Positions 1 through 42,962 of a DNA stretch of 42,962 bases are shown piece after piece; the stretch's first letter is position 1; every line of letters starts with the position of its first letter. The stretch comes from Paludibacteraceae bacterium (GTDB lineage: Bacteria; Bacteroidota; Bacteroidia; Bacteroidales; Paludibacteraceae): contig JAKSNJ010000012.1 in assembly GCA_024399965.1 (NCBI GenBank), positions 1 to 42,962 on the forward strand, given 5' to 3'. The notes under the pieces are model-generated. The model was not told where the DNA came from and searched no databases. It saw nothing but the letters and a program-made list of their open reading frames with translations. Position numbers and translations under genes: made by a program.

Positions 1-580
1 ATATTCCTCGACTATGTTATGTTGATGTTATGTTGCAAACAGGGAGAATGAGTGGCGGCAGTGGCATGAGTGGCATGAGTTCTTATAACTTTATATTTAC
101 CCCCACGCACGAGGATTATATATATTATAGAAAAGTATCTGCCATCCGCCACTATGAGTTTTCTAACTCGTTAATAACGTCTTCTGTATTTTACTGATTA
201 TGAGTGTGTTCTATCACAAAAACACTTTTTTTCCACCGGTTGTTTTTGAGTGGCAGATAAGAGTGGCGGTTCAACATCCGCCACAGAATATTTTATAATA
301 GGGAACCGACTGCTGGTGCAAATCGGTTCCGTAATCCTATACTCATCGTATACTCACCGTATACTTATTGCAGTTGGCAATTAACAACACACAATGCACG
401 ATGAGAACTGACGATTTATAAGATTTATCTCATCATTCCATCGAGGGCGTTGCAGAGGATAAGACACAACGGCTTACGCCTTTTATTATCCATTTTTTGG
501 TAGTTTTTTATGTGCAAGCACCTACAAACCACCTAAAATCGTATAATTATAGATTAAAAATCTATTTTGTGCCCTAATTA
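1..580. other. Gene-free region rich in short repeats
   Basis: No credible gene was found here on either strand. It holds an 11-mer direct repeat (ATGTTATGTTG twice, 14-35), a 9-mer repeat (AGTGGCATG twice, 60-77), scattered GTGGCGG/CCGCCAC words including a perfect 7-bp hairpin (263-284), an 8-bp hairpin GGAACCGA/TCGGTTCC (302-329), three 11-mer units around CGTATACTCAC (336-368) and two 7-mer units (391-404). A terminator-like hairpin closes it at 457-498. The left end may be the downstream region of a gene outside the window. Confidence 0.6.
457..498 (+). terminator. Candidate rho-independent terminator
   Basis: GGATAA (457-462) pairs with TTATCC (486-491). An inner GGC-TTAC-GCC hairpin (471-480) sits between them, and a run of six T follows (493-498). 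It would end a plus-strand transcript entering from the left. The outer stem is only 6 bp, so this is moderate evidence. Confidence 0.4.
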
Positions 581-612
581 TTTGCGTATGCCAAATTTTT
601 GTTGTATATTTG
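581..612 (+). promoter_or_regulatory. Promoter of the DUF349-ftsE-yfcE operon
   Basis: TTTG (581-584), a 20-nt spacer and TATATTTG (605-612) match the Bacteroidetes housekeeping promoter (TTTG, about 20 nt, TAnnTTTG). The spacer begins CGTATGCCAAA, and an AGAT-N5-ATCT palindrome lies upstream (551-563). The same arrangement with identical spacing precedes rho. The expected transcript start is near 619, which leaves a leader of about 65 nt. Confidence 0.8.
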
Positions 613-683
613 CACCGAAAAGGTGCATTACAATGTAACCTAAATAATTTTTTAACGAACCTCGCGCCCACGGCGCTACTATT

Positions 684-2138
684 ATGGCAAACGACAAACA
701 AACACTCATTGATGAGTTGAAAGGTCTGCTGGAGCAGAACGTAACCGAAGTCAAAGAACAAGTGGAAGAACTTAAAAACAAGTTCTACCGCCAGTACCAC
801 GAAGAGCAAGCTGCACTCAAAAAAGCAGCCGAAGAAGCCGCTCAAGCCGCCGGTGAAGTGCTCGACAATTGGCAACCTGCTTTGGACGAAGCAGAACAGG
901 CCTTCCGTGAGCTATTAGCCACCTACAAAGCCAAACGCGCCGAGGTACAAAAACAAATGGAGCAAGAACAGGAGCAAAACCTGCTGCGCAAGGAAAACAT
1001 CATTGCCCAAATGAAGGAAATGGCTGAAAGCGAGACCGCCGACGTAATGGACAAGATGAAAAAAGTACGCGAACTGCAAGCCGAGTGGAAAACCATCGGT
1101 CCCGTTCCTGCACCCAAAGCACAAGAGATTTGGAAACAATACAACCAATATCAGGAGCAGTTCTACGACCTCGTTAAAATCAACATCGAGTTGCGTGACC
1201 TCGACTTCAAGAAGAACCTCGAGATGAAGACCCTGCTGTGCGAGGCAGCTGAGAAACTGAAAGACAACGAAAACATCATCGAGGCAGGGCGCGCCTTGCA
1301 GCAGTTGCACGACGAGTGGGCTGAGATAGGTCCCGTGGCACGTGAACTGCGTGAAGAACTGTGGGCACGCTTCAAAGAAGCCAGCAGCGTAATCAACAAG
1401 AAACACCAAGCATACTTTGACGCACTGCACGAGCAGGAGCAGGAAAACCTGACCAAGAAACAGGCCCTGATTGAGCAACTCAAACAGATGGATTGGTCCG
1501 ACCTACGCAGCAACAAAGCGTGGGACGAAATGACCGAAAAAGTGCAAGCCATACAAGCCGAATGGCGCACCATCGGGTTTGCGCCCAAGAAACAAAACCA
1601 AACCATCTACGAGGAATACCGCACGCTGACTGACGGTTTCTTCAAAGCCAAAACAGCGTTCTACAAACAAATTCGCGACACCTTCTCGGAGAACATGAAG
1701 AAAAAACGTTCCCTCATCGAGCAAGCCCGTGAATTGGCAGGAGGCGAATTGATAGCTGAGAGCCAACAAGCGCTGATTGCCCTGCAACGCGAGTGGAAGA
1801 CCATCGGTCCCGTTGCACATAAATACAGCGATGCACTCTGGAAGGAATTTACCGAAACCTGCGACAGTTTCTTCAACCGCAAACGTGAAGCCGACAAGGA
1901 GGAAAGAGGCAAACGGCAAAAGCAGAAAGTGGAAAGCCAACTGCAAAGCAATGACAAAGGCAAACTGATGCGCCTATACGAGAATCTCAAACAGGAAATC
2001 AAAACCGCCGAGAACAACATTCTCTTCTTTACCGGCAAAACCAAGTCCGCCAACCAGCTGGTAGTGGATATGCAGAAGAAAATTGACGCACTCAAAGCCC
2101 AACTCAAAGAAATCGAAGCCAAATTGTCGGAGGAATAA
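684..2138 (+). CDS. DUF349 coiled-coil protein
   Basis: This 484-residue protein is strongly charged and helical. It carries several DUF349 repeats, recognisable by the recurring signature EWKTIGPV/EWAEIGPV/EWRTIGFA/EWKTIGPV followed by a W/Y-x-x-F/Y helix (roughly residues 130-170, 205-245, 280-325 and 365-400). The last 60 residues are a predicted coiled coil. There is no signal peptide or membrane segment, so it should be cytoplasmic. DUF349 proteins are widespread in Bacteroidetes; their biochemical role is not firmly known. The ATG at 684 lies about 70 nt downstream of a good promoter, which supports this start. The gene is immediately followed by an ftsE-like gene, suggesting co-transcription; a link to cell division or the envelope is only inferred from that. 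Confidence 0.9.
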   Translation: MANDKQTLIDELKGLLEQNVTEVKEQVEELKNKFYRQYHEEQAALKKAAEEAAQAAGEVLDNWQPALDEAEQAFRELLATYKAKRAEVQKQMEQEQEQNLLRKENIIAQMKEMAESETADVMDKMKKVRELQAEWKTIGPVPAPKAQEIWKQYNQYQEQFYDLVKINIELRDLDFKKNLEMKTLLCEAAEKLKDNENIIEAGRALQQLHDEWAEIGPVARELREELWARFKEASSVINKKHQAYFDALHEQEQENLTKKQALIEQLKQMDWSDLRSNKAWDEMTEKVQAIQAEWRTIGFAPKKQNQTIYEEYRTLTDGFFKAKTAFYKQIRDTFSENMKKKRSLIEQARELAGGELIAESQQALIALQREWKTIGPVAHKYSDALWKEFTETCDSFFNRKREADKEERGKRQKQKVESQLQSNDKGKLMRLYENLKQEIKTAENNILFFTGKTKSANQLVVDMQKKIDALKAQLKEIEAKLSEE

Positions 2139-2804
2139 ATGGAACTGATTGATTACCAAGATGTCGAGATAAGGCAGGGCGACCAAATCGTACTGCGAAA
2201 CGTTAATCTGCGCGTAAATAATGGCGACTTTGTCTATCTGCTGGGCAAGGTCGGCAGCGGTAAATCGACGCTGATGAAGACCTTTTATGCTGCCCTACCC
2301 GTCTATGCAGGACAAGCCACTTTTCTCGGTTATGACCTACCCACCATTGCTACCCGACAGATACCCTATCTGCGCCGCAAAATAGGTGTGGTGTTCCAAG
2401 ACTTCCAACTGCTGCCAGACCGGAGTGTAGAGGAGAACCTACTCTTTGTGCTTCGTGCCACCGGCTGGAAAGACGAGCAAGTCATGCGCAACCACGTGCA
2501 GGACACCCTTGCCCAAGTCGGCATGGGAGACAAGGGCTACAAAATGCCCTATCACCTGTCCGGCGGAGAGCAACAGCGTGTCGTTATTGCACGCGCCTTG
2601 CTCAACACCCCGGACGTCATCTTGGCGGACGAGCCCACCGGCAACTTGGACATGGAGACCGGCGAAGAAATAATGAAATTGCTCTACGGCATCTCGCAAG
2701 CAGGTATGACCGTGATTATGTCCACCCACAACTTGCGTTGGCCACAGAACTTCCCCGGACGTATTTTAGAGTTTAATAACGGCGAAATTCACGAGCGTCA
2801 ATGA
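2139..2804 (+). CDS. ftsE: FtsE-like ABC transporter ATP-binding protein
   Basis: The 221-residue ABC ATPase has Walker [10 protein letters not shown] (near residue 37), a Q-loop (VFQDFQLLP), the signature LSGGEQQR, Walker [10 protein letters not shown] with the D-loop that follows, and the switch His in MSTHN. Overall form and length match FtsE, which works with the membrane protein FtsX to control septal peptidoglycan hydrolases. The start codon directly abuts the stop codon of the DUF349 gene, and GGAGGA in the last codons of that gene acts as ribosome binding site, so the two are translationally coupled. No ftsX is in this window; in Bacteroidetes the two genes need not be adjacent. A LolD-like role cannot be fully excluded from sequence alone. 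Confidence 0.85.
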
Positions 2805-3295
2805 CCCGTATCGGTTTATTATCGGACACACATGGCCTGCTGGACAAGCGGGTCATGCCGTATTTGGAGCAATGCGACGAGATTTGGCACGCCGGCGACA
2901 TCGGCAGTATGGAAGTGCTGCAAACGCTGCGTGAGTTCAAACCCACCCGGGCCGTATATGGCAATATGGACAGCGGCGATGTGCGCTACTCGCTTAGCGA
3001 GTTCTACCGATTCCGCGTAGAAGAGGTGAATGTGCTGATGACACATATCGGCGGTTACCCGGGTAAATACAACCCGTGGCTCATACCTATGTTTCAGAAA
3101 GAAACACCCGATTTATTTGTGTGCGGACACTCGCATATTTTGAAAGTTCAGTACGATAAAACGTGGAATTTTCTCACTTTGAACCCGGGAGCAGCAGGAA
3201 AACAAGGTTGGCAGACAGTTCAAACACTTTTACGATTTTCTATTAACAAACACGAAATCAGCGACTTAGAGGTTGTGGAGTTAGCAAGGGTCTAA
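2801..3295 (+). CDS. YfcE-type metallophosphoesterase
   Basis: This 164-residue protein belongs to the calcineurin-like phosphoesterase superfamily, YfcE/MJ0936 group. The metal-binding motifs appear in order: SDTH near the N-terminus, HAGDIG, YGNMD, a later THIGG and GHSH near residue 110. The length is typical for the family, whose members hydrolyse phosphodiesters in the cytoplasm with two metal ions; the physiological substrate is not known. The ATG overlaps the stop of ftsE by 4 nt (ATGA), so it is the third gene of the operon. An AT-rich region with a separate promoter follows, and I see no terminator directly after the stop codon. Confidence 0.85.
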   Translation: MTRIGLLSDTHGLLDKRVMPYLEQCDEIWHAGDIGSMEVLQTLREFKPTRAVYGNMDSGDVRYSLSEFYRFRVEEVNVLMTHIGGYPGKYNPWLIPMFQKETPDLFVCGHSHILKVQYDKTWNFLTLNPGAAGKQGWQTVQTLLRFSINKHEISDLEVVELARV

Positions 3296-3323
3296 AAAAT
3301 ATGTTTTATAACATAAAAAAAAA

Positions 3324-3355
3324 TTTTGTCACATAAAAAAAAAGTAGTACCTTTG
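3324..3355 (+). promoter_or_regulatory. Orphan promoter upstream of a terminator
   Basis: TTTTG (3324-3328), a 19-nt spacer and TACCTTTG (3348-3355) match the Bacteroidetes promoter consensus. No open reading frame follows on the plus strand: the downstream gene murA is on the opposite strand, and a perfect terminator lies about 70 nt further on. The promoter may drive a small RNA. Confidence 0.65.
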
Positions 3356-3360
3356 CAATC

Positions 3361-3454
3361 GAAAACAAAACAACACAATCTTTTTTGTACCTTAAAAAAA
3401 ATCAAACAGACTAATACCGGGAAATAGGGCGTCGCGATGACGCCCTATTCTTTT
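3361..3454 (+). ncRNA. Candidate small RNA
   Basis: A transcript starting about 6-8 nt after the promoter at 3324-3355 would run roughly 90 nt to the terminator at 3423-3454. It contains no ATG start codon and is A-rich and unstructured apart from the terminator. This is inferred only from promoter plus terminator; no known RNA family was recognised. Confidence 0.4.
3423..3454 (+). terminator. Rho-independent terminator
   Basis: A perfect 11-bp stem, AATAGGGCGTC (3423-3433) with GACGCCCTATT (3439-3449), has a 5-nt loop and is followed by CTTTT. It is symmetrical enough to act on both strands and could also end the converging murB-murA transcript. Confidence 0.75.
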
Positions 3455-3583
3455 GGTATTACGAAGCTTTGCGAAGCAATACCTTCCGGGCGCGATGACG
3501 CCCTATTCTTTTGGTATTACGAAGCTTTGCGAAGCAATACCTTCCGGGCGCGATGACGCCCTATTCTTTTGGTATTACGAAGC
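3433..3583. repeat. 58-bp tandem repeat, 2.6 copies
   Basis: The unit starting CGCGATGACGCCCTATTC recurs at 3433, 3491 and 3549, an exact 58-bp period. Each full unit holds a second hairpin, GGTATT...AATACC, around GCTT-TGCG-AAGC. The last copy lacks the 10 nt lying between two CGAAGC direct repeats, which looks like a slippage deletion. The array ends 5 bp before the murA stop codon. Confidence 0.85.
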
Positions 3584-3588
3584 AATAA

Positions 3589-4899
3589 TTACTCTTCTCT
3601 GATGATATGTGCCCCGATGGCATTGAGCCGTTCCTCAATGCGCTCATAGCCACGGTCGATTTGGTCAATGTGGTCGATACGGCTCACACCGTCGGCAGAC
3701 ATGGCCGCTATCAACATCGCTATACCGGCACGAATATCGGGGCTGGTCATGTTGTTGCGCTTGAGTTGCATCTTGTGGTCATGACCAATCACTACGGCGC
3801 GGTGCGGGTCACACAAGATAATCTGCGCACCCATGTCAATCAGTTTATCCACAAAGAAAAGACGGCTTTCAAACATCTTCTGGTGAATGAGCACACTGCC
3901 CCTTGCCTGTGTCGCCACCACCAAGATGACGCTCAGCAAGTCCGGTGTCAAGCCCGGCCACGGTGCATCGGCTATATTGAGAATACTGCCGTCCAAGAAA
4001 GATTCTATCTGATAATGTTCCTGACAAGGAATATAAATATCGTCGCCCTGTTGCTCAATCTTAATACCCATTCGGCGGAACGTATCGGGAATAATGCCGA
4101 GGTCGTTGTAGCTGACGTCCTTGATGGTCAGTTCGCTACCCGTAATGGCTGCCATTCCGATAAAGGACCCCACCTCAATCATATCGGGCAGCAAGGTATG
4201 CGATGTACCGTGCAACTCCTCCACGCCCTCTATGGTGAGCAGATTACTCCCCACCCCACTGATTTTAGCCCCCATGCGGTTGAGCATCTTGCATAGTTGC
4301 TGCAAATACGGCTCACATGCTGCATTGTAGATAGTCGTTACGCCTTTGGCTTTGACAGCTGCCATCACGATATTCGCCGTACCGGTTACACTGGCCTCGT
4401 CCAGCAGCATATACTGTCCCTGCAAGCCCTGTTCGGCATAGAAAGTATAAGCCAGTAAATCGCTATTGTACTCAAAGCGTGCGCCCAAATTGAGCATACC
4501 TTGAAAATGCGTGTCCAAGCGACGACGACCTATCTTATCGCCTCCGGGTTTGGCGTATGTGACTTTGCCCAAACGCGCCAATAGCGGACCTATCAACATC
4601 ACCGAACCCCGCAAACGATTGCAGCGCTTACGAAAATCCTCACTCTCCAAATAGTCGTGGTCGATATCTCGTGCCGTAAAGGCATACTTACGCGGACTGA
4701 TACGCTCCACTTGCACCCCCATCGCCTGCAACAGTTCGATTAGGTTGTTCACGTCTAATATATCCGGAATATGATCTATCGTAACCGTTTCACGCGTCAG
4801 CAACACGGCACACAGCACCTGCAATGCCTCGTTCTTAGCCCCACTCGGGGTGATGCTTCCATGTAGGCGATGACCGCCTTCTACTATAAAACTCGCCAT
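3589..4899 (-). CDS. murA: UDP-N-acetylglucosamine 1-carboxyvinyltransferase (MurA)
   Basis: The 436-residue protein matches MurA over its full length. MurA transfers enolpyruvate from phosphoenolpyruvate to UDP-GlcNAc, the first committed step of peptidoglycan synthesis, in the cytoplasm. Visible motifs are GAKNEAL (Lys22-Asn23), RGSVMLIGPLLAR and PGGDKIGRR. In the last motif the residue normally supplied by the catalytic Cys (Cys115 in E. coli) is Asp121. This Cys-to-Asp change is known from MurA enzymes of mycobacteria and Chlamydia, where it gives natural insensitivity to fosfomycin, so insensitivity is expected here by analogy. The gene follows murB after 53 nt that contain a 7-mer repeat array, and both are probably co-transcribed. 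Confidence 0.95.
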   Translation of the reverse strand: MASFIVEGGHRLHGSITPSGAKNEALQVLCAVLLTRETVTIDHIPDILDVNNLIELLQAMGVQVERISPRKYAFTARDIDHDYLESEDFRKRCNRLRGSVMLIGPLLARLGKVTYAKPGGDKIGRRRLDTHFQGMLNLGARFEYNSDLLAYTFYAEQGLQGQYMLLDEASVTGTANIVMAAVKAKGVTTIYNAACEPYLQQLCKMLNRMGAKISGVGSNLLTIEGVEELHGTSHTLLPDMIEVGSFIGMAAITGSELTIKDVSYNDLGIIPDTFRRMGIKIEQQGDDIYIPCQEHYQIESFLDGSILNIADAPWPGLTPDLLSVILVVATQARGSVLIHQKMFESRLFFVDKLIDMGAQIILCDPHRAVVIGHDHKMQLKRNNMTSPDIRAGIAMLIAAMSADGVSRIDHIDQIDRGYERIEERLNAIGAHIIREE

Positions 4900-4910
4900 A
4901 ATTACTTAAT

Positions 4911-4945
4911 TGAGAATTGAGAATTGAGAATTGAGAAATGAGAAT
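4911..4945. repeat. Heptanucleotide array between murB and murA
   Basis: Five tandem 7-mers, TGAGAAT x3, TGAGAAA, TGAGAAT (plus strand), fill most of the 53-nt murB-murA spacer. They occupy the murA leader and would be transcribed as ATTCTCA units. The same unit family occurs inside the glycosyltransferase gene and upstream of aroQ. Confidence 0.9.
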
Positions 4946-4952
4946 GAAAAGG

Positions 4953-5942
4953 TTATATGTAATTAACTTCCGGATAGATGTTTATTCCGAATGTATCGTT
5001 CACAGAATCTACGATGGCTTGCGCCAAGTGCATAATGTCGCTTGCGGTGGCATGTTGACGGTTGACGATGACCAATGGCTGCTTTTCGTACACCTCGGCA
5101 CCGCCCAGTCCTTTGCCTTTCCAGCCACATTGCTCAATGAGCCATGCAGCAGGTATTTTTATGCCGTCTTCCACCACGTAGTGAGGCATTGCGGGATAAC
5201 GTTGCAATAGTTCGTTCGCTTGCGCCGTCGGCACAATCGGGTTCTTGAAGAAACTGCCGGCACTGCCCAACTCGCCCACTTCCGGCAACTTGGTACGGCG
5301 GATAGCAATCACCGCATCGCGCACCTCTTGCGCCGTCTGTGCCTGTATATCTTTCAGTCCGCCGTAGTTGGTGTGCAGTTCGCCGCCTTTTTGCAAACGG
5401 TAAACCACCTTAGTGACTATATACTGCCCCTGCAGATCGTTCTTGAATACGCTGTCGCGGTAGCCATAGTGGCACTCCTTATTAGTAAATACGCGCGTGC
5501 GCGAGGTAGCCACTTCCACCGTCTCCACCTGCTCAATCACATCTTTTACCTCTACACCGTATGCGCCCACGTTCTGCACGGCACTGGCACCCACCGTACC
5601 CGGAATATAACTCAGGTTCTCCATGCCGGTCAGGTTCATATCTACCAACTGCGCTATCAACTCATCAAGTTTGAGTCCGCTCTCGGCCTCAATCCAAACC
5701 TCTGTCTCCGTTTCCTTCAGTGCTTTGGCGCGGCACATGCGGCTAACCAGCACCACGCCGTCAAAGTCGCCGGTAAAGAGCAGATTACTGCCCTCGCCCA
5801 CCGCCAACAGCCGTTCGCCACGGTACCGTTGCAATAACTCGGTCAACTCGGTCACCGAACTGTATTCAGCCACCACTTTGGCACGAACATCTATACCAAA
5901 TGTGTTGTAGGGCAATAGGGATATGTTGTTGGCAATGGTCAT
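4953..5942 (-). CDS. murB: UDP-N-acetylenolpyruvoylglucosamine reductase (MurB)
   Basis: MurB reduces the MurA product to UDP-MurNAc with NADPH and FAD in the cytoplasm. The 329-residue protein is of the longer type-I form. Visible motifs are the N-terminal YNTFGI, the FAD-binding GEGSNLLF, IPGTVGASAVQNVGAYGVE, the YGYRDS loop with Tyr, the catalytic serine segment GSAGSFFKNP and a C-terminal PEVNYI holding the conserved Glu. The start codon overlaps the stop of the upstream kinase gene by 4 nt (ATGA), so translation is probably coupled. With murA downstream, the pair gives two consecutive steps of precursor synthesis. Confidence 0.95.
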   Translation of the reverse strand: MTIANNISLLPYNTFGIDVRAKVVAEYSSVTELTELLQRYRGERLLAVGEGSNLLFTGDFDGVVLVSRMCRAKALKETETEVWIEAESGLKLDELIAQLVDMNLTGMENLSYIPGTVGASAVQNVGAYGVEVKDVIEQVETVEVATSRTRVFTNKECHYGYRDSVFKNDLQGQYIVTKVVYRLQKGGELHTNYGGLKDIQAQTAQEVRDAVIAIRRTKLPEVGELGSAGSFFKNPIVPTAQANELLQRYPAMPHYVVEDGIKIPAAWLIEQCGWKGKGLGGAEVYEKQPLVIVNRQHATASDIMHLAQAIVDSVNDTFGINIYPEVNYI

Positions 5943-6835
5943 TCCTGCGTAGGCGTTACATCGGTACGATGATATTCTTTCAGGCCCTCAATCGGGTCCA
6001 CCATAATGTGCGAAATAGTGAAACCCATATCGTCCATCACTTGCTGCAGAATAGGGCGATAATAGTAAGCAATACCCCCTATAAAACCGACGGCAAGGGA
6101 CTTGGTGTCCTCTATCTCGACATCGTTTTCGTCCTGATAATACTGCTCCAAATTACGCACCACAAACTCCGTAAAGTGGTCATAAACAAGGTCATAGATA
6201 CGTTTATCGTCCAAGTGGTCGGCGCAGAACTTGCTCAGCGATGCCAAATAACGGTTGGGGAACGGCTGACGATAGACGTGCTCTATCACATCGGCTTGGG
6301 TCAAACCGTATTCGGCTATAAACATTTCCTTGAGGTCGCTGCCTAATTGGTTTTTGAATATATCTGCCACCAAGCGTTTGCCCAGTACGGCACCGCCCCC
6401 TTCGTCACCCAAGATAAAGCCCAACGAAGGCACGTTCTTCACAATCTGTTCGCCGTCATACAGGCAACTGTTGGACCCCGTGCCTAAGATACAGGCAATG
6501 CCTTTCTTATGCTGCAGCAGACCACGCGCAGCGCCCACAATGTCCGACTCAACCTGCACGTCAGCGTCCTTGAACACACCCTTCAAAGCACGCTCCACAA
6601 ACGGACTTTTCTCCGGTGTGCAACCGGCTCCGTAGAAGAACACCTTAGTAACTGTTCCTGCCCACATCAGGTGACCCATTTGGGGCAACAACTGATTAAC
6701 AATGCTATTGCGCATCGCATCTTGGGTCTGATAAAACGGATTAATACCGTCCGTCATAAACTCGCTGGACTGCCCGTTGGCAGCCATCAAGCACCAATGT
6801 GTCTTGGTTGAACCCGAATCTGCAAGTATAATCAT
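5939..6835 (-). CDS. BadF/BadG/BcrA/BcrD-type ATPase, probable GlcNAc kinase
   Basis: This 298-residue ASKHA-fold protein has the phosphate-1 loop DSGSTKTHW at its N-terminus, GAGCTP, the adenosine-binding LGTGSNSC and GDEGGGA. These features fit the BadF/BcrA/N-acetylglucosamine kinase family, which phosphorylates amino sugars in the cytoplasm. Its position upstream of murB and murA, translationally coupled, suggests a role in recycling wall amino sugars; substrate is inference. An ATG further upstream at 6892 would add 19 residues, but it lies within the -33 element of a promoter (6862-6893). The start at 6835 is therefore preferred; it also places the phosphate-binding loop at the expected position near residue 5. 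Confidence 0.9.
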   Translation of the reverse strand: MIILADSGSTKTHWCLMAANGQSSEFMTDGINPFYQTQDAMRNSIVNQLLPQMGHLMWAGTVTKVFFYGAGCTPEKSPFVERALKGVFKDADVQVESDIVGAARGLLQHKKGIACILGTGSNSCLYDGEQIVKNVPSLGFILGDEGGGAVLGKRLVADIFKNQLGSDLKEMFIAEYGLTQADVIEHVYRQPFPNRYLASLSKFCADHLDDKRIYDLVYDHFTEFVVRNLEQYYQDENDVEIEDTKSLAVGFIGGIAYYYRPILQQVMDDMGFTISHIMVDPIEGLKEYHRTDVTPTQE

Positions 6836-6861
6836 TATCGAACTATTTTTATTATGAACTG

Positions 6862-6893
6862 CAAAAATACAAAATATTTTTGACTTATGCAAA
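6862..6893 (-). promoter_or_regulatory. Promoter of the kinase-murB-murA operon
   Basis: On the minus strand TTTG (6893-6890), a 20-nt spacer and TATTTTTG (6869-6862) match the Bacteroidetes consensus. It overlaps the region just before the SpoIID stop codon, so this operon can be read both from here and by read-through. It decides the start of the kinase gene. Confidence 0.75.
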
Positions 6894-6897
6894 TAAA

Positions 6898-7920
6898 TCA
6901 GCGTTTTTCCAACCGACTATGTGGGTAATAGTGCTGCAAAATAGCGGTATAAGCAGTTCCTCTCTCTGCCATTACGGCTGCTCCTATTTGGCATAAACCT
7001 ACCCCGTGCCCCCAGCCGTGACCGTCCAAAAGGAAATCACCGGTCGCCTCGTCTTTGGTCACGTCAAACAAACTGGAGTACAGGCACGAACCACTCAACG
7101 CACGGCGAATAGCCAGTTCTTTGCTCAGCACCTGTGTACACCGGCTGCCCGTCACCTGCAGCGCGCTGATGCGCCCGCTGTCGCCACGACGGAGTGGCAC
7201 AAGGTCCTCTATCGTGCCAAAATCCACTCCTGTCTTTTGGTAAAGAATATCGTGCAGTTGGGCATTGGTATAGCGCACCTGCCAATCGTGGAAGTCGTGC
7301 GTCTCTTGGTCGTAATTGGTCAGCACCTTGCTTAAAATATGGTTATCGTGCGTATCGCACGCGTCACACGCCACCGACTGCAAATAGGGGTAGTCCTTGT
7401 CCTCCCAACATGTGGAGTAACGTTCCGTTCGCCCACCGCAGCACTTGTGATAACGGCAGTCGCACACCTCGCCGGCATACGTCAGCACCTGTCCCGCCGT
7501 TTCTCGCACCGCCTGCACGGCACGCATATTCATACGCCGCAAACCCTCATAACGCTGGCAGTGGTCGTCAGCACATACGTCATAATCCACATGCTCGGTA
7601 TGTCCGATGGCACGCAGCACCCAACTACGCGAAATGACGGCATGTGCCTTCAGCAACTCCATCGGGCTATCGGCCGACATCTCGGACGAGATAACGGAAC
7701 ACAGATAATCCTCTATATCAATGCTATTGACCGCCGTTTCGGTGCCGTCGGCATTGTGCAAGATAGTCAACGTGCCTGCAAATTCTTGGTCCTCCAGACG
7801 GTCCCAGTGAAAACCCACTCCGATGCGCACATTGTGGATAACAAAGGTATTTTCCTTCTGCTCCCACGCTATCTTCGGTACCGTTACTATGCCAACCCTA
7901 ATCGTGCTTGCAGTTCCCAT
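6898..7920 (-). CDS. SpoIID/LytB-domain protein, probable peptidoglycan lytic transglycosylase
   Basis: This 340-residue protein has the SpoIID/LytB domain known from the sporulation lytic transglycosylase, although Bacteroidales do not sporulate. Visible motifs are IDIEDYLCSVISSEM with the Glu corresponding to the catalytic acid, LKAHAVISRSW, a Cys-containing KCCGGRTE in place of the usual Gly-rich loop, and GHGWGHGVGLCQIGA near the C-terminus. Many Cys/His residues occur at about 145-215 (CADDHC, CDCRYHKCC, CDACDTH), suggesting a metal or disulfide cluster. No signal peptide is evident; the family normally acts outside the inner membrane, so the start or the export route is uncertain. It overlaps the glycosyltransferase gene by 34 nt. 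The next gene, a sugar kinase followed by murB-murA, supports a role in wall turnover. Confidence 0.85.
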   Translation of the reverse strand: MGTASTIRVGIVTVPKIAWEQKENTFVIHNVRIGVGFHWDRLEDQEFAGTLTILHNADGTETAVNSIDIEDYLCSVISSEMSADSPMELLKAHAVISRSWVLRAIGHTEHVDYDVCADDHCQRYEGLRRMNMRAVQAVRETAGQVLTYAGEVCDCRYHKCCGGRTERYSTCWEDKDYPYLQSVACDACDTHDNHILSKVLTNYDQETHDFHDWQVRYTNAQLHDILYQKTGVDFGTIEDLVPLRRGDSGRISALQVTGSRCTQVLSKELAIRRALSGSCLYSSLFDVTKDEATGDFLLDGHGWGHGVGLCQIGAAVMAERGTAYTAILQHYYPHSRLEKR

Positions 7921-9218
7921 GTACGGATACGGTCTTTGTATAGGTTGTTGCGGTTCATGGCCTCTATGTCGCAGTTGGCATCGGAGTTATCGTCCCAGCG
8001 GCGGCAGTCGTACAGTACATTATAAATACGCCCGATACGGTATTCACGGCACACGCGCAAACCTACGGCATAGTCCTCTCCGTATTTGGTGGTGGGGAAA
8101 TTCATCTCGCGCAGCAAGGGTGTCCAGAACGCACGGGGAGCGCCCAAACCGTTGATACGCAGCGCATTATTGCGCCCGTTGTCGGGTGTCCACTCCTTGT
8201 GGTCTATCACACCCGGGGGCAAGGGATTGCCGTCAAAGTCGGTTAACTGATACGTTCCTATGACCATAGCGCAGTTCTGCTCATGAAATGCGTCTATAAA
8301 CTGCTGAACGGTCGTCTCGTCGTGGTACTTGTCGTCCGAATCCAACTGAATGGCAAACCGTCCGCACTTAGGGTGATGGAAGGCAGCGTTCCAGTTACCG
8401 CCTATGCCGTGCCACGTCTTATCTTGGTGAATTACAATCAATTCTCCATTCCCCATTCTCCTTTCTCCATTCTCCCTTCTCAATTCCTCAATCGCCTCCA
8501 CCGTCCCGTCGGTCGAATTGTCGTCCACCACGATGACGTTGTATTTGTACGGAGCGCGCACGCGTTGTGACAGCGCGCTACGGATAGCGTCGCCTATTGT
8601 CTTTACGCGGTTCTTGCAGGGAATAATCACCGATGCCTCATACTCAAACTCGCCGGCACTCAAATCGACGTTCTTAAACGTCGGTGTCAAATACCCGCCT
8701 ATCGCCTTGAGGTGGGCTGTCACGCATTGTTCCATCTCGATTTGCACGGCGCGGTTGGCTGGATTAACGTAGTCAAACAGTTTCTCGCCGGACTTGCGGT
8801 TGTCTTGTTCTATTTCGTAGTACAGGTACTCGTTGATGTGTACCAACTCGCCCATTCGGCTCAGGCGCAGACGTAAGTCGTACCAGCCGGCATACGCATA
8901 ATCGGTGTCCATCTCGGCAACTGCTTTTTGCAAGGCGTCCGTACGCGCTATCACGACTGCCCCAAACTCAAAGTCGTCGCGCAGCGCTCCCAACTGATAA
9001 TCTATCACGGGGGCCTGTCCTGCATCGGTAAAGCGGTCGCTATAGGCCATCACGGCGTGCGTATCGTCCATTATCTGCACCATACGTTCGAGGCCGTAGT
9101 GTACCCATTGGATATCCGGCTTCATGTAGAGCAAGGTATAGGGAGTGGTTGTTTCTGCTGCAATTTGTCGAATGACCGCTGTCGCGCACACCCGACCGGG
9201 TAAATGAAATGCTTGCAT
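7887..9218 (-). CDS. Two-domain family 2 glycosyltransferase
   Basis: The 443-residue protein contains a GT-A fold domain from about residue 193: ASVIIPCKNR, VVDDNSTDGT and the nucleotide-sugar metal motif LDSDDKYHD near residue 293. The first 190 residues look like the C-terminal half of a second GT-A domain (PYTLLYMKPDIQW, MAYSDRF, YAYAGWYDLRLRLSR) without its nucleotide-binding half. A heptanucleotide array (8441-8489) is translated in frame as NGERRMGNGEL, just after VEAIEELRRE in the GT domain. The gene starts 4 nt after the C10 protease stop. Donor and acceptor are unknown; a role in envelope glycan or protein glycosylation is inferred. Confidence 0.8.
   Translation of the reverse strand: MQAFHLPGRVCATAVIRQIAAETTTPYTLLYMKPDIQWVHYGLERMVQIMDDTHAVMAYSDRFTDAGQAPVIDYQLGALRDDFEFGAVVIARTDALQKAVAEMDTDYAYAGWYDLRLRLSRMGELVHINEYLYYEIEQDNRKSGEKLFDYVNPANRAVQIEMEQCVTAHLKAIGGYLTPTFKNVDLSAGEFEYEASVIIPCKNRVKTIGDAIRSALSQRVRAPYKYNVIVVDDNSTDGTVEAIEELRRENGERRMGNGELIVIHQDKTWHGIGGNWNAAFHHPKCGRFAIQLDSDDKYHDETTVQQFIDAFHEQNCAMVIGTYQLTDFDGNPLPPGVIDHKEWTPDNGRNNALRINGLGAPRAFWTPLLREMNFPTTKYGEDYAVGLRVCREYRIGRIYNVLYDCRRWDDNSDANCDIEAMNRNNLYKDRIRTWELQARLGLA
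8441..8489. repeat. Heptanucleotide array inside the glycosyltransferase gene
   Basis: Seven tandem 7-mers of the ATTCTCC family (plus strand: ATTCTCC, ATTCCCC, ATTCTCC, TTTCTCC, ATTCTCC, CTTCTCA, ATTCCTC) lie in the coding region. The frame stays open and the translated segment is a Glu/Arg/Asn/Gly-rich linker. The unit is related to the arrays at 4911 and 34427. Confidence 0.9.
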
Positions 9219-9222
9219 AATA

Positions 9223-10887
9223 TTATAATTCGGTTCCTAATAGGGAATAATCATGTTCGTTGTAGCGCAATACGACGCGACCGTTCTTCATCACGCACCT
9301 GCCTTTCGGTGCAGACGGGACGCGGTTCAGTTCCGTTGGCACCACCGATGGGCAGTCTATCAACTCGTTGCTTAGTTTGCCTCGGCGAATACATACCTCG
9401 TCCACATATTGGTCTGTGGGGAAATAGAAACGTTGCCAATCGCCGGACACACTGCCTACCGTCACCCGATAAACAGGATAACAGCGGTAATCGCCTTGCG
9501 GTATCTTTGCCCGTTTGGTTGACGACACGCTGTACGACACCGTGTTCGTTGTGTAGGACCAGTCATTGGGGGTGTTGCAGGAGATGTTTTTTTCGTCGCC
9601 GTAATAGCATACACCGGTGGCGATGTTCTCAAGGCAAATGGTGTTATACACCTTGCAAACCGCCGTGGCGGAGAAATACGCTTTGGCTTGCACCGTAAAC
9701 GACAGCTTCGACAGGTCGCTCACCGTCAAATCGCCATTGATTGTGCCATCTACGCCCGGCACTTTTGAGTCATTTCGTGGCACGATGTTGGTAATTACCT
9801 CTTGGTTGGTGTTATAATCGTTCTTCACGGCCGAACTCTTGTAAAAGGCGGTGCTGCTCACGTCGCCGTGGCCGTAATTGAAGTGAAAATAGTCATTGCT
9901 GTTATAGCCGTCGCATACAAAAGTATGTCCGCCACCGCCTGACTTCCAGCCGGAATAGATCATCGGTCGCCCTGCATCTAATTCACTCTTCAGCATAGCG
10001 TCCCAGTCGGCGTCGGTGTAGTGCTTGCGATAGTGGTTGACCATGCCTTGGTCCAGCCCGAAGTGAGTAACCATCTTGCCCAAGGCGGCACGTGGCACGG
10101 CGCTGCTGGATTTAGCGCCGTAATTCATCTGAACGGCGCTGCCTATGTCGGCACATAGTTGGGCAACGGCAGCAATACGCTCCGGCGATGTATCTACGTA
10201 CGTGCGCGTGGGCATTTGCGCGTAATCATAGGTGGAACGCACCGAACCTGTGCGACGGGTCGAGTCGTTGCGTGCCCATATATAGTCGTAGTCAAACGAG
10301 GCAGAGGCAGGGTATTCCATGTACTTGCACACCATTGCCCAAGCCAACGCCACGCACCCCACCATGGTCGCGCTGTCGTGTACCAGCGGACATAAACTGT
10401 TGTAAGGTGCGTTTTGGTTCCAAGCCGTATTGAGCATAGCCGGCACCACCACGATGGGTAATTGTCGAGGAGACGCCACAGACGTTTCCTGCTCATCTTC
10501 TTGGTCAGGAAGGGACTGTATCTGCTCCACATAACCGTCTATCCAAGCCCGTTCAGCGTCGCAAAGGCGGTTGTAGTCAAAGTGTCCTGTTTCGGAGTAA
10601 CCTAACACCATATCGCGTGCTCGGTCGTCGCCGGCCACCAGTACATAACCATCGTTTTCGCCGAAGTTATACACATACAGCGGTTGTGCCGCTTCATCGG
10701 CAGTGCCACACGCTGACCGCCGTGCTTGCGCCGCTTCTTCCGTGCCACACGCCGAACGCCGTGCCTGCACTTGCGCTCTACCCAACCACTGAACGGCTAT
10801 CTGCTCTGCCGTTGTGGGGCTAATCGGTGCTGCTTGTGCGCCCGCCGCCACCCATAGAATTAGAACCAATATGCTATATCGTTTCAT
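9223..10887 (-). CDS. Secreted C10 (streptopain-like) cysteine protease
   Basis: The 554-residue protein begins with a signal peptide (MKRYSILVLILWVAAGAQAA) and a propeptide. The C10 papain-like core follows, with active-site Cys in MVGCVALAWAM and His in GGGGHTFVCDGY. The family's N-W-G-W-G segment after the His reads NYGHGD here, so both conserved Trp are replaced; activity is therefore not certain. The propeptide holds a 13-residue tandem duplication (QARRSACGTEEAA, then QARRSACGTADEAA). The C-terminal KNGRVVLRYNEHDYSLLG resembles a short T9SS targeting domain, implying export to the surface. An upstream ATG at 10938 lies within the -33 region of the promoter, so the start at 10887 is chosen. 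Confidence 0.88.
   Translation of the reverse strand: MKRYSILVLILWVAAGAQAAPISPTTAEQIAVQWLGRAQVQARRSACGTEEAAQARRSACGTADEAAQPLYVYNFGENDGYVLVAGDDRARDMVLGYSETGHFDYNRLCDAERAWIDGYVEQIQSLPDQEDEQETSVASPRQLPIVVVPAMLNTAWNQNAPYNSLCPLVHDSATMVGCVALAWAMVCKYMEYPASASFDYDYIWARNDSTRRTGSVRSTYDYAQMPTRTYVDTSPERIAAVAQLCADIGSAVQMNYGAKSSSAVPRAALGKMVTHFGLDQGMVNHYRKHYTDADWDAMLKSELDAGRPMIYSGWKSGGGGHTFVCDGYNSNDYFHFNYGHGDVSSTAFYKSSAVKNDYNTNQEVITNIVPRNDSKVPGVDGTINGDLTVSDLSKLSFTVQAKAYFSATAVCKVYNTICLENIATGVCYYGDEKNISCNTPNDWSYTTNTVSYSVSSTKRAKIPQGDYRCYPVYRVTVGSVSGDWQRFYFPTDQYVDEVCIRRGKLSNELIDCPSVVPTELNRVPSAPKGRCVMKNGRVVLRYNEHDYSLLGTEL
10701..10770. repeat. 39-bp tandem duplication in the protease propeptide
   Basis: Two copies beginning GTGCCACACGC (10703 and 10742) are spaced 39 bp apart, 13 codons, so the frame is kept. 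They differ at a few positions, which suggests an older duplication. Confidence 0.8.
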
Positions 10888-10907
10888 TGTCTCGTTAATT
10901 TTGGTTA

Positions 10908-10939
10908 CAAAATTACTATTTTTTTTTGATATATGCAAA
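10908..10939 (-). promoter_or_regulatory. Promoter of the protease-glycosyltransferase-SpoIID operon
   Basis: On the minus strand TTTG (10939-10936), a 20-nt spacer and TAATTTTG (10915-10908) fit the Bacteroidetes consensus. The leader is only about 15 nt before the ATG at 10887. Confidence 0.75.
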
Positions 10940-10959
10940 TTTATTTTGTTTTATCCACT

Positions 10960-11225
10960 CCCTACTTCCCTTCCCCCCTTACCGAGGGGGGCCAGGGGGT
11001 GTCACCTTCCTTCCCCCTCTGAAGGGGGACCGAGGGGGTCTTGGGGACCGAGGGGGTCCCTCCGTGGTCTTAACGGGGGTAGAACGGGAGTAGAGACTAT
11101 GGTTAAGCACCAATGTGTTACCCGTGGTTTTATCGGTAGTATATCGGTAGTAGAGACTACTGTTAAACAACCGTGCATCGTCCATCCTCCTTCCCCCTCT
11201 GAAGGGGGACCGAGGGGGTCAAACA
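10960..11225. repeat. Compound repeat region between the protease and surface-protein operons
   Basis: There is no gene here. Two direct copies of a block containing TTCCCCCTCTGAAGGGGGAC and then CGAGGGGGTC lie at about 11009-11040 and 11188-11220; each forms a C/G-rich hairpin. Between them are two diverged copies of a 49-bp unit, 60 bp apart (11063-11111 and 11123-11171), sharing GTAGAGACTA. Part of the second copy (11125-11179) recurs as a perfect 55-bp inverted copy at 31579-31633. Short open frames here are repeat artefacts. Confidence 0.85.
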
Positions 11226-11253
11226 AACAAAGGTCCCCACGAAGGGAACCTTT
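11221..11253 (-). terminator. Terminator of the KilA-N/2082-aa operon
   Basis: On the minus strand AAAGGTTCCC pairs with GGGGACCTTT across a short loop (11253-11229) with one G-U pair, and the sequence then reads TGTTTGTTT. It lies about 30 nt after the stop codon of the 37-aa reading frame. The T-rich tail is interrupted, so it is moderately strong. Confidence 0.65.
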
Positions 11254-11284
11254 GCATTGTTAATCAGTAATCAATGGGGACACC

Positions 11285-11398
11285 TTATCCGGCATCTTCA
11301 GTTTGCAAAGTGTTGCTCACTTTCAACGTGTCAAATGTCACCATTAATGGGTCTAATTGTAATTGCTCGCTTACAGGAGCTGAATATAATTTACGCAT
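11285..11398 (-). CDS. 37-residue small protein downstream of the giant surface protein
   Basis: This reading frame of 38 codons begins ATG at 11398, 12 nt after the stop of the 2082-aa gene, and ends TAA at 11285. The predicted peptide begins MRKLYSAPVSEQLQLDPLM. It resembles the short Bacteroidales peptides of the type MKK-x-Y-x-P-x-x-x-V that often follow large surface-protein genes; their function is unknown. It has no signal peptide or membrane helix. A terminator hairpin follows about 30 nt later, so it would be the last gene of the operon. Its position mirrors the 136-aa gene at the end of the neighbouring operon, although the two are unrelated in sequence. Confidence 0.6.
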   Translation of the reverse strand: MRKLYSAPVSEQLQLDPLMVTFDTLKVSNTLQTEDAG

Positions 11399-11410
11399 AA
11401 TTCCGTTAGT

Positions 11411-14400
11411 TTATTTATTTACTTTCATAAATTGACCTTGCGCATTGTACATTCTGTTGTTACGAATAATCATCACGTGATTGTTCATCATTACCTTGCG
11501 TGCGCCCTCTTCGGGATTGTAGATGAGATACAGATCCGTAGCCGTTGACTTAGGCATTACCATTGCCAAACGACGTGGAGCAGGAGCACCGGCTTCAACG
11601 TAGGACTCCGTTGGAACTTCGTCTAACTTGATGTATGCACGATTAGCAGGTACACCGGCATCTTTTGCCATCGGCTGAATCTTAGTGCCATAAACGCCGT
11701 ACCAAGCGTAGTCAGCAGGACAGAAATCATCCGCGAATACGCCATAGAATCCACGTGCAGCAGTGCCGGAGATGGGGTCAAGTGCTTGTTCTGAACCTTC
11801 CATAAATTGGATAGTAGCGTCCGTAGCACAGAACAGATATGCCTGACCTGCATTCAGTTTCTCTCCGTCATCTACTTTGTTGAAGTACATTTCGTGTGCG
11901 CCTTCGTCCTTGTAATCTGCTTGATAGAAGGTAGCACCTGTGTATGCCACAACATCTTTCTGCCAGCAAACCGTACCGTAACTACCTACCGTCAAGTTCT
12001 CACGAACGGTAACAAAGGGCTTCATATAGATGCCTATTTCCTGTTGTGGGTTTGTATAGGTCTTGAAGCGAGGATTGCTTGTGTTGTAATAGATGATATT
12101 ACTACCACTTGCAATCTCAGCAACACCTTCCGTAATGGTAATAGTCCAAACGGTAGCTTCATCAGCATTTTCAGAAAGAGCAATGTCTGAATTATTGGAG
12201 ATAATGTATTTACCATTCTCATCCATCAATTTCCAACCGCTTTCCACTTTCTTCAATGTAATTTCGGAAGCGTTAGCCGTTTTCATGGTTTTGTCGGCAT
12301 ATTCGAGGTCAGAACCCTCATCATTAGAACGATAAGCATCAAGATACTTGCTATTGAATCCTTGGTTAACGGCATAGATTGGTTTTGCTTCTGTTCCAAA
12401 GACTGCACCTAAGATAATGGCGGCACCATCATTCAAGTCATTCACATCTTCCACAAGAACATAATCGGCAACAACTGGAGCGACAACAGTAACATTAAAC
12501 TCTGCATCATCTTTAACCTCACCACTCTTGGTTTGTACCGTAGCCGTGATGGTAACGGTTTGTTCGCCAAGTTCAGTAAAGGAAGTAGGATTAGCTGACC
12601 AAACGATACCTTCGGTGATAGGAGCACTTGTGTTATCAGAATAGTGTCCCAAAACAGAAAGACCATTATACCTAACGCTCTTACCTTGGAAGCATTTAGA
12701 GGTCAAAGTTCCTTGAATCTCAATAGAAGTCAATGCAGCAGCAGGAGTGAAGCCGGCTTTGTAGAGAGTAATAGCATTACCTGTACTGGAACCATAGCAA
12801 GCCCAACCACTATTGTCGTTATTACGCAGATACTTATTGTTACTATCTGATGATGCTTGAGAACGTCCTAAATTCTCAAACGTATAAACGTCTTTTTCTT
12901 CATCATAAGTAATAGTCCACTTAGCCATATTATCTGTGCAAGCTTCCAAGAGTTGCGCTTGGTTTTTTGTACTTGTTCCGGCAGCATATTTATTATTTGC
13001 CAAGTTTTGGATTGTCCAATAGTCTCCACTCTTAGCAATATGCCATACATAAGTCTCTACTTCCGTAGTGATAACATTATTGATAATCTCAGGATCATCT
13101 GTAGCAGCCACATTGGCAAGGCGGTTACTACTTATAGTATTGTTCATGAAATAATACTTACCATCAGCTTTGAAGATATAGTCACCTTCTCTAATTGCTC
13201 CATTGTACAAACCATATTTAGGAGCCGTGTACTCTTCAATCGTAATATCACAAGTTGCAGAGAGTTCGTTGCCGTCCTTATCATCTACCTTAACGGTGAT
13301 AGTAGCAGTTCCAACGGTTGCATCAGGAGCAACGGTAACGATAGCCGACTTCTTATCTTGGCTCGGAACTACAGTTACATCCGTATTGTCCGAACTCCAT
13401 GCAAGATTATTAAGAATCGTGGCATTGGCAGGCATGAAAGTGGCCTCCAAATCTAAGGACTTAGACTGTTTAACCGTAGCTGTGGGTATACTCATACTAA
13501 TCTCCGTCGGATAGATTTCAGGAGCGGTATATTCGATATTTGTTGACCATGCATAATTAGAACCGAAATCAATCTCCCAAACAGAACCGCCATCGTAATA
13601 CTTCCAAGTACCGGTGATATAGTCACCCTTAGAGGAGATCAATCCACCCTCTTGCCAATCATTGAGAGTTGCAGAAGGAGTGCCACCGCTATAGAGCTCA
13701 ATATTCGCGCCGTTCTTACCAATTACATTTACATACACGCCTGTGCGTTTATCGCTGCTATTTGTGTAGAAACCGGTAATCTCAACATCCGAGAAGGCAA
13801 CCTTTACAGAAGTGTTTGTAGGAATATCTTCTGCCACCAAGTCAGAGAGGTTCATGTATTTAACATTGATTGTATAAGAAGTTGTAACTTCCTTCTTATC
13901 TTGACCTTCGCCTTCAGAATAGGTAATAGTAATAGTCTCTTGTCCTTTATTCGCCAAGGTTGGAGTTGAGAACTGGCAAGCATTAGTCACATTGCTTGTT
14001 GTAGCATTAGTATAAGTTGCTGTTACCACAATACCTTCGTGATTAAAGTTACGTCCTACAAAGAAATCTTTTTTAGAAGCCTCTGTAGTGATTTCTATCT
14101 TGCTGAGTTCTACTTTCGCGCCAACGGTCAGGCCGCTGATAGACTTGGTTTCTTTTACATCTTGGTTTCCTGTCTTAACATTATTCAATGTAGCAGTTGC
14201 AGTAGCATTTATTTGATTTTCGGTAAGAATAATCTCTGTCCAAGCAACATCTTCTGTTACATCTTCCATGTGAGGATTTTGTTCTGTGTTGTCGCTATAA
14301 ACACCCTTTACAGTTAGACCTGTAAAGTCAAGTTTCTGACCAGCGGTGTAGTTCTTGTTAGTTACATCGCCTGTGATTTTAAGTGATGTAATCTTAGCAG

Positions 14401-17400
14401 GAGCGGTGTAAGAAGCCCAATCCCAGTTAGTTGGCATGAGTTCCCAAGTGCCTTTATAATCTTTCCAAGTACCATCAACTACTGTACCAGACACTTTACC
14501 GCCAACTTCCCAATCTGAAGGAGAGTTTTGGCAATAAACTTCAATCTTCTTATCACCTACCATAGTAAAGAAGCCATTGACATAACTGCCAGAGGTTGCA
14601 AGGGACTCAATCACTTCATCGGTTAGGATTACCGTAACCTCTCTACCAGCAGTAGTTGGAGCACCTTCGTCAACAAGTTCTTCCAAGGTATAAGCCCAAT
14701 CGAGGGTGTAGGTCTTGGTAACAGTTTCACTTGTACGGTCATCTACTTTAGCATAAGCACTGATTTTGTAAGTGCCACGTTTGCTAAGCACAATTTCTTC
14801 CTCATATAGAGTCTCTGCACCATCGTTGATAGTGTAGTAGATGTCTCCTTCGGTAGCGGTCAGTTCTATAGATTGCTTGCTAGTAAATGTGCCACCATCG
14901 GGGTCGAATGTCGGAGCAGCCACAGCCGCTTGGCAAATGGTGCAATAGTTGGAATAAGTGGGCTCACCTGCAGCTTTTACAACAACATCATCCAAGAAGA
15001 AACGGTTTTTGCTTGCTTGCGCAGCGGCAATAGTAATCTGTGGATTTTCAGTAGCATCGGTAATTACAATCTCATAGGATGTAAAGGCGGCATCTGCTAA
15101 TGTTATGCTTGTAGGAGTTACCTTACCACTTGTTGTAGTGATATTAAGTGTTTTTGCATCGCCACTCCATGCTCCGGCACGGAAAGTTAATGTGGCTTTA
15201 CCCGTAAACTCTAATGCAGGAGTCTGGGCAGAACCAGCAGCAGAACTCGAACCAAATTTTGCACATTGATTAGCGGCATTCCCTTTCGTAAATGTCCAAC
15301 CTGTAATTGACGAAGGAAGTGTTGCACTTGCAATAGAGCCACTCCATTTTTCATCATTTCCGCCTGTTCCCTCGCAAGCATCAAAGTTCTCTGAGAAAAT
15401 TGTTTGTGCCGTTCCCTCTGTCTTTTTTGCATAAACGGCATAGATGGTCTTTGCCAAAACAGCAGGATTGGTGAAGGTATAAGTTTCACCTAACAGAGTT
15501 ACTTGATCTTTACCGACTTCGCCTTCTATTGGGTTTTCGCTCCAACCAACAAATACTTTACCCTCGCAAGCTTGGATAGAAGTAGTTGGCAGAGTGATAG
15601 CCGTATTCAGTTTACCATCTTTAGTACTTGTACTTCCATTCTCGCTGAGAGTGAGAACAACAAAAGCATAATCACAAACAATAGTTACTTCGATATTGCC
15701 ATTGAAACCATCATTAGGATTGATAACCAATTCACCATCTGTAAATGTATATTCAGTAGCGGCAAGTTCAACACCACCCATTGTTACCTCAATAGCAGCA
15801 GCAGTCCAAACATAGCCGGCAGCCAAATCAAAGTTCAGTGTTGCGGAAGTTGCTTCGAGAGCAATGTTTTCCGGATTCCCTGCATCAGCAGTACAACCGG
15901 TAAGGTCATACGCAATAGAGTATTGTGCTGTGGTTTCCCATTGTGCATACAAAGTAGCATTTTCATCTTTTGCCCATTTATCATCTACAATCCACCCTGT
16001 CACATTACCAGCAAAAGTACCATCAATATTGAGCACCTTATCACCATTCTCACTTAAGGTATAATAACCTAACAAGTTGTGTCCTGCCCATGCTTCAACA
16101 GGTGAGAAATCACCATCTGCAATGCTTGTTGCATCATAGGTTATTTGTGCTAAGCCATTTTCACTACTACCATTCTTGTCTAATGTAATGTCAAGAACTT
16201 TGGCAGTCCATTGAGCTGTTAAGGTAATGTTCTTTGAGATATTAGGAATGGTTGCCTCATCGGCATAACTATTATCGTCTTGATCTTTCCAACCTGTGAA
16301 ATCATAACCCTTCTTAACAAAGGCGTTAGCAGGAAGTGTTTCGCTTGAGTTGGGCTCAATTCCTTCAATAGCATCCATAGAACCGGAAGTAGCACCATTG
16401 CCATCAAATTCAATCGAATAGGTAATAGCAGCGGCTGTTCCAATTAATTCTATATCATCTAAGCGAGTATTATTACTCGTTGAATTAGAGAATGTAAGAG
16501 CTATACTTTCAGTCTTAGCAGGCACGGTAATTGTGCAAGTATATGTCTTTCCACTTACTAACGAAATGTCACTAACCTCAACACCTTCTGTGGAAGATGA
16601 TACGGACAATTTATTATTATTGGCTTTAAAAGTCAGAATATAGGGACCTGTAGAACCAAGCAAGGAAATAGAAGAATTAGTTAAGGAACCACCGGACTTA
16701 CTAACCAACAATTCAGGAGAAGTACCTCCGGCCGATGTTTCATTATATAACTTTGTAGTAGAACCTCCATTTACCAAAGTATATCCATCTGTCTTTTCGC
16801 TAGACCAATCCTCGCTCCATAATACTTTTTCGTTTGGATTCGTAACGTTGATAGTATATTTAGCAGAAGACTCTGCATAAGTGTCGTTACCAGCATACGT
16901 AGCGGTGATATCCGTTGTACCTTTTGCGATAATAGTGATTGCACCAGTATTTGCATCAACCGAAGCCACCGCAGGAACACTACTGGAATAAGATATCATA
17001 GGACTTGTAACAGAAGTTGCACCTGCAGAAACAGTAGCGGTCTTAGTCTCAAACGTTCCACCAATTTCTGCATCAAAAGTTTTGTTATCTACATTAGCAC
17101 CGAATGTTGTGGTAGTTTCGGTTTTGGAAGGAGCATCGCCAACCTCGGTTGAATAATTCAATTTTACATATTTAGCACGCAATACGTCTGCTGAGTTGGG
17201 AATTGCATATGTAATCCTGAATGTTGCTATCTTCTTTGGTTCATTAGGTAAATCAACTACAATGGCAGATTTATATGCAGTCTCACTACTAGTAAGGCTA
17301 GTAAATGTTGATGATGCTGTTGAAAGGACTGCGTTTGCGTTATCAAGGAGATCTACGGTCACAGTAACGCTTTTGGTTCCTTTCCAAGTACCAAAGGTAC

Positions 17401-17659
17401 CGCACGAAACCTCAACACTGCATTTTGAGCACAAAATCTCGTCTCCAAATAAGTTTTTCGCAGTTGTAGAAATTGTTTCTCCATCTTTTAATTTGAGATA
17501 ATTGGCTACTGCTGATGTTGAGGCATTTACACTCCACCCAGTTGGCACTGTAGTTCCAAAGGTATAAACGACATTTATATAATCTGCCGCCATCAGGTTT
17601 ACACTCGCTACCATCGCAACGAGCGCGAGGAGCCATTTGAATTTTTTTCTCATAAGCAT
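11411..17659 (-). CDS. 2082-aa secreted repeat protein (InlB-B, Big_3, BIG2 and CHB_HEX-like domains)
   Basis: A signal peptide (FKWLLALVAMVASVNLMAA) begins this large modular surface protein. In approximate order: an Ig-like BIG2 unit (184-275), three Listeria-Bacteroides repeats ending in AQW/AVYA (410-486, 489-577, 665-747), a chitobiase C-terminal-like unit (914-989), two Big_3-type units (1090-1266), a BIG2 unit with WSSDN (1385-1476), another Big_3 unit (1640-1726), and a C-terminal RNNRMYNAQGQF motif of the short T9SS type. No enzymatic domain was recognised, so adhesion or surface-layer function is inferred. The codons for MRKKFK at 17653 are an alternative start. It lies 62 nt after the KilA-N gene without a promoter of its own that I can see, so co-transcription is likely. 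Confidence 0.85.
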   Translation of the reverse strand: MLMRKKFKWLLALVAMVASVNLMAADYINVVYTFGTTVPTGWSVNASTSAVANYLKLKDGETISTTAKNLFGDEILCSKCSVEVSCGTFGTWKGTKSVTVTVDLLDNANAVLSTASSTFTSLTSSETAYKSAIVVDLPNEPKKIATFRITYAIPNSADVLRAKYVKLNYSTEVGDAPSKTETTTTFGANVDNKTFDAEIGGTFETKTATVSAGATSVTSPMISYSSSVPAVASVDANTGAITIIAKGTTDITATYAGNDTYAESSAKYTINVTNPNEKVLWSEDWSSEKTDGYTLVNGGSTTKLYNETSAGGTSPELLVSKSGGSLTNSSISLLGSTGPYILTFKANNNKLSVSSSTEGVEVSDISLVSGKTYTCTITVPAKTESIALTFSNSTSNNTRLDDIELIGTAAAITYSIEFDGNGATSGSMDAIEGIEPNSSETLPANAFVKKGYDFTGWKDQDDNSYADEATIPNISKNITLTAQWTAKVLDITLDKNGSSENGLAQITYDATSIADGDFSPVEAWAGHNLLGYYTLSENGDKVLNIDGTFAGNVTGWIVDDKWAKDENATLYAQWETTAQYSIAYDLTGCTADAGNPENIALEATSATLNFDLAAGYVWTAAAIEVTMGGVELAATEYTFTDGELVINPNDGFNGNIEVTIVCDYAFVVLTLSENGSTSTKDGKLNTAITLPTTSIQACEGKVFVGWSENPIEGEVGKDQVTLLGETYTFTNPAVLAKTIYAVYAKKTEGTAQTIFSENFDACEGTGGNDEKWSGSIASATLPSSITGWTFTKGNAANQCAKFGSSSAAGSAQTPALEFTGKATLTFRAGAWSGDAKTLNITTTSGKVTPTSITLADAAFTSYEIVITDATENPQITIAAAQASKNRFFLDDVVVKAAGEPTYSNYCTICQAAVAAPTFDPDGGTFTSKQSIELTATEGDIYYTINDGAETLYEEEIVLSKRGTYKISAYAKVDDRTSETVTKTYTLDWAYTLEELVDEGAPTTAGREVTVILTDEVIESLATSGSYVNGFFTMVGDKKIEVYCQNSPSDWEVGGKVSGTVVDGTWKDYKGTWELMPTNWDWASYTAPAKITSLKITGDVTNKNYTAGQKLDFTGLTVKGVYSDNTEQNPHMEDVTEDVAWTEIILTENQINATATATLNNVKTGNQDVKETKSISGLTVGAKVELSKIEITTEASKKDFFVGRNFNHEGIVVTATYTNATTSNVTNACQFSTPTLANKGQETITITYSEGEGQDKKEVTTSYTINVKYMNLSDLVAEDIPTNTSVKVAFSDVEITGFYTNSSDKRTGVYVNVIGKNGANIELYSGGTPSATLNDWQEGGLISSKGDYITGTWKYYDGGSVWEIDFGSNYAWSTNIEYTAPEIYPTEISMSIPTATVKQSKSLDLEATFMPANATILNNLAWSSDNTDVTVVPSQDKKSAIVTVAPDATVGTATITVKVDDKDGNELSATCDITIEEYTAPKYGLYNGAIREGDYIFKADGKYYFMNNTISSNRLANVAATDDPEIINNVITTEVETYVWHIAKSGDYWTIQNLANNKYAAGTSTKNQAQLLEACTDNMAKWTITYDEEKDVYTFENLGRSQASSDSNNKYLRNNDNSGWACYGSSTGNAITLYKAGFTPAAALTSIEIQGTLTSKCFQGKSVRYNGLSVLGHYSDNTSAPITEGIVWSANPTSFTELGEQTVTITATVQTKSGEVKDDAEFNVTVVAPVVADYVLVEDVNDLNDGAAIILGAVFGTEAKPIYAVNQGFNSKYLDAYRSNDEGSDLEYADKTMKTANASEITLKKVESGWKLMDENGKYIISNNSDIALSENADEATVWTITITEGVAEIASGSNIIYYNTSNPRFKTYTNPQQEIGIYMKPFVTVRENLTVGSYGTVCWQKDVVAYTGATFYQADYKDEGAHEMYFNKVDDGEKLNAGQAYLFCATDATIQFMEGSEQALDPISGTAARGFYGVFADDFCPADYAWYGVYGTKIQPMAKDAGVPANRAYIKLDEVPTESYVEAGAPAPRRLAMVMPKSTATDLYLIYNPEEGARKVMMNNHVMIIRNNRMYNAQGQFMKVNK

Positions 17660-17721
17660 AAAATTTTTAATTGGTTAATAAATTGGGTTAACTATTTTTT
17701 AGTTGTATTGTGAATTTTGAA

Positions 17722-18576
17722 TTATGAGGGGGTTAATTGTTTAACATCGGGTAAAGCTCCCATATTCATTGGTTCTAATGCTCGCAACTGCATTACTGCC
17801 ACTTTGCGTAACTCATGGATGCGCTGTGACTGAGATAAACCTTGCGAAATAAGTATTGCATTATAACTCTCTATGTTTGCTAATACCAATAGTTGTTGCA
17901 AAGAGGCATAATCCCGAATATTCCCCTTTTTATTAGGATTATTCTCTCTCCACTGTTTTGCCGTTTGACCCCACACAACCACATTTAACAAATCTGCTTC
18001 ATCTGCATATACATAAGATGCTTGCTCTTTGGTCAATTCAGGAGGTAATAACAATTTTTGAATAGCATCTGTATGAACTTTATAGTTAAGTTTGGATATT
18101 TCTCGGTGTAGATTCCATGACAAAGATAATCTTGAGTTCTCATCAAACTTCAACCGTTGATAATCTTTCATCAAGTACAACTTAAACTCAGCAGATATCC
18201 ATGAAGCAAATTCCATCGCAATATCGCTATGTGCATACGTTCCACCACCATAGCGTCCTGCCTTACTTATTATCCCTTTTGCAAAAGTTTCTTCAATCCA
18301 TTTAGTAGGAGTCATCACAAAGCGATTTGTTCCTGCCTCCATTTTAACCGCCTCGAATTGCACACGGTTAAAATCTACATTATGCAGCATTTCCCACAAC
18401 CCAAGAAACTCAATCGTATCACGATTACGCATCCAGTTCTGAATAATAAAACGTGGGTCGTCTGCATTACGATATTTGGCAATATCTGTAAGTGATATAT
18501 ATTCGTTTTGAAAGTCCTCCGTATAAATCGACACTTCCAAACCTTTTACATTCAATATGTCTTTTTTAATAACCAT
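17722..18576 (-). CDS. KilA-N domain protein
   Basis: The 284-residue protein has the KilA-N DNA-binding-type domain (about residues 5-130): YISLTDIAKY, NWMRNRDTIEFLGLWE, TPTKWIEETFAKGIISKAG, the glycine-rich RYGGGTYAH and FASWISAEFKLYLMKDYQRLK. The C-terminal half (LNYKVHTDAIQ, YADEADLLNVVVWGQTAKQW, GNIRDYA, QLLVLANIESYNA) matches the usual bacterial chromosomal form of this family. Such proteins occur in phages and bacteria; their cellular role is not established. Unusually it stands first in an operon with a giant surface protein. An upstream ATG at 18648 would lie inside the leader hairpin; the ATG at 18576 (MVIKKD) is preferred. It may regulate the locus or be a captured mobile gene; neither is shown. 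Confidence 0.85.
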   Translation of the reverse strand: MVIKKDILNVKGLEVSIYTEDFQNEYISLTDIAKYRNADDPRFIIQNWMRNRDTIEFLGLWEMLHNVDFNRVQFEAVKMEAGTNRFVMTPTKWIEETFAKGIISKAGRYGGGTYAHSDIAMEFASWISAEFKLYLMKDYQRLKFDENSRLSLSWNLHREISKLNYKVHTDAIQKLLLPPELTKEQASYVYADEADLLNVVVWGQTAKQWRENNPNKKGNIRDYASLQQLLVLANIESYNAILISQGLSQSQRIHELRKVAVMQLRALEPMNMGALPDVKQLTPS

Positions 18577-18636
18577 TACCTTATTTTGCTTACTTATGAA
18601 ACTCAACTTCCACATAGAGGACCCAATATGCAATAA

Positions 18637-18668
18637 AATAGGCGCCATCCTTGCGGTTGGTGCCTATT
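18637..18668 (-). promoter_or_regulatory. Leader hairpin before the KilA-N gene, possible attenuator
   Basis: On the minus strand AATAGGCACC pairs with GGCGCCTATT across a 12-nt loop, followed by TTATTG. The hairpin and the preceding TTATCATAGGGGTAA closely match the leader hairpin of the 1503-aa gene (31859-31890). It lies about 115 nt after the expected transcript start. The T-tract is poor, so termination here would be weak or conditional. Confidence 0.5.
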
Positions 18669-18789
18669 ACCCCTATGATAAAGATAAGTCATTCTCTAAG
18701 TCATAAATACGTGTTATCATAACGCACTATATTTCACGAAAATCGGGAGTACAAATTCCAATATTCCAATGTTTCAATAATTTCGACTA

Positions 18790-18821
18790 CAAAGGTATAA
18801 AATATATTTTATATTTGCAAA
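18790..18821 (-). promoter_or_regulatory. Promoter of the KilA-N/2082-aa operon
   Basis: On the minus strand TTTG (18821-18818), a 20-nt spacer and TACCTTTG (18797-18790) match the Bacteroidetes consensus closely. The leader to the KilA-N start is about 205 nt, which leaves room for the conserved hairpin. Confidence 0.8.
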
Positions 18822-18867
18822 TTTATTTTCACTTTTTTTACTGACTTGTTGTTTTTCGTTTATGTTG

Positions 18868-18901
18868 CAAAAAAAAGTGGGAGCGCCGGAGCACTCCCAC
18901 T
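18868..18901 (-). terminator. Strong terminator of the 1503/2611/136-aa operon
   Basis: On the minus strand AGTGGGAGTGC (18901-18891) pairs with GCGCTCCCACT (18886-18876) around a TCCG loop, with one G-U pair, followed by eight T. It lies about 35 nt after the stop of the 136-aa gene and separates the two surface-protein operons. Confidence 0.92.
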
Positions 18902-18936
18902 GATTATCTTACTCCGCATGAAAGACGGCTATAGGA

Positions 18937-19347
18937 CTATTGTTCTTGTAATCTCTGTAGTTTCTTCCACCCTGCATAGCCGATAGCAAGGAGTAACAAG
19001 AACGGAACGGCATCGCCTATAGGCAGGGGGTCATTCTCAGATTCGGGTTTATCCCAATCTTGTCCCGGAACATACTCGCTATCACCATCATCAGAATCGT
19101 CGGTAGAGCCCAATCTCCGTCCCATACTGGGGCGAACGGAGGAGTTGTAATACTGGTCTGCCGTTTGGTAGGAGAAATTCTCTCCTGCCGACAGATTAGA
19201 ACCGGAAACGGCCATAGAGGAGGTGGTGGAGAACTCTACGCCAAGCGCATTGACATTTTCACTTGTGGTGAACAGAGCCACCATTGAAACAAACAATATA
19301 ATTATGTATCTTTTCATATTCGCAAATCTTTTATTCGTTTTTTTCAT
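18937..19347 (-). CDS. 136-aa secreted or membrane protein with PIGD-type C-terminal tail
   Basis: The protein starts with a signal peptide (core IIILFVSMVALFTTSENVNA). A low-complexity Ser/Asp-rich middle follows, and the C-terminus has three parts: the motif PLPIGD, a hydrophobic helix (AVPFLLLLAIGYAGW) and a basic tail (KKLQRLQ). This layout resembles tripartite sorting signals processed by exosortase or sortase-like enzymes, but no such enzyme is in the window and the motif is not one I can assign. It starts 13 nt after the 2611-aa gene and is followed by a strong terminator, so it is the last gene of that operon. An internal ATG (MKRYIII, 19317) is an alternative start that would give a shorter n-region. 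Confidence 0.75.
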   Translation of the reverse strand: MKKTNKRFANMKRYIIILFVSMVALFTTSENVNALGVEFSTTSSMAVSGSNLSAGENFSYQTADQYYNSSVRPSMGRRLGSTDDSDDGDSEYVPGQDWDKPESENDPLPIGDAVPFLLLLAIGYAGWKKLQRLQEQ

Positions 19348-19359
19348 AACCCTTTTTGC

Positions 19360-22300
19360 TTATTTCAATGTGTTTAGATTTTTACCTACACCATCATATA
19401 CTTTTCCGTTCGGATGAATGATGTACAGATGTTCGTCATAAACCACCTTCTGAGGATTAGCCCACGTATTGTGGTGCAAGCCATTCAGCAGCGAGGTAGG
19501 AGTAGCAGCCCCCTTCATGACGATGACTAACTCAAAGCGGGAGTTGAAGGTGCCGACTTCGGTATCGAACAGATAGTTCTCAGTCAGCAGGTCAGCCACG
19601 GTTGCGCCGTTGTCTAACAGGAAGATATGTTCTACCTGACTATAGTCGGTGTACGTATCGTCCAGCGCGAATGTATATTTGCCCGAAGCAGGTGCCTTAT
19701 AGCCCATGGGGATAAGGTCCTTGACTTGATCCGCAGATATAGCAATCTGAGCCAACTCATCTTGTTTATCACCAACAAGTGTATATACCTTAGTGGCAGC
19801 GGTTGCACCAAACATTTTGGCGTTATCACCCGGAATGTCGTATTCCGCCGTGAAGGTATCTGCCACTTTGAAGTAGGTAATATCTGTCTGCTCGTTACCG
19901 GTGAGGCGTATGCTGAACTTAGCCGAGCGTCCGTCAGTTGCCATCATACGGCGCGGAGCATTCTGACGATTAGCCAGTGCGAAGTTCATGGTACCGCCGG
20001 TAGCCACTTGCAGGAAGAAGTGCTTGAAGGGCAACAACTCGGTATTAACAACCGGACCTTGGTAGAAGTCCTCACCATCGTCGGTCGGGATATAAACGAA
20101 GTCGTATTCGGTCTCACCCACCATAATGGATTTTGCGCCTTTCAGTCCAGCCATGTACGGGTTAGCCATGAGATTCCAACCCCAATCGTATTTACCGGTA
20201 CTCTCGTGAGCCGTTACGGAAGCAGACTTGGTGCCTTCGGTTGCAGCTTCAGAGAAGTTGGCTACCATTGGGAAGTCAAGAATGACATACGGATATTTCT
20301 TGAATCGCGGTTGAGCAGCCACCGTGTAACCGATACCGGCGGTAAGTGTACCCGAAGTGATGTCAGTCCATGTGGAAGCGTCTTGTGTATCGCGACGGTG
20401 ACCGTTAGCACGAGAATCGCCATTGTAGGTTTCCAAAATAATTGTGCCACCATTTCTGCCTATCTTAGCCCAAGCATCGTTGTCAAGTGCATCTTCGCGA
20501 GTTATGTCGGCTACAGCCACGTCGTACGGGAAGGAAACTTGGTACATCTGCTCGCCATCTACACGCATACGGTAGAGGATAGTCTCAGCAGCATTGGTGA
20601 GCGTACCCTTGAGCGAAAGTTGCGGTACACCGTATTTGTTTTCGATGCCGGCTATTTCGTCTATACCGCCGAAGAAGATTAAGCTATCTACCGTGAGGTT
20701 TATCTCTTCCGGCACAACAACTTTGGAGCTCGGATAGATAGCGAGATTGCCTAAGGCCTTGCTGGCATCTACGGTCAGTACACCTCCGTCGCGAACAATG
20801 ACATCGGCATTGTCGGTCAGGTCAGAGGCATTGGCTGCTGAGGTGATGATTGCCGGAACGGTGAGTACAGAGATGTATTTCTTGTCGGCTGTAGTCATTT
20901 GCATCACCAGTGTCTGACCGGTAGCGGCAACGAGGTCAAAGGCGGAGCCGCCCAGTTCGTAGAGGTTGTAATCCAGCGCCGTAGTGTTGGCACGACGGGA
21001 GAAGACCTCTATGTCGTCATCACGCGTTTCGCCATTGATGGTGAGTGTGATGTCGGAGAGTTTGAACGGCACGTGGAAGAGAATCTTGTTGCTGTACCAC
21101 TCGTCAACTGCCAGTGTATGCGGTTCAGCCACAGGGAGGAAGTAAACGACATTCGTACCATACGAAGCATACATACCAAAGTCGGCACCATACATAGCCA
21201 ACGTGAAATTGTTGTTCACATTGCCCATAGTGTATGTTGCAAAGCCGGTACTATCCGTTAAGTTCAGTATCCAAGCATACGGGTCATTTGCACCGGAAAC
21301 AGAAGTAGCCCAGTTGCGAATGCCATGGTTATCATTTGCTGAAGCCCAAAGGTGTCCCTGTTTGTATGCACTTTGGAAGAGAACTTTGTTTTTATCTTCA
21401 TTATATGTTCTCAAACTATAGAGCAATGTATCCGAAGCCATTGCCATTCCGTCTTGAACTTCAATAGGTACTCCCGCCCATGCCTTACTCTCGGTCATAT
21501 TGGCCTGCAGGGCATACCACTGCTTATCGCGGTATTCGGCGATAACGAATTGGTCAGGCAGAGAGCGACCGAGAAGATCAAACTTCTGTGTAGCCATTAC
21601 CTTGCTATTATTGAGCAATTCTATTATCAACTGATAATGCGAAATCTTGTTACCATCCTTAGGAGAATACGTAATAGTGAATTCATGATTATAACTACCC
21701 GAAACATAGCGTACATCCCAGTTATTATCTTCTATGTTATACGAAGTATTGCATACACGGAACTCACTATGGCTGCGACTGGTTTCACCAGAGGTGCCAC
21801 TATAGATGATATCGTTGTCTATATCTTTGTACGAGAAGCGGAGGTGGGTAACCGTACCCAAACTCTGACTCTCGAGTTTGATAACAGAAGAACCTACCGT
21901 TACGTCTTTAGCGGAGGTCAATGCTACCGGTGCATCCAGCGTCAATTCTCCAATCCATACAGCGTAGTAATGGCGGTCTCCATCAATTTCGGATATTTGG
22001 GTAGATGTACCAACAACAACCATATCTTCAGCATCCTTATCCAAAGTCCACCCTACTAAGGTAGATCCTGTACGCGTAAAGAGGTCATCAGCAGGCGTTG
22101 TAGCCGTAGTGAGATCGGTGTACGTGATATAATCCGTACCGTCACCGCCATTGGGGCTGTAGATTAACTTATATAACGGACTTGGGGTCGTCTGACGATA
22201 GATGTAACCTGTTCCACCGGCATTGACTTTCTTATAAACTGCGTAGTAGGTTGTCGGCGTAGCCGGAGCATCTGTTTCGGCAGTTACATAAGTCGGAGCC

Positions 22301-25300
22301 GTCGTTTTATAATCCGTGTCAAAGACTGTTGCTGTCCAGCCGTCGAAAACATAGAGGTTTTCGGCGAAGGAAGCGGGTTGCGTAGCAGGCAGGACGAGTT
22401 TGCCGTTCTCATCAGGAGCCGTAGTTGTATTCCACGGCTCAGATGCCGAATAGCGTTCTTTCCAAGTTATGATAGGACGGACATCTGCTGCATCTGCCCG
22501 TACACTATGTGACAGAATATAATCATCACCCAACTCGTATTTGGTACCCTTAATCGTTAATGAATACAAGTGATACCCTTGCGGAGCGTAGTCATTTATT
22601 GTTTTTGCTTGTCCAACATTAGCACCCTCGTATGTAGCATAAGACGTTACTGATTTATCTAACACATACGAAATGGTAGCTTCACTTGCCATCGTGCAGT
22701 CGGTTGAGTAATCAGAGTACCAAACGGCACGGGTGGCGGTAGTGTAGGACATTTTGGTGATGATGGCATATTTGCCAGCAGTTGAGTGTTGGGTTACACC
22801 AAATTTCACATAGTAGTCGCCTTGGGTTAGCTCTATGGCATCTAAGATGTGCGTTGTTGTATTATCAGACAACAATGTAACATTATCTGCTGTAATCTTG
22901 GTCCATTCGCTACCATTTGTTGAAATCATGACATAGTAACCGATAGCAGCACCATTGGTAATATAGTCAAACGAAATGGACTTGAGGTCTTTAATTTTGG
23001 CAGTTGTGAATGATGTACCTCCCTCAATTGCGTTCAGTTTGATACCTTTATATTCAGTGCTACTAATAGTAACCTTTTCGGCTTCCGATTTAATTGACAT
23101 ATCATCTTCCAAGGTCTGTTCCCCTGTAATCTTACCACCATTGATGGATGCATAAATAGCGTAGAGGGTGGTCGGTTCGGTAAACTCTTCGGTAGCGAGG
23201 TCAACGAATTCGGGTTTGCTATCTTCCTCAACGGGTGTTGTCTGGTTGGTACGGCTCCATCCCATGAAGACACGTACCTCGCTGCAAGAAGCAGGATCGG
23301 CATGACTGACTTTGCCCTCGTCGGTAACTACATCGTCCGTCGTAATGTCATCATCTTGCATATACGAGAAGGTAACAACAGGACGGCAATCCGTAAGCCA
23401 AGAGATAGGATCCGGTTCTGTATAGCGATAAATAGAGGCCGCTATTCCTGAACCCGGCTTATAAAAACGCCAAGTTTTAGTATTCAAGTCAGAATAGAAT
23501 CTCAGACCATTATTGGCATTGTCAGCAATCGTGACCTGACCATCTTCGTTGATAGAGATAGTATTCTTGAAATCATCCGTTGCACTAAATTTGAAGCCAT
23601 TCGAGTTTTCTGCTTGTGAACCGGTAATATAATACCCACTTGCCGTTTTGACACTATATGTGCCATCATTATTAGCCGTCAGCGTTAAAGCATAGGAATT
23701 ATTGTCAGCCGTTACAGCGTATGTACCATCTGCTTCTTTTTGCAATGTAACACCTGAGTTACCATTTAATTCAGAACCAGCAAGACTACCATTAAAGCAT
23801 CTGTAATCATCATCAGCCACTTTAGCAATCACCAAATACTTACCATTCCAATTGGTTTCAGGAGCTTCGGTAACTTGGATGTATTTAGGTTCACCGTTCA
23901 GTTTAGCCCAGACGGCATAGAAGGTGGTGTTGTCGGTGATGGCGACTGATGTACCGGCAGGAATGAGGTTGTCGCCGGTAGGAGCGGTAGCCGTTTGAGT
24001 GAACGGTGTCTTAGACCAACCCAAGAAGGTCTCGTAACCGTTATTCTCGCAGTAAGCCATCTTCTCTGCATCGTAATCGGGCAGTATAACAGATTCGCCG
24101 CTATATACATCCTGATTCATACTCGGTATAAGTGTATTAGCCGAACTGAACTGAACGAGATAAGAAGCATCTTTGTTCCACTTAATGGTCATCACTACAT
24201 TGCCCGTGACGGTGTTGATATTCCATTCGGTTTTGTTAGTAACCTTTCTGCCACTGGCACCCTCAATGGTATATTTGTCATAGGTGTAATGTTCGTTAGG
24301 TGCAGTAGCCGTAACGTGTGCGCCGTCGATTGTTACATTGTCGCCTATGTACTGCTCACCATTGACGGTTTGGTTAACCGTTAATGTATAAACATTAACC
24401 GTAATGTCAACTGTTTGACCTCCGTAGGTAACCTGTATGGTTTGTTCGCCTGTTTCGGACAAGGTAGATTGGTTGAAACTAAAGTCCGCAGCATGTTCGC
24501 TGTAAGCCACATCTACAGGGTCACCGAAACTATACGTAGCGGTAATAACCAATCCGTCGGGACGGAATGTCTCGTTCTGCACATAGTTGAGCGAAGTAGG
24601 ATCTGTAGTAACGGCTATGCTATTTAAGGTATTCGCCGTAGTAGTGAACGAGCCGTTAGCCACATTGCTGTAATCGCAATGAGAATCATCGCCCTTTGCG
24701 CGCACGCTGTAATTATATAAGGTGCCCGGTGTCAGCGCGGTAAAGGTGTGTGAGGTAGCGGTACCAACCGAGGTCCACTCACCGTCGCCCAGACGCACTT
24801 CGTAGTAGGCGGCGTCGGTTACTGTGTTCCAGTTGATAGTTGCACCGGTGTAAGATACATCTGTCGGGGCATTTAATGTCAGCTCATCTAACGGCGTGCA
24901 GCAAGTGGTGATGAAGTTGGAGTAAGAGGCAGCAGTTCCCTCAACCACAACGACGAACTTTCGGAAGCCCATACCCTCTGTATATAGATAGAACTGAGAG
25001 AATTTTTGGCTTTCAGTGGGAGTAATTACCACCTCTTGAACTTCTGGATTTGTTGTAACTGCTTTTTTGATACCCATATCACTCACAGTAGGTTGGTGGG
25101 TGGTATTATCAGAACGGAAAATAATATTTCGTGTTTCACTAGCCGTTTGGCGGGCATAAATGGTGACAGATTTTACATTTCCTTCAAATTCTGGTGATTG
25201 GATATAATAATTGTCCGCGTGATTCTTTACTGACCAGAATTTTTCACCAGAATTGTCAAATCCGCTAAATACTCCTTGCCATGCAGCAGATTGGTCGTCT

Positions 25301-27195
25301 AAGAAATTACGAGGAGCATATCCACTTAATGCTGAACCAGATTGAGGCACATCCATAGTATGAGTTACATCAGCTGAACCTTGCTCACCTTCTGCCCAGA
25401 GAGCGAAGTAAGTGGTTTCTGATTCAGAGGTGATGACCGTTGTTGTTTCTAACATATCGGGTTGCTCATCAGTTTTGTCGGTGATTTCGGTAGCTGTCCA
25501 ACCGATAAAGGTTGTACTGGTTTCATCACAAGGTTCTACATCATCCGATGTGGGCAGTTCGCCAATGGCTTCGCCGACATAGACTTTTCGCGAGTCACCC
25601 ACTTGCGTACCATTATTAAGGAAGGTAATGGTCTTGTATGCATCTTCTGCAAAACTATACGACAAGGTTACATTACCGGCAGGCATATTGAATGTTTTAG
25701 TTGCCAAAATATCGACTGCTTCCTGTTCGCCGACCTGATAGGTCAGAGTGGCAGGAGAGAAGTGGGTTTTACCTGTCATTATGACAATAACCGTAGCATT
25801 ATAGTTGACATTGACAGAGCCGGTAGAGTTGCCATTAACGGTGAAGCTGTTTCCATCAATAGAAGGAGTAAAGGTTACTGTATAGGCATTAACTTGCCAA
25901 ACGGCGTAGAGTGTGCAACCTTCAGAGAGGGTCACTTGTGCTTCGTCCTCATAAACGACCGTTGCGCCGGCAGGATCGGTATCCCAGCCAAGGAAGGTGT
26001 AACCTGTCTTGGTGAAGGTACATTTTTTAAGATTCGTTGCTGTATTGGACGGCATAGACTGGTTAGTCATTTCCCCTTCTCCACCCTTGGCATCGAAGGC
26101 AACGCTGATATTGCCGTTAACGGTGATGGTGTTAGAAACGGCTTGGTTTTCGCAGTAGTCCACATCGCCTTCTTTAGAGGCAGCCCAAGTAACCGTAATA
26201 AATGCTGTACCGGCACCTTGCGGATGAATCGTACCGTCTGCATCAACTGTCAGAACGGCGGTGTTGCTGGATTCATACGAAGCCGTGCCATGAGTAGTAC
26301 CTGTGATAGAGGGTGCAACTCCTGCGCCACCGGCATTAAGGGGAGTGTCATAACTTACCGTAGGCGCATCCCAAGAGGTGCAACATTGGGTGACATAGTT
26401 GCCATATTGGATAGCACCAACAGTAATTGTTACATCGTCATCTTGTGCGCAATAGCCATTGGTCAAATCTTGGTGTGCGGTTACTTTATAGGTACCCGTT
26501 GCGGTGGCAGAGAAAACGCCATTTTCGACCTTACCGGTAGAAGGAGTAACCTTGTAAGTAATTGCTCCGCCATTACCAACTGTTGGAGTGATTGTAGCGG
26601 TCTTATTGAGAGCAATTTCTGTTTGAGAAGCAGAGATAGAAAGAGGTGTAGTCGGAGCGTTGCAATCCGGCTCTTTTTTATAGAGTTGAACATATTTATA
26701 ATCACTCCCGTCTGACTTACCAGTGTAACATGCAAAACGCGGGCTACTAACATTCCACCATATCACACGATTTTCATCATTAGCATTTTTAATAGTGGCA
26801 TTTCCATTTGTATCAAAAGTCACAAACCAAGAGGAATTTTTAGCAACAGATGTTGCTACAACATCTAACGAATTACCACTATTCCAGCGGAGGTAATTGC
26901 TACCTGTTTTGAATGAGAAGGAGTTAGTTTCGCTGCCAGCAACAACTTCCAATACATATTCGCCGGCAATAGAAGTCTCATAATTTGTTCCTATTCCATA
27001 CTTTGTGGATGTTGTTGAAATACTTGTTAATTCATTATTTGTTGCTTCGCACACCAAAACAATTTCATCTCCTGCTTTAAGAGATGTTACTTTGGTGTAA
27101 GTAGCTCCCCATACATTAACACTAAATACGGTCAGCACGAGAAGTGCCATTATTGACTTGAAATTTTTCATCTTGCTAAAAGTTTTATAGTTCAT
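19360..27195 (-). CDS. 2611-aa secreted repeat protein (InlB-B, FN3, Big_3 and Ig-like domains)
   Basis: The largest gene of the window encodes a modular surface protein. The signal peptide is MKNFKSIMALLVLTVFSVNVWG, starting at the second Met (27171); the first at 27195 is the alternative. In approximate order: a lectin- or trefoil-like N-terminal unit, Ig-like units (160-345), Listeria-Bacteroides repeats with LGWDTDP and IGWTATE (360-435, 518-603), a fibronectin type III unit (768-852), a Big_3 unit (855-935), further Listeria-Bacteroides repeats up to about 1748, and a long C-terminal part. The C-terminus HLYIIHPNGKVYDGVGK resembles a short T9SS signal. Cys-rich linkers of the YGNYVTQCC and YSNFITTCC type recur. 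It begins 13 nt after the 1503-aa gene, so the two form one operon. No catalytic domain was recognised. Confidence 0.85.
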   Translation of the reverse strand: MNYKTFSKMKNFKSIMALLVLTVFSVNVWGATYTKVTSLKAGDEIVLVCEATNNELTSISTTSTKYGIGTNYETSIAGEYVLEVVAGSETNSFSFKTGSNYLRWNSGNSLDVVATSVAKNSSWFVTFDTNGNATIKNANDENRVIWWNVSSPRFACYTGKSDGSDYKYVQLYKKEPDCNAPTTPLSISASQTEIALNKTATITPTVGNGGAITYKVTPSTGKVENGVFSATATGTYKVTAHQDLTNGYCAQDDDVTITVGAIQYGNYVTQCCTSWDAPTVSYDTPLNAGGAGVAPSITGTTHGTASYESSNTAVLTVDADGTIHPQGAGTAFITVTWAASKEGDVDYCENQAVSNTITVNGNISVAFDAKGGEGEMTNQSMPSNTATNLKKCTFTKTGYTFLGWDTDPAGATVVYEDEAQVTLSEGCTLYAVWQVNAYTVTFTPSIDGNSFTVNGNSTGSVNVNYNATVIVIMTGKTHFSPATLTYQVGEQEAVDILATKTFNMPAGNVTLSYSFAEDAYKTITFLNNGTQVGDSRKVYVGEAIGELPTSDDVEPCDETSTTFIGWTATEITDKTDEQPDMLETTTVITSESETTYFALWAEGEQGSADVTHTMDVPQSGSALSGYAPRNFLDDQSAAWQGVFSGFDNSGEKFWSVKNHADNYYIQSPEFEGNVKSVTIYARQTASETRNIIFRSDNTTHQPTVSDMGIKKAVTTNPEVQEVVITPTESQKFSQFYLYTEGMGFRKFVVVVEGTAASYSNFITTCCTPLDELTLNAPTDVSYTGATINWNTVTDAAYYEVRLGDGEWTSVGTATSHTFTALTPGTLYNYSVRAKGDDSHCDYSNVANGSFTTTANTLNSIAVTTDPTSLNYVQNETFRPDGLVITATYSFGDPVDVAYSEHAADFSFNQSTLSETGEQTIQVTYGGQTVDITVNVYTLTVNQTVNGEQYIGDNVTIDGAHVTATAPNEHYTYDKYTIEGASGRKVTNKTEWNINTVTGNVVMTIKWNKDASYLVQFSSANTLIPSMNQDVYSGESVILPDYDAEKMAYCENNGYETFLGWSKTPFTQTATAPTGDNLIPAGTSVAITDNTTFYAVWAKLNGEPKYIQVTEAPETNWNGKYLVIAKVADDDYRCFNGSLAGSELNGNSGVTLQKEADGTYAVTADNNSYALTLTANNDGTYSVKTASGYYITGSQAENSNGFKFSATDDFKNTISINEDGQVTIADNANNGLRFYSDLNTKTWRFYKPGSGIAASIYRYTEPDPISWLTDCRPVVTFSYMQDDDITTDDVVTDEGKVSHADPASCSEVRVFMGWSRTNQTTPVEEDSKPEFVDLATEEFTEPTTLYAIYASINGGKITGEQTLEDDMSIKSEAEKVTISSTEYKGIKLNAIEGGTSFTTAKIKDLKSISFDYITNGAAIGYYVMISTNGSEWTKITADNVTLLSDNTTTHILDAIELTQGDYYVKFGVTQHSTAGKYAIITKMSYTTATRAVWYSDYSTDCTMASEATISYVLDKSVTSYATYEGANVGQAKTINDYAPQGYHLYSLTIKGTKYELGDDYILSHSVRADAADVRPIITWKERYSASEPWNTTTAPDENGKLVLPATQPASFAENLYVFDGWTATVFDTDYKTTAPTYVTAETDAPATPTTYYAVYKKVNAGGTGYIYRQTTPSPLYKLIYSPNGGDGTDYITYTDLTTATTPADDLFTRTGSTLVGWTLDKDAEDMVVVGTSTQISEIDGDRHYYAVWIGELTLDAPVALTSAKDVTVGSSVIKLESQSLGTVTHLRFSYKDIDNDIIYSGTSGETSRSHSEFRVCNTSYNIEDNNWDVRYVSGSYNHEFTITYSPKDGNKISHYQLIIELLNNSKVMATQKFDLLGRSLPDQFVIAEYRDKQWYALQANMTESKAWAGVPIEVQDGMAMASDTLLYSLRTYNEDKNKVLFQSAYKQGHLWASANDNHGIRNWATSVSGANDPYAWILNLTDSTGFATYTMGNVNNNFTLAMYGADFGMYASYGTNVVYFLPVAEPHTLAVDEWYSNKILFHVPFKLSDITLTINGETRDDDIEVFSRRANTTALDYNLYELGGSAFDLVAATGQTLVMQMTTADKKYISVLTVPAIITSAANASDLTDNADVIVRDGGVLTVDASKALGNLAIYPSSKVVVPEEINLTVDSLIFFGGIDEIAGIENKYGVPQLSLKGTLTNAAETILYRMRVDGEQMYQVSFPYDVAVADITREDALDNDAWAKIGRNGGTIILETYNGDSRANGHRRDTQDASTWTDITSGTLTAGIGYTVAAQPRFKKYPYVILDFPMVANFSEAATEGTKSASVTAHESTGKYDWGWNLMANPYMAGLKGAKSIMVGETEYDFVYIPTDDGEDFYQGPVVNTELLPFKHFFLQVATGGTMNFALANRQNAPRRMMATDGRSAKFSIRLTGNEQTDITYFKVADTFTAEYDIPGDNAKMFGATAATKVYTLVGDKQDELAQIAISADQVKDLIPMGYKAPASGKYTFALDDTYTDYSQVEHIFLLDNGATVADLLTENYLFDTEVGTFNSRFELVIVMKGAATPTSLLNGLHHNTWANPQKVVYDEHLYIIHPNGKVYDGVGKNLNTLK

Positions 27196-27207
27196 ATTTA
27201 GTGTTAA

Positions 27208-30200
27208 TTAAAGTTCTTCTCCCCAAACGGCGTGATACGTAATATCTGTAACCGGTGCTTTCTCCGCTGACTGAGTAACTAACTCATTCGGTTTAGAAAT
27301 ATCCTTAGTCCACCCAACAAAGTGGTAGTGGTCCGTCACACAATCTCCCGTAGGAGGTGTACGCTCTTCATCTGTAATAGTTGGGAACTCGATTGCGTCA
27401 CCTACATACTCTTGATAACTGCTATTATTACCATGCAATGCATCAGAGAAAGTGATTGTAACTTTGGGGTCTTCTGTGAAAGTAGCCGATATGGTCACAT
27501 TGTCATCCGGCATCGTGAAGGACTTGGTTGCTTTAACATCTGCACCATTAACCGTGAGGGTGGTTAGTGTGTAGTGTGTGGCGGGCGTTGCGGTAATTGT
27601 TATTGATGTGCCATAAGCCACATTGGTTGTTGCCGAAGGAGAGATTGAAACAATACCTCCGGTTGTGGGTGACAGCGTGATGTTGTGCTTGTTAGGCGTC
27701 CATTGAGCAGTTAGGGTTGCTGTGGCAAACTCTTTGTCCCAGTTCCTTGCACTTATACCATCTGCGTTGTAGTAAGTGATATTGTTATGTGTATATCCGG
27801 TGAACTGGTAGTGTTCGCGTTGAGGCATTGTGGCTGGGGGCATCGGTTGATTCCAAGTGGCGGTTACGTGGTCGGTTCCGGGTGTTGTAGCATCCGGTTG
27901 GTTGAAGGTGATGGTAGTGGTCTTGACTTGCCACTTGGCGTAAAGCGTTTCATCTTTGGTGATAGCGTAAGGGAATGTGACAGCATCACCATCGAAAGTG
28001 TCGTTGTCGTACCAACCTACCAAATTATAACCTGTTTTAGTCGGTGCAGGTTTTGTATTAATTGGTGTATTTTTCGTTACATCAATAACTGAAGAAACAT
28101 TAGAGCCGCCATTGCTATTATAATCCACCGTGAAGAGGCGTTGCCAAGTGGCTGTAAGAGTTACATTGGCGGTCGGGTTAGAAAGGGTGTAAGAAAGATT
28201 TGAACCACTTGGTGTTGCACCTACCACATCAGAAATACCATTGAATTGATAGTGTGCTTGCTTGGTAAATGTCAACGTGTGAGTTTGCTCATTCCAATTG
28301 TAAGTATTGCCCGAAACGGATTCTTCGCCTACTCTATCTGTATAAACAGGATTAATCGTTACGGAATAAGCATTCACAGTATATTGAGCAGATTGCTCTT
28401 GATTATTGAATGTATATTTAACCGTCACAGTCTTTGCGCCGGCTGTGGTTAAGTCGGGGGTTGAGATTATTAAGGCGTTGTACTCTATCGGGAAAGTAAT
28501 ACCATCGTCCAAAGTAGCCGTAGCAGTCAAACCTGCAGAAGTAAATGTCTCACCTACAAAGTAAATCTTCTTCACATTGTCCGTATTCAAAGTAACCGAT
28601 GCCAAGGGTGAAGCAGAGGAATGAGTGATATAGTCGGTGAGAGATGTAACTCTTATTATAGTTGCTCGAATTTGGTTACTCGTAGATTTTATTTGCGTAG
28701 AAGTAGCATTAATGGATGTTATTGTTTGGGTTGTTCCACTTGTCGCAATAGAACCTGGATTTGCATTATTAGCCATATAGTCACTTCCCGAATATGTTAC
28801 TTCCATTGATGTAATCTTCGTGGGAGAAGTGATTTCAAAATAAGAATTTTTATCAACTGAGAAAGTGTATGGTTGGTTTTTTGTATAACGATTACTACCA
28901 GATCCATACAACTCCAAAATCACTCCTGTTGTATTTTCAGTCCATTTCCAATAAATTTCGTCTTCTGTACAATTACTTACATCTGCTGCATCAAACATAG
29001 TCACATTTCCTTTTGCCCAAACGGCATTGAGAATAAGTTCTTTTTCTACGACCTTAGTGGAAGTAACAGGTGTGGGGGCTTGGGGTTGCCAAGTGGTGAC
29101 TTCTTCCTCTGTCCAACCTACGAAGGTTTTACTGAAAGCATCTTTGGCATCAGTGGTGGTTAAGGTTGGTAGAGTGCCAATTGTTTTACCTTCTTGGATA
29201 GAGAGTTTCTTCTCTGTCAATTCATTGCCATTATTGTAGAACTTGACATCAAACATGGTCATTGTCCACTTGGCAAAAAGAGTAGTGTACCCTGCAACTT
29301 TATCCGTATCGAAGTCCCATTGGTTGGTGCAAGCGTCTTCTTTGAACCAACCGCCAAAGGTCCAACCGGTGATGGATTGTGTTTGAGGGTCAGTAACCGG
29401 GTCATTGTACCCAACCGTTTGGGTTGCAACCGGTGAGCCATGACCTTGCATAGCGAAGGTAACGGTATATTGGATAGTATAGGAAATAGAGTTTTCGGCA
29501 CTACTTTCGATACCATCTTTAGCAGCGATAGCCCTAATGGTCATTGTCTTAAAGACATTGATGGCTCCGGTATATTCTGTACTTAAAGTAGAAGGCGCAG
29601 TACCATCCGTAGTATAGTATATCTTTGCACCTTCGGTTACACAACTGAGTTCCACAGATTTAGCCCCTGTGTACGTTCCTGTTACAAGCGAGAAAGTGGG
29701 GGTCTCACATTTCAAAGGAGCGGTAACTACGAGTGTAACCACATTGGAGGGTAACGACTTATCACAAGGACTTACTCCGTTCTTCAATAAGCAGCGGTAA
29801 TAAGTTGTACCTATTGTAGCTATAGATGGGGAATATGACGCACCCGTTGCGCTAGCGATATTTTCCCAATCTGTATTATTAGCTCTTGATTGCCATTGAT
29901 AAGTTGCCCATGACTCATTTTTCTCAACACTCAATGTAAGAGCATTAACATTTTGAACTCTTTCTATTGTCTGTTCAGTAAGATTGGTCTTAAATGTCGG
30001 CGTTGCGCAAGAGAAGGTAGCAGAAACGGTGACAGCAGAGGCAGGCATTGTGAACAAATATACTCCACCTTCTTCAATAATATCACTCGCGGCAACATTC
30101 GAAACCGTAGGAGTACCACTACTAACTTCGTAACCTACATTTGGAACTAATTTGAAAAAGACATCGGCACCTGCTGGTTGGTCGGCAATCGAATTACTCC

Positions 30201-31719
30201 AATTTGTGCCATCGGTACTAAACTTAATTACTCCATTAGAAGGATTATTGGTATTAACCGCATATGTCGGGGCGCAAGAAGTGGAATAATTGGAATAAGT
30301 AACCGCAGGGACAAAAACATTTAGAGTAGAAAAAGATGAGCTTGCAATATCAAATTTACTCGACGAATAATTAATATAGGGATAACTCGTCTGATCAGTT
30401 TGAGAAAATTTATATCCATTCGTCACAACGGTTAATGTCCATTGCGTTTGGGGTGTTGTACCGAATTTTAGATAAGAATTTGCAGCCATCAAATAACTTG
30501 AACCTTGTCTAAAAGTATATTTTCCATTCACAACACCTACTGTCCATTTCATTTTGTCGGTAATACTAGACACTGGTATTTTATTGTTAGATGGAGTTAT
30601 ACTTGCACTAGGAATGGTTGATGAGCTATAGCCTTCGGTAGTTAATACTTTGTTATTTAAATAATCATGAATCACAACTACCTGACCATTTGTCAAATCA
30701 GCGACACTACCTTTTGCAAAATTGTTTACGTCTTTCTCTGTGTTTGCAAACACAGCATAAAACTTATTGTTTTCGCCTAATGTAACTTCCTCACCTAATT
30801 CATAATATTTAGTAGTAGGTTTAGTATTTGTTTCTGCAACTTCTATTTCGCTCCACCCCACTAATTCCTTATTACCACAAGTTGCCTCTGTTTCTGTGGG
30901 TAAGGGGTATTTGTCGCCTACATTATAGTCTTCTTTATCATCTGTTTCATTTCCTGCCTCAGAAAGAATAAGAGAAGTAACAGGAACTGCGGCTGCTTTT
31001 TCTTTATAAAAAGTAATGTTTACATCGTCAATACGCCAGTTGCCCGAACTATTAGTAGCTTTAAACAATAAGCCAAAATAGCCAGAACATTTCGCGAATG
31101 CGTATGCAGTACCGGAAGAAATAGCAGAACCTTGCGTACCGGAAGTTAAAGAAACTTGACTAAATGTGTTTCCATCAGAAGAATAAATCAAATATACATT
31201 TGTATTGGTTTGGTTAGAACCTCCATTGAATGTATAAGAAATCTTACTAACATCGGAAATAGAAGTTTTTGAAACATAAGCAGAGGCAATATTACTTGTC
31301 GTAACAGGACTTACTGCATATTTTGAATAAGAAGATAAGGTACATTTTGAGCGATTATCTTTATTCGTACCAACGGACTTATTGTTTCCTCCATATGTAA
31401 TAATCCATTCCCTTTCGTCAACAGTAGTTTCATATTTTGCATAACCAGAATTAGTTACCACAGCATCAGAAGTGATAGTAAACAATTCCTCATATTCTGC
31501 ACCCCACATATTGGCACTCAGCAGGAGAGTGAGGAGAAGAAAAGATGCACGATGCACAATGCACAATGCACGGTTGATGATGCACGGTTGTTTAACAGTA
31601 GTCTCTACTACCGATATACTACCGATAAAACCAGTTAGTCGATTGACGGTTGACAATGCACTTAGTCGGTTGACGGTTGACAATGCACAATGCACGATGG
31701 ATTTGAATAGTTGTGTCAT
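27208..31719 (-). CDS. 1503-aa secreted repeat protein with a repeat-expanded signal region
   Basis: The hydrophobic core of the signal peptide (ASFLLLTLLLSANMWGA) begins only at residue 58. The preceding 50 residues are encoded by short DNA repeats (two copies of a 9-residue unit like ALSTVNRLS, a copy of the 55-bp dispersed repeat, and 7-mers). Beyond it are Ig-like units (to about 670), a chitobiase C-terminal-like unit (670-748), Listeria-Bacteroides repeats (748-905, 1193-1271 and to the end) and a Big_3-like unit (1036-1120). The protein stops directly after a repeat (YHAVWGEEL) and lacks the C-terminal sorting motif seen in the two other giant proteins. The gene is first in its operon, behind a 325-nt leader with a hairpin. 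Start at 31719 follows an A/T-rich stretch; an internal start is possible. Confidence 0.8.
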   Translation of the reverse strand: MTQLFKSIVHCALSTVNRLSALSTVNRLTGFIGSISVVETTVKQPCIINRALCIVHRASFLLLTLLLSANMWGAEYEELFTITSDAVVTNSGYAKYETTVDEREWIITYGGNNKSVGTNKDNRSKCTLSSYSKYAVSPVTTSNIASAYVSKTSISDVSKISYTFNGGSNQTNTNVYLIYSSDGNTFSQVSLTSGTQGSAISSGTAYAFAKCSGYFGLLFKATNSSGNWRIDDVNITFYKEKAAAVPVTSLILSEAGNETDDKEDYNVGDKYPLPTETEATCGNKELVGWSEIEVAETNTKPTTKYYELGEEVTLGENNKFYAVFANTEKDVNNFAKGSVADLTNGQVVVIHDYLNNKVLTTEGYSSSTIPSASITPSNNKIPVSSITDKMKWTVGVVNGKYTFRQGSSYLMAANSYLKFGTTPQTQWTLTVVTNGYKFSQTDQTSYPYINYSSSKFDIASSSFSTLNVFVPAVTYSNYSTSCAPTYAVNTNNPSNGVIKFSTDGTNWSNSIADQPAGADVFFKLVPNVGYEVSSGTPTVSNVAASDIIEEGGVYLFTMPASAVTVSATFSCATPTFKTNLTEQTIERVQNVNALTLSVEKNESWATYQWQSRANNTDWENIASATGASYSPSIATIGTTYYRCLLKNGVSPCDKSLPSNVVTLVVTAPLKCETPTFSLVTGTYTGAKSVELSCVTEGAKIYYTTDGTAPSTLSTEYTGAINVFKTMTIRAIAAKDGIESSAENSISYTIQYTVTFAMQGHGSPVATQTVGYNDPVTDPQTQSITGWTFGGWFKEDACTNQWDFDTDKVAGYTTLFAKWTMTMFDVKFYNNGNELTEKKLSIQEGKTIGTLPTLTTTDAKDAFSKTFVGWTEEEVTTWQPQAPTPVTSTKVVEKELILNAVWAKGNVTMFDAADVSNCTEDEIYWKWTENTTGVILELYGSGSNRYTKNQPYTFSVDKNSYFEITSPTKITSMEVTYSGSDYMANNANPGSIATSGTTQTITSINATSTQIKSTSNQIRATIIRVTSLTDYITHSSASPLASVTLNTDNVKKIYFVGETFTSAGLTATATLDDGITFPIEYNALIISTPDLTTAGAKTVTVKYTFNNQEQSAQYTVNAYSVTINPVYTDRVGEESVSGNTYNWNEQTHTLTFTKQAHYQFNGISDVVGATPSGSNLSYTLSNPTANVTLTATWQRLFTVDYNSNGGSNVSSVIDVTKNTPINTKPAPTKTGYNLVGWYDNDTFDGDAVTFPYAITKDETLYAKWQVKTTTITFNQPDATTPGTDHVTATWNQPMPPATMPQREHYQFTGYTHNNITYYNADGISARNWDKEFATATLTAQWTPNKHNITLSPTTGGIVSISPSATTNVAYGTSITITATPATHYTLTTLTVNGADVKATKSFTMPDDNVTISATFTEDPKVTITFSDALHGNNSSYQEYVGDAIEFPTITDEERTPPTGDCVTDHYHFVGWTKDISKPNELVTQSAEKAPVTDITYHAVWGEEL
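31544..31585. repeat. Heptanucleotide array in the signal region of the 1503-aa gene
   Basis: Six 7-mers on the plus strand (GATGCAC x2, AATGCAC x2, GGTTGAT, GATGCAC) are translated on the minus strand as part of the extended n-region. The array runs directly into the 55-bp dispersed repeat. Confidence 0.88.
31579..31633. repeat. 55-bp dispersed repeat, inverted copy of 11125-11179
   Basis: This block is a perfect reverse complement of 11125-11179. Here it is coding (residues about 29-47 of the 1503-aa protein, including GSISVVETTVKQP); the other copy lies between genes. The two copies lie near the ends of the surface-protein locus in opposite orientation. Confidence 0.9.
31635..31702. repeat. 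27-bp tandem duplication plus heptanucleotide units
   Basis: Two 27-bp units beginning TTAGTCGATTGAC (31635) and TTAGTCGGTTGAC (31662) differ at one base and are followed by another AATGCAC and GATGGAT. They encode the repeated 9-residue unit of the extended signal region. The 7-mers GGTTGAC and AATGCAC recur within the units. Confidence 0.9.
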
Positions 31720-31752
31720 ATTTGGTTAATTTTTATTTAATTCAATTAACGG

Positions 31753-31808
31753 TTAACAATGCACAATGCACGGTTGAATGAGTGTCGAATGAGTGTCGAA
31801 TGACCCTC
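31753..31808. repeat. 7-mer and 11-mer repeats in the leader of the 1503-aa gene
   Basis: Heptamer units around ACAATGC (31756-31770) are followed by three 11-mers, GAATGAGTGTC x2 and GAATGACCCTC (31776-31808). The reverse complement (CACTCATTCGA) resembles the 11-mers at 336-368. Confidence 0.85.
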
Positions 31809-31858
31809 GACCCAAACTTTGGCGGTGGCTAATACGTGGAAAAGAAGCGGAACACTAC

Positions 31859-31890
31859 AAAAAAACACCATCCTCGCGGAATGGTGCTTT
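31859..31890 (-). promoter_or_regulatory. Leader terminator-like hairpin before the 1503-aa gene, possible attenuator
   Basis: On the minus strand AAAGCACCAT pairs with ATGGTGTTT, and seven T follow, so this has the form of a rho-independent terminator. It stands between the promoter at 32052-32083 and the gene at 31719, with no second promoter seen. The stem, the loop (CCGCGAGG) and the upstream TTATCATAGGGTAA match the KilA-N leader. Regulated termination of the operon is inferred. Confidence 0.6.
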
Positions 31891-32051
31891 TACCCTATGA
31901 TAACTCACTATACAGCCATGCCTGACTATCTGATACAGATATCCACAAAGACAAAGCCGATGATAATGAAGTGTGTTTCATATTACGCAGTGATGTGCCA
32001 CTCAGCCACTTAGGGCATTAGCTGTTTATATACGTTTTTCAAATACGAGTG

Positions 32052-32083
32052 CAAAGGTACAACAAAAAATTTATATATGCAAA
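32052..32083 (-). promoter_or_regulatory. Promoter of the 1503/2611/136-aa operon
   Basis: On the minus strand TTTG (32083-32080), a 20-nt spacer and TACCTTTG (32059-32052) match the Bacteroidetes consensus. The preceding AAATAAA and following CATATAT are shared with the protease promoter. The leader is about 325 nt. Confidence 0.8.
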
Positions 32084-32137
32084 TTTATTTGTAACTTTTT
32101 TTACTTTTTTTTGAAAAGAGGGAAAGTTTTTCGAGGT

Positions 32138-32166
32138 TGGACGGTTGACAATGCACAATGCACGAT
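32138..32166. repeat. Compound heptamer block
   Basis: The units GGTTGAC, AATGCAC, AATGCAC and GAT follow each other on the plus strand. The same order occurs in the signal region of the 1503-aa gene and, as the reverse complement, inside ribF. Confidence 0.85.
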
Positions 32167-32366
32167 TAACTAATTAAAAACAATCACAATCGTCCACATT
32201 GTTTCTCTTTTTGGCAAAAGGACGACACGTCGTCGGTGCCCAAAGAGCCCCTAACGTGGACGACACAATAGAACAAAGAACACTATTCATTGCTTCGTGA
32301 ATTTCGTATCTTCGTGCTGGCTGCATAAATGGGGAGAGAAGAGAGGGGAGAGGGAAGAGTTGAGAG

Positions 32367-32433
32367 GTGATGACGTATATTGGGCAAGCTGCCTGCCGAC
32401 GGGGTCGGCATTCCCCCCAATATACGTCATCAC
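32367..32433. repeat. Nested 67-bp palindrome upstream of rho
   Basis: A perfect 18-bp outer stem (GTGATGACGTATATTGGG, 32367-32384, with 32416-32433) encloses a perfect 7-bp inner stem TGCCGAC/GTCGGCA (32394-32410) with a GGG loop. On the plus strand TTTTATT follows. It could be a terminator, a REP-type element or the remnant of a small inverted-repeat element. No gene flanks it that would explain it as a simple terminator on the plus strand. Confidence 0.8.
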
Positions 32434-32578
32434 TTTTATTAAAATACGCACATAAAGAGCAACAGGGCAAAAATCCCTATATTGCCTATTTTGCGATAGT
32501 CTATTGTGAGTAAACTCCCATATTCTATCACAAAACAAACAATAATAAGATGAAAATCTTATTTTTTGCTCTTAAATG

Positions 32579-32609
32579 TTGCGTATTCCAAAAATTCTTT
32601 GTAAATTTG
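32579..32609 (+). promoter_or_regulatory. rho operon promoter with conserved upstream palindrome
   Basis: TTG (32579-32581), a 20-nt spacer and TAAATTTG (32602-32609) form the promoter. It shares TTGCGTATnCCAAA and an upstream AGAT-N4-ATCT palindrome (32549-32560), 31 nt from start to start, with the DUF349 promoter. A small GAGGA/TCCTC hairpin followed by GCTTTTT (32620-32639) lies at the expected 5' end of the transcript. Confidence 0.8.
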
Positions 32610-32665
32610 TACCCGATTTGAGGAAATTCCTCGCTTTTTCCACAGAAAACACATTTTTATACACT

Positions 32666-34423
32666 ATGCAATACGACATGAAGAAACTGGAGCGTATGAC
32701 GCTCGAGGAGTTGAAAACAACTGCGAAAAGTTTAGGCGTTAAAGTACGCAACACAAAAAATGAACAGTTACTGCGTTACGAAATCTTAGACGCACAGGCC
32801 GACCAAAAAGCCGAACAAGTGCAAGCCAAAGAAGAAATAAAAGAGGAACGCAAGCGCGAGCGCGTACGCATGAAACAACCTGTTGCTCCCCAAAAAGTGA
32901 ACACCGACAACCTGAAAGCCGACAAAGTAATCGCTACCGTCGGTTCGGAAAAGGAACAAGTACAGGAAATGCGCAACCAACTGCAACAGAACAATCACCA
33001 ACCCAACAAAACAGTGGTGAAAGCCAAACCGATGTTGGCTGAACCGGCAAATCGTGGAAACGGGGAAGCAGTTGCCACCCCAGAACCTCAGCAACAGCAA
33101 CAGCCACAGCAACAGCCGAAATCCAAAAAGAAGAAACAAGCCAAACAACAACAGCAAGTGGCACCGGCAGCACAAGAACAGGTAGCACCACAAGAGCAAC
33201 CTACCCCACAAGCACCTGCTGCCACCGCTCCTGCTGCTCCTGCTACAGAACAACCGGCGCAACCGGCACAACAAAATCAACCGGCTGCACCCCAATACCA
33301 AATCATCAATGGCGGTGGCGTATTGGAGATGGAAAAAGACGGTTACGGTTTCCTGCGCCAACCCAAATACAGTTATGCCTCCTCACCCGAAGATGTATAT
33401 ATCAACCAGCAGAAAATTCGCCAATACGGATTGCGTCCGGGCGACACCGTTACCTGCACCGTGCGCGTGAGCGATAAGCCCAACGAGAAAGTACACCCCC
33501 TTGAGAAAGTGCTGACCGTGAACGGAATGGACCCCGAAGAGGCCAAGAAACGTCCAACCTTTGAGAGCTTGACTCCCCTATTCCCCGACCAGAAATTTAC
33601 GCTGTGCAAAGGTACACACGATGACCCCCTGTCGGTGCGTATCATAGACCTATTCGCACCTATCGGCAAGGGACAACGCGGACTGATAGTTGCTCAACCC
33701 AAAACCGGTAAGACCGTACTGCTCAAGCAGATAGCCAACGCTATTTCGGACAACCACCCCGAAGTATATATGATGGTACTGCTCATCGACGAGCGCCCTG
33801 AGGAAGTGACCGATATGGCCCGCAGCGTGAAGGCCGAAGTGGTGGCATCAACCTTTGATGAACCGGCCGACAACCACGTCAAAGTGGCCAATATAGTCTA
33901 TGAGAAAGCCCGCCGACTGGTGGAGTGCGGTAAGGACGTGGTCATATTGCTGGACAGTATAACCCGTTTGGCACGTGCCTACAACACAGTGGCCCCTGCC
34001 AGCGGTAAGGTGCTATCCGGCGGTGTGGAAGCACAGGCCCTACATAAGCCCAAACGCTTCTTCGGCGCCGCCCGTAACATCGAGTTCGGCGGTTCGCTCA
34101 CCATCATCGCTACCGCCCTGACTGAGACCGGCAGCAAGATGGACGACCTCATCTTTGAGGAATTTAAGGGCACGGGCAATATGGAACTGCAGTTAGACCG
34201 CAAATTGGCCAACAAACGCGTATTCCCTGCCGTAGATATACCTGCCTCCAGCACACGCCGTGACGACCTGCTGTTGCCTCCCGAGATACTGAGCCGCATG
34301 TGGCAAATTCGTAAGCAACTGAGCGACATGAACGGCGTAGAGGCCATGGAGAAACTGAAATCCTACATGGAGCGCACCGAAGATAATGACGAATTCCTAC
34401 TCGCAGTCAATGGGGCGAGGTAG
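32666..34423 (+). CDS. rho: Transcription termination factor Rho with disordered insertion
   Basis: Rho is the hexameric RNA-dependent ATPase that ends transcription of untranslated RNA. This 585-residue version has the N-terminal helix bundle ([12 protein letters not shown]), then a low-complexity insertion of about 180 residues rich in Gln, Pro and Ala, the RNA-binding cold-shock fold ([21 protein letters not shown]), Walker [14 protein letters not shown], Walker [17 protein letters not shown] and the secondary RNA-binding segment. The insertion is typical for Bacteroidetes; in Bacteroides thetaiotaomicron a disordered Rho region has been linked to phase separation. A longer frame from 32576 would overlap the promoter, so 32666 is chosen; 32678 is possible too. 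It heads a run of six tightly packed genes. Confidence 0.93.
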
Positions 34424-34426
34424 AGT

Positions 34427-34482
34427 TGAGAGTTGAGAATTGAGAGTTGAGAGTTGAGAGTTGACAGTTGAGAGTTGACAAT
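34427..34482. repeat. Heptanucleotide array spanning the rho-aroQ junction
   Basis: Eight tandem 7-mers (mostly TGAGAGT, with TGAGAAT, TGACAGT and TGACAAT) run from 4 nt after the rho stop to the aroQ start. The ATG of aroQ lies across the end of the last unit (TGACAAT, then G). Changes in copy number would alter the spacing between the genes but not the reading frame. Confidence 0.92.
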
Positions 34483-34897
34483 GAAAGTACTGATACTGAA
34501 CGGGCCAAATCTGAATATGCTGGGACGGAGAGACCCCGAACAATACGGGAAACGCAGCATGGAACAGATTATAGTGGACATACAACGTGCCCACCCTGAT
34601 TTGTGGATAGAATACCGTCAGTCCAACCACGAAGGCGACCTAATCGATTGGCTGCAACAGGCAACCGACGTACACGGCATCATCCTCAATGCAGGCGGCT
34701 ACACGCACACCAGCGTGGCACTACGCGACGCCGTGGAGTTATGCGCCGTACCCGTGGTAGAAGTACACCTAAGCAATATACAGCAGCGTGAGCCCTTCCG
34801 CCAACAAAGTCTGCTGACGGACGTATGCTGCCACACCATAATGGGTAAGCAATGCTATGAAGAAGCAGTTCGTTATATTATGTCTCTTGGCTGTTAG
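34481..34897 (+). CDS. aroQ: Type II 3-dehydroquinate dehydratase
   Basis: AroQ dehydrates 3-dehydroquinate to 3-dehydroshikimate in the shikimate pathway, cytoplasm. The 138-residue protein has the family's usual length, with GPNLNMLGRRDP and the following catalytic Tyr (QYG), the Asn of LNAGGYTHTS with the conserved His, and VEVHLSNIQQREPFR. The ATG at 34481 is chosen; a TTG at 34475 would add two residues. The gene starts at the end of the heptamer array and overlaps the following porT-like gene by 41 nt, an unusually long overlap. Confidence 0.95.
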   Translation: MKVLILNGPNLNMLGRRDPEQYGKRSMEQIIVDIQRAHPDLWIEYRQSNHEGDLIDWLQQATDVHGIILNAGGYTHTSVALRDAVELCAVPVVEVHLSNIQQREPFRQQSLLTDVCCHTIMGKQCYEEAVRYIMSLGC

Positions 34898-35561
34898 CGG
34901 TTTGCTGCGCGCCCAGATGAATAACCCCTACGTGGACGACAAAATCGTACACTTCGGGTTCTCGTTGGGTGTGAACTTCATGGCATACGGCGTAACCGAC
35001 ACCGAGCAGGAGATTAACGGCGAAATCTACCACGCCCGTACCAGTTCGATGCTGCCGGGTTTTGCGGTGGGCTTCATCACCGATGTGCGTCTGTCCCGCC
35101 ACCTCAATCTGCGCTTCCTGCCCACCCTGAACTTTGGGCAAATCACCGTCAACTACAAAACCGAAAGCGGACACGAGGTCCCGGGTTCGTCCGGCAACAA
35201 AGCCGAAGTGCTGAGTTTGCCCTTGGCGCTGCCCTTGGTCCTCAAATGGAGTGCAGAGCGCGAAAAGAACTACCGTCCGTATATCGTGGCCGGCGGTGGC
35301 GTTGGGTTTGACTTCGCCGGACAAAAAGAGCGACCGCTCTACCAAAAAATGACCGACTACTTCATCACCTTCGGTTTCGGTTGCGACCTCTATTTAGAGT
35401 GGTTCAAACTCTGCCCCGAGATACGCTATCAACTGGGCTTCAACAATGTGCTGACCCCCATAGAGGACCGCCCCGAATTGGCACAACGGGACTATTTCTA
35501 CACGCAAGCCCTCAGACGACTGCGCAACCAAATGATTACGATTAGTTTCAACTTTGAATAA
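34857..35561 (+). CDS. porT: PorT-family outer membrane protein of the type IX secretion system
   Basis: The 234-residue protein has a signal peptide (MKKQFVILCLLAVSGLLRAQ) and a predicted beta-barrel with alternating strands ending in aromatic residues (ITISFNFE). The start DDKIVHFGFSLGVNFM is typical of PorT/SprT, an outer-membrane component required for T9SS export of proteins with C-terminal signals. This fits the T9SS-like C-termini of the protease and of two giant proteins in the window. The start lies 41 nt inside aroQ, and the stop overlaps the next start by one base (TAATG). Other PorT-family barrels of unrelated function exist, so the symbol is probable rather than certain. Confidence 0.8.
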   Translation: MKKQFVILCLLAVSGLLRAQMNNPYVDDKIVHFGFSLGVNFMAYGVTDTEQEINGEIYHARTSSMLPGFAVGFITDVRLSRHLNLRFLPTLNFGQITVNYKTESGHEVPGSSGNKAEVLSLPLALPLVLKWSAEREKNYRPYIVAGGGVGFDFAGQKERPLYQKMTDYFITFGFGCDLYLEWFKLCPEIRYQLGFNNVLTPIEDRPELAQRDYFYTQALRRLRNQMITISFNFE

Positions 35562-37000
35562 TGCGCAAATACGGTTACATACTCCTTCTGCTACTGGCTT
35601 TGGCAGCTTGCCGTGAGCAACAACTCACCTTCTCTGAAGATGCGCAACTGAGTTTTTCAACGGACTCGGTGTGCTTTGACACCGTGTTTACCGCAGCCGG
35701 CAGTTCGACACGGCAAGTGATGGTATATAACCACAACGCCAATGCCGTACGTATCAGCCGTGTGTGGTGGCAAAAAGGCAAATGCTTCTTCGCCAACTTA
35801 GACGGCGAAAGCGACTTGGCACGATTACAAGACATCGACCTGAACGGAGGCGACTCGCTGTTCCTGTTCATCCGCACAGAGATAGACCCGCTGGACGAGA
35901 CGAGCAACCCCCTCGAAGTGGATACCCTCTTCTTTGCCATCAACGGCCGTCAGCAGGGTATAGCCGTACAGGCCTACGGGCTGAATGTACTGCGTTTGCC
36001 CACCGATACGGTATATGAGGACCTGACCTTAGATGCCCGGCAGCCCTATCTCATCTTCGACACCCTGTGCGTGGTAGGGCAACTGACCATTCAAGCCGGT
36101 GCCACCCTATACATGCACCCACAAGCCGCTATTCAGGCCCTTGGGCGCGTCAAGGCAGAAGGCACAGCCGACGCCCCCATCCGCATTCAAGGCGACCGTA
36201 CCGATTGGCTCTTTGAACACGTGCCTTATCGCGTAGCCAGCGGGCAATGGGACGGCATCTATCTGCTGCATTATGACAGCATCGACCCCACCCCGTCCAC
36301 CTATCGGCTGGCGCACATTGAGATACAAAGCGGACAAGTGGGACTATACTGCTACTCCGACCAACCCGACCGCGCCACCCTGCACCTGACCGACGCACAT
36401 ATACACAATATGTCCGCATACGGAGTGGTGGCAGAAAATACCGACGCCCTGCTGTCCAACGTCGAAATCAGCAACTGCGCCTCCTATGGTCTCTACCTCG
36501 CCGGAGGGCAACACACCATCGAACACACGACAGTGGCCAACTACTTCGGTTACCCCTATACCACCCTGAATATCCACAGCGCTAAACGGCAAAAAGTACC
36601 GGCAGTGTATGTGCTGGCGCACTCGTACGACATGGCGGAATCGCAATCCACCTTCCGCAACTGCCTCTTTACGGGTGCTGAGACGCCGGCTTTTGTCGTT
36701 GACAGCATACCAGAGACAGGTTTTGACGGGACGGTAGAGGGATGCTACCTGCAATGCGACACCCTGCCGGAGACCTTTGCCTCCGCCAATGTATATGCCC
36801 AAGCCAAGGACTCGGTCTTCAAAAACACCCACTACAAGTATGGCGAGTATATCTACTACGACTTCCACTTGGTGGAAAGCACACCGGCACGCCATATCGG
36901 GCTGCCTCTGAGCGACCTTTTCCTCTCTACCGGCACCGACTTGGACGGACTGCCACGTGATACCGACCACCCCGATGCGGGTTGCTATTCGTTCCAATGA
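35561..37000 (+). CDS. Lipoprotein with parallel beta-helix domain
   Basis: A lipoprotein signal (LLLLLALAAC, lipobox Cys at residue 17) starts this 479-residue protein. The first 150 residues are an Ig-like fold, common in Bacteroidetes surface lipoproteins (FSTDSVCFDTVFTAAGSSTRQVMVYN). From about residue 175 regular short strands with small residues (LTIQAGATLYMHPQA, IHNMSAYGVVAENTDALLSNVEISNCASYGLYLAGG) indicate a right-handed parallel beta-helix. A homologue next to porT is common in the phylum, but its function is unknown. It overlaps porT by one base and precedes ribF by 4 nt. Confidence 0.8.
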   Translation: MRKYGYILLLLLALAACREQQLTFSEDAQLSFSTDSVCFDTVFTAAGSSTRQVMVYNHNANAVRISRVWWQKGKCFFANLDGESDLARLQDIDLNGGDSLFLFIRTEIDPLDETSNPLEVDTLFFAINGRQQGIAVQAYGLNVLRLPTDTVYEDLTLDARQPYLIFDTLCVVGQLTIQAGATLYMHPQAAIQALGRVKAEGTADAPIRIQGDRTDWLFEHVPYRVASGQWDGIYLLHYDSIDPTPSTYRLAHIEIQSGQVGLYCYSDQPDRATLHLTDAHIHNMSAYGVVAENTDALLSNVEISNCASYGLYLAGGQHTIEHTTVANYFGYPYTTLNIHSAKRQKVPAVYVLAHSYDMAESQSTFRNCLFTGAETPAFVVDSIPETGFDGTVEGCYLQCDTLPETFASANVYAQAKDSVFKNTHYKYGEYIYYDFHLVESTPARHIGLPLSDLFLSTGTDLDGLPRDTDHPDAGCYSFQ

Positions 37001-37004
37001 GATA

Positions 37005-37886
37005 ATGCGATATGTTGCTACCATAGGTTTTTTTGACGGTGTCCACCGCGGGCACCTCTTTCTCATTCAGCAACTCATTCAGCGTGCTGAACAGGAGCAC
37101 TTGTCGTCGATGATTATCACGTTTGACGAGCATCCTCGTCAAATTTTGGAAGGTCAGTCGCCCGAACTGCTGCTGACCCGCGAAGAACGTGAGGAGCGAC
37201 TCAAACAGAGTGGCGTCCGTCAGGTGCTCGAATTTACTTTCTCCGTCATTCAGAACATGACCGCCGAGGAGTTTATGCGTATCCTTCATGAGCATTGTGA
37301 CGTGGATGTCTTACTCATGGGGTACGACCATCGTTTTGGCAGCGACCGCCTGCAAGACTTCGAATCCTACCGCCAAGCCGGTCTCCACGTCGGCATACAA
37401 GTCGAACTTGCCCAACCACTCCAATCATCGTGCATTGTGCATTGTCAATCGTCAACCGCTATACGTCGCGCCCTGCAAAACGGGCAGATAGACCAAGCCA
37501 ACGATATGTTGGGGTATCGCTATTCCCTGACCGGCACCGTGGTACACGGCAAGCATATTGGCAGCCAGTTGGGGTTCCCCACCGCCAACCTGTCCCTGCC
37601 CACCGGCAAACTCATTCCAAAAGCCGGCGTCTATATCGCCCGACTCACGGATTCCCCCACTCACCAACTCACCCCCTGCCTCGTCAACATAGGCACCAAC
37701 CCCACTTTTGGCGACAATCCGCTGACTGTGGAGGTACATATCCCCGATTGGCACGACGAACTCTACCACCAAACACTGACGGTGGAACTGCTGGCATTCC
37801 TTCGGGACGAACAGCGTTTTAGTTCCCAACAGGCATTACAAGCACAAATTGAGGCGGACCTACTCGCCCTCAAACAATATAAATAA
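37005..37886 (+). CDS. ribF: Bifunctional riboflavin kinase/FAD synthetase
   Basis: RibF makes FMN from riboflavin and then FAD, in the cytoplasm. The N-terminal adenylyltransferase domain shows TIGFFDGVHRGH, TFDEHPRQ, MGYDHRFGSDR and SSTAIRRAL; the C-terminal flavokinase domain shows GYRYSLTGTVVHGKHIG, LGFPTANLS and NIGTNPTFGD. The start at 37005 lies 4 nt after the preceding stop and gives the usual N-terminus; upstream starts at 36957 or 36975 would overlap the previous gene and add unsupported residues. Five heptamer units (37424-37458) are translated just before SSTAIR as SSCIVHCQ, replacing or extending the usual linker. FAD is needed by MurB, encoded elsewhere in the window. Confidence 0.93.
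   Translation: MRYVATIGFFDGVHRGHLFLIQQLIQRAEQEHLSSMIITFDEHPRQILEGQSPELLLTREEREERLKQSGVRQVLEFTFSVIQNMTAEEFMRILHEHCDVDVLLMGYDHRFGSDRLQDFESYRQAGLHVGIQVELAQPLQSSCIVHCQSSTAIRRALQNGQIDQANDMLGYRYSLTGTVVHGKHIGSQLGFPTANLSLPTGKLIPKAGVYIARLTDSPTHQLTPCLVNIGTNPTFGDNPLTVEVHIPDWHDELYHQTLTVELLAFLRDEQRFSSQQALQAQIEADLLALKQYK
37424..37458. repeat. Heptanucleotide block inside ribF
   Basis: Five 7-mers (ATCATCG, TGCATTG x2, TCAATCG, TCAACCG) lie within the coding sequence. The reverse complement is the same unit order as the block at 32138-32166. It encodes the linker just before the conserved SSTAIR motif and keeps the frame. Confidence 0.9.
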
Positions 37887-37889
37887 GGT

Positions 37890-40775
37890 ATGAAAAAGAT
37901 TTGTTCAGTCATTTGTTTAGTCATGGGTTTGGCCCTCACCCCTATGTGGGCAGCCCCCTACCAAGTGTTCAATGTCCACGGCACAGTGGTCAGTCAGCAA
38001 GACGGTTCACCGGTTGAGATGGCTGCCGTACAGCTGTTCCGCATGGAGCAGAAAGACAGCAGCATGGTCACAGGCGCACAGGCCGACTTAGATGGCGTGT
38101 ACTGGCTCACCTCCGTGCCGGAGGGCGATTATAAAATATGGGTCAGCAGCATTGGCTTCAAACCGATGTCCAAACGTATATCCGTACACGACCACCTGAC
38201 CGTTCCCACTATTCGCCTGCAGGAAGATGTGGCGCTCCTGCAAGAGATACAGGTCAAGGGGCACGCCGCCGAGATGACCGTTAAGGGCGACACCATCGAA
38301 TACAACACCGCCGCCTACCACGTCAACGAAAACGCTATGGTCGAGGACCTGCTCAAGAAAATGAACGGAGTCGAGGTCGATAAAGAGGGCAAAGTAACCG
38401 TCAACGGCGAGGAGATAAAGGGTGTACGCATTGACGGCAAGAAATTCTTTGGCGACGATGTGCAATCCGCCACCAAGAACATTCCGGCTGAGATGATTGA
38501 AAAAATACAGGTCATTGACGAGAAATCCGACATGGCCAAACTCACCGGTTTTGAGGACGATGAAACCGAACGTATCATCAACCTTACCCTCAAAGCCGAC
38601 CGCAAAAAAGGCGTCTTTGGTAACTACAACGCCGGTTTAGGAGCAGATATTTACCCCGCCTACGACCAATGGAAAGCCAAAGACGACTTGCGTTACTCGG
38701 CAGGCGTCTTCACCAATATTCTGGCAGGAGAGAGCCAAACCACCATCATCGGTAGTGCCAACAACACCAACGAGATTAAGACCGGACGGGGACGTGGGTT
38801 CTATGGCGGACAAAACGAAGGTATATCGTGGTCGGAGAACATTGGCGTCAACTCGAATATTGATTTCACGGACAAAATCCGCAAGATAGATAACGAGTCC
38901 TCTATGCTCTTTGGAGGCGATGTGTCGCTCAACCACTCGCACAACGACACCCGTTCACTCGCCAACAAAGAGAGTTATTCGGGCCCCATCACCTACAACA
39001 ACACCGACTCCACCAACAAGACCATTCAAGCGTGGGACGTCAATGCACGATTTGAGTTAGAGTACCAAATCGACACGCTCAACAAAATCATCTTAAAGCC
39101 CCAAATATCCTACACCAACAACCGCAGCGACGAGCAAAAGAGTTACATCTACCTGCGCGATAGTGCCAATACGACAAGAGACTCCGTCAACAACGGTTAC
39201 CAAAACCGCTTCTCGCAGAGCGAGGACATCAATGCCCGCCTGCGCGTAATCTACAACCACAAGTTCCTCAAACCCGGGCGGTCGATTACCACCAACGCCA
39301 ACATCGAGTTTACGGACAGCAAGGGACACACCGACACGTACGCCCACGATAATATGGCCGATACAGCCAAGGTGAATCAGAACACCGACTCCAAGAATAA
39401 CAGTTGGAACGTGCGCGTGCGCACATCGTGGGTAGAGCCCATCGCCGGACACAACCACTTCCTTGAGACAACCATCATGTTGGGTACCAACCTACGGCAC
39501 AGCACCAAGGACCAATACGATTTCGATGCCAAAGACAGCACCTATCGTTGGAACGAAGACTACTCCAACCAACTGATTAACAACTTCTTCCAAGAGTCCG
39601 TTTCGCTCAGTTATCGGTATATCAAGGACAACACGGACTTGACCGTGGGCGCCCAATTCAATCCCAGCCAGACGGTCAGCAAGACCTATTACGGAGGACA
39701 ACTATTGCGCGATACCACCATCTATGCGTGGAACTGGAGTCCGACTATGCGCTTTAGGTATAAATTCGGCAAGAAAGAGTTTGCCCGTATTCACTACCGA
39801 GGACGCAACTCGCAGCCGTCTATTCAGCAGATGGAGCCCGTTCGCAACAACTCCAACGCCATGAACGAGACGGTTGGTAATTTAGGACTTAAACCTGCCT
39901 TTGCGCACAACCTGCACGCCATGTATAGCAAGTTTGACCAAGACAAGTTCTGGTCACTCATGACCGGCTTACATGCCACCGTGACTCAGGACGCCCTCGT
40001 CAATAACTCCATCTACGACCAAACAGGTAAACTCTACCAGCAAACCATCAACGCCAAGGGCACGCCGTGGAACCTCAACGCCGACTTTATGTTCAACACG
40101 CCCCTTGCCAATAAACTCCTGCAACTCAATACCCGCACCTCGATTGGCTACAACCAGCGTATAGCGTATATATCCCACGATCAGGACGCACAAGCCATTG
40201 AGGAACTGATTGAGCACAACTCGTTCACGATTGGCAACGAGACCAAGACCGGCAATTTATCCCTGTCTGAGAACCTGTCGCTGCGCATCACGCACGATAT
40301 TGTGGACTTCGGTATCACCGGCAATGTGCGCTACACACGCACCCAAAACAACCTCAATGCCAATTCGTTGAGCAATGTCGTGGACTGGACCGTCACCGGT
40401 GACCTGCAACTCCACCTGCCCAAGAATTGGGAGATTAGTGCCGACTGTGGCTATACCGCCCGTTACGGCTACTCGGGCTTGTCCGACGTGAACGAGATTT
40501 TGCTCAATGCCGGCATCGACAAGACGTGGGGCAACGGTACTCTCTCGCTCAAGGCATACGACCTGCTGCACCAGAAAAAGAACATCGTACAAATGGTGGG
40601 TGAGAACTATGTTTCCTACCAGAAATGCAATACCCTACCCACCTACGTCATGCTGACCTTCACGTATAAGTTCAACAAGATGGGCGACCTCAAGGCCTCC
40701 GGCAATGCTGCTTATATGCAGGAGATGTACGAAAATGGAGGAAAACCTCAAGGTCCTCCTCCATTCATGCGATAA
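37890..40775 (+). CDS. TonB-dependent-receptor-like outer membrane beta-barrel protein
   Basis: The 961-residue protein has a signal peptide (MKKICSVICLVMGLALTPMWA), a carboxypeptidase-regulatory-like beta-sandwich (FNVHGTVVSQQDGSPVEMAAVQLF, residues 27-110), a plug-like region (VEDLLKKMNGVEVDKEGKVTVNGE, then IDGKKFFGDD and ERIINL) and a long C-terminal region of amphipathic strands forming an outer-membrane barrel. It fits the outer membrane beta-barrel family common in Bacteroidales, related to TonB receptors; the transported substrate is unknown. No obvious TonB box was identified. The C-terminus is Gly/Pro-rich (GKPQGPPPFMR), seen in relatives. It starts 3 nt after ribF and converges on tsf, only 12 nt apart. 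Confidence 0.85.
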   Translation: MKKICSVICLVMGLALTPMWAAPYQVFNVHGTVVSQQDGSPVEMAAVQLFRMEQKDSSMVTGAQADLDGVYWLTSVPEGDYKIWVSSIGFKPMSKRISVHDHLTVPTIRLQEDVALLQEIQVKGHAAEMTVKGDTIEYNTAAYHVNENAMVEDLLKKMNGVEVDKEGKVTVNGEEIKGVRIDGKKFFGDDVQSATKNIPAEMIEKIQVIDEKSDMAKLTGFEDDETERIINLTLKADRKKGVFGNYNAGLGADIYPAYDQWKAKDDLRYSAGVFTNILAGESQTTIIGSANNTNEIKTGRGRGFYGGQNEGISWSENIGVNSNIDFTDKIRKIDNESSMLFGGDVSLNHSHNDTRSLANKESYSGPITYNNTDSTNKTIQAWDVNARFELEYQIDTLNKIILKPQISYTNNRSDEQKSYIYLRDSANTTRDSVNNGYQNRFSQSEDINARLRVIYNHKFLKPGRSITTNANIEFTDSKGHTDTYAHDNMADTAKVNQNTDSKNNSWNVRVRTSWVEPIAGHNHFLETTIMLGTNLRHSTKDQYDFDAKDSTYRWNEDYSNQLINNFFQESVSLSYRYIKDNTDLTVGAQFNPSQTVSKTYYGGQLLRDTTIYAWNWSPTMRFRYKFGKKEFARIHYRGRNSQPSIQQMEPVRNNSNAMNETVGNLGLKPAFAHNLHAMYSKFDQDKFWSLMTGLHATVTQDALVNNSIYDQTGKLYQQTINAKGTPWNLNADFMFNTPLANKLLQLNTRTSIGYNQRIAYISHDQDAQAIEELIEHNSFTIGNETKTGNLSLSENLSLRITHDIVDFGITGNVRYTRTQNNLNANSLSNVVDWTVTGDLQLHLPKNWEISADCGYTARYGYSGLSDVNEILLNAGIDKTWGNGTLSLKAYDLLHQKKNIVQMVGENYVSYQKCNTLPTYVMLTFTYKFNKMGDLKASGNAAYMQEMYENGGKPQGPPPFMR

Positions 40776-40787
40776 AGTTTTTTAGAA

Positions 40788-41777
40788 TTACTCTTGGTTC
40801 AAGGTAATGCGCTTGAAGTCAACGATGGTAACGTTCATCTTCTTCAAGATGTCTTTTACCAACTCCTTTGCGTCGCTCAGGATATATTGTTGCTCTACCA
40901 GCGTCGATTCCTTCAGGAACTTAGCCAGACGGCCTTGAGCAATCATCTCAATCTTCTTCATATTGAGGTTTGCCTCGGCTTCAGCAGGCACGTTGGCGCG
41001 AATGTCGCGAGCCACTTGTGCTTGCTCCTCGGTCAACCAACCCTTAGCGGTGTTGGAAGCGATGTGGTCGTCGCTGTCTGCGTGAGCAGGATTGATACCG
41101 GCTTTGCGCAGAGCGTTCTCGATGGCTTTGTTGATTTCGTCCTGTTTGGTCTTATCTACAGCGATAGCCAACTCTTTATCTTTCACCTCTTGAGCCACGT
41201 GGTCAGCGTCCAGAGCTACGGGAGCCATACTGGCCACCTGCATGTTCACGCCGTGAACGGTGTCGTGGTCGGCAGCAGCGTTGTCAGCAGCTACCAACGA
41301 ACTCAGTTTATTGCCAAGGTGATTGTAAGCATCTACTGCGGGAGCAGCCAAGAAAGCGTAGTCGCTCAGTTCCATCTTCTCGCCGGTCACACCACTGCGC
41401 TCGGTAACGAGGTCAGCCATGGTTTGTCCGTTGAGGGTGAGAGCTTTCAGCTCGTCCAAGGACTGAGGTTTGTTCTCCATAGCCACGTCAAGGATTTTCT
41501 TGACCATAGCCACGAAATCGGCGTTCTTTGCTACGAAGTCCGTTTCGCATTTTACGGCTACGATGCAGCCAAAACCGTTCTCTGCTTTAGCCAGCACGCA
41601 ACCTTCACTTGCCTCGCGGTCGCTACGTTTGGCAGCAATTGCCTGACCGCGTTTACGGAGTAAGTCTTTGGCTTGCTCGAAATCGCCATTGGCTTCTTCG
41701 AGGGCTTTCTTTACGTCCATCATACCTGCGCCTGTCATGTCACGCAGTTTCTTTATATCTGCTAATGTTACAGCCAT
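40788..41777 (-). CDS. tsf: Translation elongation factor Ts
   Basis: EF-Ts exchanges GDP on EF-Tu in the cytoplasm. The 329-residue protein has the N-terminal helix domain (LRDMTGAGMMDVKKALEEA), the TDFVAKN motif that contacts EF-Tu, and the core subdomains with a dimerisation region; size fits the longer bacterial form. It follows rpsB after 41 nt, the usual pair. The stop codon is 12 nt from the converging outer membrane gene, so the two transcripts must end within or beyond each other; no terminator stem was recognised between them. Confidence 0.97.
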   Translation of the reverse strand: MAVTLADIKKLRDMTGAGMMDVKKALEEANGDFEQAKDLLRKRGQAIAAKRSDREASEGCVLAKAENGFGCIVAVKCETDFVAKNADFVAMVKKILDVAMENKPQSLDELKALTLNGQTMADLVTERSGVTGEKMELSDYAFLAAPAVDAYNHLGNKLSSLVAADNAAADHDTVHGVNMQVASMAPVALDADHVAQEVKDKELAIAVDKTKQDEINKAIENALRKAGINPAHADSDDHIASNTAKGWLTEEQAQVARDIRANVPAEAEANLNMKKIEMIAQGRLAKFLKESTLVEQQYILSDAKELVKDILKKMNVTIVDFKRITLNQE

Positions 41778-41818
41778 TTTATTAATGTTTAATCGGTTAA
41801 TTGTTTAATCGGTAAATC

Positions 41819-42685
41819 TTATTCGGCTTTAGCTTCTTCAGCAGGAGCAGCTTCGGGAGCGGCTTCAGCTACTTTCTCGGGCTCTGCAGGAGCAGCAGCT
41901 TTGCGAACGCGGGTACGGCGCTCTTTGGGAGCAGGTGCTTCGTCCTTGGTCTCCTCTGCGGGCTCTTGAGCAGCAGCGGCATCTTCGTCAGCTTTCTCTA
42001 CTTTGCGCTCTTCCAAACCTTCCTTGATGGCGTCGCAAACGGCGTTCAGGATAACCTCGATAGACTTGGTTGCATCATCGTTGGCAGGAATAACGAAGTC
42101 GATGTTCGAAGGATTCGAGTTGGTATCAACGATACCGAATACAGGAATACCCAGACGGTTGGCTTCAGCAACGGCAATGTGCTCTTTCATTACATCTACC
42201 ACAAAGATAGCGCTCGGCAGACGGGTCAAATCTACGATTGAACCGAGGTTCTTCTCGAGTTTCTCGCGTTGACGGGTGATTTGCAGTTTCTCACGTTTGG
42301 AGATATTGTCGAAAGTGCCGTCGGTCATCATCTTGTCGATGTTGGACATTTTCTTCACGGCCTTACGGATGGTGGGGAAGTTGGTGAGCATACCACCGGC
42401 CCAACGCTCGGTGATGTAAGGCATACCTACTTCTTGTGCCTTAACGGCTACTATTTCCTGACCTTGCTTTTTCGTAGAAACGAACAGCACTTTGCGGCCG
42501 GACTTAGCGATATTTTTCAGGGCCTCGGCTGCCTCATCTATCATGATAGCGGTCTTGTTGAGGTCGATGATGTGAATGCCATTGCGCTCCGTGTAGATGT
42601 AGGGAGCCATAGCGGGATTCCATTTGCGTTTGAGGTGACCAAAGTGGCAACCTGCTTCGAGCAATTGATCAAAATTTGTTCTCAT
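41819..42685 (-). CDS. rpsB: 30S ribosomal protein S2
   Basis: S2 binds the head-platform region of the small subunit. The 288-residue protein shows the family signatures CHFGHLKRKWNPAM, YIYTERNGIHIIDL, FVSTKKQGQE and GIPVFGIVDTNSNPSNIDFVIPANDDA. The C-terminus is extended by about 60 residues rich in Ala, Glu and Pro with a basic segment (ERRTRVRKAA); such extensions are common in Bacteroidetes. In this phylum the order rplM-rpsI-rpsB-tsf is usual, so rpsI is expected just beyond the right edge. Confidence 0.97.
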   Translation of the reverse strand: MRTNFDQLLEAGCHFGHLKRKWNPAMAPYIYTERNGIHIIDLNKTAIMIDEAAEALKNIAKSGRKVLFVSTKKQGQEIVAVKAQEVGMPYITERWAGGMLTNFPTIRKAVKKMSNIDKMMTDGTFDNISKREKLQITRQREKLEKNLGSIVDLTRLPSAIFVVDVMKEHIAVAEANRLGIPVFGIVDTNSNPSNIDFVIPANDDATKSIEVILNAVCDAIKEGLEERKVEKADEDAAAAQEPAEETKDEAPAPKERRTRVRKAAAPAEPEKVAEAAPEAAPAEEAKAE

Positions 42686-42740
42686 TTTGAATTAAATTAA
42701 TGAATTATTCTATAAGTATTATAAATAATTATTCCTTGTG

Positions 42741-42759
42741 CCCTTATCTCTTATAAGGG
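42741..42759 (-). promoter_or_regulatory. Hairpin in the rpsB leader
   Basis: On the minus strand CCCTTAT and ATAAGGG form a perfect 7-bp stem with a 5-nt loop, 56 nt upstream of the rpsB start. S2 leaders in other bacteria carry autoregulatory structures; a similar role is only inferred here. Confidence 0.5.
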
Positions 42760-42780
42760 ATTCAGTATGTGTTAGTTTTG

Positions 42781-42850
42781 CGAACTTGCCGCTCTTGTCC
42801 TTACCCGGCCCGAAAAAGCTCGCAAGAGGTTTTTCGGAGAGGAGGAACAC
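42781..42850. repeat. Structured element upstream of rpsB, copy 1
   Basis: The block begins CGAACTTGCC and contains a long hairpin, CCGAAAAAG and CTTTTTCGG arms (42810-42837) with an inner CTC-GCAA-GAG. It is about 88% identical to copy 2, 110 bp further on, with conserved stem and a changed tetraloop (GCAA here). No reading frame was found. Confidence 0.75.
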
Positions 42851-42890
42851 AAGTCGCCTGTCGATTAAATGTATATGGTATCAACCGTTG

Positions 42891-42962
42891 CGAACTTGTT
42901 GCTCTTATCTTTACCCGGCCCGAAAAAGCTCGCATGAGGTTTTTCGGAGAGCGGAGGCACAA
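42891..42962. repeat. Structured element upstream of rpsB, copy 2 (cut by window end)
   Basis: The block begins CGAACTTGTT and has the same hairpin arms (42920-42947) with GCAT at the loop. It repeats copy 1 at a 110-bp period; further copies may lie outside the window. On the minus strand it precedes rpsB in the presumed rpsI-rpsB spacer. Confidence 0.75.

Follow-up and report, generated by a model that had tools for sequence, protein, structure and literature searches.

A putative family of ribosome-controlled transcription attenuators ahead of giant surface-protein and phage-like genes in a genus of Paludibacteraceae

Attenuators of the amino-acid operons (trp, his and similar) place a leader open reading frame (ORF) ahead of a terminator. 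The trp attenuator is also described in PMC3894217, which deals with the pil1 leader of Streptococcus gallolyticus. There, a leader stop codon within or close to the hairpin lets the ribosome prevent the terminator from forming; a high share of highly piliated cells is found in isolates with a leader peptide that runs through the hairpin or stops just ahead of it, and the switch is driven by GCAGA repeats. In Bacteroides thetaiotaomicron, manual inspection of long 5' UTRs picked out short ORFs reminiscent of attenuation leader peptides, which were not validated (PMC7366714). A third point of reference is the multicopy small RNA FopS of Bacteroides, which has a single-stranded 5' seed, had short ORFs excluded and represses SusC-type mRNAs in trans, as described in PMC11697453.

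The present analysis concerns 42,962 nucleotides of a Paludibacteraceae bacterium (assembly GCA_024399965.1, contig JAKSNJ010000012.1, positions 1 to 42,962 of the forward strand; hereafter the window). An earlier note had placed two copies of a leader hairpin on its minus strand, and re-reading of the letters confirms both. Among the products of the genes concerned are giant repeat-rich surface proteins, which are costly and exposed. Behind leader 1 lie a KilA-N gene (17722..18576, minus strand; Pfam KilA-N, E 1.7e-17), whose start at 18576 is inferred from homologues, and then the gene of a 2082-aa giant protein (11411..17659, minus strand), which matches no Pfam family at the protein level and holds one Flg_new repeat in its frame by a genome search. 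Behind leader 2 lie the gene of a 1503-aa surface protein (27208..31719, minus strand) with Flg_new and CHB_HEX_C_1 domains, the start of which is backed by the similar N-terminus of its counterpart behind leader L161 of another species, and then that of a 2611-aa surface protein (19360..27195, minus strand). Both of these proteins carry Flg_new (Listeria-Bacteroides) repeats.

Each leader follows a match to the Bacteroides-type promoter consensus TTTG-N-TAnnTTTG, taken here from PMC7366714: TTTG...TATACCTTTG at 18790..18821 for leader 1 and TTTG...TGTACCTTTG at 32052..32083 for leader 2, both on the minus strand. No further TAnnTTTG lies in either promoter-to-gene interval, which agrees with the earlier claim that each copy sits between a good promoter and the first gene with no second promoter between. 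Ahead of copy 1, a strong terminator-like hairpin (18901-18876) stands behind the upstream operon. The best local alignment of leader 1 (215 nt) with leader 2 (336 nt) spans 38 columns, of which 32 are identical, 3 mismatched and 3 gapped, and its score of 40, against a shuffle mean of 18.3, is reached by 1 of 5000 shuffles (Gumbel fit p ~3e-6); the box and hairpin said to be common to both leaders are thus borne out. What is significantly alike is TTATCATAGGG(G)TAA with the GCACCA...CCGCRAGGATGG hairpin behind it, plus the promoter. Across the window there are two exact occurrences of the 11-mer TTATCATAGGG. Two patterns found no third copy in the assembly (1.66 Mb, 44 contigs, 83% complete), where the next match of a two-sequence covariance model scores 16.2 bits against 59.5 and 64.1 for the two copies.

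The exact 11-mer and the alignment place the shared box on the minus strand at 18667..18681 (TTATCATAGGGGTAA) and 31889..31903 (TTATCATAGGGTAAA). By folding, a terminator-like hairpin with a GCAA loop lies at 18637..18668 (minus strand) and a terminator hairpin with a GCGA loop, followed by a T run, at 31862..31891 (minus strand), the latter also marked by compensatory changes relative to L161. The T tract of the first is weak (TTATTGCA), which corrects the earlier description. Both stems contain mismatches or a bulge and reach -16.2 (copy 1) and -14.1 kcal/mol (copy 2) when folded alone; folded as a whole, the leaders show no significant gain over shuffles (z -0.99 for leader 1 and -1.66 for leader 2). 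No Rfam 15 family reaches its gathering score in the window and none comes near its cut-off in the two leaders, in keeping with the earlier note, which recognised none of the known riboswitch or attenuator families; a scan of ten loci with relatives (L231 and L257 not among them) returned one tRNA only.

A feature missed before is that the box forms the 3' end of a short ATG-ORF in each leader. Leader ORF 1 (MITRIYDLENDLSLS; 18673..18720, minus strand) has 15 codons and leader ORF 2 (MKHTSLSSALSLWISVSDSQAWLYSELS; 31895..31981, minus strand), which has a relative in L161, has 28; each ends with a TAG stop within the box, 4 nt (copy 1) and 3 nt (copy 2) ahead of the stem. Some ATG-ORF ends at the box TAG by chance in 27% (copy 1) and 43% (copy 2) of shuffled leaders, so the window ORFs alone prove little; one at least as long in that frame arises in 8.6% and 6.9%, respectively. 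A repeat search that does not report units of 1-3 bases found no direct repeat family inside either ORF. An antiterminator structure was rejected, since neither pairing examined is better than shuffles: the box pairs with upstream sequence equally well in 12.5% and 11.4% of them, and the leader with the 5' arm of the terminator in 45% and 54%.

The surroundings of the two leaders are rich in repeats. A 58-nt inverted repeat (11125-11182 and 31576-31633, 98% complementary) has its arms 20.4 kb apart and flanks nearly all of both giant-protein operons, one arm lying within the 5' end of the 1503-aa ORF; it is possibly an invertible segment or a dispersed repeat. We considered the leaders as a DNA-invertible site, given this repeat around the island, and set the idea aside because they lie outside its arms. 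Repeats of GTGCATTGTGCATTGTCAACCGTC are dispersed at 31546-31777, 32138-32169 and 37427-37458 and occur in other stretches of the same genome; some fall inside the translated N-terminus of the 1503-aa protein. An intergenic 130-nt repeat, 93% identical, is found at about 32182-32310, just upstream of promoter 2, and at 9721-9850 of another stretch (L149), and a 58-bp tandem repeat at 3433-3606 has two perfect copies and a third matching 71%. The window features at 9223-10938 and 32576-34423 are a C10 peptidase gene with a Spi inhibitor domain, downstream of the island, and a rho gene, which adjoins promoter 2 and is divergent from it. Homopolymer G or C tracts are of the kind that slips and so switches frames. 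By eye, runs of 8-10 G or C occur in the first codons of other giant surface genes of this genome (L144 12238, L146 11562, L150 7290), with one of the same kind in the leader of a giant surface gene (L147, about 480). A 231-column element, 69.7% identical between L144 12413-12641 and L146 11603-11818 (minus strand) and without an Rfam match, precedes two further giant surface genes in the same genome.

Relatives were sought by hairpin and by 5' region. The check proposed in the earlier note, a covariance model built from the two window hairpins, was run on 178 genomes of the genus (E up to 1) and 358 of the bacterial family (E up to 0.05) and brought up no relatives before surface genes. It matched in 18 of the 178 genus genomes, the bacterium's own included, with a next best score of 28.4 bits against 59.5 and 64.1, and in 7 of the 358 family genomes (E up to 0.05); the non-window matches are, by eye, ordinary 3' terminators behind other genes or coding stretches, and the model was discarded as a description of the leader family. 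A looser hairpin pattern fared likewise, its matches in 21 of 200 family genomes being chance by eye except for the window's own. Exact hairpin patterns gave a single match in genome_contigs, in a Flavonifractor record without leader context, and none in viral_contigs.

A survey of promoter-to-gene intervals covered 40 stretches around genus homologues of residues 1-673 of the 1503-aa protein, which are present in 50 of the 178 genus genomes, and ten stretches around Flg_new genes of the same genome as the window. Among 40 genes of at least 800 aa with upstream sequence, 14 have a promoter-like site and 3 of these a terminator-like hairpin (copy 2, L161 and L187). Of 236 other genes, 57 have a promoter, which in 14 cases is followed by a hairpin ahead of the gene, a number that includes some hairpins within coding sequence (by eye), two giants incomplete in their stretch (L192, L193) and two members of the leader family (L171, L195). 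At 3 of 14 giants with a promoter versus 14 of 57 other genes, giants show no enrichment of terminator-like hairpins as such, and most sampled giant surface genes lack the leader plan, a terminator-like hairpin lying between promoter and gene in 3 of the 40. In a smaller first survey, hairpins occupied 4 of 19 such intervals in the own genome and 3 of 23 in relatives.

The leader L161, from another species (G296), is 79.5% identical to copy 2 over 127 nt from the end of the promoter to the ORF. This similarity, together with an exact 17-mer and a predicted fold, delimits a conserved 5' element in leader 2, CGTATATAAACAGCTAA...TGGCACATCACTGCGTA (31982..32034, minus strand). The 17-mer, TGGCACATCACTGCGTA (31984-32000), lies just ahead of the ORF start and occurs exactly in 3 of 358 family genomes (the own, G296 and G050), always in such a leader, whereas its three one-mismatch matches all fall outside such leaders. 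Two viral_contigs entries that contain it share the same sequence, show no leader and were taken as chance; two further 5'-element patterns had no match in viral_contigs, nor did the copy-2 leader match phage and plasmid records. Searches with the 5' element added L191 and L187, which carry GACAGTAAACRGYTAA...CACACTACAGCTTATG (L187 also emerging from the hairpin survey), and L168, L171, L174, L175, L190 and L179, which carry GTACCAACRGYTAA(T)GACACTACTT (L171 likewise also from that survey).

Before longer contig samples were taken from relatives, the 521 kb examined around giant genes had yielded 12 members and the remaining 619 kb of examined DNA none. Contigs were then sampled from the own genome (398 kb), G165 (398 kb), G302 (238 kb), G216 (118 kb) and G322 (40 kb), those of the relatives being chosen where a member was already known on the contig or elsewhere in the same genome. 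The relatives' contigs contributed L231 and L257; the 398 kb of the own genome held no further member, and with the window and the sampled stretches about 35% of that genome was read directly. The family thus comprises 14 leaders, two in the window and 12 in 10 other genomes of the genus. Read from these sequences, what recurs in other species is the plan, made of a promoter, a conserved 5' element, a short ORF and a stop abutting a hairpin, and not the sequence of the hairpin. Hairpin sequence is accordingly a poor search key; relatives that escape the hairpin model are recovered through the 5' element and the ORF-to-hairpin geometry. The leader is not a property of KilA-N genes as such: homologues occur in 31 of 61 genus genomes, and their upstream regions, some incomplete, lack it by eye. 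The 5'-element profile detected nothing in the KilA-N upstream regions beyond a 21.6-bit match (L050) and the window's own copy. Three KilA-N homologues (L028, L052, L055) have a short motif of their own before the start codon, roughly CCGTC...GACGTTAAACAGGAGAAAG, unlike the leader studied here (by eye). A literature search found no paper describing this leader family.

The 5' element is predicted to be structured in most members. In eight leaders (L168, L171, L174, L175, L190, L179, L231 and L257), a stem surrounds a near-invariant 16-nt loop, CCAACRGYUAAGACAC (17 nt in L179). Across these eight, 92.2% of stem cells are paired, against 37.5-55.0% when slid; 4 of 8 pairs are changed on both sides, and the covariation score exceeds that of all 500 shuffles, having been not yet significant with six sequences. 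The predicted stem of L187 and L191 includes the ATG of the ORF wholly or partly, and for copy 2, L161 and L195 a stem is predicted that encloses the element of each leader. No clear 5' stem is predicted for copy 1, whose 5' part is hardly recognisable, at 22.9 bits though it is one of the 11 profile seeds; L050 and L177 score about the same (21.6 bits), have a promoter by eye only and were not counted as members. Membership of copy 1 rests on box, hairpin and ORF geometry and not on its 5' part. Two other roles were tried and dropped: mimicry of tRNA by the 5' element is not better than in shuffles, and the box as a small-RNA seed has 6 complementary matches in the genome, two of them the boxes themselves, versus 10 for a reversed control.

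The ORF stop lies within -10 to +20 nt of the hairpin start, a range set after the first values were seen, in 12 of 14 leaders versus 2 of 28 other frames (Fisher 6.6e-7). The offsets are -4 nt in copy 1, -3 in copy 2, -2 in L161, -6 in L191, -7 in L168, 0 in L171, -10 in L174, +6 in L175, +18 in L179, +1 in L190, +2 in L231 and +19 in L257; the exceptions are L195 (-14, with a four-codon ORF) and L187 (+126, the ORF reading far past the hairpin). For the eight members found by their 5' region rather than by the hairpin survey (L168, L174, L175, L179, L190, L191, L231, L257), the count is 8 of 8 versus 0 of 16 other frames. Without L175 and L257, whose hairpins have no T tract and were picked near the stop, the six with a T-rich tail give 6 of 6 versus 0 of 12.

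Two pairs of leaders carry a coding signal. The L171 and L174 peptides (MNKFSLYQYFASG and MNKTTVYQHFASG) share 9 of 13 residues (MNKxxxYQxFASG) with 5 synonymous changes, and their BLOSUM score of 50 in frame falls to 6 and 12 in the two others. The peptides of copy 2 and L161 (the latter MEQVFSHSAFSVWTSFLGTSSDMYSRISIA and a stop) are identical at 9 of 28 residues, a likeness equalled in none of 5000 codon shuffles, and score 41 in frame against 31 in frame +1. Among further pairs, L174/L190 gives p 0.014, and significance is not reached by L175/L190 (p 0.08) or L174/L175 (p 0.11). The terminator of L161 lies in the same place as that of copy 2 and keeps the GCGA loop and the TTTTTTTGTAGTGTT behind it, while the arms differ. 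Counted by hand among copy 1, copy 2 and L161, 5 of 10 stem positions from the loop are changed on both sides, and 2 of 30 stem cells are unpaired, both in copy 1.

The genes behind the leaders are of several kinds. Giant surface proteins follow copy 2, L161, L187 and L257, and KilA-N genes follow copy 1 and L179. A RhuM gene lies behind L195, one just under the Pfam cut-off behind L174, an ORF6N-like gene (by eye) behind L231, a DUF1016/YhcG nuclease behind L171, Bro-N behind L190 and an ATPase gene behind L168 and L175. Eight of the 14 leaders (copy 1, copy 2, L161, L187, L195, L171, L174 and L257) have no promoter-like site after the hairpin. The order of promoter, leader, terminator and gene, with no later promoter, is present by pattern in copy 1 (with its weak T tract), copy 2, L161, L187, L195, L171 and L174, and L257 has the same order with a hairpin that lacks a T tract. 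In L168, L175 and L190 a promoter-pattern match lies between hairpin and gene, L179 has a poorer one and L231 a TAnnTTTG site, and the 1 kb behind L191 holds no same-strand ORF of 70 aa or more, the next lying at 1029 nt with its own promoter. These six cases indicate that the unit can stand alone.

We consider each copy to be, with fair probability, a ribosome-controlled transcription attenuator. RNA polymerase would start at the Bacteroides-type promoter and, by default, halt at an intrinsic terminator, which lies roughly 150 nt further on in copy 1 and 190 nt in copy 2. The conserved 5' element stands just ahead of the start codon of the short ORF, and the stop of this ORF directly against the 5' arm of the predicted terminator. 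If the ORF is translated, a ribosome reaching or waiting at the stop would cover that arm, the terminator would not form and the operon would be transcribed; if it is left untranslated, transcription would stop early. The 5' element is the probable site at which translation of the ORF would come under the control of a signal, be it a protein, a second RNA or a small molecule. Translation, termination, antitermination by the ribosome and the signal itself are what we infer here from features read directly off the DNA, namely the match to the promoter pattern, the ORF/hairpin geometry, seen again in other species, the covariation of the 5' stem in one subfamily, the compensatory changes in the terminator and the conserved peptides of two pairs. 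For the 14 leaders together, the best reading would be a family of such attenuators before giant surface proteins and genes of the KilA-N, RhuM and DUF1016 type. The earlier proposal of a conditional terminator common to two surface-protein operons fits this evidence; the plan is found before giant surface genes (L161, L187, L257) and also before KilA-N, RhuM, ORF6N-like and DUF1016 genes.

The main rival is that the promoter, ORF and terminator form an autonomous transcript of ~150-200 nt, a paralogous small RNA or a small-peptide gene acting in trans, which often lies upstream of surface or phage-like genes that are themselves transcribed by leaky read-through or from their own promoters. 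The promoter matches behind the hairpin in L168, L175, L190 and, more poorly, L179, the TAnnTTTG site of L231 and the lack of a near same-strand gene behind L191 all suit such a unit, as do the T run of the copy 2 terminator and the likeness of peptides in some pairs; multicopy small RNAs of Bacteroides also consist of a 5' stretch and a terminator, FopS being an example (PMC11697453). We regard it as rather unlikely all the same. With no promoter-like site between hairpin and gene in eight of 14 leaders, large operons would have to depend on read-through; neither a small RNA nor a peptide gene needs its stop set against a hairpin; and the 5' part is a covarying stem-loop in eight members, with no Rfam match.

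That stem-loop, with its near-invariant loop, resembles a protein-binding site, and the box is the best conserved stretch between the window copies. Both would suit protein-controlled antitermination, in which recognition of the box or the 5' element by an antiterminator or another RNA-binding protein would directly suppress the terminator, with the ORF incidental. Such a model has no need of the stop position kept in 12 of 14 leaders, and a single NusG gene was found in the assembly (83% complete); we hold it to be improbable. More improbable still is that the window leaders are ordinary repeat copies without a regulatory role, produced when an intergenic segment with a terminator was duplicated locally in a genome full of repeats. 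The region is indeed rich in dispersed short repeats and the assembly yielded two copies only, but their likeness is confined to the promoter and the 38 columns of box and hairpin. A leader of another species is related to copy 2 (79.5% identity over 127 nt) and shows compensatory changes in its terminator, and in all another 12 leaders are built to this plan, two imperfectly.

If the attenuator reading is right, a leader-peptide attenuator with its own 5' stem-loop would be a concrete RNA switch for giant surface proteins and would link the giant surface genes to nearby genes of the KilA-N, RhuM and ORF6N type. A more ambitious version, which we offer tentatively and regard as open to considerable doubt, is that the leaders form a new family of RNA switches. 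A structured element with a near-invariant loop (CCAACRGYUAAGACAC, or AAACAGCUAA...GGCACAUCACUGCG) would sense a signal and gate translation of the leader peptide, the ribosome would decide on transcription of giant surface and phage-like genes (KilA-N, RhuM, ORF6N, DUF1016), and the module would have spread as a cassette before unrelated genes.

Among known systems, the trp and his attenuators share the leader ORF followed by a terminator; here the ORFs have no run of codons for a single amino acid (by eye), no biosynthetic genes lie directly downstream, no antiterminator pairing was found and the Rfam His_leader match reaches 18.6 bits against a cut-off of 49. As for UpxY-type antitermination by a NusG paralogue, the assembly, 83% complete, gives one NusG match only, so no specialised paralogue of that type is seen in it. 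FopS small RNAs are alike in being multicopy and in having a short transcript that ends in an intrinsic terminator, and differ from the present leaders, which have a covarying 5' stem-loop in eight members and an ORF running to the hairpin; the distinction is drawn from the published description of FopS. The short ORFs in the long 5' UTRs of B. thetaiotaomicron lie behind the same type of promoter; the leaders described here are likewise known from sequence alone and form a family whose geometry is conserved across species. A close counterpart is the pil1/pil3 attenuator of Streptococcus gallolyticus, which also combines a promoter, a leader peptide, a premature terminator and a surface-protein operon. 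The two window leader ORFs differ from it in containing no direct repeats, and the leaders differ in that the stop is already set against the hairpin, an extra conserved 5' element is present and the bacterium uses Bacteroides-type promoters. The design matches attenuators of the pil1 type, in which a ribosome at the leader stop covers the terminator, and by this analogy translation of the short ORFs would govern read-through in the leaders described here.
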